A DNA stretch of 37,636 nucleotides from Nitrospirota bacterium (GTDB lineage Bacteria; JACPQY01), in the NCBI GenBank assembly GCA_016190245.1, contig JACPQY010000017.1, forward strand, positions 1 through 37,636, in the 5' to 3' direction. The stretch's first letter is position 1. Each line of letters starts with the position of its first letter. The notes beneath the pieces are model-generated. The model made no database searches and had not been told where the DNA came from. It saw only the letters and a list, made by a program, of their open reading frames with translations. Below, one piece after another: positions 1 through 37,636 of this stretch. A program made the position numbers and the translations under genes.

Positions 1-7
1 GAAGGGA

Positions 8-29
8 GGGAGGGTGCAAGCACCCTCCC
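8..29. repeat. Perfect hairpin repeat (GGGAGGGTGC type)
   Basis: Ten-base arms GGGAGGGTGC and GCACCCTCCC enclose an AA loop and are followed by CCTACAA. The same hairpin recurs at 14402-14422 and 16181-16202, always followed by a C/T-rich CTAC stretch. It lies just upstream of the first gene of the YHS cluster. It could act as a terminator for a gene to the left or as a member of a dispersed hairpin family. Confidence 0.8.
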
Positions 30-107
30 CTACAAGGATTGCGGTGGCCGGCGAAGGCTTTTCAGACAGAGCCAGCGCCGTCGAGAAGCAACGGAAGGAG
101 GATTCCC

Positions 108-668
108 ATGAGTGAAATCAGCGCGAAGGATCCCGTCTGCGGGATGAGCGTGGAACCCGGGCACGAGGCGGCTCGGGCCGACCACGCGGGCAAGACCTAT
201 CTCTTCTGCTCTCCCGGATGCCGGGACACGTTTGCGAAAGACCCCGCGAAGTTCGCGAAAGGTGGGGCGGGCGAGGCTCCGAAGAAGAAGCGGTGGGGTC
301 TGTTCGGTATCGCGGTCCTCGCGCTCGCGGGGGCGGGAACGGGCCGTGCCCAAGGCGAGGCCGAGCCCACGCCGGCCGAGAAAGTGATCACGATCCAGGG
401 CGAGATCGTGGACACCACCTGCTACCTCCGACACGAGAAGAAGGGAACCGAGCACGCCAAGTGCGCCCTCATGTGCCTGCGCGCCGGGATTCCGATGGGC
501 TTGCTCGAAGACGGTACGGGAAAGGTGTACGTCTTCGTCTCGGAGTCCCACGGCAACCCGCACAAGGACATCGAGAAGTACCTTCTCAAGAAGGTGAAGG
601 TTACCGGCGCGCTGTACGAGCGCGGCGGGTTGTCGGGGATCGCCGCCCGGGCGATCACGGAGCTGTGA
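108..668 (+). CDS. YHS domain fused to an exported CYL/HxxCxxxC domain
   Basis: A 186-aa protein in three parts. Residues 1-50 are a YHS (TRASH-like) metal-binding domain with DPVCGM (C11) and FCSPGC (C34, C38). Residues 59-82 (KKKRW, a hydrophobic run, then GRAQG) look like a complete signal peptide or a single membrane helix. Residues 92-186 carry C105-Y-L and H116xxC119xxxC123, the domain found alone at 6426-6842. The start at 108 has a good ribosome site (GGAAGGAGG, 93-101). If the hydrophobic stretch is a membrane anchor, the YHS part is cytoplasmic and the second domain periplasmic, which would suit metal transfer across the membrane. YHS domains are known from copper ATPases and metal-binding proteins; the role here is inferred. 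Thirty-one bases separate it from the lipocalin gene downstream, so cotranscription is likely. Confidence 0.85.
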   Translation: MSEISAKDPVCGMSVEPGHEAARADHAGKTYLFCSPGCRDTFAKDPAKFAKGGAGEAPKKKRWGLFGIAVLALAGAGTGRAQGEAEPTPAEKVITIQGEIVDTTCYLRHEKKGTEHAKCALMCLRAGIPMGLLEDGTGKVYVFVSESHGNPHKDIEKYLLKKVKVTGALYERGGLSGIAARAITEL

Positions 669-699
669 GCCGCGCCCCCCGCGGAGAAAGGAGGTAGCC

Positions 700-1719
700 G
701 TGAACATGAGATACCACACTCCACGCGCCGGCTGGTTCGCGACCCTCGGCCTCGCGGTTCTGATGCGCGTTGCGCCCGTCAACGCGGCCCCGGCGGAAGA
801 GTTCCGACATCGTGACGCCACGGTGGAGAACTGGTCCGTGCACGGGCACCTGCGCGCGGAGGACGGAAGCGAGTGGGGCGTGACCGCCATGTTCTTCACG
901 GGCAAGTATCTGGTCCTCAGTGGGACGGCGGCGCTCATAGGCCTGGCCGACGTGGCAGCGAAGGCGCTCCATTTCGACTATGCGTTCTTCGTCCCGTTCC
1001 TTCAGAAGGTCCGATACGGAGACAACGGCCTCCTCGTCGAGTACGGCCGCTCAAGCCTCGTCCGCACCGGCCCGCAGACGGTGAGGCTCGACATGAGTGT
1101 GGGGACGACGGCCTCGGCGCTCGACCTGCAACTTCCCCATGAGCCCATGCCCTACGCGGGCATCGGCGAGAGCCGGTGGGCCAAGGGCCACGTTCGCGGC
1201 TACACGTTCATGGGGGCCAAGGCGTCGGGGACCCTTCGCATCGAGAAGCGGGCGGTCAAGGTCGAAGGCGCGGTCAATCTGGACCACGGCTGGGCCGGGC
1301 AGATGGGACACGATCACGACATGATGATGCTCGAGCTCGATGACGGAAGCTTCGTCAACGTCCTCTTCCGGCACCCCAGGAAGGGGGGATCCGCCCTCCC
1401 CGGAAGTTTCATGGATGTCGCCGATGCCGCAGGCACGAGAACGACTCGCACGACCTTCGCTGTCAACCGGGGCTCCATGTGGGAGAGCCCGGTGAGCGGC
1501 GCGCCGTATCCCGCCACCTGGACGCTGGTCGGGTCGGAGGCCGACACGCGTCTGAACTTCACGCCTGCGTTCGAGAACCAGGAGGTCAGCTTCCTTTTCG
1601 GTGCGATCGAGTTCTGGACCGGAGTCGGGCGGGTGGAGGGAGTGCTGGATGGGCGCCCCGTCTCGGGGCATTTCTGCGCGATGATGCAAGGGTACCAACG
1701 GGAAGGGGACGCGCCGTGA
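700..1719 (+). CDS. Exported AttH/CrtC-type lipocalin enzyme, copy A
   Basis: 339 aa. A signal peptide (about 1-31, ending VNAAPA) precedes a two-lobed lipocalin fold of the AttH/CrtC (carotenoid 1,2-hydratase-like) family. Family features visible: W45xxHGHL followed by DG, F65F66, a central DHGW (195-198) where the family has DHEWS, then LDDG (213-216), a WESPVSGxxYP segment, ENQE, and a final GHFCAMMQGY matching the family's G-Y-x-E-x-x-G-Y end. An extra cluster H204-D-H-D207 and MMM follows DHGW; it is shared in reduced form by copy B and could bind metal. CrtC hydrates acyclic carotenoids; most family members have unknown substrates. GTG at 700 follows AAAGGAGG by 5 nt; ATG at 706 is an alternative start. 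Confidence 0.8.
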   Translation: MNMRYHTPRAGWFATLGLAVLMRVAPVNAAPAEEFRHRDATVENWSVHGHLRAEDGSEWGVTAMFFTGKYLVLSGTAALIGLADVAAKALHFDYAFFVPFLQKVRYGDNGLLVEYGRSSLVRTGPQTVRLDMSVGTTASALDLQLPHEPMPYAGIGESRWAKGHVRGYTFMGAKASGTLRIEKRAVKVEGAVNLDHGWAGQMGHDHDMMMLELDDGSFVNVLFRHPRKGGSALPGSFMDVADAAGTRTTRTTFAVNRGSMWESPVSGAPYPATWTLVGSEADTRLNFTPAFENQEVSFLFGAIEFWTGVGRVEGVLDGRPVSGHFCAMMQGYQREGDAP

Positions 1720-1758
1720 GGAAACCTGGCCTGGGAGGAAACCGCAAAGGAGGCTGCC

Positions 1759-1809
1759 ATGTGGACCAGGCGACGGATGATCCTCGGCATGAAAGGAGCA
1801 GTGAAATGA
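1759..1809 (+). CDS. Possible 16-codon leader ORF before the YHS gene
   Basis: ATG at 1759 lies five bases after a strong AAAGGAGG (1746-1753) and encodes MWTRRRMILGMKGAVK. Its TGA (1807-1809) overlaps the ATG of the next gene at 1806 as ATGA, which would couple translation. It is far too short to judge by composition, and the next gene has its own ribosome site inside it (AAGGAG, 1793-1798). It could simply be chance. Confidence 0.3.
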   Translation: MWTRRRMILGMKGAVK

Positions 1810-2192
1810 ATGGAAGAGGAGCCTTCGCATCACTCATCACCCATCGCGCCTCACGATCGAGGGGCGTGATCGAGCCCATCACGGCCCTCGCGATCGCGGG
1901 CATGATTGTCATGATGGGTGCGTGCATCGGCATGGCCGTGTGGGGTGGCGGGAAGATGATGCAGATGATGCACGGCGATCATGAGAAGAGCGGGCACGAG
2001 AGCGGGAAGGAGCACGAGCCCGATTCCGCCGCGAAGAAGGCCGTGGACCCTGTTTGCGGCATGGAAGTGACCGTGAAGGAGGACACCCCCCAGATCACGC
2101 TGCGAGGCGAGACGTACTACTTCTGTTCCGAAGACGACATGAAGAAATTCGCCGCGGACCCGGAGCGGTACACCGGCCATGAGAAGAAGTAG
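1806..2192 (+). CDS. Membrane-anchored Met/His-rich YHS protein, copy A
   Basis: 128 aa. One hydrophobic Met-rich segment (about 20-48) is followed by a Met/His-rich linker (KMMQMMHGDHEK, then HESGKEHE) and a C-terminal YHS domain with DPVCGM, ETYYFC and an FAADPERY end. The second Cys of the usual CxxxC is replaced (FCSEDDM), so only two Cys remain. Met-rich plus His-rich segments next to a YHS domain fit Cu(I) or another soft metal, but this is inference. The start at 1806 has AAGGAG 7 nt upstream. Copy B at 7015 has identical length and architecture, and both copies adjoin an AttH-like gene. Confidence 0.85.
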   Translation: MNGRGAFASLITHRASRSRGVIEPITALAIAGMIVMMGACIGMAVWGGGKMMQMMHGDHEKSGHESGKEHEPDSAAKKAVDPVCGMEVTVKEDTPQITLRGETYYFCSEDDMKKFAADPERYTGHEKK

Positions 2193-2265
2193 AGGCAGGC
2201 TCATCCAATCCTTTCTTGGCGGGGGAGCTATCTTCCTCATCCTCGGGGCCGGAAAGGAGTTAAGG

Positions 2266-3461
2266 ATGAGGGACGGTGACTCGGTGAAGCGGTGGGTGAC
2301 CCTCGTATCGGGCGTGCTCTTGGCTTCGTGCGCCTCCATGGGTTCATTGCAGGGACCCTTCTTCCGCAAAACGGACTATCCGCGGTGGCAGATGATCGGC
2401 GCGGAGGAGAGCGATCTCGATCTCGCCGTTCAAGGGCGGGAGTCTCTGGATGACCTCGGGCGGGACGAGTGGGTCCAATTCTGGATGGAGCGTGGCCGCG
2501 GATTGGAGCGGGAGGCTCGGGTCCGGGAGGCTTCCGGGGATTCGCAATCCGCCGCGCGCACCTACTTCAGGGCGGCGGGCCATCACATCATCGCGATGTA
2601 CCCCCACAAAAGGATCAGTTCTCCGAAGGGCAAGGCGCACGAGGAGTCCGTTCGTATCTTCCTCAGGGGGGCGGCGCTGCTCGATGCGAAGTTCGAGAGG
2701 GTGGTTCTGCAGGAGAAGGGAGAGGAGGTTGTCGGATACCTCTTCCTCCCGAGGGGCCCCGGGCCGTCCGCTTGCGTGATCGTCTCGGGCGGCCTGGACG
2801 GATGGAAGGAAGAGGCCGTCTTGTGGACGCTGCCGATGGCGCACGATTTCATGCCGCCGGTTTCGCGGCGTTCTACGTAGACATGCCGGGCACCGGTGAG
2901 AATACCTTCAGGCTGGGTCCCGACGGTGGCCGGGCGTACGGTCTGGTCATCGATCATCTCGTGGGACGAGCCGAGATCGATTCGTCAAGGCTGGGCGTCG
3001 TGGGCGTCAGCTTCGGAGGGTACTGGGCCACGTGGCTGGCTATCCACGAACCTCGGATCAGGTCCGTCGTCAACGTGGGCGGGCCGATCCACGGCGCCTT
3101 TGCCACCATGAGCTACCTCAAATTGCCGAATGTGCTTCGCGAGGCTTTGAAGGCATCCTTCGGGATGCGCTCGGTCTGGGGGCTCTATGGAATCACGAGA
3201 CGGATGTCGCTCAAGGCGGACCTGGACAAGATCACCGTACCCTATCTCGTGATCAACGGCACCGAAGACTCGATCGTCCCCCCCGAAGATGTTTGGGTGG
3301 TGCTCCGAACCGGATTGAGGCGTGATGCAATCCTTTTCCCAGGAGAGGATCACTGTGCCGTCGGACGTTTGGAATCGGACATCTTGCCCGCCGTTCGGGA
3401 TTGGTTCCTCCGGACACTGGGTCCGACCGACCTGGGGGGCAAGAGCCGGAACAGCCCATGA
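2266..3461 (+). pseudogene. Alpha/beta-hydrolase lipoprotein with a frameshift
   Basis: ATG at 2266 (GGAAAGGAG at 2251-2259) opens a protein with a lipoprotein signal ending LLASC. An alpha-helical N-terminal region and the first strands of an alpha/beta hydrolase follow (VSGGLDGWK). The frame runs out at 2880, while the rest of the same protein continues in the +1-shifted frame to 3461: HAAGFAAFYVDMPGTGEN, nucleophile elbow GVSFGG, acid loop NGTEDSIVP and histidine GEDHC. One missing C after 2850 (TTC-ATG instead of TTC-CAT) explains the break. The fold resembles FrsA/DUF1100-type esterases with an N-terminal helical cap. All three catalytic residues lie after the break. It may be a real mutation or a base-calling error. 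The end overlaps the next start as ATGA. Confidence 0.8.
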
Positions 3462-4963
3462 GCATGCAGACGAGGCGCGGGATGGGGGCAGCGTCTCACA
3501 GGCTCGGCCTCGCATCGGTGGCTTTTCTGGCAGCAGGCATCGTCTTCACCGGCTTCACCCCGGCCGTCGCGGCGACCGACCTCCTCATCACCAACGCCCG
3601 ATTGATCGATGGCACAGGCGCGCCGCCCCGGGAGAACCTCTCGATTTTGATTCGGGGAGGTCGAATCCTGACCGTGGGACCGGATGTGCAGGCTGCGGGA
3701 CTGCCGGTCCTCGATGTGGCCGGCGCCACCGTACTCCCCGGTCTGATCGATGCGCACGTCCACATGAGTTGGGCTCCCGGTCAATCGTTTCGTCGAGATC
3801 TTCCTGAAACGATCACGGCTCTTCGCGCCCGACACCTTCGGGGATATCTCGCAAGCGGGGTCACGACCGTTGCGGACACGGGCGCCTCGCCGGAGGCCAT
3901 CCACTCCATACGTGAGATGATGGCGTCGGGCGTCCCGGGACCGAGGTTCCTCGCGATGGGGTGGGCGCTCGTGCCGGCGGGAGGATGGGACTCCCCGGGG
4001 GAAACCGCCGCCGTGGCCGGCGAGTCGGACGTTGAGGCGCGGCTCGATGAAGTGGTGAGACTCGGAGGGGTCGGCGTCAAGGTCGCCCTCGAGCGCGGTT
4101 GGGGACCGATCAAGACCTACGAACTCCTCTCTCCCGAAATCCGCAGGGCAATCGCGGATGGCGCCGCCCGGCGGGGTCTGCCGGTCTTCATTCACGCGAC
4201 CAATCCGCCGGATCAAGTAGCTGCGCTCCAGATGAAGCCGCGCGCACTGACCCATACCGTCATCGATCTGACCGGGCTTACCTCCGGCGATCTGCTTTCG
4301 CCGGAGTTCGTCCGAGACATGGCAGCGTCGGGGACATACCAGATCACAACCCTTTCCATCGTGGATGCGTACCTTGTGGAATTTGAACCTTCCCGCCTGG
4401 ACGACGCTTTCCTCAATCTCGTCGTGCCTGAGGTCGAGTTGCAAACGGCGCGAGACCCGCGGGTGGGGCGGGCGCAAGCACGGGCCCTCATCCACATGGG
4501 TGCTCCCTGGCTCCCCTCAATCTTCGAGGCGTGCGTGGCCCGCATGACGTTCAGGAAGTCGGCCGTGCGTCGGGCGCTCCGGCGGGCGCAGTGGTCTGTG
4601 AAACAGCTCTTTGAAGCAGGTGTACCCATCGTGGTCGGGAGCGATACGCCATCGCTGCCCCAGTTCGCCGTCGGCGCGTATCAGTTCCACGGTTTCTCCA
4701 CCATCCGGGAGATGGAGCTGCTGGGAGAAGCGGGGCTGCCTCCGATGACCATCGTGCAGTCGGCCACCCGAATACCCGCGGAGATGCTGGGAATTGCCAA
4801 CGACGTTGGAACCGTTGAAATCGGAAAGCGGGCGGATCTTGTCATCCTGCGGGCCGATCCGCTCGTGGACCTGCGCGCGCTGAAGACCGTGCTGTGGACT
4901 GTCCGCGATGGCGTGGCGCGAACACCCGAGGAATGGATTGGAAAAAAGGAGGTGAAACCATGA
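3458..4963 (+). CDS. Exported metal-dependent amidohydrolase
   Basis: 501 aa. An N-terminal signal sequence (MSMQTRRG, a hydrophobic run ending PAVAA) precedes an amidohydrolase/imidazolonepropionase-like protein. It has the typical small beta-domain start (LLITNARLIDGTG), the metal-site strand LIDAHVHM, later metal or substrate residues IHATN and ALTHTVIDL, and GSDTPSLP holding the conserved Asp. It ends with KRADLVILRADPLVDL returning to the beta-domain. Relatives hydrolyse cyclic amides, dipeptides or xenobiotics; the substrate cannot be told. The ATG overlaps the stop of the hydrolase gene (ATGA), and its stop overlaps the next start in the same way, so it is part of a coupled chain. Confidence 0.85.
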   Translation: MSMQTRRGMGAASHRLGLASVAFLAAGIVFTGFTPAVAATDLLITNARLIDGTGAPPRENLSILIRGGRILTVGPDVQAAGLPVLDVAGATVLPGLIDAHVHMSWAPGQSFRRDLPETITALRARHLRGYLASGVTTVADTGASPEAIHSIREMMASGVPGPRFLAMGWALVPAGGWDSPGETAAVAGESDVEARLDEVVRLGGVGVKVALERGWGPIKTYELLSPEIRRAIADGAARRGLPVFIHATNPPDQVAALQMKPRALTHTVIDLTGLTSGDLLSPEFVRDMAASGTYQITTLSIVDAYLVEFEPSRLDDAFLNLVVPEVELQTARDPRVGRAQARALIHMGAPWLPSIFEACVARMTFRKSAVRRALRRAQWSVKQLFEAGVPIVVGSDTPSLPQFAVGAYQFHGFSTIREMELLGEAGLPPMTIVQSATRIPAEMLGIANDVGTVEIGKRADLVILRADPLVDLRALKTVLWTVRDGVARTPEEWIGKKEVKP

Positions 4964-5625
4964 GCCAGATCGTTGCCACGGATCCCCGGTGCCACGTGAT
5001 GGAACAGGGGTTCTCGAAGCCCCCCTGTCCCAGCCCCGGAGGCTCCGTCGGGGACTCGAAGAGCACGTCCGTGCCTGCGCAGACGTGGGGCCTCTTGGGT
5101 GCCCTGCTTGTCCTCCTTGTGCTGCCGGCCTGTCCCGAGCGGCCTCTCACGGTGGAGCGCGCAGCGGATCGGATCGCGCACGGCCAACTCGTCACGGATC
5201 GCACCAAGGTGTGCATGATCCAGGAGAGCCTGATGTTGCAGCCGGGGATACCCGTCACGTACGCCGGGAAGACCTACCACCAGTGCTGCGCGGGCTGCGC
5301 GGCGCGCTTCATGCAGGATCCGGCCCGCTACTCCAAGGCGCGCGATCCCGTCTCCGGCGCTGATGTGGACAAGGCGGACGCGTACCTCTACGCGCGGGAA
5401 GGGCGGGTCTTCTTCTTCCAAACTTTGGAGAACGTGATGGCGTTCGATCGAGATCCGCAAAGCCATCTCCGCGTGCCCCGGCCGCATGCGGAGCCGATGC
5501 CCGGAGCCATGGGGGGTGGTGCGGCGGGTTCTCCCGAGCAAAGTTCCACCCAACCTGCACCGCCGGGCGGCGAGCCACAAGAGATGGGTGCAACGGAACT
5601 TCCCACCAAAGGATCTCCCGACTGA
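4960..5625 (+). CDS. YHS-like lipoprotein with degenerate tandem YHS units
   Basis: 221 aa, with a strong ribosome site AAAGGAGGTGA (4946-4956). A hydrophobic run ending VLPAC is a lipobox-like site, but about 40 residues precede it, including DPRCHVM, which looks like a degenerate YHS opening. A later GTG at 5071 would give a standard lipoprotein signal but has no ribosome site. After the anchor come TKVCMIQESLML, GKTYHQCCAGC and FMQDPARYSKA, a YHS-like unit, then RDPVSGADVDKADAYLY and FFFQTLENVMAFDRDP, a second unit lacking Cys. The C-terminal 50 residues are Pro/Gly-rich and probably disordered. It is likely an envelope metal-binding protein by analogy with YHS domains. The start overlaps the previous stop (ATGA) and the stop overlaps the next start (TGATG). 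Confidence 0.75.
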   Translation: MSQIVATDPRCHVMEQGFSKPPCPSPGGSVGDSKSTSVPAQTWGLLGALLVLLVLPACPERPLTVERAADRIAHGQLVTDRTKVCMIQESLMLQPGIPVTYAGKTYHQCCAGCAARFMQDPARYSKARDPVSGADVDKADAYLYAREGRVFFFQTLENVMAFDRDPQSHLRVPRPHAEPMPGAMGGGAAGSPEQSSTQPAPPGGEPQEMGATELPTKGSPD

Positions 5626-5846
5626 TGGAGGCGCGCGAGCTCCGAATCCACCGACTGGCCGGCATTCTCGGCGTCTTCGGAATGTTCCTCGGCGTCCTGG
5701 CGGCCCTCGCCCCTCCGCCTTTTCGCCTGGCACTGGTCGTCACGGTTTTCAACGGCTCCCTGATGATCGTTTACATGATCTCCACGATCGTTCTGTGGAA
5801 TCGCCTTCGGGCAGATCGGACCACGATGGATGGAGGCGCGGCGTGA
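5625..5846 (+). CDS. Small two-helix membrane protein
   Basis: 73 aa with two predicted membrane helices (about 12-31 and 36-58) and short charged ends. No family recognised. The start shares one base with the upstream stop (TGATG) and the stop overlaps the following GTG (GTGA). This spacing argues that it is real and translated with its neighbours. It may anchor or scaffold the neighbouring lipoprotein; no function can be assigned. Confidence 0.65.
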   Translation: MEARELRIHRLAGILGVFGMFLGVLAALAPPPFRLALVVTVFNGSLMIVYMISTIVLWNRLRADRTTMDGGAA

Positions 5847-6325
5847 TAGCGGTCTCGAACGCGGTGTGGCTCTTCGTCGCGGCACTTGCCCTCGCGGCGA
5901 AGCCTGCCGTGGCCGATGAGACCGCCGCACCGGAGCCGGCGCACGAACATGGTCACTCCATAGGTGAGGACGCGGAGCGGGAGCTATCCTACTTGTTTGG
6001 CTTGACCGGTCGGGCCGTCTTTGTTGGGCGCGCGGCGGTGGACGCCATTCTTCACTATGACGTCCTCGAAGAGCACTTCATTCCCGAAGCCGGCATCGTG
6101 GCGCGGATATGCGGCGATCTCTTCTCGACGGTCGATGCGCGGGCGACGATCGGTGACGACAACTCAGCCACTCTGCTGCCCGGTCTCAAGTACAGGGTGT
6201 TGAAGGCAAGGAGCAGGTTCTTGTCGGACGGTTTCTTGGGCCTGGGCTACCAGTTTTCTGTGGCGGGAGATACCGCGTTTGACAACCAGGTCTGCGTGCA
6301 ACTCGAACTGGGGCGTCATGGATGA
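5843..6325 (+). CDS. Secreted beta-rich protein of unknown function
   Basis: 160 aa from GTG at 5843, chosen because it overlaps the upstream stop as GTGA and opens a clean signal peptide (IAVSNAVWLFVAALALAAK, cleavage near AVADE). The mature part begins with a His-rich stretch (HEHGHS) and then alternates polar and hydrophobic residues in strand-like runs, such as LKYRVLKARSRFLSDG and LGYQFSVAGD, ending VQLELGRHG. This resembles a small outer-membrane beta-barrel or a barrel fragment. No family recognised. It closes the coupled chain that begins at 3458. Confidence 0.6.
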   Translation: MIAVSNAVWLFVAALALAAKPAVADETAAPEPAHEHGHSIGEDAERELSYLFGLTGRAVFVGRAAVDAILHYDVLEEHFIPEAGIVARICGDLFSTVDARATIGDDNSATLLPGLKYRVLKARSRFLSDGFLGLGYQFSVAGDTAFDNQVCVQLELGRHG

Positions 6326-6425
6326 GTCGTGAGATGACGGTTCCACAGAGGCCGGGCGGGGGTGAAGAAGGCGCCCTCCCGAGCGGCTCCGCAAGAAAGC
6401 GCCAGACAACCGAAAGGAGAAACAC

Positions 6426-6842
6426 ATGAAACGCATGATCGGAGTGGCGGCCGCGGCGGTGTTCACCCTCGCGGGCACGGCCCTGGCCGGAGAGAAAGTG
6501 ACCCTTCAGGGCGAGGTGCTCGATTCCGCGTGCTATCTGGCGGAAGGAGAAAAGGGGAAGGCCCACGAGAAGTGCGCCCAGATGTGCCTCAAGAAAGGCG
6601 TCCCGGCCGCGCTTCTGACGGACGATGGGAAGGTCCTGCTTCTGACGGCGAAGCACGGAAGCGAAGCCCTCTACGACGAGTTGAAAAAGCTCGCAGCCCA
6701 ACGCATCGAGATCACGGGAGAAAGGATCGAAAAAGGCGGAATGGCGGCGATTCAACTGGAAACGATCAAGGGGATTAATGTGTCCTCTCCGTCGAGCGAG
6801 AAACATGCCGAGGAAGGCCACATGGGCGGACACATGCACTGA
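6426..6842 (+). CDS. Exported CYL/HxxCxxxC-domain protein
   Basis: 138 aa. A signal peptide (MKRMIG, hydrophobic run, cut near ALAG) precedes a domain starting VTLQGEVLDSACYL, then HEKCAQMC, KKGVPAALL, an LLLT strand, a lysine-rich helix and IEITGERIEKGGM. It matches the C-terminal half of the fusion at 108-668 over its whole length. The tail is His/Met-rich (HAEEGHMGGHMH), a common metal-binding ending. The three conserved Cys and one His suggest a metal or redox site. I recognise the sequence pattern but no characterised function. AAAGGAGA lies 5 nt before the ATG. Confidence 0.8.
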   Translation: MKRMIGVAAAAVFTLAGTALAGEKVTLQGEVLDSACYLAEGEKGKAHEKCAQMCLKKGVPAALLTDDGKVLLLTAKHGSEALYDELKKLAAQRIEITGERIEKGGMAAIQLETIKGINVSSPSSEKHAEEGHMGGHMH

Positions 6843-6868
6843 GAACAAGTTCCAAACCGCGAGGGACA

Positions 6869-6976
6869 GTCCCCTCACCCCAGCCCTTTCCGCCCGTCCG
6901 TCCGCCGTGGCGGACTGGACAGGCGGGGAGGGTGGCCGCCGCGTCCGCCCAGCGGCGGAGAGGCCGGGTGAGGGAC
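6869..6976. repeat. Nested palindromic intergenic element
   Basis: GTCCCCTCACCC (6869-6880) pairs with GGGTGAGGGAC (6966-6976) around an inner perfect stem GTCCGCC-GT-GGCGGAC (6900-6915). CCGTCC and GGAC runs flank the inner stem. The element fills most of the 172-bp gap between two genes on the same strand. It may be a mobile palindromic repeat or a processing/attenuation site. The inner GGCGGA stem also appears in the hairpin block at 14307. Confidence 0.6.
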
Positions 6977-7014
6977 TCGAAACTCGGATGAGAAACCAAC
7001 CAGGAGGTGATGTC

Positions 7015-7401
7015 GTGAAAGCAATCGTGATGAAGGCGCTGTGGAAGCTCCGGTTGTCGGGGCCGGGATCGAGAGCGGGTGTGATCGAGCCTGTCTCCGC
7101 CGTGGCCATCGTGGGCATGGTGGTGATGATGGGCGCCATGATGGGCTTCATGATCTGGGGCATGCCCAAGATGATGGGCATGATGCACGGGGATCATGAG
7201 AAGAAGGAGCACGAGGCGAAGGGCGAGCATCGCCCTGAGGAATCCGCGCAGAAGGCCGTTGACCCGGTCTGCGGCATGGAGGTCGAGGTGACGGACAAGA
7301 CCCCGAGCGTGACGCTCGAAGGCCGCACGTACTACTTCTGTTCCGAAGAGGACATGAGGAAGTTCGTCGAGTCGCCCGAGAAGTACAGGAAGGAGGAGTA
7401 G
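7015..7401 (+). CDS. Membrane-anchored Met/His-rich YHS protein, copy B
   Basis: 128 aa, the same length as copy A. GTG at 7015 was chosen because AGGAGG (7002-7007) sits 7 nt before it; an in-frame ATG at 6988 precedes that site and is unlikely. The helix begins with GVIEPVSAVAI, like GVIEPITALAI in copy A, and is very Met-rich (MMGAMMGFMIWGMPKMMG). It is followed by HGDHEKKEHEAKGEH, then a YHS domain with DPVCGM and TYYFCSEEDM lacking the second CxxxC cysteine. The gene order CYL, YHS, lipocalin here mirrors fusion, lipocalin, YHS in copy A. Probable cytoplasmic-membrane metal-binding protein; the metal is unknown. Confidence 0.85.
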   Translation: MKAIVMKALWKLRLSGPGSRAGVIEPVSAVAIVGMVVMMGAMMGFMIWGMPKMMGMMHGDHEKKEHEAKGEHRPEESAQKAVDPVCGMEVEVTDKTPSVTLEGRTYYFCSEEDMRKFVESPEKYRKEE

Positions 7402-7404
7402 GTC

Positions 7405-8466
7405 ATGGGATGGCGTGCCCGATTGACCGTACCGGTACTTCTCGTCGCCTTACTTCCGCTGACCGCCTCGGCCCAGGAGTACGTTCCCGAGGAGGGATCT
7501 CACCAGGGTGCCAAGATGGAGATGTGGAACCTGCACGGTCACCTGTTCACTCCCGACGGCCGGGCGTTCGGACTCACGACCATGTTCTTCAACGGGAAGT
7601 ATCTTGTCGTGTCCGGAACGGCCATCGGCCTGGGGCTCACCGACGAACAGGACAAGAAGTCGGCGTTCGAATACGACTTCTTCCTGCCCCTGTTCGGAAA
7701 GGTGGTTCACACGCCCGGGCAACTGGACGAGCGGTACGGTCCCAACCACATCCGGCGCGTCGGCTCCGACGCGTACGAGCTTTCCATCCGGATGGATTCC
7801 CTGCGGGCGGACCTCGCCATCCGCACCACCCGTCCACCGCTGCCCTATGCCGGCACGGGTCTCGTCAGGTGGGAGACGCACGAGTCGAGGGGCTACTCCT
7901 TCCCCCGGGCGCAGGTCACGGGGGAAATTGCGTGGAAGGGGGCGTTGTATCCTGTGACCGGCCACGTAAACATGGACCACGCTTGGTCCAACGCGATGGA
8001 GGAGGACCACGACCTGTTCATGGTTCAACTGGACGATGGGACGGATGCGAACGTGCTGTTTCGGCACGATCGGGCGGGGAAGGGGCCCCTGCCGGGGAGT
8101 TTTGTCGCGCTCGCTTTCCCCGACGGGCGGCGGGTCTCGTACGATTCTTTCGACGTGTCCATCGAGGGCAAGTGGAAGAGTCCCAAGACGGGAAGGTTCT
8201 ATCCCAACCGTAAGCGCATACGTGTGCCGGACGAGTCGCTCGAATGGGGTCTGCTCCCGTCGTTTGACGATCAGGAGTTCGCGATGATGATGAACATGAC
8301 CACGTCGAATGCAGCCCGTCCTGGGCTGCTTCATTTCGTGGTCCCATACCTTCCCTGGCAAGGGATGGCCTTCTGGGCGGGGACGGGCACCGTGGCAGGG
8401 GCCGGAGCGGATGGCGCCGTGAAGGGCCGGTACTGCGGCGTTCTGCAAGGGTACGGGAAAAAGTAG
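7405..8466 (+). CDS. Exported AttH/CrtC-type lipocalin enzyme, copy B
   Basis: 353 aa with a signal peptide (cut near ASAQE, residue 23). Family features: MWNLHGHL (40-47) followed by DG, F61F62, DHAWS (191-195), DHD (201-203), LDDG, WKSPKTGRFYP, DDQE, AFWAGTGTV, and the closing KGRYCGVLQGY. These match the AttH/CrtC hydratase-like fold better than copy A does. A short insertion with MMMNMT follows DDQE. The gene starts 3 nt after the YHS stop, with AGGAGGAG inside the end of that gene. Repeated pairing of this enzyme with a YHS protein suggests a common pathway. Substrate unknown; hydrophobic or isoprenoid molecules are plausible from the family. Confidence 0.85.
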   Translation: MGWRARLTVPVLLVALLPLTASAQEYVPEEGSHQGAKMEMWNLHGHLFTPDGRAFGLTTMFFNGKYLVVSGTAIGLGLTDEQDKKSAFEYDFFLPLFGKVVHTPGQLDERYGPNHIRRVGSDAYELSIRMDSLRADLAIRTTRPPLPYAGTGLVRWETHESRGYSFPRAQVTGEIAWKGALYPVTGHVNMDHAWSNAMEEDHDLFMVQLDDGTDANVLFRHDRAGKGPLPGSFVALAFPDGRRVSYDSFDVSIEGKWKSPKTGRFYPNRKRIRVPDESLEWGLLPSFDDQEFAMMMNMTTSNAARPGLLHFVVPYLPWQGMAFWAGTGTVAGAGADGAVKGRYCGVLQGYGKK

Positions 8467-9147
8467 ATGGATCGTCTGTCTCACGGGCCCGGCCGCCCTT
8501 CACAGGAAGCGCCGCAGCTCTATCAGGTCCTCCCTCCGGCGAAGTATGATTTCCTCACACCGCTCTACGATCTCGGGTGCCGGTTGTTCGGCATTGGGCC
8601 GCGTTTCCGCGACTCGATCATCGGTCATCTGGACCTCCGCGGAGGCGAATCCATCTTGGACGCGGGTTGCGGCACAGGCGTCCTTGCCGTTCGGATCAAG
8701 GAGAGATGGCCGTCTGTGACCATGATGGGGCTCGACCCGACGCCGTCCGCCCTCGCGATCGCCCGCAAGCGGGCCGCGAAAAGGAACGTGGCCGTGGATT
8801 GGAAGGAAGGATTCGCCGAGGCGCTGCCGTTCACCGATGTGTCGTTCGACCGGGTGGTGACATCGCTCGCGTTCCATCACATTCCCGGCGACAAGAAGAT
8901 CGCGGCCCTTCGCGAGTGTCTTCGGGTCCTCAGGCCGGGTGGCCGCCTCCTGCTGGTGGATTTCTGCGAACGGGACACTCTTGGCGCGCGGATCTTCCTC
9001 GGGCTCGTGATCGGCCAGGAACACCTCGGAGACCAGGTTGGGAAGCTCGGTGCCTTTCTCGAGGAGGCTGGATTCGCCGGCGTGCGCCGCGTGCATCGTG
9101 CCCACCTCGGCATCGGCTTCTACATCGGCGAGAAGAAGCCGGCGTAG
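8467..9147 (+). CDS. SAM-dependent methyltransferase (UbiE-like class I)
   Basis: 226 aa. Motif I LDAGCGTG (64-71), acidic loop MGLDPTPSA, ALPFTDVSFDRVV, FHHIPGDKK, and motif III-like LRVLRPGGRLLLVDF are those of the UbiE/COQ5-like class I fold. The N-terminus PAKYDFLTPLYDLGC resembles quinone or phospholipid methyltransferases. It begins directly after the lipocalin stop with no gap, so it is cotranscribed. The substrate may be the same lipid- or isoprenoid-like compound handled by the lipocalin enzymes; this is inference. Confidence 0.85.
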   Translation: MDRLSHGPGRPSQEAPQLYQVLPPAKYDFLTPLYDLGCRLFGIGPRFRDSIIGHLDLRGGESILDAGCGTGVLAVRIKERWPSVTMMGLDPTPSALAIARKRAAKRNVAVDWKEGFAEALPFTDVSFDRVVTSLAFHHIPGDKKIAALRECLRVLRPGGRLLLVDFCERDTLGARIFLGLVIGQEHLGDQVGKLGAFLEEAGFAGVRRVHRAHLGIGFYIGEKKPA

Positions 9148-9190
9148 GGGCTCACGTCGGCGGTTGAAATGAGAACCGGGAGGTAGGGCG

Positions 9191-9892
9191 ATGGAACCGC
9201 AGGAGGCCCTCGAAGGGTATTCGAGATCCGCAGGACAGTACGACCAATTGATCGAGTTCTACTTCCGGCGACTGCTGAGGATCAACGACGTGACGTATCG
9301 GAGCGAGGCCGTGGACATGCTCGGCCTCAAGGAAGGGGACAGGGTGGCGGATATTGGCTGCGGGACGGGCCTCAATTTCGAGCACGTCTTGCGCAAGATC
9401 GGCGCGAGCGGTCGGCTGGTCGGTCTGGATTACACCCCGGCCATGCTCGAACGGGCGGAGGCGCGGGCGAGAAGTCAGGGATGGAGCAACGTCCGCCTGG
9501 TGAGGGGCGACGCGCAGAAGGCATCCGATCTCCTCCAAGGCCCCTTCGACGCGGTCCTCAGCACCTTCTGCATGAGTCTCGTTCCTTCCCCGAAAACGGT
9601 CTTCCGGGAGGTCGCGCGCGTTCTCAGGCCGCAGGGAAGGTTCGCCGTGTGTGACGCCCAACAGATCGTGCCGAAGGGACCCTTGGGACTGCTCGCACCC
9701 GTGGTGAGGCCCGCCGTGGCCTTCGTTCTTCGCAAGTACGGCCAGTCCAATCCGGAAGCCGATTATGGTCGGCCCCGACCCTGGAAGACCATGCTCACCG
9801 ATGTATTCGACGGCGTGAATTTCGAGGAACGATACTGGGGCATCCTCTTCATCGCGAGCGGAGTCAGGCGCGGCGATGAGAAGGCCTCATAG
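9191..9892 (+). CDS. SAM-dependent methyltransferase (class I), second copy type
   Basis: 233 aa. Motif I ADIGCGTG (53-60), GLDYTPAMLERAEARA, a GDAQ loop, FDAVLSTFCMSLVPSP, and VARVLRPQGRFAVCD. It differs clearly from the upstream methyltransferase, so it is not a recent duplicate. The C-terminal half has a hydrophobic segment (LGLLAPVVRPAVAFVL), which may contact membrane or a hydrophobic substrate. The ribosome site is GGGAGG at 9179-9184. It is the last gene of the cluster before convergent toxin-antitoxin genes. Confidence 0.85.
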   Translation: MEPQEALEGYSRSAGQYDQLIEFYFRRLLRINDVTYRSEAVDMLGLKEGDRVADIGCGTGLNFEHVLRKIGASGRLVGLDYTPAMLERAEARARSQGWSNVRLVRGDAQKASDLLQGPFDAVLSTFCMSLVPSPKTVFREVARVLRPQGRFAVCDAQQIVPKGPLGLLAPVVRPAVAFVLRKYGQSNPEADYGRPRPWKTMLTDVFDGVNFEERYWGILFIASGVRRGDEKAS

Positions 9893-9956
9893 GGTTCATT
9901 TCCGGGGGGTGGTCTCCGCTCCTGCCGGAGGAGTCCCGGGGGTTGTCGCGCAGGGT

Positions 9957-10355
9957 TCAAGCGAGGGCCACGACGCCGGAGCGCCGGATCCGTTCGTCGG
10001 CGGTCAGCAACCGCAGGCCGTGACATCGGGCGGTGGCGGCAATGATCTGGTCCGCCGGGTCCGTGGGGAACGTGGGCCCCAGGCGGGTGCTCTCCATGGC
10101 GATGCGGGCGGTGAGAGGGAGGATCTGCACGGCGGGATCGTTCTCGACCTCCTCCAGGAACGCATCCGCTGAACCGGTGAAGATCAGGCGGCCGCGGGAG
10201 GCCAGCATGGCGACCTCCCACAGCGAGAAGGCGCTGATCCCGATCGGCTCACCGCGTTTTGCCGAGCCGTCGATCGCGTTGGCAAAGGCGGGCGGCAGTG
10301 CCGAATCGTCTATCCACCACCACACCAGGACGTGCGTGTCGAGGAGGAGCTTCAA
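9957..10355 (-). CDS. PIN-domain toxin (VapC-like), module 1
   Basis: 132 aa. PIN-fold ribonuclease with the N-terminal acidic strand LLLDTHVLVWW, central SLWEVAML, and PADQIIAATA near the C-terminus, the usual Mg-binding acidic residues. The start is TTG at 10355, overlapping the antitoxin stop as TTGA, exactly where family members begin (MKLLLDTH). It is expected to cleave RNA when not bound by its antitoxin. It is convergent with the methyltransferase gene to the left. Confidence 0.9.
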   Translation of the reverse strand: MKLLLDTHVLVWWWIDDSALPPAFANAIDGSAKRGEPIGISAFSLWEVAMLASRGRLIFTGSADAFLEEVENDPAVQILPLTARIAMESTRLGPTFPTDPADQIIAATARCHGLRLLTADERIRRSGVVALA

Positions 10356-10627
10356 GCCTTGGTCGCTTCGAACAGATCGGCCCAGTCGCCGTGCACGATG
10401 TCACCCGTCACCTGGACGAGCCCCTTCCATCGGCCTCGGGGCGAGCGTGAAGCCTCCTGGATGGGCACGAGCCGGGCCACCGGCCGGCCGTGCTTCGTGA
10501 TGACATACCGCCGGCCCTCTGAGCGGGCAGTTTCGACCAGTTCAAGGCAGCGAGCCTTGAAGTCGCTCACACTCAAGAGATCCCTGCGGCGGTGGACATC
10601 CGGTCGAGGCGACGCCTTGAGGACCAT
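10352..10627 (-). CDS. Phd/YefM-family antitoxin, module 1
   Basis: 91 aa. It has the Phd/YefM N-terminal DNA-binding fold (SVSDFKARCLELVE, YVITKHGRPVARLVP) and a flexible toxin-binding tail (GDWADLFEA). It overlaps the toxin start by 4 nt. A promoter with a palindromic operator lies directly upstream, and its -10 ends 6 nt from the ATG, so the message is probably leaderless. Confidence 0.9.
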   Translation of the reverse strand: MVLKASPRPDVHRRRDLLSVSDFKARCLELVETARSEGRRYVITKHGRPVARLVPIQEASRSPRGRWKGLVQVTGDIVHGDWADLFEATKA

Positions 10628-10633
10628 GAGGAC

Positions 10634-10669
10634 AAGATATCACGACCCTCATGACCAGTCAAATGGTCA
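10634..10669 (-). promoter_or_regulatory. Promoter and operator of Phd/PIN module 1
   Basis: Reading the minus strand: TTGACT (10662-10657), a 17-nt spacer, and TATCTT (10639-10634). An inverted repeat TGACCA-N6-TGGTCA (10652-10669) covers the -35. The distance from -10 to ATG is six bases, with no ribosome site between. The TGACC/GGTCA motif recurs before module 2. Confidence 0.6.
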
Positions 10670-10804
10670 CAACATCCCGATCCGGTCGAGATGAGAGTGA
10701 ATCGTTTGGGTGGCCTTGGGCGGAAGACGGTTGTGCGGGCTGGGCCGGGGTCACATCGGTAACGCCAGAGCCGTGGGCCTCACTCACTAGGCAAGGAGAA
10801 CAGA

Positions 10805-10903
10805 ATGCCTGAATCAGTCGTGTTGGACCCGCATGAGGGGGGCATGCCCCAGGTTGTCACGCATGAGTTCGGGGCGTACGCTCTGGAGAGGAAGGGTTCG
10901 TGA
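10805..10903 (+). CDS. Possible 32-aa small protein upstream of merT
   Basis: ATG at 10805 lies 6 nt after AAGGAG and encodes a 32-residue acidic/neutral peptide beginning MPESVVLDPHEGGMPQ. Its TGA overlaps the merT GTG as GTGA. No family recognised. The ribosome site and exact overlap favour a real gene, but the length makes this uncertain; it could also be a decayed regulator or a coupling leader. Confidence 0.4.
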   Translation: MPESVVLDPHEGGMPQVVTHEFGAYALERKGS

Positions 10904-11268
10904 GCACTGTCGCGAAAAACAGCCGAACTCTCAAGGCCGGCCTCGCGGCCTCGGTCGCCGCCGCGTTCGCCGCTTCAATGTGTTGCCTCGGCCCGGCGCT
11001 CTTCATCGCTGCGGGGGGGCTCATCACGGCATCGGTCGGGAGCGTATTCGAGACGCTTGCGGCGTGGCGGCCGGTCTTCATCGCCGCTTCGCTGGGCTTC
11101 CTTGGGCTCGGCTACTGGTACGTCTATCGGGGCCGGAAGTCCGCCGAGGCGTGCGAAACGGGCACGTGCACGCCCAAGAATCCGGTAAACAAGTTCATGA
11201 TGGGGACGGTGGCCGTGATCGTTGCCGTGCTGGTCACATCTCCCTACTGGCTGGCCGGGCTGGCGTGA
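10900..11268 (+). CDS. merT: Mercuric ion transport protein MerT
   Basis: 122 aa, close to the usual MerT length of about 116. Three membrane helices; the first has the vicinal cysteine pair MCCLGP (C28, C29). The cytoplasmic loop has the second pair (ACETGTCTPK), and the middle helix follows WRPVFIAASLGFLGLGYWYVYR. MerT passes Hg(II) from periplasmic MerP to the cytoplasm. GTG at 10900 has GAGAGGAAGG upstream. It pairs with the MerP-like gene 23 nt downstream. No merA reductase or merR lies next to it. Confidence 0.85.
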   Translation: MSTVAKNSRTLKAGLAASVAAAFAASMCCLGPALFIAAGGLITASVGSVFETLAAWRPVFIAASLGFLGLGYWYVYRGRKSAEACETGTCTPKNPVNKFMMGTVAVIVAVLVTSPYWLAGLA

Positions 11269-11291
11269 GGGATCCTGGAAAGGAGAGTGTT

Positions 11292-11591
11292 ATGAGAGGC
11301 GTTTTGCTTGCGTTGTTTCTGGTGGCGGGTTTGAGCCTGCCCGCGGTGTACCCGGCCTTTGCCGGCGAGGAGAAGTCCTGCACTCTGAAGGTGGAGGGCA
11401 TGACGTGTGATGCGTGCGAGAAGCACGTGAAGAAGGCCCTGGACAAGGTCGAGGGGGTCAAGGACGCGAAGGTCGAGGTGAAGGCGAAGAAAGCCATCGT
11501 CACATACGACGTGGAGAAGACCAATCCCGACGCCATCGCCAAGGCCATCACCGACGCCGGCTACGAGGCCAAGGTGGAAGAGAAGTCCTGA
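11292..11591 (+). CDS. merP: Periplasmic MerP-like heavy-metal-binding protein
   Basis: 99 aa. A signal peptide (cut near AFAGE, residue 24) precedes one HMA domain, with VEGMTCDAC (C39, C42), EKHVKKALDKVEGV and DAIAKAITDAGYEA. Position after merT and export argue for MerP; the motif GMTCDAC is also seen in copper chaperones, so copper is possible. GGAAAGGAG (about 11277-11285) precedes the ATG. An extra Cys (C30) lies just before the domain. Confidence 0.85.
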   Translation: MRGVLLALFLVAGLSLPAVYPAFAGEEKSCTLKVEGMTCDACEKHVKKALDKVEGVKDAKVEVKAKKAIVTYDVEKTNPDAIAKAITDAGYEAKVEEKS

Positions 11592-11634
11592 GACGCTCGC
11601 TCCGATTACTGTCGGCGTCAGATAGATCACCGGC

Positions 11635-11671
11635 TTGAAATCATCTGACCGGTCAGATAGACTGGTCAGAT
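11635..11671 (+). promoter_or_regulatory. Promoter and operator of Phd/PIN module 2
   Basis: TTGAAA (11635-11640), a 17-nt spacer, and TAGACT (11658-11663). The spacer holds the perfect 16-bp palindrome ATCTGACCGGTCAGAT (11643-11658), and a further half-site TGGTCA follows at 11663-11668. The -10 ends 6 nt before the ATG at 11670 with no ribosome site, so the transcript should be leaderless. Confidence 0.65.
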
Positions 11672-11912
11672 GAGAACGATCACGGCGACCGAGTTCAAGG
11701 CCAAGTGCCTGGCCCTCTTGGATGAGGTCCAGAAGACGGGTGAGCCGATCACGGTCAGCAAGCGGGGCAAGCCGGTCGCTCAAGTCGTGCCCCACATTCA
11801 GTACGAAGGGAAGTACCCCCAAGACTCGTTGAAGGGAACCGTGGAGGTGCTCGGCGATATTATCGAGCCGGCCATTCCTCTCGAAGACTGGAACATGTTG
11901 AGGGACGACTGA
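11670..11912 (+). CDS. Phd/YefM-family antitoxin, module 2
   Basis: 80 aa. TATEFKAKCLALLDEVQ and ITVSKRGKPVAQVVP are the Phd/YefM DNA-binding fold; the tail LEDWNMLRDD would bind the toxin. It resembles the module 1 antitoxin in both halves. Its stop overlaps the toxin's first codon as CTGA. It is probably autorepressed through the palindrome upstream. Confidence 0.9.
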   Translation: MRTITATEFKAKCLALLDEVQKTGEPITVSKRGKPVAQVVPHIQYEGKYPQDSLKGTVEVLGDIIEPAIPLEDWNMLRDD

Positions 11913-12301
11913 AACTTCTCCTCGACACGCACGTTCTGATCTGGATGGTCGAGGAGAAGACGCGGATCCCCATGAGGGCGCGAACGGCCATCGAAACAGC
12001 GGAAGGTCCCCTGCTTGTGGCTGACATGAGCCTTCTGGAAATCGCCACCGCTGTCGGTCGCGGGCGCATGCGATTTCGCGTTCCCTTGAGAGACTGGTTG
12101 GAACGGGCGACGTCCCCTCCCTTGGTTCGGCTGTGCCGGATCACTCCCGCGGTGGCTGCGGAACTCGTCCATCTCCCATCGGATTTTCCCAAGGACCCCG
12201 CTGATCGCATCATCGTCGCCACGGCCCGTGTCCTGGGAGCGACCCTCGCCACGATGGACACCACGATCATCCGCTCCCGCGCGGTTCCCACGCTGAGCTG
12301 A
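11909..12301 (+). CDS. PIN-domain toxin (VapC-like), module 2, probable CTG start
   Basis: 130 aa from CTG at 11909. This codon was chosen because the family N-terminus (KLLLDTHVLIW) begins right there and overlaps the antitoxin stop as CTGA, the same geometry as TTGA in module 1. The first ATG, at 11945, would remove the acidic active-site strand. Other PIN motifs: MSLLEIATA and PADRIIVATARVLGATLATMD. A weak start could keep toxin below antitoxin; this is inference. Confidence 0.8.
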   Translation: MKLLLDTHVLIWMVEEKTRIPMRARTAIETAEGPLLVADMSLLEIATAVGRGRMRFRVPLRDWLERATSPPLVRLCRITPAVAAELVHLPSDFPKDPADRIIVATARVLGATLATMDTTIIRSRAVPTLS

Positions 12302-12321
12302 CGCGCCTTGCGCGGCACCGG

Positions 12322-13251
12322 TTGCCGGTGGGCGGGATCGGCTTCGTCCCCGGCGAGGCCACGGTGGGGAGCCTGCCGGCGTGCGAGCCGGGGAAGACCA
12401 ACCCTGTCACGGACACGGTGGAGACGGAGCAGACCTACGCGACGTTCGTGCTCTGCGCGAACGAACCCGCGCGATTCCAGTGCTCGGTGGACGGAGGCCC
12501 GTCCGAGCCGTGCGTTTCCCCGCTCCTGCTGAGGAACCTTGAGTTCGGTCGCCGATCGCTCGTTGTGATCGCGTCGGATGGCAATGGGAACACCCAGGAG
12601 GGCTTCGTTTCGTTCCGGTGGCTCATCGCGCCCAGGGAGATACCCGCGCCGACCGGTCTCACCGCCCAGGCGGGCGACGGTGGTGCTGTCCTCTCCTGGC
12701 AGGCGGTCGCCGGAGCGACGGGGTACAAAGTTTACTACGGCCCATCCGCCGATTCCCTCGGACAGTCTGTGCGCGCGACGGAGACGAGCACTTCGATCGG
12801 CGGCCTCGCCAACGGCACGACGTACTATTTTGCCGTGACGGCCCTCGCGGGGGAGAAGGAGAGTCCTCGGAGTGCGGCGGTTTCGGCCACGCCTATCGCG
12901 GGCGCGGTGAAAATCCTTTCAGCGCCGACGGGGTTGGTGGCGACGGCCGGCGACGGAAAGGTCACGCTCGCGTGGGGCGCCGTGGAGGGAGCGGCCTCGT
13001 ACAAGGTCTACTACGGCACGGCGCAGAACAGTCTGGACACGGCCGTGGGAGTGACGGGGCTGACGGCCGAGATCGCCGGCCTCGCGAACGGGACGGCGTA
13101 CTACTTCGCCGTGGCTTCGGTGGATGCCTCGGGCGGCGAGAGCGGGAAGTCCGAGGTCGTGAAATCCACGCCGTCCGCCGCCGCGATCATCGTGGGCAGC
13201 CAGACGTGCGTGCTGGACACCTCGATCCTTGATGCCTGCACGCTGGGGTAG
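12322..13251 (+). CDS. Fibronectin type III protein, probably 5'-truncated
   Basis: About 309 aa. First comes a segment of the kind found in bacterial surface proteins (ARFQCSVDGG, SDGNGN), then two fibronectin-III domains about 90 residues apart (PAPTGLTAQAGDG to SATP, and SAPTGLVATAGDGK to KSTP). Both carry YKVYYG and LANGT-YYFAV. There is no signal peptide, no ribosome site and no clear start; the frame stays open leftwards into the toxin gene. It is probably the 3' part of a longer extracellular protein cut by arrival of the toxin-antitoxin module. TTG at 12322 is only a nominal start. Confidence 0.6.
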   Translation: MPVGGIGFVPGEATVGSLPACEPGKTNPVTDTVETEQTYATFVLCANEPARFQCSVDGGPSEPCVSPLLLRNLEFGRRSLVVIASDGNGNTQEGFVSFRWLIAPREIPAPTGLTAQAGDGGAVLSWQAVAGATGYKVYYGPSADSLGQSVRATETSTSIGGLANGTTYYFAVTALAGEKESPRSAAVSATPIAGAVKILSAPTGLVATAGDGKVTLAWGAVEGAASYKVYYGTAQNSLDTAVGVTGLTAEIAGLANGTAYYFAVASVDASGGESGKSEVVKSTPSAAAIIVGSQTCVLDTSILDACTLG

Positions 13252-13263
13252 GGGATGGGGTAG

Positions 13264-13332
13264 TGCGAAGTGCGGCGGTGCGAAGTTCGAGGTGCGAGGG
13301 ATGAAGTGCGAAGTCTGAAATGCGAGGCGCAA
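13264..13332. repeat. Imprecise GTGCGAAG-type repeat
   Basis: At least five imperfect copies of a GTGCGAAGT/TGCGAGG-like word occur in about 70 bp between the FN3 gene stop and the hairpin block. No coding potential. A similar low-complexity AGTGCTG repeat precedes lpdA. Confidence 0.5.
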
Positions 13333-13340
13333 TCGTTCGT

Positions 13341-13416
13341 AGGGGAGTATCTCTAGATGCTCCCTCTTCATGGGCGCACCCGTCCGCCGTGGTGGAAGGA
13401 CCGCCCCCTACGGGGC
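13341..13416. repeat. Hairpin block 1 (degenerate)
   Basis: A GTAGGGGAGTAT...ATGCTCCC hairpin is followed by GGGCG...CGCCC around CCGTCCGCCGTGGTGG, then CCTACGGGGC. It is a decayed version of the ordered hairpins at 14307 and 16084 and lies just beyond the 3' end of a DUF1640-like gene. Confidence 0.55.
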
Positions 13417-13443
13417 TTGTGTCACGGGCTTTCGGGGCAGCGG

Positions 13444-13734
13444 TTACGGCTTGAAGAAGGCGAAGAGGATGGCGGTGATCGTGCCGACGATAGAGGCGAA
13501 CTGTCCGATCCAGAAAACGAACATCCATTTGATCAGATCGGCACGGACGGCCTGGAGTTCCGCGCGAAGCTGCCCGATCTCCCTGGCCAGGTCTTCGCGC
13601 GTGGCCAGATGCTGCAACCGCTCGGTGAGTCGGCGTTCGAAGGCCTCGTCCAGCCGGTCCGCCGCGGACTTGGCTTTGGCGTCGTCCATGCCGGCGGAGC
13701 GAAGAGCCTCGTAAAGTTCAAGCGCGATAGCCAT
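13444..13734 (-). CDS. DUF1640-like coiled-coil membrane protein, copy 1
   Basis: 96 aa. The N-terminal helix MAIALELYEALRSAG is followed by an Ala/Lys-rich coiled coil, HLATREDLAREI, a heptad-like region (LRAELQAVRADL) and a C-terminal membrane helix (LIKWMFVFWIGQ, ILFAFFKP). The length and layout fit the short bacterial DUF1640/CCDC90-like proteins, whose function is unknown. The -10 box TACAAT (13750-13745) ends 10 nt before the ATG. A second copy lies at 16275. Both copies adjoin hairpin blocks on their 3' side. Confidence 0.75.
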   Translation of the reverse strand: MAIALELYEALRSAGMDDAKAKSAADRLDEAFERRLTERLQHLATREDLAREIGQLRAELQAVRADLIKWMFVFWIGQFASIVGTITAILFAFFKP

Positions 13735-13789
13735 CGCCAGATGAATTGTACGAAAAGGGAGTTCGGAATGGAAGAGGAAGGAGATTGAG

Positions 13790-14281
13790 ATGGGAAAACA
13801 TGTGCTTGCGAAGGGTTTCCTGGCCGGCTCCGGCTTTGCGCTCGGTCTCATCGCCGTGGTGGCCGCCGCCGTGACCGTCGGGACGGTGAAGACGTGGACG
13901 AGCGGCGAGACGCTCACGGCGAGCGACCTCAACACGACGATCTCGAGCCTCAAGACCGCGATCAAGGGCATCCCGAACTGGACGGAGAGCGGGAGTGATG
14001 CGGTGTACACGGATGGGAAGGTGGGGATTGGGACGACGAGCCCGACCGCCCTTCTCACAGTGTCGGGTGGAACCATTCAGTTGCCCATCTCAGCAAGTGC
14101 CCCCTACCCGTGTGTGGCCGGAAGGGTTGGAGAGATCTACTTTGACACCGACGTGGCTTCGTTGAGCCCAGGAACGCAAGGGGTGTGCGTGTGCCGATGG
14201 GATTATTATGATGGTCAGTACCAATGGACCCCCAGCTATTTGAGTGGGGGGGGGGGGGCTGAGCGGATGCTAGCTGAGTGA
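13790..14281 (+). CDS. Tail-fibre/S74-type protein, N-terminal part, ends in G tract
   Basis: 163 aa. An N-terminal hydrophobic segment (about 8-30) is followed by TASDLNTTISSLKT and the repeat motif KVGIGTTSPTALLTVSGG, typical of trimeric tail-fibre-like or surface proteins that end in an S74 chaperone domain. No S74 domain follows: the frame runs through a 13-G tract (14246-14258) and stops at 14281. A C-terminal coiled-coil tail typical of S74 proteins occurs downstream at about 14476-14541, separated by a hairpin block. The gene is probably broken. A weak ribosome site GAAGGAG precedes the ATG. Confidence 0.6.
   Translation: MGKHVLAKGFLAGSGFALGLIAVVAAAVTVGTVKTWTSGETLTASDLNTTISSLKTAIKGIPNWTESGSDAVYTDGKVGIGTTSPTALLTVSGGTIQLPISASAPYPCVAGRVGEIYFDTDVASLSPGTQGVCVCRWDYYDGQYQWTPSYLSGGGGAERMLAE
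14246..14258 (+). repeat. G13 homopolymer in coding sequence
   Basis: Thirteen G residues encode four Gly codons at the end of the tail-fibre-like gene. Such tracts slip easily, so the reading frame at the end of the gene may vary between cells or may be an assembly artefact. Confidence 0.85.
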
Positions 14282-14306
14282 AGCGGCAAGGCGGGCCGAA
14301 AGGCCT

Positions 14307-14460
14307 GTAGGGGCGGGTCCTTCCGCCACGGCGGACAGGTGGACCCGCCCATGCGGAGGGAGCATGCCAGCATGCTCCCCTACGAAGGGCCTGCGGACGG
14401 AGGGAGGGTGCAAGCACCCTCCTCTACGGGGCGGCCCATGCGGCGGGAGCGTGTGAACAT
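14307..14460. repeat. Hairpin block 2
   Basis: Ordered stems: GGGCGGGTCC (14311-14320) with GGACCCGCCC (14341-14350) around an inner TCCGCC/GGCGGA stem; GGGAGCATGC-CA-GCATGCTCCC (14358-14379); GGGAGGGTGC-AA-GCACCCTCC (14402-14422); then a GGGAGCGTGTGAACATG segment. The spacers CTACGAAGGGCCTGCGGACGG are shared with block 3. The block separates the tail-fibre-like gene from its apparent C-terminal remnant. Confidence 0.8.
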
Positions 14461-14475
14461 GTTTTCCTGACGAAG

Positions 14476-14541
14476 GTGGTGCAGGGGCAGCAGGTCGAAA
14501 TCGACCGACTCCGCATGCAAGTTGAAGGGCTGAGGAAATAG
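14476..14541 (+). pseudogene. C-terminal coiled-coil remnant of an S74-type protein
   Basis: The frame reads VVQGQQVEIDRLRMQVEG and stops at TAG 14539-14541. Short coiled coils of this kind usually end S74 intramolecular-chaperone proteins. It has no start or ribosome site of its own. It is most likely the detached end of the gene at 13790. The remaining 130 bp up to 14671 hold only the promoter of the next module. Confidence 0.4.
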
Positions 14542-14616
14542 GATGCTGGCGCGATGCCTGGATCCGTCGGTCCACGGGCACGAGTGAAGGGGAAGCGGAA
14601 GGAGGTGCCCTCAGGA

Positions 14617-14645
14617 TTGACGACCTTCGCCGAGGAGGGTAGAAT
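14617..14645 (+). promoter_or_regulatory. Promoter of RHH/RelE module
   Basis: TTGACG (14617-14622), a 17-nt spacer, TAGAAT (14640-14645). It is followed by AAAGGAG (14658-14664), 7 nt before the GTG at 14672. Confidence 0.65.
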
Positions 14646-14671
14646 ACAAAGAAACACAAAGGAGCACATTC

Positions 14672-14914
14672 GTGTCAAAGACCGTGACCCTTCGGGTGGA
14701 CGATGAAACGTACAGGAACCTGAATCGTTGGGCGGGGGCCGAGAATCGGTCGGTGTCGAATTTCATCGAAACGGCCGTCAAGGAGCACGTGCGACACTCC
14801 GCCTTTGTTGACGATGCTGAAATGGCCGGCATCCTGGCCGATGAACGTCTCGTCGAACGACTGAAACGGGGTTCCAGGGACGCCCGGAGGAAGAAGGGAC
14901 GGTTTGCCGTCTGA
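14672..14914 (+). CDS. Ribbon-helix-helix antitoxin
   Basis: 80 aa. The N-terminus KTVTLRVDDETYRNLNRWA is an RHH strand and helix, followed by SVSNFIETAVKEHV (second helix) and an acidic then basic C-terminal tail. CopG/RelB-like antitoxin, expected to bind the toxin encoded next and its own promoter. It overlaps the toxin reading frame by 11 nt. Confidence 0.85.
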   Translation: MSKTVTLRVDDETYRNLNRWAGAENRSVSNFIETAVKEHVRHSAFVDDAEMAGILADERLVERLKRGSRDARRKKGRFAV

Positions 14915-15188
14915 CTTCCGGATCTTCGAAACGCGGACGTTCCGGCAGGATCTGGAAGAGATCCGAAAATCCGGCCTGCCCCGCCTGATCGAGAAACTCC
15001 AGGAGTACGTTTACCCTCAGCTTCGCAAGGACCCCCGATACGGTCCGAACATCAAGCGGCTCATCAACTGGGAGCCTCCCACCTGGCGTTGTCGTGTCGG
15101 TTCCTGGCGGTTCTTCTATGAGGTGGACGAGAAGAACCGAATTGTCTACATGACGGCTGCGGACCACCGAAGCCGGGCTTATCGGTAG
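14904..15188 (+). CDS. RelE/ParE-superfamily toxin
   Basis: 94 aa. FETRTFRQDLEEIRK, then NIKRLINWEPPTWRCRVGSW and RFFYEVDEKNRIVYMTAADH give the beta-strand core of RelE-type toxins, with basic and aromatic residues near the C-terminus (HRSRAYR). TTG at 14904 is the assumed start because of the overlap with the antitoxin; the exact start is uncertain. It is convergent with another RelE-type module to the right. Confidence 0.8.
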   Translation: MPSDFRIFETRTFRQDLEEIRKSGLPRLIEKLQEYVYPQLRKDPRYGPNIKRLINWEPPTWRCRVGSWRFFYEVDEKNRIVYMTAADHRSRAYR

Positions 15189-15206
15189 CCCTTCACGACC
15201 ACCAAG

Positions 15207-15222
15207 CCCCCCCCCCGGGGGG
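15207..15222. repeat. C10-G6 palindromic tract between convergent modules
   Basis: Ten C followed by six G lie between two convergent toxin genes (the gap 15189-15325). It could form a short hairpin and is likely to be slippage-prone. Nothing else is visible in this gap. Confidence 0.6.
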
Positions 15223-15325
15223 AGTCGACCGGGAGAGTTCAGGAGGTTGCGTGAACGGTGGGATCCTGTTCCTGCGAACCGGGAGACAATCCTACCGGCG
15301 CTGACAAGCGGTGTGCCCGACCTCC

Positions 15326-15640
15326 TCAGCCTCCGCCGCGAAGGCCCAGCCGACGAGCGACATCCCGATAGATCTCCGCCCGCTCGCGCTTGCCGATGCC
15401 GATGATCAGGACCACAACCCGATCCTTCAGGACCTCATACACGATCCGGTAGGCCTTCTTCGCGAAATAGATCTTGCGATAGCCGGTGAGGTCGATCCCC
15501 ATCCGGTTTCCCAGCGGATCGCCCGCCCAGGGGTTCTTGGTCAGTTTTTCGACTTGCTTCGCCGCGATCCGCTTGAGCGATCCGTCCAGGGCCTCGAATT
15601 CCCGCGCCGCCGCCGGCAGGAATTCGACCCTATAGGCCAT
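15326..15640 (-). CDS. RelE-family toxin
   Basis: 104 aa. It has YRVEFLPAAAREFEALDGSLKRIAAKQVEKL, DLTGYRKIYFAKKAYRIVYEV, and VVVLIIGIGKRERAEIY, typical of RelE/StbE mRNA interferases. The start overlaps the end of the antitoxin by 11 nt. It is expected to cleave mRNA in the ribosome and to be neutralised by the product of 15630-15899. Confidence 0.88.
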   Translation of the reverse strand: MAYRVEFLPAAAREFEALDGSLKRIAAKQVEKLTKNPWAGDPLGNRMGIDLTGYRKIYFAKKAYRIVYEVLKDRVVVLIIGIGKRERAEIYRDVARRLGLRGGG

Positions 15641-15899
15641 GGCGGGACTTCAGTGTGTCCCAGGATATTCTCTTCCCGCCCGCCGTCTTCCGCCGCCCGA
15701 TCTCCAGTGCCGTGACGAGGTGTTCCAGGTCCTCGATGATCTCCTCGTAGTTCTCCACGGAGACCAGGACGGCCTCGAGTCGGTTCTTCCGGGAGAGGAC
15801 CACGCGTCCCTTCCGTTTCACCCGGTCCAGCAGTTCCCCCAGATGCTTCGACGCATGGGAGGAAGCGACAATCTCATCGCGTCGGTAGGCTGTCTGCAC
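15630..15899 (-). CDS. Phd/YefM-type antitoxin
   Basis: 89 aa. It has VASSHASKHLGELLDRVKRKGRVVLSR, then NRLEAVLVSVENYEEI, the Phd/YefM/StbD pattern, and a C-terminal helix (ISWDTLKSR). The GTG start at 15899 has AAAGGAG (15914-15908) 8 nt upstream. Unlike the two Phd/PIN modules, it has a normal leader. The promoter and operator are described separately. Confidence 0.88.
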   Translation of the reverse strand: MQTAYRRDEIVASSHASKHLGELLDRVKRKGRVVLSRKNRLEAVLVSVENYEEIIEDLEHLVTALEIGRRKTAGGKRISWDTLKSRHGL

Positions 15900-15915
15900 G
15901 AATTGTACTCCTTTC

Positions 15916-15953
15916 TTTACGTACTATTATACGTAAATCCTGATCCTGGGCAA
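15916..15953 (-). promoter_or_regulatory. Promoter and operator of Phd/RelE module
   Basis: Minus-strand TTGCCC (15953-15948), a 16-nt spacer, and a perfect TATAAT (15931-15926). The -10 lies in an inverted repeat TTTACGTA-N6-TACGTAAA (15916-15937), so a bound antitoxin would block RNA polymerase. Confidence 0.75.
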
Positions 15954-16083
15954 CCTGACTCCGGCGCGGCCTCGACGGTAAGGCCGGCCCATGGAACCCG
16001 GCCGATCGTCCGTCCGGACAGATTCTCGGGGCACTGGGGAAGAGGGCGACCGGGCCCGAGCCTGATATCTCCAAGCCTGTAGT

Positions 16084-16250
16084 GGGCGGGTCTTCCCGCC
16101 TGCCGGTCGGCGGGCAGGTAGACCCGCCCACGCGGAGGGAGCATGCAAGCATGCTCCCCTACGAAGGGCCTGCGGACGGAGGGAGGGTGTAAGCACCCTC
16201 CCCTACGATGCGGCTCGAGAGGCGGGAGCGTGTGAACAGGTTCCCCTACG
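16084..16250. repeat. Hairpin block 3
   Basis: The order is the same as in block 2: GGGCGGGTC (16084-16092) with GACCCGCCC (16121-16129) around an inner CCCGCC/GGCGGG stem; GGGAGCATGC-AA-GCATGCTCCC (16137-16158); GGGAGGGTGT-AA-GCACCCTCCC (16181-16202); then GGGAGCGTGTGAACAGG. The preceding gap (15954-16083) shows no other feature. It ends about 25 bp from the 3' end of the second DUF1640-like gene. Confidence 0.8.
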
Positions 16251-16274
16251 AAGCTTCGGCGGGAATGATCGGTA

Positions 16275-16541
16275 CTACGACTTGAAGAAAGCGAAGAGGA
16301 TGCCGGTGATCGTGGCCACCTGACCGACCCAGAAAATGAACATCCACTTGATCAACTCGGTGCGAACGGCGTGGATCTCGGTGCGAAGCTTTTCCAGATC
16401 CTCCCGTGTGGCGAGATGCCGCCATTCGTGGCCCAGGCGACTCTCCAGAGCTTCGTCGAATTTCTCGGCCGCCGACTTGGCCTTGGCATCCGCAACTCCG
16501 GCCGATTTGAGGGCCTCGTAGATTTCGAGTGCCATGGCCAC
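16275..16541 (-). CDS. DUF1640-like coiled-coil membrane protein, copy 2
   Basis: 88 aa from GTG at 16541. This start gives MAMALEIYEALKSAG, which aligns from its first residue with MAIALELYEALRSAG of copy 1; an in-frame ATG at 16553 overlaps the likely -10 box and is less probable. The layout matches copy 1: HLATREDLEKL, heptads, then LIKWMFIFWVGQ and ILFAFFKS. The box TAGAAT (16557-16552) ends 10 nt before the GTG, the same distance as in copy 1. Function unknown. Confidence 0.72.
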   Translation of the reverse strand: MAMALEIYEALKSAGVADAKAKSAAEKFDEALESRLGHEWRHLATREDLEKLRTEIHAVRTELIKWMFIFWVGQVATITGILFAFFKS

Positions 16542-16713
16542 GATGTCAGCCATTCTACGCCGCCGGACGTTCGAGAGAAAGGCTGAGCGAGACCTCCGGC
16601 CGGGCCGACCTCGGCCGGGCTCGGGGCTGGTCTTGTAAGGGCCAGACGCGACGGCAGGCCGTCTGGTCACGCCCTCCATCCGGGTGTATGCTCCCTGCGC
16701 ATAGGCGGGCAAG

Positions 16714-18882
16714 GTGAACAGGAAACGGGGCATCCTGAGCGCGACGGGAGTCGCGCTTTCGCTGATCATCGGGGCGACGGCTTTTCTGTACCGTCATACC
16801 GTCCTCGCGGAGACCGAGCATTTCAACCTCGTGCAGGCGGCGCTTGTCCGTTCCGCCGCTTCGACACTGAAGGCGGAACTGACGGCTCACATCTCCACGA
16901 TGCCCCCCGAGGTGCTAGGTCCTCTGTTCGGCCAAATCCTCAGCCATGCCGACATGGCGAGCCCGGAGGGCCACATCTGCGTGCTGGACCGGGACGGCAC
17001 TTTCGTGCACCACACGAAATACCCTGAACTGATTGGCGCCCGCCTGGACGAAGGGATCGACCCGGAGCTGCGGGGCCGGCGATTCGCCTATCACCGGGCG
17101 CTGGAAGAGGACGAGGGAGCCGTTGTGGCCGACCTTCCCGATCGAGCGACCGGCAAGGGGACGCGCAAGCAGGTGCTGGCGTGGTCCAGCGTGCGCGTCG
17201 GGGAGCAACGTTGGGCGGTTCTTTTCCACACACCCTATTCCGCGGTGGTGGGGCGGGCCCGGAGGGCCTTCGCGCTCCAGTTCGTCACCTCTCTCTTGCT
17301 CATGGGCACCGTTCTGGCGGCCGGAGGGTCGCTTCTCAGGGGCGAGCGTCTGGCGGCCGTCGCGCACGAGCAGGAGGTCCTGCGTCGTGGTGAGGAGCGC
17401 TACCGCCGGCTCGTCGAGCAGGCGGCCGACGCCATCTTCGTGGTCAACAACCAGGGTCGGATCCTCGAGGCGAACCCCGCCGCGTGCGACCTGCTCGGCT
17501 ACGAGCGGGACGTCCTCCTCAACTTCAATCTTCGGGAGATGTTCGCTTTCGGGAAATCCCGCAAGCAGCCGTTGCGTGTGGACGAACTGGGGACCGACGA
17601 AAAGGTCCTTTTCGAGAGGGCGTTGACCAAGGCCGACGGATCCATCGTCTTGCTGGAGTTGAACGCGGCCCGTCTGGCTGACGGGAATATCCAGATCATT
17701 GCCCGCAACATCCAGGAGCGCCGCAGGGCGGAGCAGGAGGTCCGGGCCGCGGAGGCGAAGTACCGGACGCTTGTCGAGCAGATTCCCGCGGTCACGTACA
17801 TCGCCTCGGCCACGGAGGCCCGGCGGATGATCTACGTCAGCCCCCAGATCCAGCCGCTCCTCAACTTCTCCATGACCGAGTGGATGGCCTCGCCCGATCT
17901 CTGGGACAAGCGCCTGCACCCCGAGGACCGCGTTCGTGTCGCGTCAGAAGTGGCGCAGTGCCACCTCAGCGGGAAACCGTTCCGGTCGGAATACCGCCTC
18001 CTCGCCAAGGATGGTCAGCCGGTCTGGTTCCGTGACGAAGGAAGCGTGGTGCGGGGCGAGGGAGGGGATCCCCTCTTCTTTCAGGGGTTCATGTTGGATA
18101 TTTCCGAACGCAAACAGGCGGAGATTCAGGCACTGGAGAACTTGTCGCTTTTCAGGGTGCTTGTCGACAACCTGCAGTCGGGAGTTCTTGTTGAGGATCG
18201 CGCACGGACGATCTTCGCGGTCAACCGGGCTTTTTGCTCATTGTTTTCGGTTCCCGTCCCTCCCGAGCGCATGCTGGGAGCCAACTGCGAGGCCGCGGCC
18301 GAGCAACACAAAGCGCTGTGGGCCGACCCCGAGCGCTTCCCCGCGCGTATTCGGGAGTTGATCGAGTCGGGCCGAATGGTGCTGGCAGAGGAGCTTCTCT
18401 TCGGCGACGGGCGGGCCTTCGAGCGGGACTACATCCCGATCCGGACCGGGGAGGGCGTTCTGGTGGGGCACCTCTGGCAGTATCGGGACGTCTCCGAGCG
18501 CAGGCGGGCCGAAGAGAAGTTGCGCGAGAAAGAGGAGCAGTGGCGGGCGTGGGTGGCGGCGGCGCCGTTCGAGGGCGTGGTGATTCACGAGATGGGGAAG
18601 GTTCTGGATGCGAACCAGAAACTGGCCGACATGCTCGGCTACGACATCCGCGAGCTGATCGGGAAAGAGATGGACGAGTTGGCTCCACCCGAATCGGTGG
18701 CCCTCGTCCTGGAGAAGATACGCGCGGGCAACGAAGAGCCGTACCGCGCCACGGCCAGAAGAAAGGACGGCACGATCATTCCGGTCGAGATCTACGCGAA
18801 GACGGTGTCTTATCGAGGGCGAACCATCCGCGTCGGGAGCGTGAGGGAGCTGGGGAAGTCGGGGGGGCGGGCGGCAGGCTGA
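16714..18882 (+). CDS. Membrane multi-PAS sensor lacking an output domain
   Basis: 722 aa. A first membrane helix (about 8-28), an extracytoplasmic Cache-like sensor (about 35-185, with GHICVLDRDGTFVHH and KYPELIG), a second helix (about 187-210), then four PAS domains at roughly 225-345, 350-475, 485-595 and 605-715. Each is followed by the usual linker (NIQERRRAEQE, DISERKQAE, DVSERRRAEEK). The protein ends 10 residues after the fourth PAS, with no histidine kinase, GGDEF, EAL or methyl-accepting domain. The GTG start has only a weak site (GGGCAAG). It may act through a partner or be a truncated kinase; the downstream gene is convergent and 15 bp away, so any lost part is not visible. Confidence 0.8.
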   Translation: MNRKRGILSATGVALSLIIGATAFLYRHTVLAETEHFNLVQAALVRSAASTLKAELTAHISTMPPEVLGPLFGQILSHADMASPEGHICVLDRDGTFVHHTKYPELIGARLDEGIDPELRGRRFAYHRALEEDEGAVVADLPDRATGKGTRKQVLAWSSVRVGEQRWAVLFHTPYSAVVGRARRAFALQFVTSLLLMGTVLAAGGSLLRGERLAAVAHEQEVLRRGEERYRRLVEQAADAIFVVNNQGRILEANPAACDLLGYERDVLLNFNLREMFAFGKSRKQPLRVDELGTDEKVLFERALTKADGSIVLLELNAARLADGNIQIIARNIQERRRAEQEVRAAEAKYRTLVEQIPAVTYIASATEARRMIYVSPQIQPLLNFSMTEWMASPDLWDKRLHPEDRVRVASEVAQCHLSGKPFRSEYRLLAKDGQPVWFRDEGSVVRGEGGDPLFFQGFMLDISERKQAEIQALENLSLFRVLVDNLQSGVLVEDRARTIFAVNRAFCSLFSVPVPPERMLGANCEAAAEQHKALWADPERFPARIRELIESGRMVLAEELLFGDGRAFERDYIPIRTGEGVLVGHLWQYRDVSERRRAEEKLREKEEQWRAWVAAAPFEGVVIHEMGKVLDANQKLADMLGYDIRELIGKEMDELAPPESVALVLEKIRAGNEEPYRATARRKDGTIIPVEIYAKTVSYRGRTIRVGSVRELGKSGGRAAG

Positions 18883-18897
18883 GGGCTCCCCGAAGTC

Positions 18898-20631
18898 TCA
18901 AGAGGCTGCGGCGGAGCGCAAGAAGCGATCCCCCGCGGGATACTCGACACGGTACGGTTTCCGGGGCGAGCGGTCCGTCACCCCCGCGTAGGTGTACCTC
19001 CGGAACGGCTCTTCGCGTGTGGGGCGTTCGGCGTCGCCGCGCCCCGTGTCTGGTCCCGAATGGCATTCGGGACGACATACGGGGCCGCGGCGCAGGGCCT
19101 CTTCGTCCGCTTTTCTCAGTATCAGATCGGCCATGCCCGCCAGATGCGACGGGATCGGTCCGAGGAGCTCTCGATAGCGTTCTTCGATCTGCTCCATGCG
19201 GGATCGCACGGCGAGGCTGGGCGCGTGTTCCCGGGCCGTCTTCAGAAGGGGAAAGTAGCTCTCGCAGCGGTTTTTGAAGAAGACGGCCTTGTGCTCGCGC
19301 AGGAGGCGGTTGGATGAGCGCCGGCACCAGTCCAGGCCGTTCAGGTTCGTTTCGAGAACTTTCACGAGCGCCGCGCCTTGCTCGCGGTAGATCCGGCGGT
19401 ACATGGCGTCCAGACGGTCGAGCATGTCGGCGTAGGTGAAGTTTGCGAAGGTGACCGTCTGCCCGAAGAGGTGATACTCGTGCCAGGGGAGGGGTTGGGG
19501 AATCCGACCCAGGCTGTGCATCTTGCGCCAGAGAGCCGTGCCGGGGGTGACCGACAGCACCGCGAGCTGCTGGAAGGTGGCTTCGAGCGAGAGGAAGAAA
19601 TCCTCGTCCTCTTGGACGTTGTCCGGTGTCTGGTAGTCCTCGCCCAGGATCCAGGACCCCACCGTTTTGATCCCCGCGCGGTGGAGCGTCCGGAAGGTCT
19701 CCTCGATGGAGGTTCCCCGGCGCTTGGCGAGAGGGGAGAACTTGGATTCTACACCGACCCACACCGTGTCCAGGCCGTTCAGGAGCAGTTCGTCGGGGTC
19801 GTACCTCGAGAGGGCGGAGACCGAACCGAAGGCGAAGTAGTTGATGGCCCGGAGGCCGTGCCGGCCGTCCGCCCGAACGAGGCGGCCGAGCGACTCGACC
19901 TTTTCCTTGTGGTCGAGGAAGTTCTCATCGTAAATCGTTGCGCTGTTGGTGAGCGGGGAGCAGTCCCAGTAGCCCCGGAGGATGGTGTAGATGTCCTCGG
20001 CGCTCATGACCTCCACGTATTGGCCGTGGAACATGGCGGAGGTGACACAAAAGGGACACCGATCCGTGCAGCCGAGGCCCGAGAGGACGATGCCGATCGT
20101 GCCCACCGGCCGCGCGCTCAACCAGGGGAGAGTCGAGCCGATCTTCGGGAGGCGGTAGCGGAGAGGCCCGTTAGGCGGCTCGTCCAGGAGTCGGCGCAGG
20201 AAGGCAATGCCCTCGCCCGTGCATATCGCGTCGTATTTCCCGTTCCACCGCCCGTCGGCGACGGCGTGGGGCATGCAGATCGCCCCGTAGCCGCCGAGCA
20301 CGATCCGCGTGGCCGGAGAGGTGTTGCGGACGATGTCGCACATCTCGAGCACGCGGTCGAGGTCCCACACCTTGAAGCTGATGGCGACCCATTCGTAGTC
20401 CTTCGCGACTTCGGTACGGAACTGGTCGAGAGTCGGGTACTCCAGAACGACGCTCGGACGGGAGAGGTTCTGGGCAAGGATGTGGAGGGCGGAGAAGTGC
20501 GTGTGCTCGTACAGTGTGAAGAGCCCCTGGCTGCGGGTGAGCCGGAAGGCCATCTGGTCGGTAGCGGCGTAGCGGCCGAGAATGCGTTCGAACGGGCCGC
20601 AGACGGAGCTGAATAGAATGGTACCTTTCAT
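18898..20631 (-). CDS. Radical SAM protein with N-terminal B12-binding-like domain
   Basis: 577 aa. The N-terminal 170 residues resemble the Rossmann cobalamin-binding module of B12-radical SAM enzymes (DYEWVAISFKVWDLDRVLE, IVLGGYGA, ICTGEG) but lack an obvious DxHxxG motif. The radical SAM cluster motif CTDRCPFC gives C188, C192 and C195. Later parts include TIYDENFLD, GLDTVWVGVESK and a helical C-terminal domain. ATG at 20631 was chosen from GGAGGGGG on the coding strand about 10 nt before it. Longer upstream reading lacks coding character. Relatives modify tetrapyrroles, lipids, peptides or antibiotics; the substrate is unknown. Confidence 0.8.
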   Translation of the reverse strand: MKGTILFSSVCGPFERILGRYAATDQMAFRLTRSQGLFTLYEHTHFSALHILAQNLSRPSVVLEYPTLDQFRTEVAKDYEWVAISFKVWDLDRVLEMCDIVRNTSPATRIVLGGYGAICMPHAVADGRWNGKYDAICTGEGIAFLRRLLDEPPNGPLRYRLPKIGSTLPWLSARPVGTIGIVLSGLGCTDRCPFCVTSAMFHGQYVEVMSAEDIYTILRGYWDCSPLTNSATIYDENFLDHKEKVESLGRLVRADGRHGLRAINYFAFGSVSALSRYDPDELLLNGLDTVWVGVESKFSPLAKRRGTSIEETFRTLHRAGIKTVGSWILGEDYQTPDNVQEDEDFFLSLEATFQQLAVLSVTPGTALWRKMHSLGRIPQPLPWHEYHLFGQTVTFANFTYADMLDRLDAMYRRIYREQGAALVKVLETNLNGLDWCRRSSNRLLREHKAVFFKNRCESYFPLLKTAREHAPSLAVRSRMEQIEERYRELLGPIPSHLAGMADLILRKADEEALRRGPVCRPECHSGPDTGRGDAERPTREEPFRRYTYAGVTDRSPRKPYRVEYPAGDRFLRSAAAS

Positions 20632-20717
20632 GTCGATTGAAACCCCCTCCGGTGTACAACTATTTTGCGAGTGACCGTGTATGCCTCTCCGAACGGTTAC
20701 CCGTAGCCCGCGCGGAG

Positions 20718-20745
20718 ATTTTATCTCACCTGTGCATCGAGTCAA
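20718..20745 (-). promoter_or_regulatory. Promoter of the radical SAM gene
   Basis: Minus-strand TTGACT (20745-20740), a 16-nt spacer, TAAAAT (20723-20718). It leaves an 80-90 nt leader before the ATG at 20631. It lies in the 298-bp divergent gap shared with sucA. Confidence 0.6.
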
Positions 20746-20778
20746 ACGAAACGGATAGAGGAGGGAGCTTGGACGACG

Positions 20779-20806
20779 TTGACAAGGCTCGTTGAAATTG
20801 TAAGAA
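20779..20806 (+). promoter_or_regulatory. Probable promoter of the sucA operon
   Basis: TTGACA (20779-20784), a 16-nt spacer, TAAGAA (20801-20806). It gives a leader of about 115 nt. No operator or riboswitch fold was recognised in that leader. Confidence 0.5.
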
Positions 20807-20929
20807 TCACAAACACTTATGGTGGGGCAAGGTGGATCTCGGACTATTTCCGCATTCGTTGATGTCCGCGGTGCAGGATAGGCTTCGAGGCGGGTCGCGA
20901 GTAACGGTTGTGCGGGGGCGGCAAGGCAG

Positions 20930-23830
20930 ATGAGCGGATCGCAAGATTTTCCGAACGTCGCCAACCTCGCGTTTGTCGAGAGCCTTCTGGAGGAGTTTCT
21001 GCGGGATCCCGGCTCGGTGGATCCGCAGTGGAGGAGGTATTTCGAGGAACTTGGGAACGGGACGCGAGACACGGGTGGAGTGAAGCTGGGCCCGACGGCG
21101 AAGCCTCGAAGGATTTTCCAGAGGGCGGCTGTCGAGCCTCCCCCCGTCGGTCCTCCGCCCCCCCTTGAGCAAGGCAAGACCCCGCTTACCGCGCTCGACG
21201 AACTGGAATCCGAGCCGGCGGCGACGCCGGGCAACGGGCAGGCCGCGCGTCAGGTGGCCCACATGGTCGCGCTCCAGGACCGCGTGGACCAGCTCATCCG
21301 GGCCTTCCGCGTTCGGGGCCACATGGTGGCGCGCCTCGATCCCCTGCGACGGCCCGTCGAGCCCCAGGCCGAACTCGAACTCGGTTTCTACGCGCTGACC
21401 GAAGCCGACCTGGAACGCCGGTTCTCCATCAACACCATTCTCGGCTCGGCGGTGATTCCGCTGCGCGATCTGTTGGAGCTTTTGCGCAACACGTACTGCC
21501 GCTTCATCGGCATCGAGTTCTACCACATGCACGAGCTCTCTGTGAAGAAGTGGCTGCAGGAGCGGATGGAGGGGACGCAGAACCGGCTCCAGCTCACGCG
21601 CGAGGAGCAGATCCGGATCCTGACTCGGCTTACCGACGCCGTCATCTTCGAGGACTTCATCCAGAAGAAATTCCCCGGGGCCAAGAGCTTCTCGCTGGAG
21701 GGGGCGGAGAGCCTTGTTCCGCTTCTTGATCTTGCTATCGAAGGGGCGGGCGATCTCGGCGTGCGCGAGATCGTGATGGCGATGGCCCACCGGGGGCGAC
21801 TCAACGTACTGGCCAACATCATGGGCAAGAGCCCCCGCGACATTTTTCGCGAGTTCGAGGACGCGGATCCCGAATTGTTTCTCGGCCGGGGCGACGTGAA
21901 GTATCATCTGGGGTACAACCGAGACTGGGTGACCGCATCCGGCGAGAAGGTGCACCTGACTCTTTGCTTCAACCCGAGTCACCTGGAATTCGTCAATCCC
22001 GTCGCACTCGGGCGGGTGCGGGCGAAGCAGGACCGGAACCGGGATCGTGAAAGGGCGCGCGGGATGGCGATCCTGATCCATGGCGATGCTTCCTTCGCCG
22101 GCGAGGGGATCACCCAGGAAACGCTCAACCTGAGTCGCTTGGAGCACTACCAGACGGGGGGCACGCTGCACATCATCGTGAACAACCAGATCGGGTTCAC
22201 CACTCCGCCCGTCGAGGGCCGCTCGAGCACGTACGCCACCGGTGTGGCCAAGATGCTCCAGATCCCGATTTTTCATGTCAACGGCGAAGATCCGGAATCG
22301 GTTGCGCAAGTGGTCCGGCTCGCTCTCCAGTTTCGGCAGACGTTCAAGCGGGATGTCGTGATCGATATGTACTGCTACCGGCGGCGGGGGCACAACGAGG
22401 GCGACGAGCCGGCGTTCACGCAGCCCCTGATGTACAAGGAGATCGGCAAGCGCCCCTCGGTGCGCGACGACTATCTCAAGCGGCTGCTCAAGCTGGGCGG
22501 TGTGACGCGCGAGGAGGCGGAGCGGATCACGGAACTTCGCCGCGAGGTGCTGGAGCGCGAGCTTTCGGCCGCGCGCGGCGAGGATCGGGGCATGCGCTTG
22601 GATGCGCTCGGCGGGAGCTGGGCGGGATATTACGGAGGACCCTTGGGGGAGGACCGCGGAGTGGAGACGAGCTTGAGTCGGCCGCGGCTGTCCGCGCTGC
22701 TCCGGCAACTCGCCGAGGTGCCGGCCGGTTTCCACCTCCACCCGAAACTGGAGAAGTGGATGGACGCGCGCCGCGAGATGGCCGATGGGAAGCGGCCGCT
22801 GGACTGGTCCGCGGCCGAGGCTTTGGCCTTGGCGCGTCTCTCAATCGAAGGCATCCGCATCCGACTCACCGGGCAGGACAGCGAGCGGGGGACCTTCAGC
22901 CATCGCCATGCCGTCCTCCACGACGCAGAGACGGGCGAGACCCATACGCCCCTACAGCACCTGTCGAAGGAGCAGGCCCCCGTGGAGATCGCCAACAGCC
23001 CTCTCTCAGAGACGGGCGTGCTCGGGTTCGAGTACGGCTACAGCCTGGACACGCCGGAGGGGCTGGTGCTGTGGGAAGCCCAGTTCGGCGATTTTGCGAA
23101 CGTTGCGCAGGTCATCATTGATCAGTTCATTGTCAGCGGCGAGGACAAGTGGCAGCGGCTCTCCGGTTTGGTTCTTCTCCTGCCCCACGGGTTCGAGGGT
23201 CAGGGCCCGGAGCACTCGAGCGCCCGCCTGGAACGGTTCCTCATGCTCGCCGCGGACGACAACATCCAGGTGATTCAGCCCACGACGCCGGCGCAGCTCT
23301 TCCACGCGCTGTGCCGCCAGGCCCTCCGCCGGTGGCGGAAGCCGCTTATCGTGATGACGCCGAAGAGTCTCCTGCGCCATCCGAAGGTCGTCTCGCCGGC
23401 GGGCGATTTCATCAAGGGCGCGTTTCAGAGCATCATCCCCGATGCCCTCGGGCTCACGGGCGCCGTGAACCGCGTCCTGCTGTGCAGCGGCAAGATCTAC
23501 TACGAACTCGAGGAGGCTCGTGAGAAACTTGGCCGGATGGACACGGCCATCCTGCGTCTGGAGCAACTCTACCCGTTGCCGGATGAAACGCTCGCCCAGG
23601 CCTTGGAACCCTTCCCGGCCGCGGTGCCGGTCGTCTGGGTGCAGGAGGAACCCGAGAACATGGGTGCTTGGCGATATCTGCGTCATCGCTTCGGCGAGAA
23701 ACTTCCGGGAGGCCGGTCGTGGCGGGGTGTCACTCGGGCGGCCGCCGCGAGTCCCGCCACGGGATCGGGCAGCAGCCACCGATTGGAGCAGAAGCAGATC
23801 ATCGAGCGGGCGCTGGGGCCGCTGGCGTGA
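20930..23830 (+). CDS. sucA: 2-Oxoglutarate dehydrogenase E1 component
   Basis: 966 aa (E. coli SucA 933). The opening NLAFVESLLEEFLRDPGSVDPQWRRYFEE is the E2-binding start of SucA. A linker with Pro/Ala then leads to IEFYHMH, MAHRGRLNVLANIMGK, the thiamine-diphosphate site HGDASFAGEGI to VNNQIGFTT, and YRRRGHNEGDEPAFTQPLMY. The C-terminal transketolase-like part has SPLSETGVLGFEYGYSLD, LLPHGFEGQGPEHSSAR and WVQEEPENMGAW. It decarboxylates 2-oxoglutarate and passes succinyl groups to lipoyl-SucB in the TCA cycle. Only a weak ribosome site (AAGG) precedes the ATG. First gene of sucA-sucB-lpdA. Confidence 0.97.
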   Translation: MSGSQDFPNVANLAFVESLLEEFLRDPGSVDPQWRRYFEELGNGTRDTGGVKLGPTAKPRRIFQRAAVEPPPVGPPPPLEQGKTPLTALDELESEPAATPGNGQAARQVAHMVALQDRVDQLIRAFRVRGHMVARLDPLRRPVEPQAELELGFYALTEADLERRFSINTILGSAVIPLRDLLELLRNTYCRFIGIEFYHMHELSVKKWLQERMEGTQNRLQLTREEQIRILTRLTDAVIFEDFIQKKFPGAKSFSLEGAESLVPLLDLAIEGAGDLGVREIVMAMAHRGRLNVLANIMGKSPRDIFREFEDADPELFLGRGDVKYHLGYNRDWVTASGEKVHLTLCFNPSHLEFVNPVALGRVRAKQDRNRDRERARGMAILIHGDASFAGEGITQETLNLSRLEHYQTGGTLHIIVNNQIGFTTPPVEGRSSTYATGVAKMLQIPIFHVNGEDPESVAQVVRLALQFRQTFKRDVVIDMYCYRRRGHNEGDEPAFTQPLMYKEIGKRPSVRDDYLKRLLKLGGVTREEAERITELRREVLERELSAARGEDRGMRLDALGGSWAGYYGGPLGEDRGVETSLSRPRLSALLRQLAEVPAGFHLHPKLEKWMDARREMADGKRPLDWSAAEALALARLSIEGIRIRLTGQDSERGTFSHRHAVLHDAETGETHTPLQHLSKEQAPVEIANSPLSETGVLGFEYGYSLDTPEGLVLWEAQFGDFANVAQVIIDQFIVSGEDKWQRLSGLVLLLPHGFEGQGPEHSSARLERFLMLAADDNIQVIQPTTPAQLFHALCRQALRRWRKPLIVMTPKSLLRHPKVVSPAGDFIKGAFQSIIPDALGLTGAVNRVLLCSGKIYYELEEAREKLGRMDTAILRLEQLYPLPDETLAQALEPFPAAVPVVWVQEEPENMGAWRYLRHRFGEKLPGGRSWRGVTRAAAASPATGSGSSHRLEQKQIIERALGPLA

Positions 23831-23845
23831 GGGGAGGCATGGTCT

Positions 23846-25102
23846 GTGACCGTTGACGTTGTCGTTCCCGCGGTGGGTGAATCCATCACTGAGGTCCAGA
23901 TTGGGGAGTGGTTTCTCACTGAAGGTGACTGGATCCGGCAGGACGAGTCCCTCGTGGTGATCGAGACGGAGAAGGCAACGGTGGAGCTTCCCGCGCCCGT
24001 CTCGGGTGTGCTGGTGAGGATTCTCAAGCCGAAGGGCGCGTCCGCGAGGGTCGGGGAGACCATCGGAAGGATGGAAGAGTCAGAGAAGCCGGCGGGACGC
24101 AGTCGGGAGCGGGAGGCGGAATCCGCAGGGCGTGTGCCGCCAGCGGAGTCTCCGGCTCCTTCCACAGTAACGGCACCACGGGTGATGCCTGCGGCAAGGC
24201 GTGCGCTTGAGGAACGGCGCCTGAGCCCCGCGGAAGTGCGGGCCACCGGTCCCGGAGGTCGTTTGCTCAAGGAGGATGTGGAACGCGAACCGCCCATCCC
24301 TCGGCCGGTCGGTCAGCCCCCTGCTGTGGCGCCACTCCCGAAGGAGCCTCCCTCAGCGGAAAGCGTGCAGGCAGCGACGGACAGCCGCCCCGCCGCCACG
24401 GGGCGCGGCGAAGAAGTTGTGCCCATGACGCTGATCAGGCGCAGGATCGCCGAGCGCCTTGTCGCGGCAAAGCAGAACGCCGCCCTTCTCACGACGTTCA
24501 ACGAAATCGACATGTCGGCGGTCCAGCAGCTCCGCAGCCAGTACCGCGAGGCCTTCCAGGAGCGATACGGCGTCAAACTCGGTTTCATGTCGTTTTTCGT
24601 CAAGGCCGTCGTCGAGGCGCTCAAGCGAATTCCTCAGCTCAATGCCGAGATCCGCGGAAGCGACATCGTCTACAAGAACTACTACGATATTGGCGTGGCC
24701 GTGGGCGGGGGCCGCGGACTGGTCGTGCCGATTCTCCGAAACGCCGATCAGATGAGCTTCTCGGAGGTCGAGAAGGCCATCGCGGACTTCGCGAAGCGCG
24801 CGCAGGAGAACACGCTGAGGCCGGAGGATCTGCAGGGCGGGACCTTTACGATCAGCAACGGAGGCGTATACGGGTCTCTCCTCTCCACGCCGATCGTCAA
24901 CCCGCCCCAGAGCGGCATCCTGGGGCTCCACGCGGTTCAGGAGCGGGCCGTGGTGCGGGATGGCCGGGTGGTGGTTCGCCCGATGATGTACGTGGCCCTC
25001 ACGTACGACCATCGCCTTGTGGACGGCCGCGAGGCGGTCACGTTCCTCCGGCGGGTGAAAGACGTGATGGAGAACCCCGCGGCGATGCTTCTCGAAGTGT
25101 GA
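23846..25102 (+). CDS. sucB: 2-Oxoglutarate dehydrogenase E2 (succinyltransferase)
   Basis: 418 aa. Lipoyl domain 1-77 with VPAVGESITE and the lipoylated lysine K43 in ETEKATVE (the more usual motif is ETDKV). A Pro/Ala/Glu-rich linker leads to a peripheral-subunit-binding domain (about 113-148: MPAARRALEERRLSPAEV, GPGGRLLKEDV). A second linker leads to the acyltransferase core (190-418) with the catalytic YDHRLVDG (H389, D393). GTG start 13 nt after sucA with GGGGAGG upstream. The VPAVGESITE and DHRLVDGRE signatures favour succinyl- over acetyl-transferase, in agreement with sucA. Confidence 0.95.
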   Translation: MTVDVVVPAVGESITEVQIGEWFLTEGDWIRQDESLVVIETEKATVELPAPVSGVLVRILKPKGASARVGETIGRMEESEKPAGRSREREAESAGRVPPAESPAPSTVTAPRVMPAARRALEERRLSPAEVRATGPGGRLLKEDVEREPPIPRPVGQPPAVAPLPKEPPSAESVQAATDSRPAATGRGEEVVPMTLIRRRIAERLVAAKQNAALLTTFNEIDMSAVQQLRSQYREAFQERYGVKLGFMSFFVKAVVEALKRIPQLNAEIRGSDIVYKNYYDIGVAVGGGRGLVVPILRNADQMSFSEVEKAIADFAKRAQENTLRPEDLQGGTFTISNGGVYGSLLSTPIVNPPQSGILGLHAVQERAVVRDGRVVVRPMMYVALTYDHRLVDGREAVTFLRRVKDVMENPAAMLLEV

Positions 25103-25120
25103 CGGCTGATCGCCGAAGGA

Positions 25121-25145
25121 TGAGTGCTGAGTGCTGAAGGCTGAA
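25121..25145 (+). repeat. AGTGCTG short direct repeat before lpdA
   Basis: Imperfect tandem copies of GAGTGCTGA (TGAGTGCTGAGTGCTGAAGG, then CTGAA) span the region of the lpdA start. The GTG at 25131 lies inside it. It may be slippage-generated. Confidence 0.5.
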
Positions 25146-26534
25146 AGCCCGAAGAAATTCGACCTCGTCGTCATCGGCGGCGGCCCGGGCGGTTATGTGG
25201 CCTCGATCCGGGCGGCACAGCTCGGGTGGAAGGTCGCCTGCGTGGAGAAGGAGCCGGTGCTCGGCGGCACGTGCCTGCGCGTCGGGTGCATCCCGAGCAA
25301 GGCCCTGCTCGAATCGAGCGAGAGGTTCGTGGAGGCGAGGGAGGACCTGGCCGCGCACGGCATCAAGGTGGGGGGTGTGGAGCTCGATCTGGCGCGCATG
25401 ATGAAACGGAAGGACGAAATCGTGCGCGTACTCACGCTTGGGATCGACGCGCTGTTCAAGAAGAACAAGGTCGTTCGGGTCCGCGGCCAAGGTCGCCTCG
25501 CGGGGGGGGGCAAGGTCATTGTGGAAGGGGAAGGCGAGGCCGTCGATCTGGCGGCGCGCCACATCTTGATCGCCTCGGGCAGCAGGTCTGCCTCGCTGCC
25601 GGGCGTAGTGGTGGACCACGACCGAATCGCCACGAGCACGGAGGCGTTGGCGTACCCGGGGGTTCCGCAGCATCTCGTCGTCATCGGTGCCGGTGCGATC
25701 GGCCTCGAACTCGGGTCCGTTTGGTCGCGGCTCGGGGCGAAGGTCACCGTGCTCGAGTACTTGGACCGCATTCTGCCCGGGATGGACGCGGAGATTGCTT
25801 CGGAGGCGCTGAAAAGTTTCAAACGCCAGCGGCTCGCCTTCCGGCTGGGAGCGCGGGTCAGGGGGGCGAGGGCCGAGGGAAGCGGTTGCGTGGTGGAAGT
25901 GGAAGGAACGTCACCGGTGGAGTGTGACCGTGTGCTGGTGGCGGTCGGTCGCGTGCCCTGCACGGAGGGGCTGGGGCTAGAATCGGCGGGAGTGAAGACG
26001 GACGCCAACGGGCGGATCGTGGTGGACGAGCGGTTCGCCACATCGGTCGAGGGGGTCTATGCGATCGGGGACGTCATCGGCGGTGCCATGCTCGCGCACA
26101 AGGCCGAGGAGGAGGGCATCGCGTGCGTGGAGCGGCTCGTCACGGGTTTTGGACACGTGGACTATCAGGCCGTGCCGAACGTGGTTTACACACAGCCGGA
26201 GGTGGCGTCGGTCGGTCGCACGGAGGAGGAGTTGCGAGAAACAGGGGTGGGCTACAAGAAGGGAGTCTTCCCCTATCGCGCCAACGGGCGGGCCCGGTGC
26301 CTGGGGCACACGGAGGGGATGGTGAAGGTGCTGGCCGATGCGAAGACGGACCGCATCCTGGGGGTGCACATCCTGGGGGCTCGCGCGGGGGATCTCGTCG
26401 CCGAGGCGGCCGTCGCTGTGGCCTTTTCATCATCGAGCGAGGATGTCGCCCGCGCCTGTCACGCCCATCCCACACTGGCGGAGCTGCTCAAGGAGGCGGC
26501 CTTGGCCGTGGATGGGCGGGCGATTCATGCGTGA
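25131..26534 (+). CDS. lpdA: Dihydrolipoamide dehydrogenase E3
   Basis: 467 aa. FAD-binding VVIGGGPGGYVASIRAAQLG; redox disulfide GGTCLRVGCIPSK (C48, C53); NAD-binding VVIGAGAIGLELGSVW; second FAD segment VYAIGDVIGGAMLAHKAEEEG; and the dimer-interface base HAHPTLAEL. It reoxidises the lipoyl groups of SucB and makes NADH. GTG at 25131 is the likely start although no ribosome site is seen. Twenty-eight bases separate it from sucB. It ends 30 bp before the lipoate ligase-like gene. Confidence 0.95.
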   Translation: MLKAESPKKFDLVVIGGGPGGYVASIRAAQLGWKVACVEKEPVLGGTCLRVGCIPSKALLESSERFVEAREDLAAHGIKVGGVELDLARMMKRKDEIVRVLTLGIDALFKKNKVVRVRGQGRLAGGGKVIVEGEGEAVDLAARHILIASGSRSASLPGVVVDHDRIATSTEALAYPGVPQHLVVIGAGAIGLELGSVWSRLGAKVTVLEYLDRILPGMDAEIASEALKSFKRQRLAFRLGARVRGARAEGSGCVVEVEGTSPVECDRVLVAVGRVPCTEGLGLESAGVKTDANGRIVVDERFATSVEGVYAIGDVIGGAMLAHKAEEEGIACVERLVTGFGHVDYQAVPNVVYTQPEVASVGRTEEELRETGVGYKKGVFPYRANGRARCLGHTEGMVKVLADAKTDRILGVHILGARAGDLVAEAAVAVAFSSSSEDVARACHAHPTLAELLKEAALAVDGRAIHA

Positions 26535-26564
26535 AATCCGGCTAAGGCTGCTGGGGGTGCGTGG

Positions 26565-27313
26565 CTGGAACTCCTTGACCTGACGCTCCCCACGTCCCAG
26601 GAGAACCTCTCCTGGGACGTGGTTCTGCTCAACCTGTGCGAAGCGGGGGAGGCGCCCGGCGTCCTGCGCGTCTGGGAAGCGCAGAGGCCCATCGTTGTTG
26701 TCGGGTTCTCGAACCGGATTGACCGCGAGGTGGATCTCGAAGCCTGCAACCGGCTGGGGATTCCGGTGGTCCGCCGGTGCTCGGGGGGGGGGCGGTGCTC
26801 CTGGCGCCGGGCTGCTTCAACTACGCCCTCGTGTTGCCCCTCGAGGTGGCCCCCGAATTGGTCACGGTGGACGGAACGAACGCCTACGTCCTCGAGCGGC
26901 ATCGGGCCGCGTTCGCGAAGGTCGTCGGAGAGGGGGTACGGGTGCAGTGTTGCACCGATCTAGCCTTGGGCGATCGCAAGTTCTCGGGCAATGCTCAGAG
27001 GCGTCGCCGTCGGGCCGTGCTCTTTCACGGTACGATTCTTCTTTCTATGGACCTAGATCTTGTTAAGGCGTGCCTGCCCATGCCCAGCCGTCAGCCTCGC
27101 TACCGGCGCGGTCGCGCGCATCGGGATTTTCTCGTCAACCTCGGCATCGGGACGGGTGAGGCGAGAGCGGCTCTCGCCGAGGCGTGGGGCGCGAGGGAAC
27201 CGGCCGAGACAAAGCTCCTCGATAGGATCGCGTCGATCCACGGGTTGCGACTCCCTTCCGAGCGGACTAGACTGCGCGAGGGGGTGGTGGGATGGGATGA
27301 GCGAAAGGGTTGA
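26565..27313 (+). pseudogene. lplA: Lipoate-protein ligase A-like gene with a frameshift
   Basis: The first frame reads LDLTLPTSQENLSWD, VLRVWEAQRPIVVVGFSNR and VVRRCSGGG. The shifted frame continues GGGAVLLAPGCFNYALVLP, the catalytic-lysine motif LGDRKFSGNAQ, and FLVNLGIGTGE to 27313. The two join at a run of 10 G (26783-26792); 11 G would give the family motif RRxSGGGAV in one frame. The start is unclear: CTG at 26565 is the best guess for the N-terminus, and GTG at 26619 is too late. LplA-type enzymes attach lipoate or octanoate to lysines such as K43 of SucB. The position right after lpdA supports this role. It may be a true lesion, phase variation or a read error. Confidence 0.75.
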
Positions 27314-27713
27314 TCGGTTTCTGCCCGGACGCGGGCTGAAGACGACGCGCCAACGCCAGGCCGTTGTGCGGGTGTTTCTCCATTCCCACCGGCATCTGAG
27401 CGCGGAGGAATTGCACAGCCGGGTGCGGGCGGTCTACCCGAGGATCGGCTACGCCACGGTGTATCGCACCCTGCGTCTGCTCGTGGAGGCCGGGCTGGCG
27501 GAGGAGCGGCAGTTCGGGGACGGGCGGGCGCGATTCGAGAGCGCCCTGCACAAGGGGCATCACGATCATCTCATCTGCGTCAAGTGCGGGAGGATCGCCG
27601 AGTTCGAAAACCCCCGCATCGAGGAACTCCAGGCGACGGCCGCGCGCCGGCGAGGCTTCAAGGTCCGAAGCCACAAGCTGGAGATCTACGGCCTCTGCCC
27701 GCAATGCCGGTGA
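27297..27713 (+). CDS. Fur-family metalloregulator
   Basis: 138 aa. It has GLKTTRQRQAVVRVFLHSHRHLSAEEL and GYATVYRTLRLLVEAGL (winged helix), then HHDHLICVKCGRIAEFE with the HHDH metal site. Two CxxC pairs (CVKC and CPQC at the end) make a structural zinc site. Typical of Fur/PerR/Zur repressors; the metal cannot be told. ATG at 27297 overlaps the end of the lipoate ligase gene by 17 nt, so it is probably cotranscribed with the 2-oxoglutarate dehydrogenase operon. Confidence 0.92.
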   Translation: MSERVDRFLPGRGLKTTRQRQAVVRVFLHSHRHLSAEELHSRVRAVYPRIGYATVYRTLRLLVEAGLAEERQFGDGRARFESALHKGHHDHLICVKCGRIAEFENPRIEELQATAARRRGFKVRSHKLEIYGLCPQCR

Positions 27714-27760
27714 GGAGCGGGCCGTGAAGGGTGAGCGGTTTCCCCGTCAGCGCGGCCGCC

Positions 27761-28117
27761 TCACGCTCGATCGCCTCCCGCTCCGACCTCCCGACCCGAG
27801 GTCAGCGCCGCGTACCATCCGGGAGACGTCTCCCTGATCCGCTCCAGTTCTGCCTCCGTGTAGGGGAAGAGGTCCACCCCGGCGGGAAAGCGACCGCCGA
27901 GGTAGTCGGGGATCCGCTCGCGGAATGTCTTGCTGGAGTGGGAGAGGACGAGGCACAAGTCCACGTCGCTGTACGGCATGGGGATGCCCGTGACCCACGA
28001 GCCGAACCAAACGATGCGCAGGACTTCCGGATGCTCTCGGCGGATCCGGGCCGCGTACTCCTCCACGGCCGCCGAGACGGCAGCACGGTCAGCCGACCTG
28101 AATACGACAGAACCCAA
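27761..28117 (-). CDS. MNT-type nucleotidyltransferase (antitoxin side)
   Basis: 118 aa from TTG at 28117, the closest start before the domain. The nucleotidyltransferase motif is FGSWVTGIPMPYSDVDLCLV (GSx(n)SDxD). HEPN/MNT pairs are known toxin-antitoxin systems in which the MNT protein inactivates the HEPN ribonuclease, in some cases by adding AMP. It overlaps the end of the HEPN gene by 29 nt. The start codon is uncertain. Confidence 0.8.
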   Translation of the reverse strand: MGSVVFRSADRAAVSAAVEEYAARIRREHPEVLRIVWFGSWVTGIPMPYSDVDLCLVLSHSSKTFRERIPDYLGGRFPAGVDLFPYTEAELERIRETSPGWYAALTSGREVGAGGDRA

Positions 28118-28478
28118 GAATCGCCTCGGCCGCTGCCACGGCCACCACCGCCTCCTCGCGCGTGTAGAAATCGTTGGGAGCGCCCGACTCGAAGCCATTG
28201 GGATAACGCGAGGGAATGTAGTGCTTGTCGAGCATTTTGGCGCGGTTCAAGAGGGCCTCGTCGGGGCGCCCGGGCGATGGCAATCCTCCGAGGAGAGTCG
28301 TCAGGGTGTGGCCCCACGCGTCGATCCCGTTCCGGTGGAGAACGGCCTCGATGGCTTTCTCGGCAGCTTGGTGGGCCGCGAAGCAGGACCACTCGAAGTC
28401 CTGTGTCTCGATGGCATGCCGTGCATGACGCAGGTCCGCCTCTGCCTGCCTCAGCCAGTCGCCGTGTCGGTTGCCCAC
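28089..28478 (-). CDS. HEPN-domain protein (toxin side)
   Basis: 129 aa from GTG at 28478, chosen because the family begins with NRHGDWLRQAEADLRHA. GATAAT (28490-28485) ends 6 nt before this codon, as in the leaderless antitoxin genes of this window. Helices FAAHQAAEKAIEAVLH, KHYIPSRYPN and REEAVVAVAAAEAIL are typical of the HEPN family paired with MNT proteins. HEPN proteins of this kind are RNases. I do not see a clean RxxxxH motif, so activity is uncertain. Confidence 0.8.
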   Translation of the reverse strand: MGNRHGDWLRQAEADLRHARHAIETQDFEWSCFAAHQAAEKAIEAVLHRNGIDAWGHTLTTLLGGLPSPGRPDEALLNRAKMLDKHYIPSRYPNGFESGAPNDFYTREEAVVAVAAAEAILGFCRIQVG

Positions 28479-28484
28479 GGATGA

Positions 28485-28490
28485 ATTATC
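28485..28490 (-). promoter_or_regulatory. -10 box of the HEPN/MNT pair
   Basis: GATAAT on the minus strand, followed by TCATCC and the GTG at 28478. No convincing -35 is visible. The spacing implies a leaderless transcript. Confidence 0.45.
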
Positions 28491-28545
28491 CCACGTGGTT
28501 CGCGCGATTCCCATCCACCCTGCGATCGGAGGATGGCCGGAGGGA

Positions 28546-28571
28546 TGGGAGGCCCCACCGGCGCGGGGCCT
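28546..28571 (-). terminator. Hairpin after the kelch gene
   Basis: Perfect 9-bp stem GGAGGCCCC/GGGGCCTCC with an 8-nt GC-rich loop, 13 bp beyond the kelch stop. No T run follows, so it may be an RNA-end or processing hairpin. The equivalent hairpin is conserved behind the truncated copy at 31186. Confidence 0.55.
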
Positions 28572-28583
28572 CCGAGGAACGAT

Positions 28584-29900
28584 TCAGGGCGTGAGGGGCA
28601 GGAAGTCGATCCGGCAGGTGGCCCGGGCGACGACGGTGGCGCCCGAATCGAAGAGAGCGGCCCTCACTTTGACCAGCGTGGGGCACACGTTGGGGATCTG
28701 GTCGGACGTCGTGTACTCGTGGACGATCTCGGTGGAGCCCGTCACCTGTTGGTTGAGGAGTTGAATCGGGCTCGGGATACCGACGCCCGGCGCGATCACG
28801 ACACGCAGGTTCAGTGTCGTTTGCGCCGGGTTGGTGACAACGGCGCGGTATCCGAACGTGCCTGCGGGGCAGGCCGAGATCCCGCCGCAATCGAGGGTGA
28901 GGGTGGGGGGAGGGAAGTCACCGGCGTACACCCAGGTGTCACCGAAGAAGAACTGGCCGTCAGTAGTTCCCCCAAAGAGGACCGTGACACCAGTTGCTGA
29001 ATCATAGGCCATTGCAGCGCTATGACGCGCGGGTGGGCCGGAGACGGGGATGTTGGTCCAGGTCGCTCCGTCCCACTCCCACGTATCCGCGAGGGAGGCA
29101 CTTCCCGACCATCCTCCGAACAACACAGCCCGGCCTCGAGCGCCATCGAAAGCCAGAGGATGTTCGTATCTCGCCAGCGGCCCCGTCGTAGCCACTTGAT
29201 TCCAGATGTTTCCGTTCCAAGTCCAGGAGTCCCCCAAGACGGTGAAACCCTCAATGCCCCCAAACATGAACGTCACATCGTTCACGCTGTCGTAAACCAT
29301 TTCCGAGCTTGCACGGGCGGGTCCCGACGTCGAAACCAGGGTCCATTGGGATCCGTCCCATTCCCACGTGTCCGAGAGTGGGTTGACGCAATCCGCGTTC
29401 CCCCCGAACAGCACGGTGACCCCGCGCCCCTCGTCATATGCCATTTGTCCGAACGCGGCTCGGGGGCTGGGACTTCCCGGTCCTCCGGCATCAACGAGGG
29501 TCCAATTGGCGCCGTCCCATTCCCACGTATCGCCGAGCACCGGGCAGCCTACGGACGAACCGTATCCGCCGAACACCACGGTGACCCCTCGTCGAACATC
29601 GTACGCCATGCCTATTTCGTCCCGAGGGGGTGGTCCCGAGGTCGCGACCTGTGTCCACGTGCTGCCATCCCACTCCCAAGTGTCACCGAGCATCTGGGAG
29701 CCATTCCATCCACCGAACAGGACCGTTCGGTTGCGCGCGGAGTCGTGGACGATCTGGCTACCGCGAGGGGATGGTCCTGTAAGGGCCACCTGCGTCCACG
29801 TAGCGGCGGCAGCGGGTGCCGCGGTCAGCCCGAGGAGGGAAACCAGCGTCAGCGCCGTTGCGAGGCTGGTTCGAAGTGTTGGTGAGATTCGCGTTGACAT
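28584..29900 (-). CDS. Secreted kelch-repeat propeller protein
   Basis: 438 aa. Signal peptide (LATALTLVSLLGLTAAPAAAA), then six kelch-like repeats (about residues 35-325). Each has a TW-Q/T-V segment, GPxPR, MAYDxxRGVTVLFGG and GDTWEWDG. The C-terminal 100 residues form a separate beta domain (LTLDCGGISACPAGTFGYRA, VRAALFDSGATVVARATC) with three or four Cys. It would be an extracellular or periplasmic binding or scaffold protein; no catalytic motif is seen. AAAGGTG precedes the ATG. The C-terminal domain is duplicated in the truncated gene at 31222-31640. Confidence 0.85.
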   Translation of the reverse strand: MSTRISPTLRTSLATALTLVSLLGLTAAPAAAATWTQVALTGPSPRGSQIVHDSARNRTVLFGGWNGSQMLGDTWEWDGSTWTQVATSGPPPRDEIGMAYDVRRGVTVVFGGYGSSVGCPVLGDTWEWDGANWTLVDAGGPGSPSPRAAFGQMAYDEGRGVTVLFGGNADCVNPLSDTWEWDGSQWTLVSTSGPARASSEMVYDSVNDVTFMFGGIEGFTVLGDSWTWNGNIWNQVATTGPLARYEHPLAFDGARGRAVLFGGWSGSASLADTWEWDGATWTNIPVSGPPARHSAAMAYDSATGVTVLFGGTTDGQFFFGDTWVYAGDFPPPTLTLDCGGISACPAGTFGYRAVVTNPAQTTLNLRVVIAPGVGIPSPIQLLNQQVTGSTEIVHEYTTSDQIPNVCPTLVKVRAALFDSGATVVARATCRIDFLPLTP

Positions 29901-30004
29901 GAGCTACACCTTTCGTTTTCTGCAAGTAGCTCTGTCACGCGCCGCGCAACCCCTCCAAGCCGTTTGTGCCGCCCGGCCGTGAGGCCGACGCGCCACCGAC
30001 CTTC

Positions 30005-30033
30005 ACGGTAGGGCACCCGCGAGGGGCTGTCAA
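30005..30033 (-). promoter_or_regulatory. Promoter of the kelch gene
   Basis: Minus-strand TTGACA (30033-30028), a 17-nt spacer, TACCGT (30010-30005). It leaves a leader of about 95-100 nt before the ATG at 29900. It begins directly next to one copy of the 42-bp repeat. Confidence 0.6.
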
Positions 30034-30034
30034 G

Positions 30035-30076
30035 AAAAAAGGGGTGCTGGTTGTGCCAGGTTCAAACGCCGACTTC
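30035..30076. repeat. 42-bp repeat, copy 1
   Basis: It matches 31611-31652 at 40 of 42 positions. On the minus strand it starts GAAGTCGGCGTTTGAACC, continues with a TGGCACAACC core and ends in a run of six T. It follows the last coding bases of the methyltransferase gene. Confidence 0.85.
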
Positions 30077-31103
30077 ACGCGCCCCGGCGTGGGGGCCGGC
30101 CCGCCGTTCGGCGAGATCCCCTGCCGGCGCGGGGAGACCTCGGAGCCTGGCCGGGCGCGCCTTTCCGCACGACCCCGATGAGGGTGCGTACGTCCAGGGT
30201 CTTCTCGGGTGCGATGAGGCCCTGCGAGGTCTGGTAATGGAACTCCACCGGGCCGAGGATCGAGGTGAAGACGGACTCGTCCAGGTCGAATCTCTCGTGG
30301 AAGTGGTACGTACCGGGCGCTTCCTTGTACGGGACCGAGAACACGAACGCGCGGCGAGCGAGGGCCGCGAGGTGACGGGTGGCGGCTTCGAAGTCGGGCT
30401 GGTGCTCGAGTGTCTCGAAAGACACGACGCAATCGAAGGGGCGACGGAAGGATCGGAGATCCCGTCGCTCGAACTTGACCGACGGCCCCGAGAAGTACTG
30501 CCGGGCCGCCGCGAGCGCGACCGGATCGCGATCCGCCCCTGTGACCCGTGTTGCGCTGGTCGACAGAATTCGGCTGCCGTACCCGGTTCCACATCCGATA
30601 TCCAAGACTCGGCCTTCGACCCTCTCAGCGGCAAACGTGTACCTTAGCACGCTGGCGACAACCAGCGGGAGAATGAGGGACACCTCCGTCCGTCCGTCGC
30701 TTTCGGGGACATCGACACTCAACCCACCGGTCATTTCCTCCACCTTCATCAGGCTGAATGCCCGAACGTGGGGGGGGAGGTGACGCCGCAGGCCGGGGAG
30801 AACTTGCTGGGCCACGCTGGGGGCGGTGGTGACGACCGCCGCCTCGACGGCCGTCAATTCATGTTCTTCCGGATGGCGCACATCGAAGCCCATACGACGG
30901 ACCAGACTGCTTTCGGGAAAATTGTCCGACCAGAGGACCTTCCGGGTGCCCGGAAGGAGGGACAGTGCCGCGTGGGCGACGAGACCGGTCACTCCGCCGC
31001 CATGGAGGAGCCAAGTGGCGGCGTCGCGGCCTGCCTCCCCGCGCATCCGCCCAACGATCTCCATGAGGGTGTGAGCGACGAACTGAAGCTGATGATAGTC
31101 CAC
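30075..31103 (-). CDS. Two-domain SAM methyltransferase
   Basis: 342 aa from GTG at 31103. The N-terminal 120 residues look like a Rossmann-type nucleotide or sugar-binding half (WLLHGGGVTGLVAHAAL, VLWSDNFPESSLVRRMGF). The C-terminal half is a class I methyltransferase with VLDIGCGTGYGSRIL (166-180), ADRDPVALAAARQYF, FDCVVSFETLEH and FVFSVPYKE. The last 30 residues are Arg/Pro-rich and low in complexity. A strong promoter 8 nt before the GTG supports this start and a leaderless transcript. With the neighbouring glycosyltransferase it may modify a surface glycan. Confidence 0.8.
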   Translation of the reverse strand: MDYHQLQFVAHTLMEIVGRMRGEAGRDAATWLLHGGGVTGLVAHAALSLLPGTRKVLWSDNFPESSLVRRMGFDVRHPEEHELTAVEAAVVTTAPSVAQQVLPGLRRHLPPHVRAFSLMKVEEMTGGLSVDVPESDGRTEVSLILPLVVASVLRYTFAAERVEGRVLDIGCGTGYGSRILSTSATRVTGADRDPVALAAARQYFSGPSVKFERRDLRSFRRPFDCVVSFETLEHQPDFEAATRHLAALARRAFVFSVPYKEAPGTYHFHERFDLDESVFTSILGPVEFHYQTSQGLIAPEKTLDVRTLIGVVRKGAPGQAPRSPRAGRGSRRTAGRPPRRGA

Positions 31104-31111
31104 GGAGCCAC

Positions 31112-31139
31112 ATCCTAGGGTTCCTTGCTCCCTTGTCAA
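31112..31139 (-). promoter_or_regulatory. Promoter of the methyltransferase gene
   Basis: Minus-strand TTGACA (31139-31134), a 16-nt spacer, TAGGAT (31117-31112). It ends 8 nt before the GTG at 31103. Confidence 0.6.
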
Positions 31140-31185
31140 TCGTCCCAACGGAGATAGGACTGGATGCCAGGTGGTGGTGGGGGAC

Positions 31186-31211
31186 GGAGGTCCCGCTTTT
31201 GCGGGGCCTCC
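31186..31211 (-). terminator. Hairpin after the truncated kelch gene
   Basis: An 11-bp stem GGAGGTCCCGC/GCGGGGCCTCC (one G-T pair) with a TTTT loop. The flank GAGGAACGATTCAGG beyond it is identical to the flank of the hairpin at 28546. Confidence 0.6.
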
Positions 31212-31221
31212 GAGGAACGAT

Positions 31222-31640
31222 TCAGGGCGTGAGGGGCAGGAAGTCGATCCGGCAGGTGTCCCGGGCGACGACGGTCGCACCCGTGCCGAGGAGAGCGGCC
31301 CTCACCTTGACCAGAGTGGGGCACACGTTCGGGATCTGGTCCGAGGTCGTGTACTCGTGGACGATCTCGGTGGAGCCCGTCACCTGCTGGTTGAGGAGTT
31401 GGATGGGGCTCGGGATTCCGATGCCGGGCGCGATCACGACGCGCAGCGTGAGCGTCGTCTGCGCCGGGTTGGTGACAACAGCGCGGTATCCGAACGTGCC
31501 CATCGGGCAGGCCGAGATCCCGCCGCAGTCGAGTGAGAGCGTGATCGTGGGATCGCCGGTGTATTCCCAAGTGTCACCGAAATACCCCAATCCACCGGTC
31601 GTTCCACCAAAAAAAAGTGGTGCAGGTTGTGCCAGGTTCA
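31222..31640 (-). pseudogene. Truncated kelch gene: last repeat plus C-terminal domain
   Basis: The frame carries only the last kelch blade (LFFGGTTGGLGYFGDTWEY) and a C-terminal domain nearly identical to that of the gene at 28584 (TLSLDCGGISACPMGTFGYR through CRIDFLPLTP). The 5' end lies within the 42-bp repeat; there is no signal peptide, start or ribosome site. It is best read as a remnant of a duplicated kelch gene that lost its 5' 1 kb by deletion at the repeat. Confidence 0.85.
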
Positions 31641-31652
31641 AACGCCGACTTC
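31611..31652. repeat. 42-bp repeat, copy 2
   Basis: Partner of 30035-30076. On the minus strand it covers the last codons of the glycosyltransferase gene (EVGV and stop) and the junction with the truncated kelch gene. Confidence 0.85.
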
Positions 31653-33200
31653 GGACCCGCCCATCTGAACGCCCGCGTGGATCGGATTTGGGGGTGAAAA
31701 CTCGCGACCGATGGCCGGGTAGAAATAGGGGACGGGGACGCAGGTGAACGGTGGGGCCTGTGGGAAGAGTTCTGAGGCCGGTCGTGGGGAATCGCGGGGA
31801 ACGCGCTGGAAGACGATGAACAGCAGTTCCAGGAATCGGAGTTCATCGTCGATCAAGAAGGGCGATCGGGCGGTCGCCAAGCGGGCGCGACGCCAGTCGG
31901 CCATCGCCTCGGCTTGGGAGTGGTGACCGGCCCACCGGAGAAGAACTTCGAGGCCGGTCGCCGCGAGGGTACAATTCTGGGCCTGCCAGATCTCGGTCCA
32001 TCCGGCCGCCGCAGCCTGCGGACGTCCCTCGATCGCGTCAAACAGCGGGAGCATCGCGCGAGATCTCGGATCGGCCGCCTCCCGGGCCGATGCCGTCAGG
32101 CTTCGCCGGGCGATGGAGATTCGGTGCCGGTACAGGTGGGAGGCTGAGTCCGCCGTGGAGGGGTCGTGGAGCGCTTGGCGGAGCAGAGCGAGGCCGAGGA
32201 GGAACCTGCGCTCGTTCAAGGGGAGGCGGGCCCGACGGCCGCCGGCCACGATCTCGGCCAGGATTCCCGCGAGATGGCCCGCCCGAACGTCGTACGTGTG
32301 GGCGCGTTGGATCTCCAGCCAGCCCGCCCTCGCGACCGCCAGCCGCCGCGGCGGTTCGGACAGGTGTTTCTCGATCTGAGCGACCGCCCCATCTACGTCG
32401 AGATGTTCATAGGTGACGAAATGCTCGCCCTCGCGGAAGAGCCGATGAAGTTCCGGGGATGGAGAGTCGGTCAGGAGCATCGCGCCGAATCCCATCGCCT
32501 CGAACGTGCGCGGATTGATTCCGAGGTTGTGTGGCAGATGGCAGGCGGGCGACGGGAGATAGGCCCACGTCGGTCGCGTTGAGAAGTTGCATACGATCTT
32601 TGCGCGCGCGAAGACATCCTCCACCTGCCCGCGGCCGAAGAAGACGCGGAATCGTCCGGCCAACCTTCCCTCCAGCCTCCGGAAGAAATCGGCTCGCTGC
32701 GGTTTCGAGGCGGGATCGAGGTTGCCGACAAAGGCGACATCGTGCGGTCGCTCGGTTTCCGGTGGGAAGCGTCGGGCGTGGGCCGCGTCGCCCGGAAACG
32801 CGAGGGGGCAGTAGGCGAGAGGGCGCTCTCCGTTCGGATAGAATGAGCTCAGGTCGGTGAGTTCGACGATATTCGCATCGAATAAACGCGCCATGCTGGA
32901 CTGCCATGGAAAGCTGTACGCGATATCCTCCCAGAAGCACGCCTGCAGTCGGTCAACTTTTTCCCAGTCCGAGTAGTCATTCGCGAACGGACTCCAAAAC
33001 AGAATGAGGTCGGCTTCGAACCCGGACTTGGATAGGTCGGCGATGGACTGCCCCAGACCCGGAGAGGGGCGCCACCCTTCAGAGGCATCCGCCTGTGGGC
33101 AGGTGTTCAAGATTTTCCGCAACTCGACCACCTTATCGAGGAAAGGCGCGATGGCCTTCGGCGGGCCCACGGAGATGACTTTGAGCTTGGAGCCGGTCAT
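31638..33200 (-). CDS. CgeB-like glycosyltransferase
   Basis: 520 aa. The pattern of CgeB/YkvP-type GT-B glycosyltransferases: N-terminal half with ADLILFWSPFANDYSD and FWEDIAYSFPW, HDVAFVGNLDPASKPQRADFF, then the donor-side segment NLGINPRTFEAMGFGAMLLTD and HFVTYEHLDVDGAV. The C-terminal 170 residues are helical, of unknown role. It is probably cytoplasmic and modifies a surface glycan or protein. The stop lies inside the 42-bp repeat, so the last residues may have been replaced. No clear ribosome site before the ATG at 33200. Confidence 0.8.
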   Translation of the reverse strand: MTGSKLKVISVGPPKAIAPFLDKVVELRKILNTCPQADASEGWRPSPGLGQSIADLSKSGFEADLILFWSPFANDYSDWEKVDRLQACFWEDIAYSFPWQSSMARLFDANIVELTDLSSFYPNGERPLAYCPLAFPGDAAHARRFPPETERPHDVAFVGNLDPASKPQRADFFRRLEGRLAGRFRVFFGRGQVEDVFARAKIVCNFSTRPTWAYLPSPACHLPHNLGINPRTFEAMGFGAMLLTDSPSPELHRLFREGEHFVTYEHLDVDGAVAQIEKHLSEPPRRLAVARAGWLEIQRAHTYDVRAGHLAGILAEIVAGGRRARLPLNERRFLLGLALLRQALHDPSTADSASHLYRHRISIARRSLTASAREAADPRSRAMLPLFDAIEGRPQAAAAGWTEIWQAQNCTLAATGLEVLLRWAGHHSQAEAMADWRRARLATARSPFLIDDELRFLELLFIVFQRVPRDSPRPASELFPQAPPFTCVPVPYFYPAIGREFSPPNPIHAGVQMGGSEVGV

Positions 33201-33245
33201 GGGCGGGGGGACTCAGTGCAGATATTCGGCCATCAATCTCGCGTC

Positions 33246-33276
33246 TTGACACGCCGCTTGAGAGGCGTAGTATTAG
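33246..33276 (+). promoter_or_regulatory. MerR-type promoter with 19-bp spacer
   Basis: TTGACA (33246-33251), a 19-bp spacer and TATTAG (33271-33276). The dyad ACGCC-N8-GGCGT (33251-33268) lies between the boxes. MerR-family activators act on promoters with such long spacers and internal dyads. It lies directly upstream of the MerR gene, so autoregulation is likely. Confidence 0.65.
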
Positions 33277-33305
33277 AGCATCTGATCTAGGAAAGGTAGA
33301 TCGCG

Positions 33306-33767
33306 ATGATTAGCGAGACAGATCCAATACTTAGTATCGGTGTCGTGGCCAGAATGGCGGGTGTCAGCACCCACACGATTCGACTATACGAGCGAGAGGG
33401 ACTTCTTCGCCCCTCAAGAACAGAGACCGGCCGGAGGCTCTACGCTGGCGTTGATGCGGACCTTGTTCGAGCCACACGCCGACTGCTGGCCGAACGTCTC
33501 AATTTCTCCGGAATCCGCAGGCTTTTTGCCTCGATCCCATGCTGGTCCTTCAAGCCGTGCTGCATCCCCAGACTCGGGCGATGCACGATCCAGGACCGGC
33601 CGGAGTGGCCGTGTTGGAGTGTTGAGGATAGCTGGTGCCGTCGCACCGGACAGGTGTGTCAGACGTGTCGAGTTTACAAAATGGCGACAGAGATTGATAA
33701 TGTGCGCTCGAATTGGGATCAGACGCTGAGGGAGGGGCGTGGGGACTTGCTGCAGCGCGCGGCCTGA
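33306..33767 (+). CDS. MerR-family regulator with a Cys-rich (two-CW-like) C-terminus
   Basis: 153 aa. The MerR winged helix is LSIGVVARMAGVSTHTIRLYEREGLL with RRLYAGVDADLV. After a short helix, the C-terminal 75 residues hold about eight Cys in a CWSFKPCC, GRC, PCWSVEDSWC, VCQTCRVYK pattern. The repeated CW motif and the CxxCxVY ending are known from small Cys-rich proteins and could hold an iron-sulfur cluster or zinc. Inducers cannot be told; redox or nitrogen/sulfur oxide signals fit the siroheme reductase encoded next. AGGAAAGG (33290-33297) precedes the ATG. Confidence 0.85.
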   Translation: MISETDPILSIGVVARMAGVSTHTIRLYEREGLLRPSRTETGRRLYAGVDADLVRATRRLLAERLNFSGIRRLFASIPCWSFKPCCIPRLGRCTIQDRPEWPCWSVEDSWCRRTGQVCQTCRVYKMATEIDNVRSNWDQTLREGRGDLLQRAA

Positions 33768-33798
33768 TCGAGGCGACTGGAAAGGGAGTGAAGCGTAG

Positions 33799-35709
33799 AT
33801 GGCTGATTCGTTGGAGGAACTGAGAAGCCGCGAGGGCGTTTCGAGGCAGGGGCCTGTGCCCGCCGCCCAAGGTGGCGCAGGACGTGCCCCCGCCGGCGGC
33901 GGGGAGTGCGGTGCCCCCACCGGGCCCGCCGAGGAGATGAAACCCCTTTGGTCGCGCTACCGCACGCACGCTTGGGGAACGACGGGGAAGGATCGCGCGA
34001 CTGAGCAGCAGGAGGAGATATCGACGCTCGAGTACTACATCCACGAGTTTCTCAACGGCCGCCTTGACGAAGACAAGTTCAAGCCCATGCGCCTCTACAT
34101 GGGCATCTACGGCCAGCGTCAAGGCGGCACCAACCAGATGGTTCGGATCAAGATCCCCTTCGGCCGGCTCACCGCGGACACTCTCGATCGGATCGCGGGG
34201 TGCGCGGAGAGGTATACCCCCCGTCGGATGGCCCATGTGACCACGCGCCAGGACCTCCAACTGCATTTCGTAAAGCTCCAGGATGTGCCGGCGCTCCTTC
34301 GAGAGCTGGCCAGGGGCGGGGCGACAACGCGCGAGGCGTGCGGCAACACCGTGCGCAACGTGACCGGTTGCCACCGCCTGGGCGTGTGCCCGTCCGAGCC
34401 CTTCGATCTCACGCCCTACGCAGACGCCGTGTCCGCCTTTTTCCTGCGCAACCCCGATTGCCAAAACCTGCCCCGCAAGTTCAAGATCGCCTTTTCGGGC
34501 TGCCCGAACGACTGCGCGGCGGGTTCGATCCACGACATCGGCGTGTTCGCGCAGGTGAGGGAGGAGGGCGGCAGGACGACGTGCGGCTTCCGACTCCTCG
34601 TGGGAGGGGGATTGGGCGCCGCGCCCCGCTCCGCCCGCCTGTTCGCGGATTTCCTGCCCAAAGAGCTTCTCCTTCCCACGATGCGCGCCATCGTGAGGGT
34701 TTTCAACAGGACCGGGAACCGGAAGAACCGCTACCGGGCGCGAATGAAGTTCGTCCTTCAGACACTGGGGTGGGAGCGGTTCGTCCAGGAGGTGCAGAAG
34801 GAGCGTGAGGCGGTCTTGCGCGAGGCCCTGCCCGATCTGCCCGATCCCGTGCCGAATCCCTTGCACGGAAGTGAGGCGAAGGCGGAGAGCGTCACCCGCG
34901 GGCTTCCCGCAGGCGTGATGGATCGCGACTGGTTCGAGAACGCCTGCGAACCCCAGCAGCAGCCGGGGCGGTACCTGGTGAATCTCTTCCTCTACCGGGG
35001 CGATGTCACCACGGCCCAGATGCGGGGACTCGCCGCCTTGCTGCGCCGCCATTCCGAGATCGAACTGCGCCTGACGTTCCAGCAAAACATGGCGCTGCGC
35101 AACGTCAGCGAGGGGAAGTTGGCGGCCGTGCATGCCCATCTCGCGGCTCTCGGTCTCGCCTCCGCAGCGGCTGAGACGTCGGCCGACGTGACCGTCTGCC
35201 CCGGCGCGGACACCTGCAACCTCGCGAAGACCCACTCGATGGCGCTTGGCGCCTTCCTGGCCGATCGGATGAAATCCGGCGCGGCTGTCAACGGCTATCG
35301 GATCAAGATCAGTGGCTGCGAGAATTCCTGCGGGCAGCATCACATCGCGGACCTCGGTTTCTATGGTTGCATCCGCAAGGTGGGCGGTCGGATCGTGCCT
35401 CACTACGTGATCATGATCGGCGGCAGCGTCTCGCAGGATGGGGCGACGATCGGTCGCGAGGTCCTGAAGATTCCCTCCCGGAGAATCGGCGAGGCCGTGG
35501 AGAGACTGGCCGACCTCTACCTCAAGGAGAAGGCGGCCGGAGAGTCGTTCGGAGCCTACCTGCGGCGGGTGGATCGGGACCGCGTCCGCGCCGCCCTGAA
35601 GGACCTCGCTCAGTTGCCGCCCTACGAGGAGGCGCCCGATCTCTATCGCGACCTCGGCGAGGAGCAGGAGTACGAGTTCGTGGAACGGGCAGGGGAGTGC
35701 GCCGCGTGA
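33799..35709 (+). CDS. Siroheme nitrite/sulfite reductase
   Basis: 636 aa. Duplicated nitrite/sulfite reductase fold. The siroheme/[4Fe-4S] motif in the second half is VCPGADTC (C467, C473) with SGCENSC (C507, C511) and GQHHIADLG. The first half has NVTGCHRLGVC and SGCPNDCAAG. Substrate-side residues (VTTRQDLQLH) are typical of ferredoxin-type NirA/Sir enzymes. There is a 45-residue Gly/Pro-rich N-terminal extension. It reduces nitrite to ammonia or sulfite to sulfide in the cytoplasm. The transporter encoded next would supply an anion. Which substrate is used cannot be settled from sequence alone. AAAGGGAG lies upstream of the ATG. Confidence 0.88.
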   Translation: MADSLEELRSREGVSRQGPVPAAQGGAGRAPAGGGECGAPTGPAEEMKPLWSRYRTHAWGTTGKDRATEQQEEISTLEYYIHEFLNGRLDEDKFKPMRLYMGIYGQRQGGTNQMVRIKIPFGRLTADTLDRIAGCAERYTPRRMAHVTTRQDLQLHFVKLQDVPALLRELARGGATTREACGNTVRNVTGCHRLGVCPSEPFDLTPYADAVSAFFLRNPDCQNLPRKFKIAFSGCPNDCAAGSIHDIGVFAQVREEGGRTTCGFRLLVGGGLGAAPRSARLFADFLPKELLLPTMRAIVRVFNRTGNRKNRYRARMKFVLQTLGWERFVQEVQKEREAVLREALPDLPDPVPNPLHGSEAKAESVTRGLPAGVMDRDWFENACEPQQQPGRYLVNLFLYRGDVTTAQMRGLAALLRRHSEIELRLTFQQNMALRNVSEGKLAAVHAHLAALGLASAAAETSADVTVCPGADTCNLAKTHSMALGAFLADRMKSGAAVNGYRIKISGCENSCGQHHIADLGFYGCIRKVGGRIVPHYVIMIGGSVSQDGATIGREVLKIPSRRIGEAVERLADLYLKEKAAGESFGAYLRRVDRDRVRAALKDLAQLPPYEEAPDLYRDLGEEQEYEFVERAGECAA

Positions 35710-35761
35710 CCCGTAGTCGCGGCCTTCCCGCTTCGCCGCACGCCTGACCCGTACCATCCCC

Positions 35762-37387
35762 GTGACCGATCCGACTGACGAGGGGGGGCCCGCGCAGCCT
35801 GACGGCGCCAAGGGATTGGAAGAGAGCAAACCTTCGCGGGAGCCGCCGGGGGACGAGGAGTTCGTTCCCGTCCAGACCGTGATTGTGGGGACGGGCGGGA
35901 CGCCGCCTTCGGCCGTCGGCTATCGCCAGCGCCTTTCGCCCACCCAGGTACGGGCCAAACTCGCCCGGCGCCTGGGCGAGCAGGGCGCCGTTCGGACGAT
36001 TTCCTACATCGTCCGCAGGCTGCGCAAACCTCTCATCCTCGCGGCCGGAGCCCTGCTCTTCTACCTCCTCTCGACGGCGCCTTGGCTGGGGGCTCTCGAT
36101 CCCGTAGGGCGAAAGACCCTGGGGGTGTTCGGTGTGGCGGTCCTCCTGTGGATGACCGGGGCCTTGCCCATGATGGTCACGGGCCTCGCGGTTCTCCTCC
36201 TCATACCGCTTCTCGGTATCCTGACCCCGCGCGAGACCTTCTCCCTTGTCACCAACGACGCGGCCGTGTTCGTGCTCGGCGTGTTCATCCTGAGCGGAGC
36301 GCTGATCGAAACGGGCGTCACCAAGCGCATCGCACTCCTTCTCATGGAGAAGTTCGGCCACTCGCCCCAGGCGCTGCTGGTGACGGTCTTCCTGACCAAC
36401 GTCCTCCTCTCCTTTTTCATCTCCGAGCACGCCGTGGCCGCGATGATGTTTCCCATCCTGCTCGACTTGGCGCGGGCCATTCAACTCGTCTCTCGCTCCC
36501 AGACCTACGTCAAGGGGCTCATCCTCTGCGCCGCCTGGGGGACCACCGCCGGCGGGATCCTCACCCTCCTCGGAGGCGGCCGCGCGCCGCTGGCCGTCGG
36601 AATGATGAAGGAGGTCACGGGCGTAGGTTTCGGCTTCTTCGAGTGGATCAAGTTCTCCGCGCCGGTCACGCTCCCTATCATCGCCGGTGCGTACGTCGCC
36701 CTCAGGCTTTCCATGAAGGTGGATCTCGCAAGCATGGCGGGGGCCCGCCAGTACCTGCGGCAACAGATCAAGGACATTGGCCCGCCGCGCGTGCGCGAGG
36801 TCGTGTGCGTGGGCATCCTCGGGCTGTGCATTCTCCTGTGGGCGACCCTCGGGGAGCAGTACGGGATGGCCGTCATCGCGCTCCTTGGGGCGGTTCTCGT
36901 GTTCGTCTTCGGCATCGCTTCCTGGCGCGAGGTGGAGGCCAACGTAAACTGGGGGATCTATCTCATGTACGGAGGGGCGATCTGCCTGGCCCAGGCCCTC
37001 TCGCGCACGGGTGTGTCGAGCTGGGTCAGCGAGACGCTGATCACGAACCTGGTGGATTCGCCGGCCAAGGCGGTTTTCTTGGTCTCGGCCCTCGCCCTGA
37101 TTCTCACCGAGTTCATGAGCAACGCGGCGGTGGTGGCGGTGCTGTTGCCGGTGGCCCTCCCGCTCTCGCAACTGTACGGGATTGATCCGCGCGTCCTCGC
37201 CGTCGCCGTCGCCATACCGGCCGGGATTAATTTCATCTTCCCGATCGCCACCCCGGCAAACGCGATCGCCTTCTCGTCGGGGTTTCTGCGCATGCGGGAC
37301 GTCTTGCTGCCGGGCCTCATCCTCGACGCCTTCGCCTTGGTGGTCATCGCGGTGGTGGGCCTCCTGATCTGGCCTCAGCTCGTCTGA
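35762..37387 (+). CDS. DASS/SLC13-family anion transporter
   Basis: 541 aa. An 85-residue hydrophilic N-terminal extension precedes about 11-12 membrane helices. The family signatures are FISEHAVAAMMFPILLDLA in the first half and MSNAAVVAVLLPVALPLSQ with IATPANAIAFSSGFLRM in the second, like SNT motifs of SLC13 sodium/sulfate and dicarboxylate transporters. TTAGGILTLLGGG corresponds to the first-half anion site. Sulfate or another oxyanion is likely given the siroheme reductase 52 bp upstream. GTG start; no ribosome site seen, so translation may be coupled to the upstream gene. Confidence 0.85.
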   Translation: MTDPTDEGGPAQPDGAKGLEESKPSREPPGDEEFVPVQTVIVGTGGTPPSAVGYRQRLSPTQVRAKLARRLGEQGAVRTISYIVRRLRKPLILAAGALLFYLLSTAPWLGALDPVGRKTLGVFGVAVLLWMTGALPMMVTGLAVLLLIPLLGILTPRETFSLVTNDAAVFVLGVFILSGALIETGVTKRIALLLMEKFGHSPQALLVTVFLTNVLLSFFISEHAVAAMMFPILLDLARAIQLVSRSQTYVKGLILCAAWGTTAGGILTLLGGGRAPLAVGMMKEVTGVGFGFFEWIKFSAPVTLPIIAGAYVALRLSMKVDLASMAGARQYLRQQIKDIGPPRVREVVCVGILGLCILLWATLGEQYGMAVIALLGAVLVFVFGIASWREVEANVNWGIYLMYGGAICLAQALSRTGVSSWVSETLITNLVDSPAKAVFLVSALALILTEFMSNAAVVAVLLPVALPLSQLYGIDPRVLAVAVAIPAGINFIFPIATPANAIAFSSGFLRMRDVLLPGLILDAFALVVIAVVGLLIWPQLV

Positions 37388-37473
37388 CGCGCCCGCTCTG
37401 TCTTCTCACCACTTTCTCTGTAATGTTTCGGTGAACCCGTCTGATCTATGCGAGAGAGGTAGTGCCTGGTAGC

Positions 37474-37491
37474 CGCAGGCTTTAGCCTGCG
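37474..37491. repeat. Hairpin CGCAGGCT-TT-AGCCTGCG
   Basis: An 8-bp perfect stem with a two-base loop in the gap after the transporter gene. It may be a terminator without a T run or one of the dispersed hairpins. The rest of 37388-37520 shows nothing recognisable. Confidence 0.6.
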
Positions 37492-37542
37492 CACGACGGG
37501 GTTCTGCGGCATAAAGTGTGGGAATTTGATGGGGAAAAGAGA

Positions 37543-37609
37543 GCGACGTAATCTCCAGATGTCGACAAAACATCTCCGCCTTTTGGCGGAAGAAAGGAGA
37601 CAACGTCGC
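37543..37609 (+). ncRNA. Candidate structured 5' leader (four stems, hides ribosome site)
   Basis: GCGACGT (37543-37549) pairs with ACGTCGC (37603-37609). Inside it TCTCC (37552-37556) pairs with GGAGA (37596-37600), the Shine-Dalgarno sequence. Inside that are two hairpins: AGATGT/ACATCT with a 7-nt loop (37557-37575) and CCGCC-TTTT-GGCGG (37576-37589). It directly precedes an ATG. It fits no riboswitch class I know. A competing reading is a promoter TTGATG-N17-TAATCT (37526-37554), which would start transcription inside the structure. Confidence 0.45.
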
Positions 37610-37610
37610 C

Positions 37611-37636
37611 ATGGTGAATATAACAGTGGACGTGAC
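37611..37636 (+). CDS. 5' end of a gene, cut by the window
   Basis: ATG at 37611 with AAAGGAGA (37594-37601) about 10 nt upstream opens MVNITVDV and continues past the end of the window. Too short to identify. Confidence 0.5.

Follow-up and report, generated by a model that had tools for sequence, protein, structure and literature searches.

A duplicated YHS, AttH/CrtC lipocalin and CYL gene cluster in a Nitrospirota bacterium, most likely the accessory part of a CusCBA-type copper/silver efflux operon

CusF and SilF, the Cu(I)/Ag(I) chaperones of CusCBA and SilCBA, are small exported OB-fold proteins that bind the metal through one His, two Met and one Trp at one end of the barrel, and they have been stated to be the only OB-fold proteins with metal binding as their sole function (PMC10656224). 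In the pump itself, Cu(I) is bound by the CusA residues M573, M623, E625 and M672 (PMC8092243). Another group of metal proteins carries the YHS/TRASH domain (PF04945), which is also found on metal P-type ATPases. The AttH and CrtC (carotenoid 1,2-hydratase) proteins are lipocalins. In CrtC of R. gelatinosus the catalytic residues are His239, Trp241, Tyr266 and Asp268, arranged as His-x-Trp and Tyr-x-Asp (PMC4717167), while AttH has been associated with LolD (PMC2954199). No paper on YHS together with a lipocalin was found in our literature search.

The window analysed here, a stretch of 37,636 bases, is the complete contig C2 of the MAG G000, which is 84.8% complete; the first unit of the cluster therefore begins at a contig edge. 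Two AttH/CrtC lipocalins, two membrane-anchored YHS proteins (TM-YHS) and two CYL domains lie between 0.1 and 9.1 kb, in an order that differs between the units (Table 1). The likeness within the pairs is far above chance, with 35% identity over 325 aa for AttH (E 2e-68), 63% over 107 aa for TM-YHS (E 1e-43) and 36% over 126 aa for CYL (E 2e-21), and the duplication of all three families within 9 kb, claimed in an earlier note on this DNA, is confirmed. No further CYL or AttH gene was found in the MAG. The note had rightly seen the TM-YHS pair, but it under-counted the YHS domains, missing the one in the fusion and the whole double-YHS gene. A second methyltransferase gene comes after the first. 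The four YHS-carrying genes score 52.6, 47.0, 49.9 and 42.4 bits against a Pfam gathering cut-off of 30.3.

Table 1. Genes of the cluster and its downstream flank, with positions in the window.
Feature	Position	Strand	Features and evidence
YHS-TM-CYL fusion	108..668	+	YHS at residues 7-51, one hydrophobic segment, CYL domain 1; Pfam YHS E 4.5e-14
AttH1, exported two-domain CrtC/AttH lipocalin	700..1719 (start 700 or 706)	+	PF17186 Lipocalin_9 1.2e-10; PF07143 CrtC 2.1e-6
TM-YHS1	1806..2192	+	N-terminal TM helix, Met/His-rich linker MMQMMHGDHEKSGHE, YHS; Pfam YHS 2.5e-12
Double-YHS lipoprotein-like protein	4960..5625	+	Two YHS/TRASH-like halves (CMIQES...YHQCCAGC); Pfam YHS 3.3e-13, 2 stretches
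CYL2, exported OB-fold domain	6426..6842	+	C36, H47, C50, C54; alignment, AlphaFold2 model, OB-fold matches, tree
TM-YHS2	7015..7401	+	Pfam YHS 7e-11
AttH2, exported CrtC/AttH lipocalin	7405..8466	+	PF07143 CrtC 3.5e-12; PF17186 Lipocalin_9 6.3e-10; PDB 2ich Putative AttH E 3.7e-10
SAM methyltransferase	8467..9147	+	Pfam Methyltransf_25 2.3e-25
Second SAM methyltransferase	9191..9892	+	Pfam Methyltransf_31 9.9e-24
MerT-like membrane protein	10900..11268	+	Pfam MerT 1.4e-14; cluster membership uncertain
Exported HMA-domain protein	11292..11591	+	Pfam HMA 1.2e-19; cluster membership uncertain

The only sampled relative within the family of this MAG is G001, a genome of a different genus. There, one cluster with a homologue of each window gene type follows immediately on a CusCBA-type Cu(I)/Ag(I) efflux operon, the whole forming the single run TolC-MFP-CusA-CYL-YHS::MTase-double YHS-TM-YHS-AttH remnant, so that an HMBD-containing CusB-type adaptor and a CusA (HME4-like Cu(I)/Ag(I) RND) stand directly upstream of the cluster. 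In the MAG of the window, a colinear TolC-MFP-CusA ends another contig, C81, where it is cut after CusA residue 465. The CusA of G001 matches that of E. coli with 1036 bits and keeps M573, M623, E625 and M672; this check refers to the G001 protein, as the G000 fragment ends short of those sites, and both proteins have the helix motif AIGALVDAAVVVVENAHK in common. Since the G001 cluster follows CusCBA and C81 breaks off inside CusA, synteny makes it most likely that the window holds the accessory genes of that operon. The envelope location and metal theme suggested by the earlier note are supported, and the system can be named as CusCBA-type Cu(I)/Ag(I) efflux. The MerT-like and HMA genes, which follow the cluster 1 kb downstream in the same direction, could instead mark it as mainly a mercury (or mixed soft-metal) island. 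This seems very improbable to us, as an oppositely oriented toxin-antitoxin-like pair lies in between, no MerA was recognised among the window ORFs read, and the Met triad places the G001 CusA with the Cu(I)/Ag(I) pumps.

The duplicated pairs differ in age. In the CYL tree, CYL2 groups with the CYLs of G001 (support 97/83) and not with CYL1, and the pairing of CYL1 and CYL2 as mutual nearest relatives is disfavoured (AU p=0.0275); for a clade of all four CYLs of the two genomes, the data speak neither for nor against (AU p 0.19). TM-YHS2 is 64% identical to its G001 counterpart, about the same as the 63% within the TM-YHS pair. The note was therefore right that this is no simple recent tandem duplication, which it had concluded from the gene order.

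CYL is an undescribed exported OB-fold family with a near-invariant C/H/C/C set, which recurs beside Cu/Ag export pumps in several phyla. The proteins are small and have a signal-peptide-like N-terminus. No match above cut-off was found in Pfam and NCBIfam (only a weak one to DUF5818), none with the CYL profile among PDB sequences, and none in the plasmid records searched with one CYL protein. The near-invariant residues of the alignment are D, C, G, H, C, A, C and G, with no conserved Trp or Met pair, and C/H/C/C is kept in 40 of 41 sequences, the sole exception being without all four. The AlphaFold2 model of CYL2 has OB topology (pLDDT 84); strand 1 is followed by a helical insert, and this insert bears the motif C-x(10 or so)-H-x2-C-x3-C. 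CYL resembles CusF and SilF in its small size, export and OB fold, and in being encoded together with a CusA-type RND pump that has the Met triad (for the window, by synteny), but it has C/H/C/C on this insert in place of the His/Met2/Trp set, and no sequence relation between the two was found, none of 17 CYL members giving a CusF match in Pfam or NCBIfam. Foldseek matches of the model include YgiW and SilF in its apo and Cu(I) forms; other OB folds (SSB, RPA, PriB) rank highest in structural comparison, with Z about 8, and SilF is not specially close. SilF and CusF were absent among the 50 matches listed by VIA-align, which decides nothing because the OB fold is too common. The C/H/C/C set, we infer, is a site for a thiophilic metal, Cu(I) or Ag(I).

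The neighbours of CYL point in the same direction. In 12 of 32 CYL genomes, CYL and CusA are no more than 10 kb apart (0.29 expected, P 6e-16), and an independent Acidobacteriota draw gave 8 of 57 genomes at the same distance (0.43 expected, P 2e-8); about two thirds of the CYL loci are without CusA in this range, partly owing to short contigs. The cultivable bacterium Thermoflavifilum thermophilum DSM 14807 is one that has a CYL gene but no CusA near it. Other loci place CYL beside a gene of a metal-sensing repressor family (L080), an HMA-like protein (L036), or a YHS-HMBD P-type ATPase, a multicopper oxidase and DUF411 (L037). At least five adjoin c-type cytochrome genes (L009, L079, L081, L083 and L086; Pfam Cytochrom_C 9e-11), which suggests a broader redox role, and C/H/C/C is also a common structural zinc set. 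CYL could therefore be a redox- or cytochrome-linked envelope protein whose Cys/His site serves Zn, Fe-S/haem or disulfides, with the Cus linkage reflecting co-regulation under oxidative or copper stress. We regard this as rather unlikely, given the strength of the CusA linkage in both draws and the fusion of CYL to metal-binding domains on two occasions, to HMBD in L084 and to YHS in the window. In the window fusion, the hydrophobic segment in the hydropathy profile follows a KKKR stretch, with six K/R before it and one after, and YHS is predicted to lie inside and CYL outside the inner membrane.

The YHS domains near CYL in a Bryobacter copper island are part of a metal P-type ATPase or lie next to one, whereas those of the window sit on TM-anchored proteins with a Met/His linker or are fused to CYL, and in G001 one is fused to a methyltransferase. 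Relatives of the double-YHS protein occur in two copper-type loci (L156 and L158); in the G001 gene for this protein, a simple fold at the UGA codon was not significant (z -0.86). Among CYL-locus flanks outside the window, YHS is clearly present only in G001 and this Bryobacter island, and AttH only in G001.

The lipocalin behaves differently. Both lipocalin domains (PF07143 and PF17186) are above the Pfam cut-off in the window AttH proteins, and 2ICH (AttH, NE1406) is their only clear PDB relative. A DH-x-W motif is shared (H192 and W194 in AttH2) and is followed by an Asp pair; the Tyr is not assignable without the CrtC sequence. Identity to the other AttH/CrtC proteins sampled is about 25%, and plasmid records gave only distant Caballeronia/Eleftheria matches (25-28%). 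Of 14 AttH loci read elsewhere, about six have a large FtsX-like permease as neighbour, and CYL, YHS and CusA are absent from the vicinity of all 14, whereas the window AttH genes have no adjoining FtsX/ABC partner and are placed in a metal cluster. The earlier note had suggested that metal binding and a lipocalin-type enzyme work together in one module. A conserved three-part module of YHS, AttH and CYL would account for the trio being present twice in the window and once in G001, where AttH has decayed to a remnant. Across 386 genomes, however, AttH occurs in 41 and CYL in 22, both were found in 2 genomes outside the family against 2.03 expected, and the two were never adjacent there. The lipocalin is found next to CYL only in this one bacterial family. 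With chance co-occurrence and none of these partners at the 14 loci, the lipocalin largely shows the pattern which the note had set against its own proposal, families together only here and in unrelated contexts elsewhere; what is new and strong is the link of CYL to efflux. The neighbourhood and co-occurrence searches largely refute the module, to which we give hardly any credence.

It is a serious possibility, not far short of even, that AttH and the methyltransferases stand near the cluster incidentally and only the CYL and YHS genes belong together, which concerns the extra genes only and is compatible with an efflux function. The methyltransferases are generic, and AttH genes at other loci often adjoin FtsX-like permeases; an association with LolD has been reported (PMC2954199). 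On the other hand, two genera have both kinds of gene in the cluster, and the first methyltransferase shares 76% identity with the enzyme part of the G001 YHS-methyltransferase fusion; the second has a weak homologue (39%) near the G001 cluster. Arsenite methylation (ArsM) was rejected for the two enzymes (84.7 against a 263-bit cut-off).

On balance, with slightly better than even confidence, we favour the explanation that the cluster holds the accessory genes of a CusCBA-type Cu(I)/Ag(I) efflux operon, with CYL as its core new component and a CusF-like hand-over. Within the envelope, Cu(I)/Ag(I) would be bound by CYL and by two kinds of YHS protein, the membrane-anchored ones and the double-YHS lipoprotein, which would deliver it to the CusB/CusA pump in the manner of CusF/SilF. 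In the YHS-TM-CYL fusion, either face of the inner membrane would have a metal domain. The lineage may have elaborated this set by paralogy and domain shuffling, joining YHS to CYL here and, in G001, to a methyltransferase. Both the AttH lipocalins and the methyltransferases would be lineage-specific additions, which might perhaps protect or modify envelope lipids under copper stress.

More broadly, and tentatively enough that we lean towards doubt, CYL may be a third, Cys/His-based family of metal-binding OB-fold chaperones that works with CusCBA-type pumps across many phyla. It would parallel CusF/SilF while having another metal site, and its fusions would cross the inner membrane with metal domains on both sides. 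Outside Proteobacteria, many CusCBA-type operons are not known to encode a chaperone. As a widespread unnamed OB-fold family with a thiol/His set, CYL is a direct, testable candidate beside the pump, and if it is a metal chaperone, it would extend the statement that limits such OB-fold proteins to SilF and CusF (PMC10656224).

Every gene named by the earlier note was found in the window, and pairwise alignment identified the claimed pairs as true homologues, while a double-YHS gene had been overlooked. The two AttH/CrtC lipocalins share ~35% identity (E 2e-68), TM-YHS1 and TM-YHS2 63% (E 1e-43), and the two domains of the exported Cys/His family CYL, namely CYL1 in the YHS-TM-CYL fusion and CYL2 at 6426-6842, ~35% (E 2e-21).

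YHS and lipocalin features of the window
Feature	Position	Basis
YHS domain	108-668	Pfam
YHS domain	1806-2192	Pfam
YHS domain	7015-7401	Pfam
Lipocalin pair (AttH1, AttH2)	700-1719 and 7405-8466	Pfam
Double-YHS lipoprotein-like gene, absent from the earlier note	4960-5625	

The view that this is not a simple recent tandem duplication held. TM-YHS2 is 64% identical to its counterpart in G001, the only other genome of the family recovered, which is close to the figure for the window pair. In a 41-sequence tree, CYL2 clusters with both G001 CYLs (support 97/83) and CYL1 falls outside that group; CYL1 and CYL2 as forced sisters were rejected (p=0.0275), whereas a clade of all four family CYLs was not (p=0.19). 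Because the pair identities differ and the tree parts the CYL copies, the two units are of mixed history rather than one duplicated block. The window is contig C2 in full (MAG completeness 84.8%), so the first unit starts at a contig edge. An FrsA-like alpha/beta hydrolase (2266-3461) is broken across two reading frames, with its N part running to 2880 and its C part from about 2823, a frameshift from mutation or assembly error. Two VapBC-like toxin-antitoxin pairs (9957-10627 and 11670-12301), recognised by sequence inspection only, lie on either side of a MerT/HMA pair. Also by inspection only, a gene at 33306-33767 encodes a MerR-type regulator whose C-terminal half is rich in Cys, and a sulfite/nitrite reductase-like gene (33856-35709) lies downstream of it.

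The proposed YHS, AttH and CYL module was not borne out. AttH was present in 41 and CYL in 22 of 386 genomes of a broad sample, and both in four, two of them of the window's family. Outside the family, two genomes hold both, where chance predicts 2.03, and there the genes lie roughly 150 kb from each other or on separate contigs. Among the flanking sequences examined for CYL loci outside the window, AttH appears only in G001 and a clear YHS only in G001 and L037, in the latter on or beside a metal ATPase. None of 14 AttH loci read elsewhere has CYL, YHS or CusA nearby; roughly six have large FtsX-like permeases alongside (sequence reading, no Pfam run), in line with the reported association of the AttH protein NE1406 with LolD (PMC2954199). 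With co-occurrence at chance level and no shared neighbourhood outside the family, the lipocalin thus does not belong to such a conserved module.

Another partner emerged in G001, where every gene type of the window's cluster has a homologue in one run behind the operon of a CusCBA efflux pump. The order on its contig C51 is TolC, the adaptor MFP, CusA, CYL, YHS-methyltransferase fusion, double-YHS gene, TM-YHS and an internally deleted AttH, with a second methyltransferase slightly beyond. This AttH (L008:17094-17469) is a remnant of ~38 N-terminal and 80 C-terminal residues, its middle being deleted. In the window's MAG, a colinear hydrolase-TolC-MFP-CusA run ends contig C81, CusA breaking off after residue 465, and we infer that C2 follows on from C81. 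CusA of G001 aligns along its length with the E. coli protein and retains M573, M623, E625 and M672, Cu(I) ligands in cryo-EM structures (PMC8092243); together with the motif AIGALVDAAVVVVENAHK, common to CusA of both genomes, this points to Cu(I)/Ag(I) rather than divalent ions as the substrate. The MFP-CusA DNA is 90.8% identical between the genomes (L100:14056-16438 and L008:10466-12851) and the CusA fragment 98% in protein, compared with only 68-74% for the flanking genes, which reflects recent exchange or unusual constraint.

The link between CYL and CusA extends beyond the family. A CusA-type gene lies within 10 kb of CYL in 12 of 32 CYL genomes (0.29 expected, as calculated from the sizes of the genomes and their number of CusA genes; P 6e-16), in 7/19 of the broad sample without the window's family (0.22; P 4e-9) and in 8/57 of an independent Acidobacteriota draw (0.43; P 2e-8), P-values that are too optimistic since the null model places genes uniformly and takes genomes as independent. 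The enrichment is nevertheless 20- to 40-fold. Further neighbours of CYL fit this picture. In L080 CYL adjoins a gene of the metal-sensitive repressor family, and L037 has a P-type ATPase of the YHS-HMBD type together with a multicopper oxidase and DUF411. In L036 an HMA-like protein is encoded between CusA and CYL, and L084 has an HMBD-CYL fusion with an HMA-domain ORF behind it. A redox-type role of CYL is a rival to metal handling, and its chief support is the second recurring neighbour, a c-type cytochrome, in five loci.

CYL, which no Pfam or NCBIfam model covers, was present in 58/247 genomes of the phylum of an Acidobacteriota CYL genome. Residues D33, C36, G44, H47, C50, A51, C54, G58 and G98 are invariant in a 17-member alignment. 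The C/H/C/C set is retained in 40 of 41 sequences, and the sole exception lacks all four residues at once, as one would expect of a single site. AlphaFold2 predicts a confident OB fold (mean pLDDT at least 90 across residues 21-110), with the residues of the C/H/C/C region on two short helices after strand 1. Foldseek matches are OB folds, including SilF (apo and Cu(I)) and YgiW, and a second aligner gave SSB, RPA and PriB at Z about 8; we are reasonably sure of the predicted OB-fold class, which is uninformative on function. In a Bryobacter genome, another small exported protein (L039:9531-9857), distinct from CYL but with a TDTMC...C...C pattern that resembles it, is encoded between CusA and CYL and perhaps represents a sister family of CYL.

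The double-YHS homologue of G001 (L008:16113-16604) carries an in-frame TGA at 16317, exactly where the window gene encodes a Cys (YHQ[C]CAGC, ~5263-5300), and its frame stays open and conserved for ~95 codons beyond. G001 has tRNA-Sec (73 bits) and SelB (370 bits), both over cut-off; neither was found over cut-off in the window's MAG (84.8% complete). A nonsense mutation is the alternative, in keeping with the decayed neighbouring AttH, but the presence of both factors in G001 and in G001 only makes Cys/Sec exchange the likely reading. The motif differs from the GxU of the YHS selenoprotein family NF041384 (PMC13188914).

CusCBA with accessory metal proteins is a known type of system; CYL as an OB-fold protein linked to a pump, and the fusions that join it to YHS and to HMBD, were absent from the libraries and the open-licence papers searched with few terms. 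The proposed mechanism builds on observed domains, topology signals, homology, model fold and linkage. CYL would work in a CusF-like way without being a CusF, from which it differs in its ligand set (PMC10656224); a sequence relation was looked for and not found. Through the C/H/C/C set CYL may bind Cu(I)/Ag(I), which the YHS proteins and Met/His-rich linkers would retain at the inner membrane, and the metal would be handed to CusB/CusA in the manner of CusF. At a guess, the AttH lipocalin and the methyltransferases might protect the membrane under copper stress.
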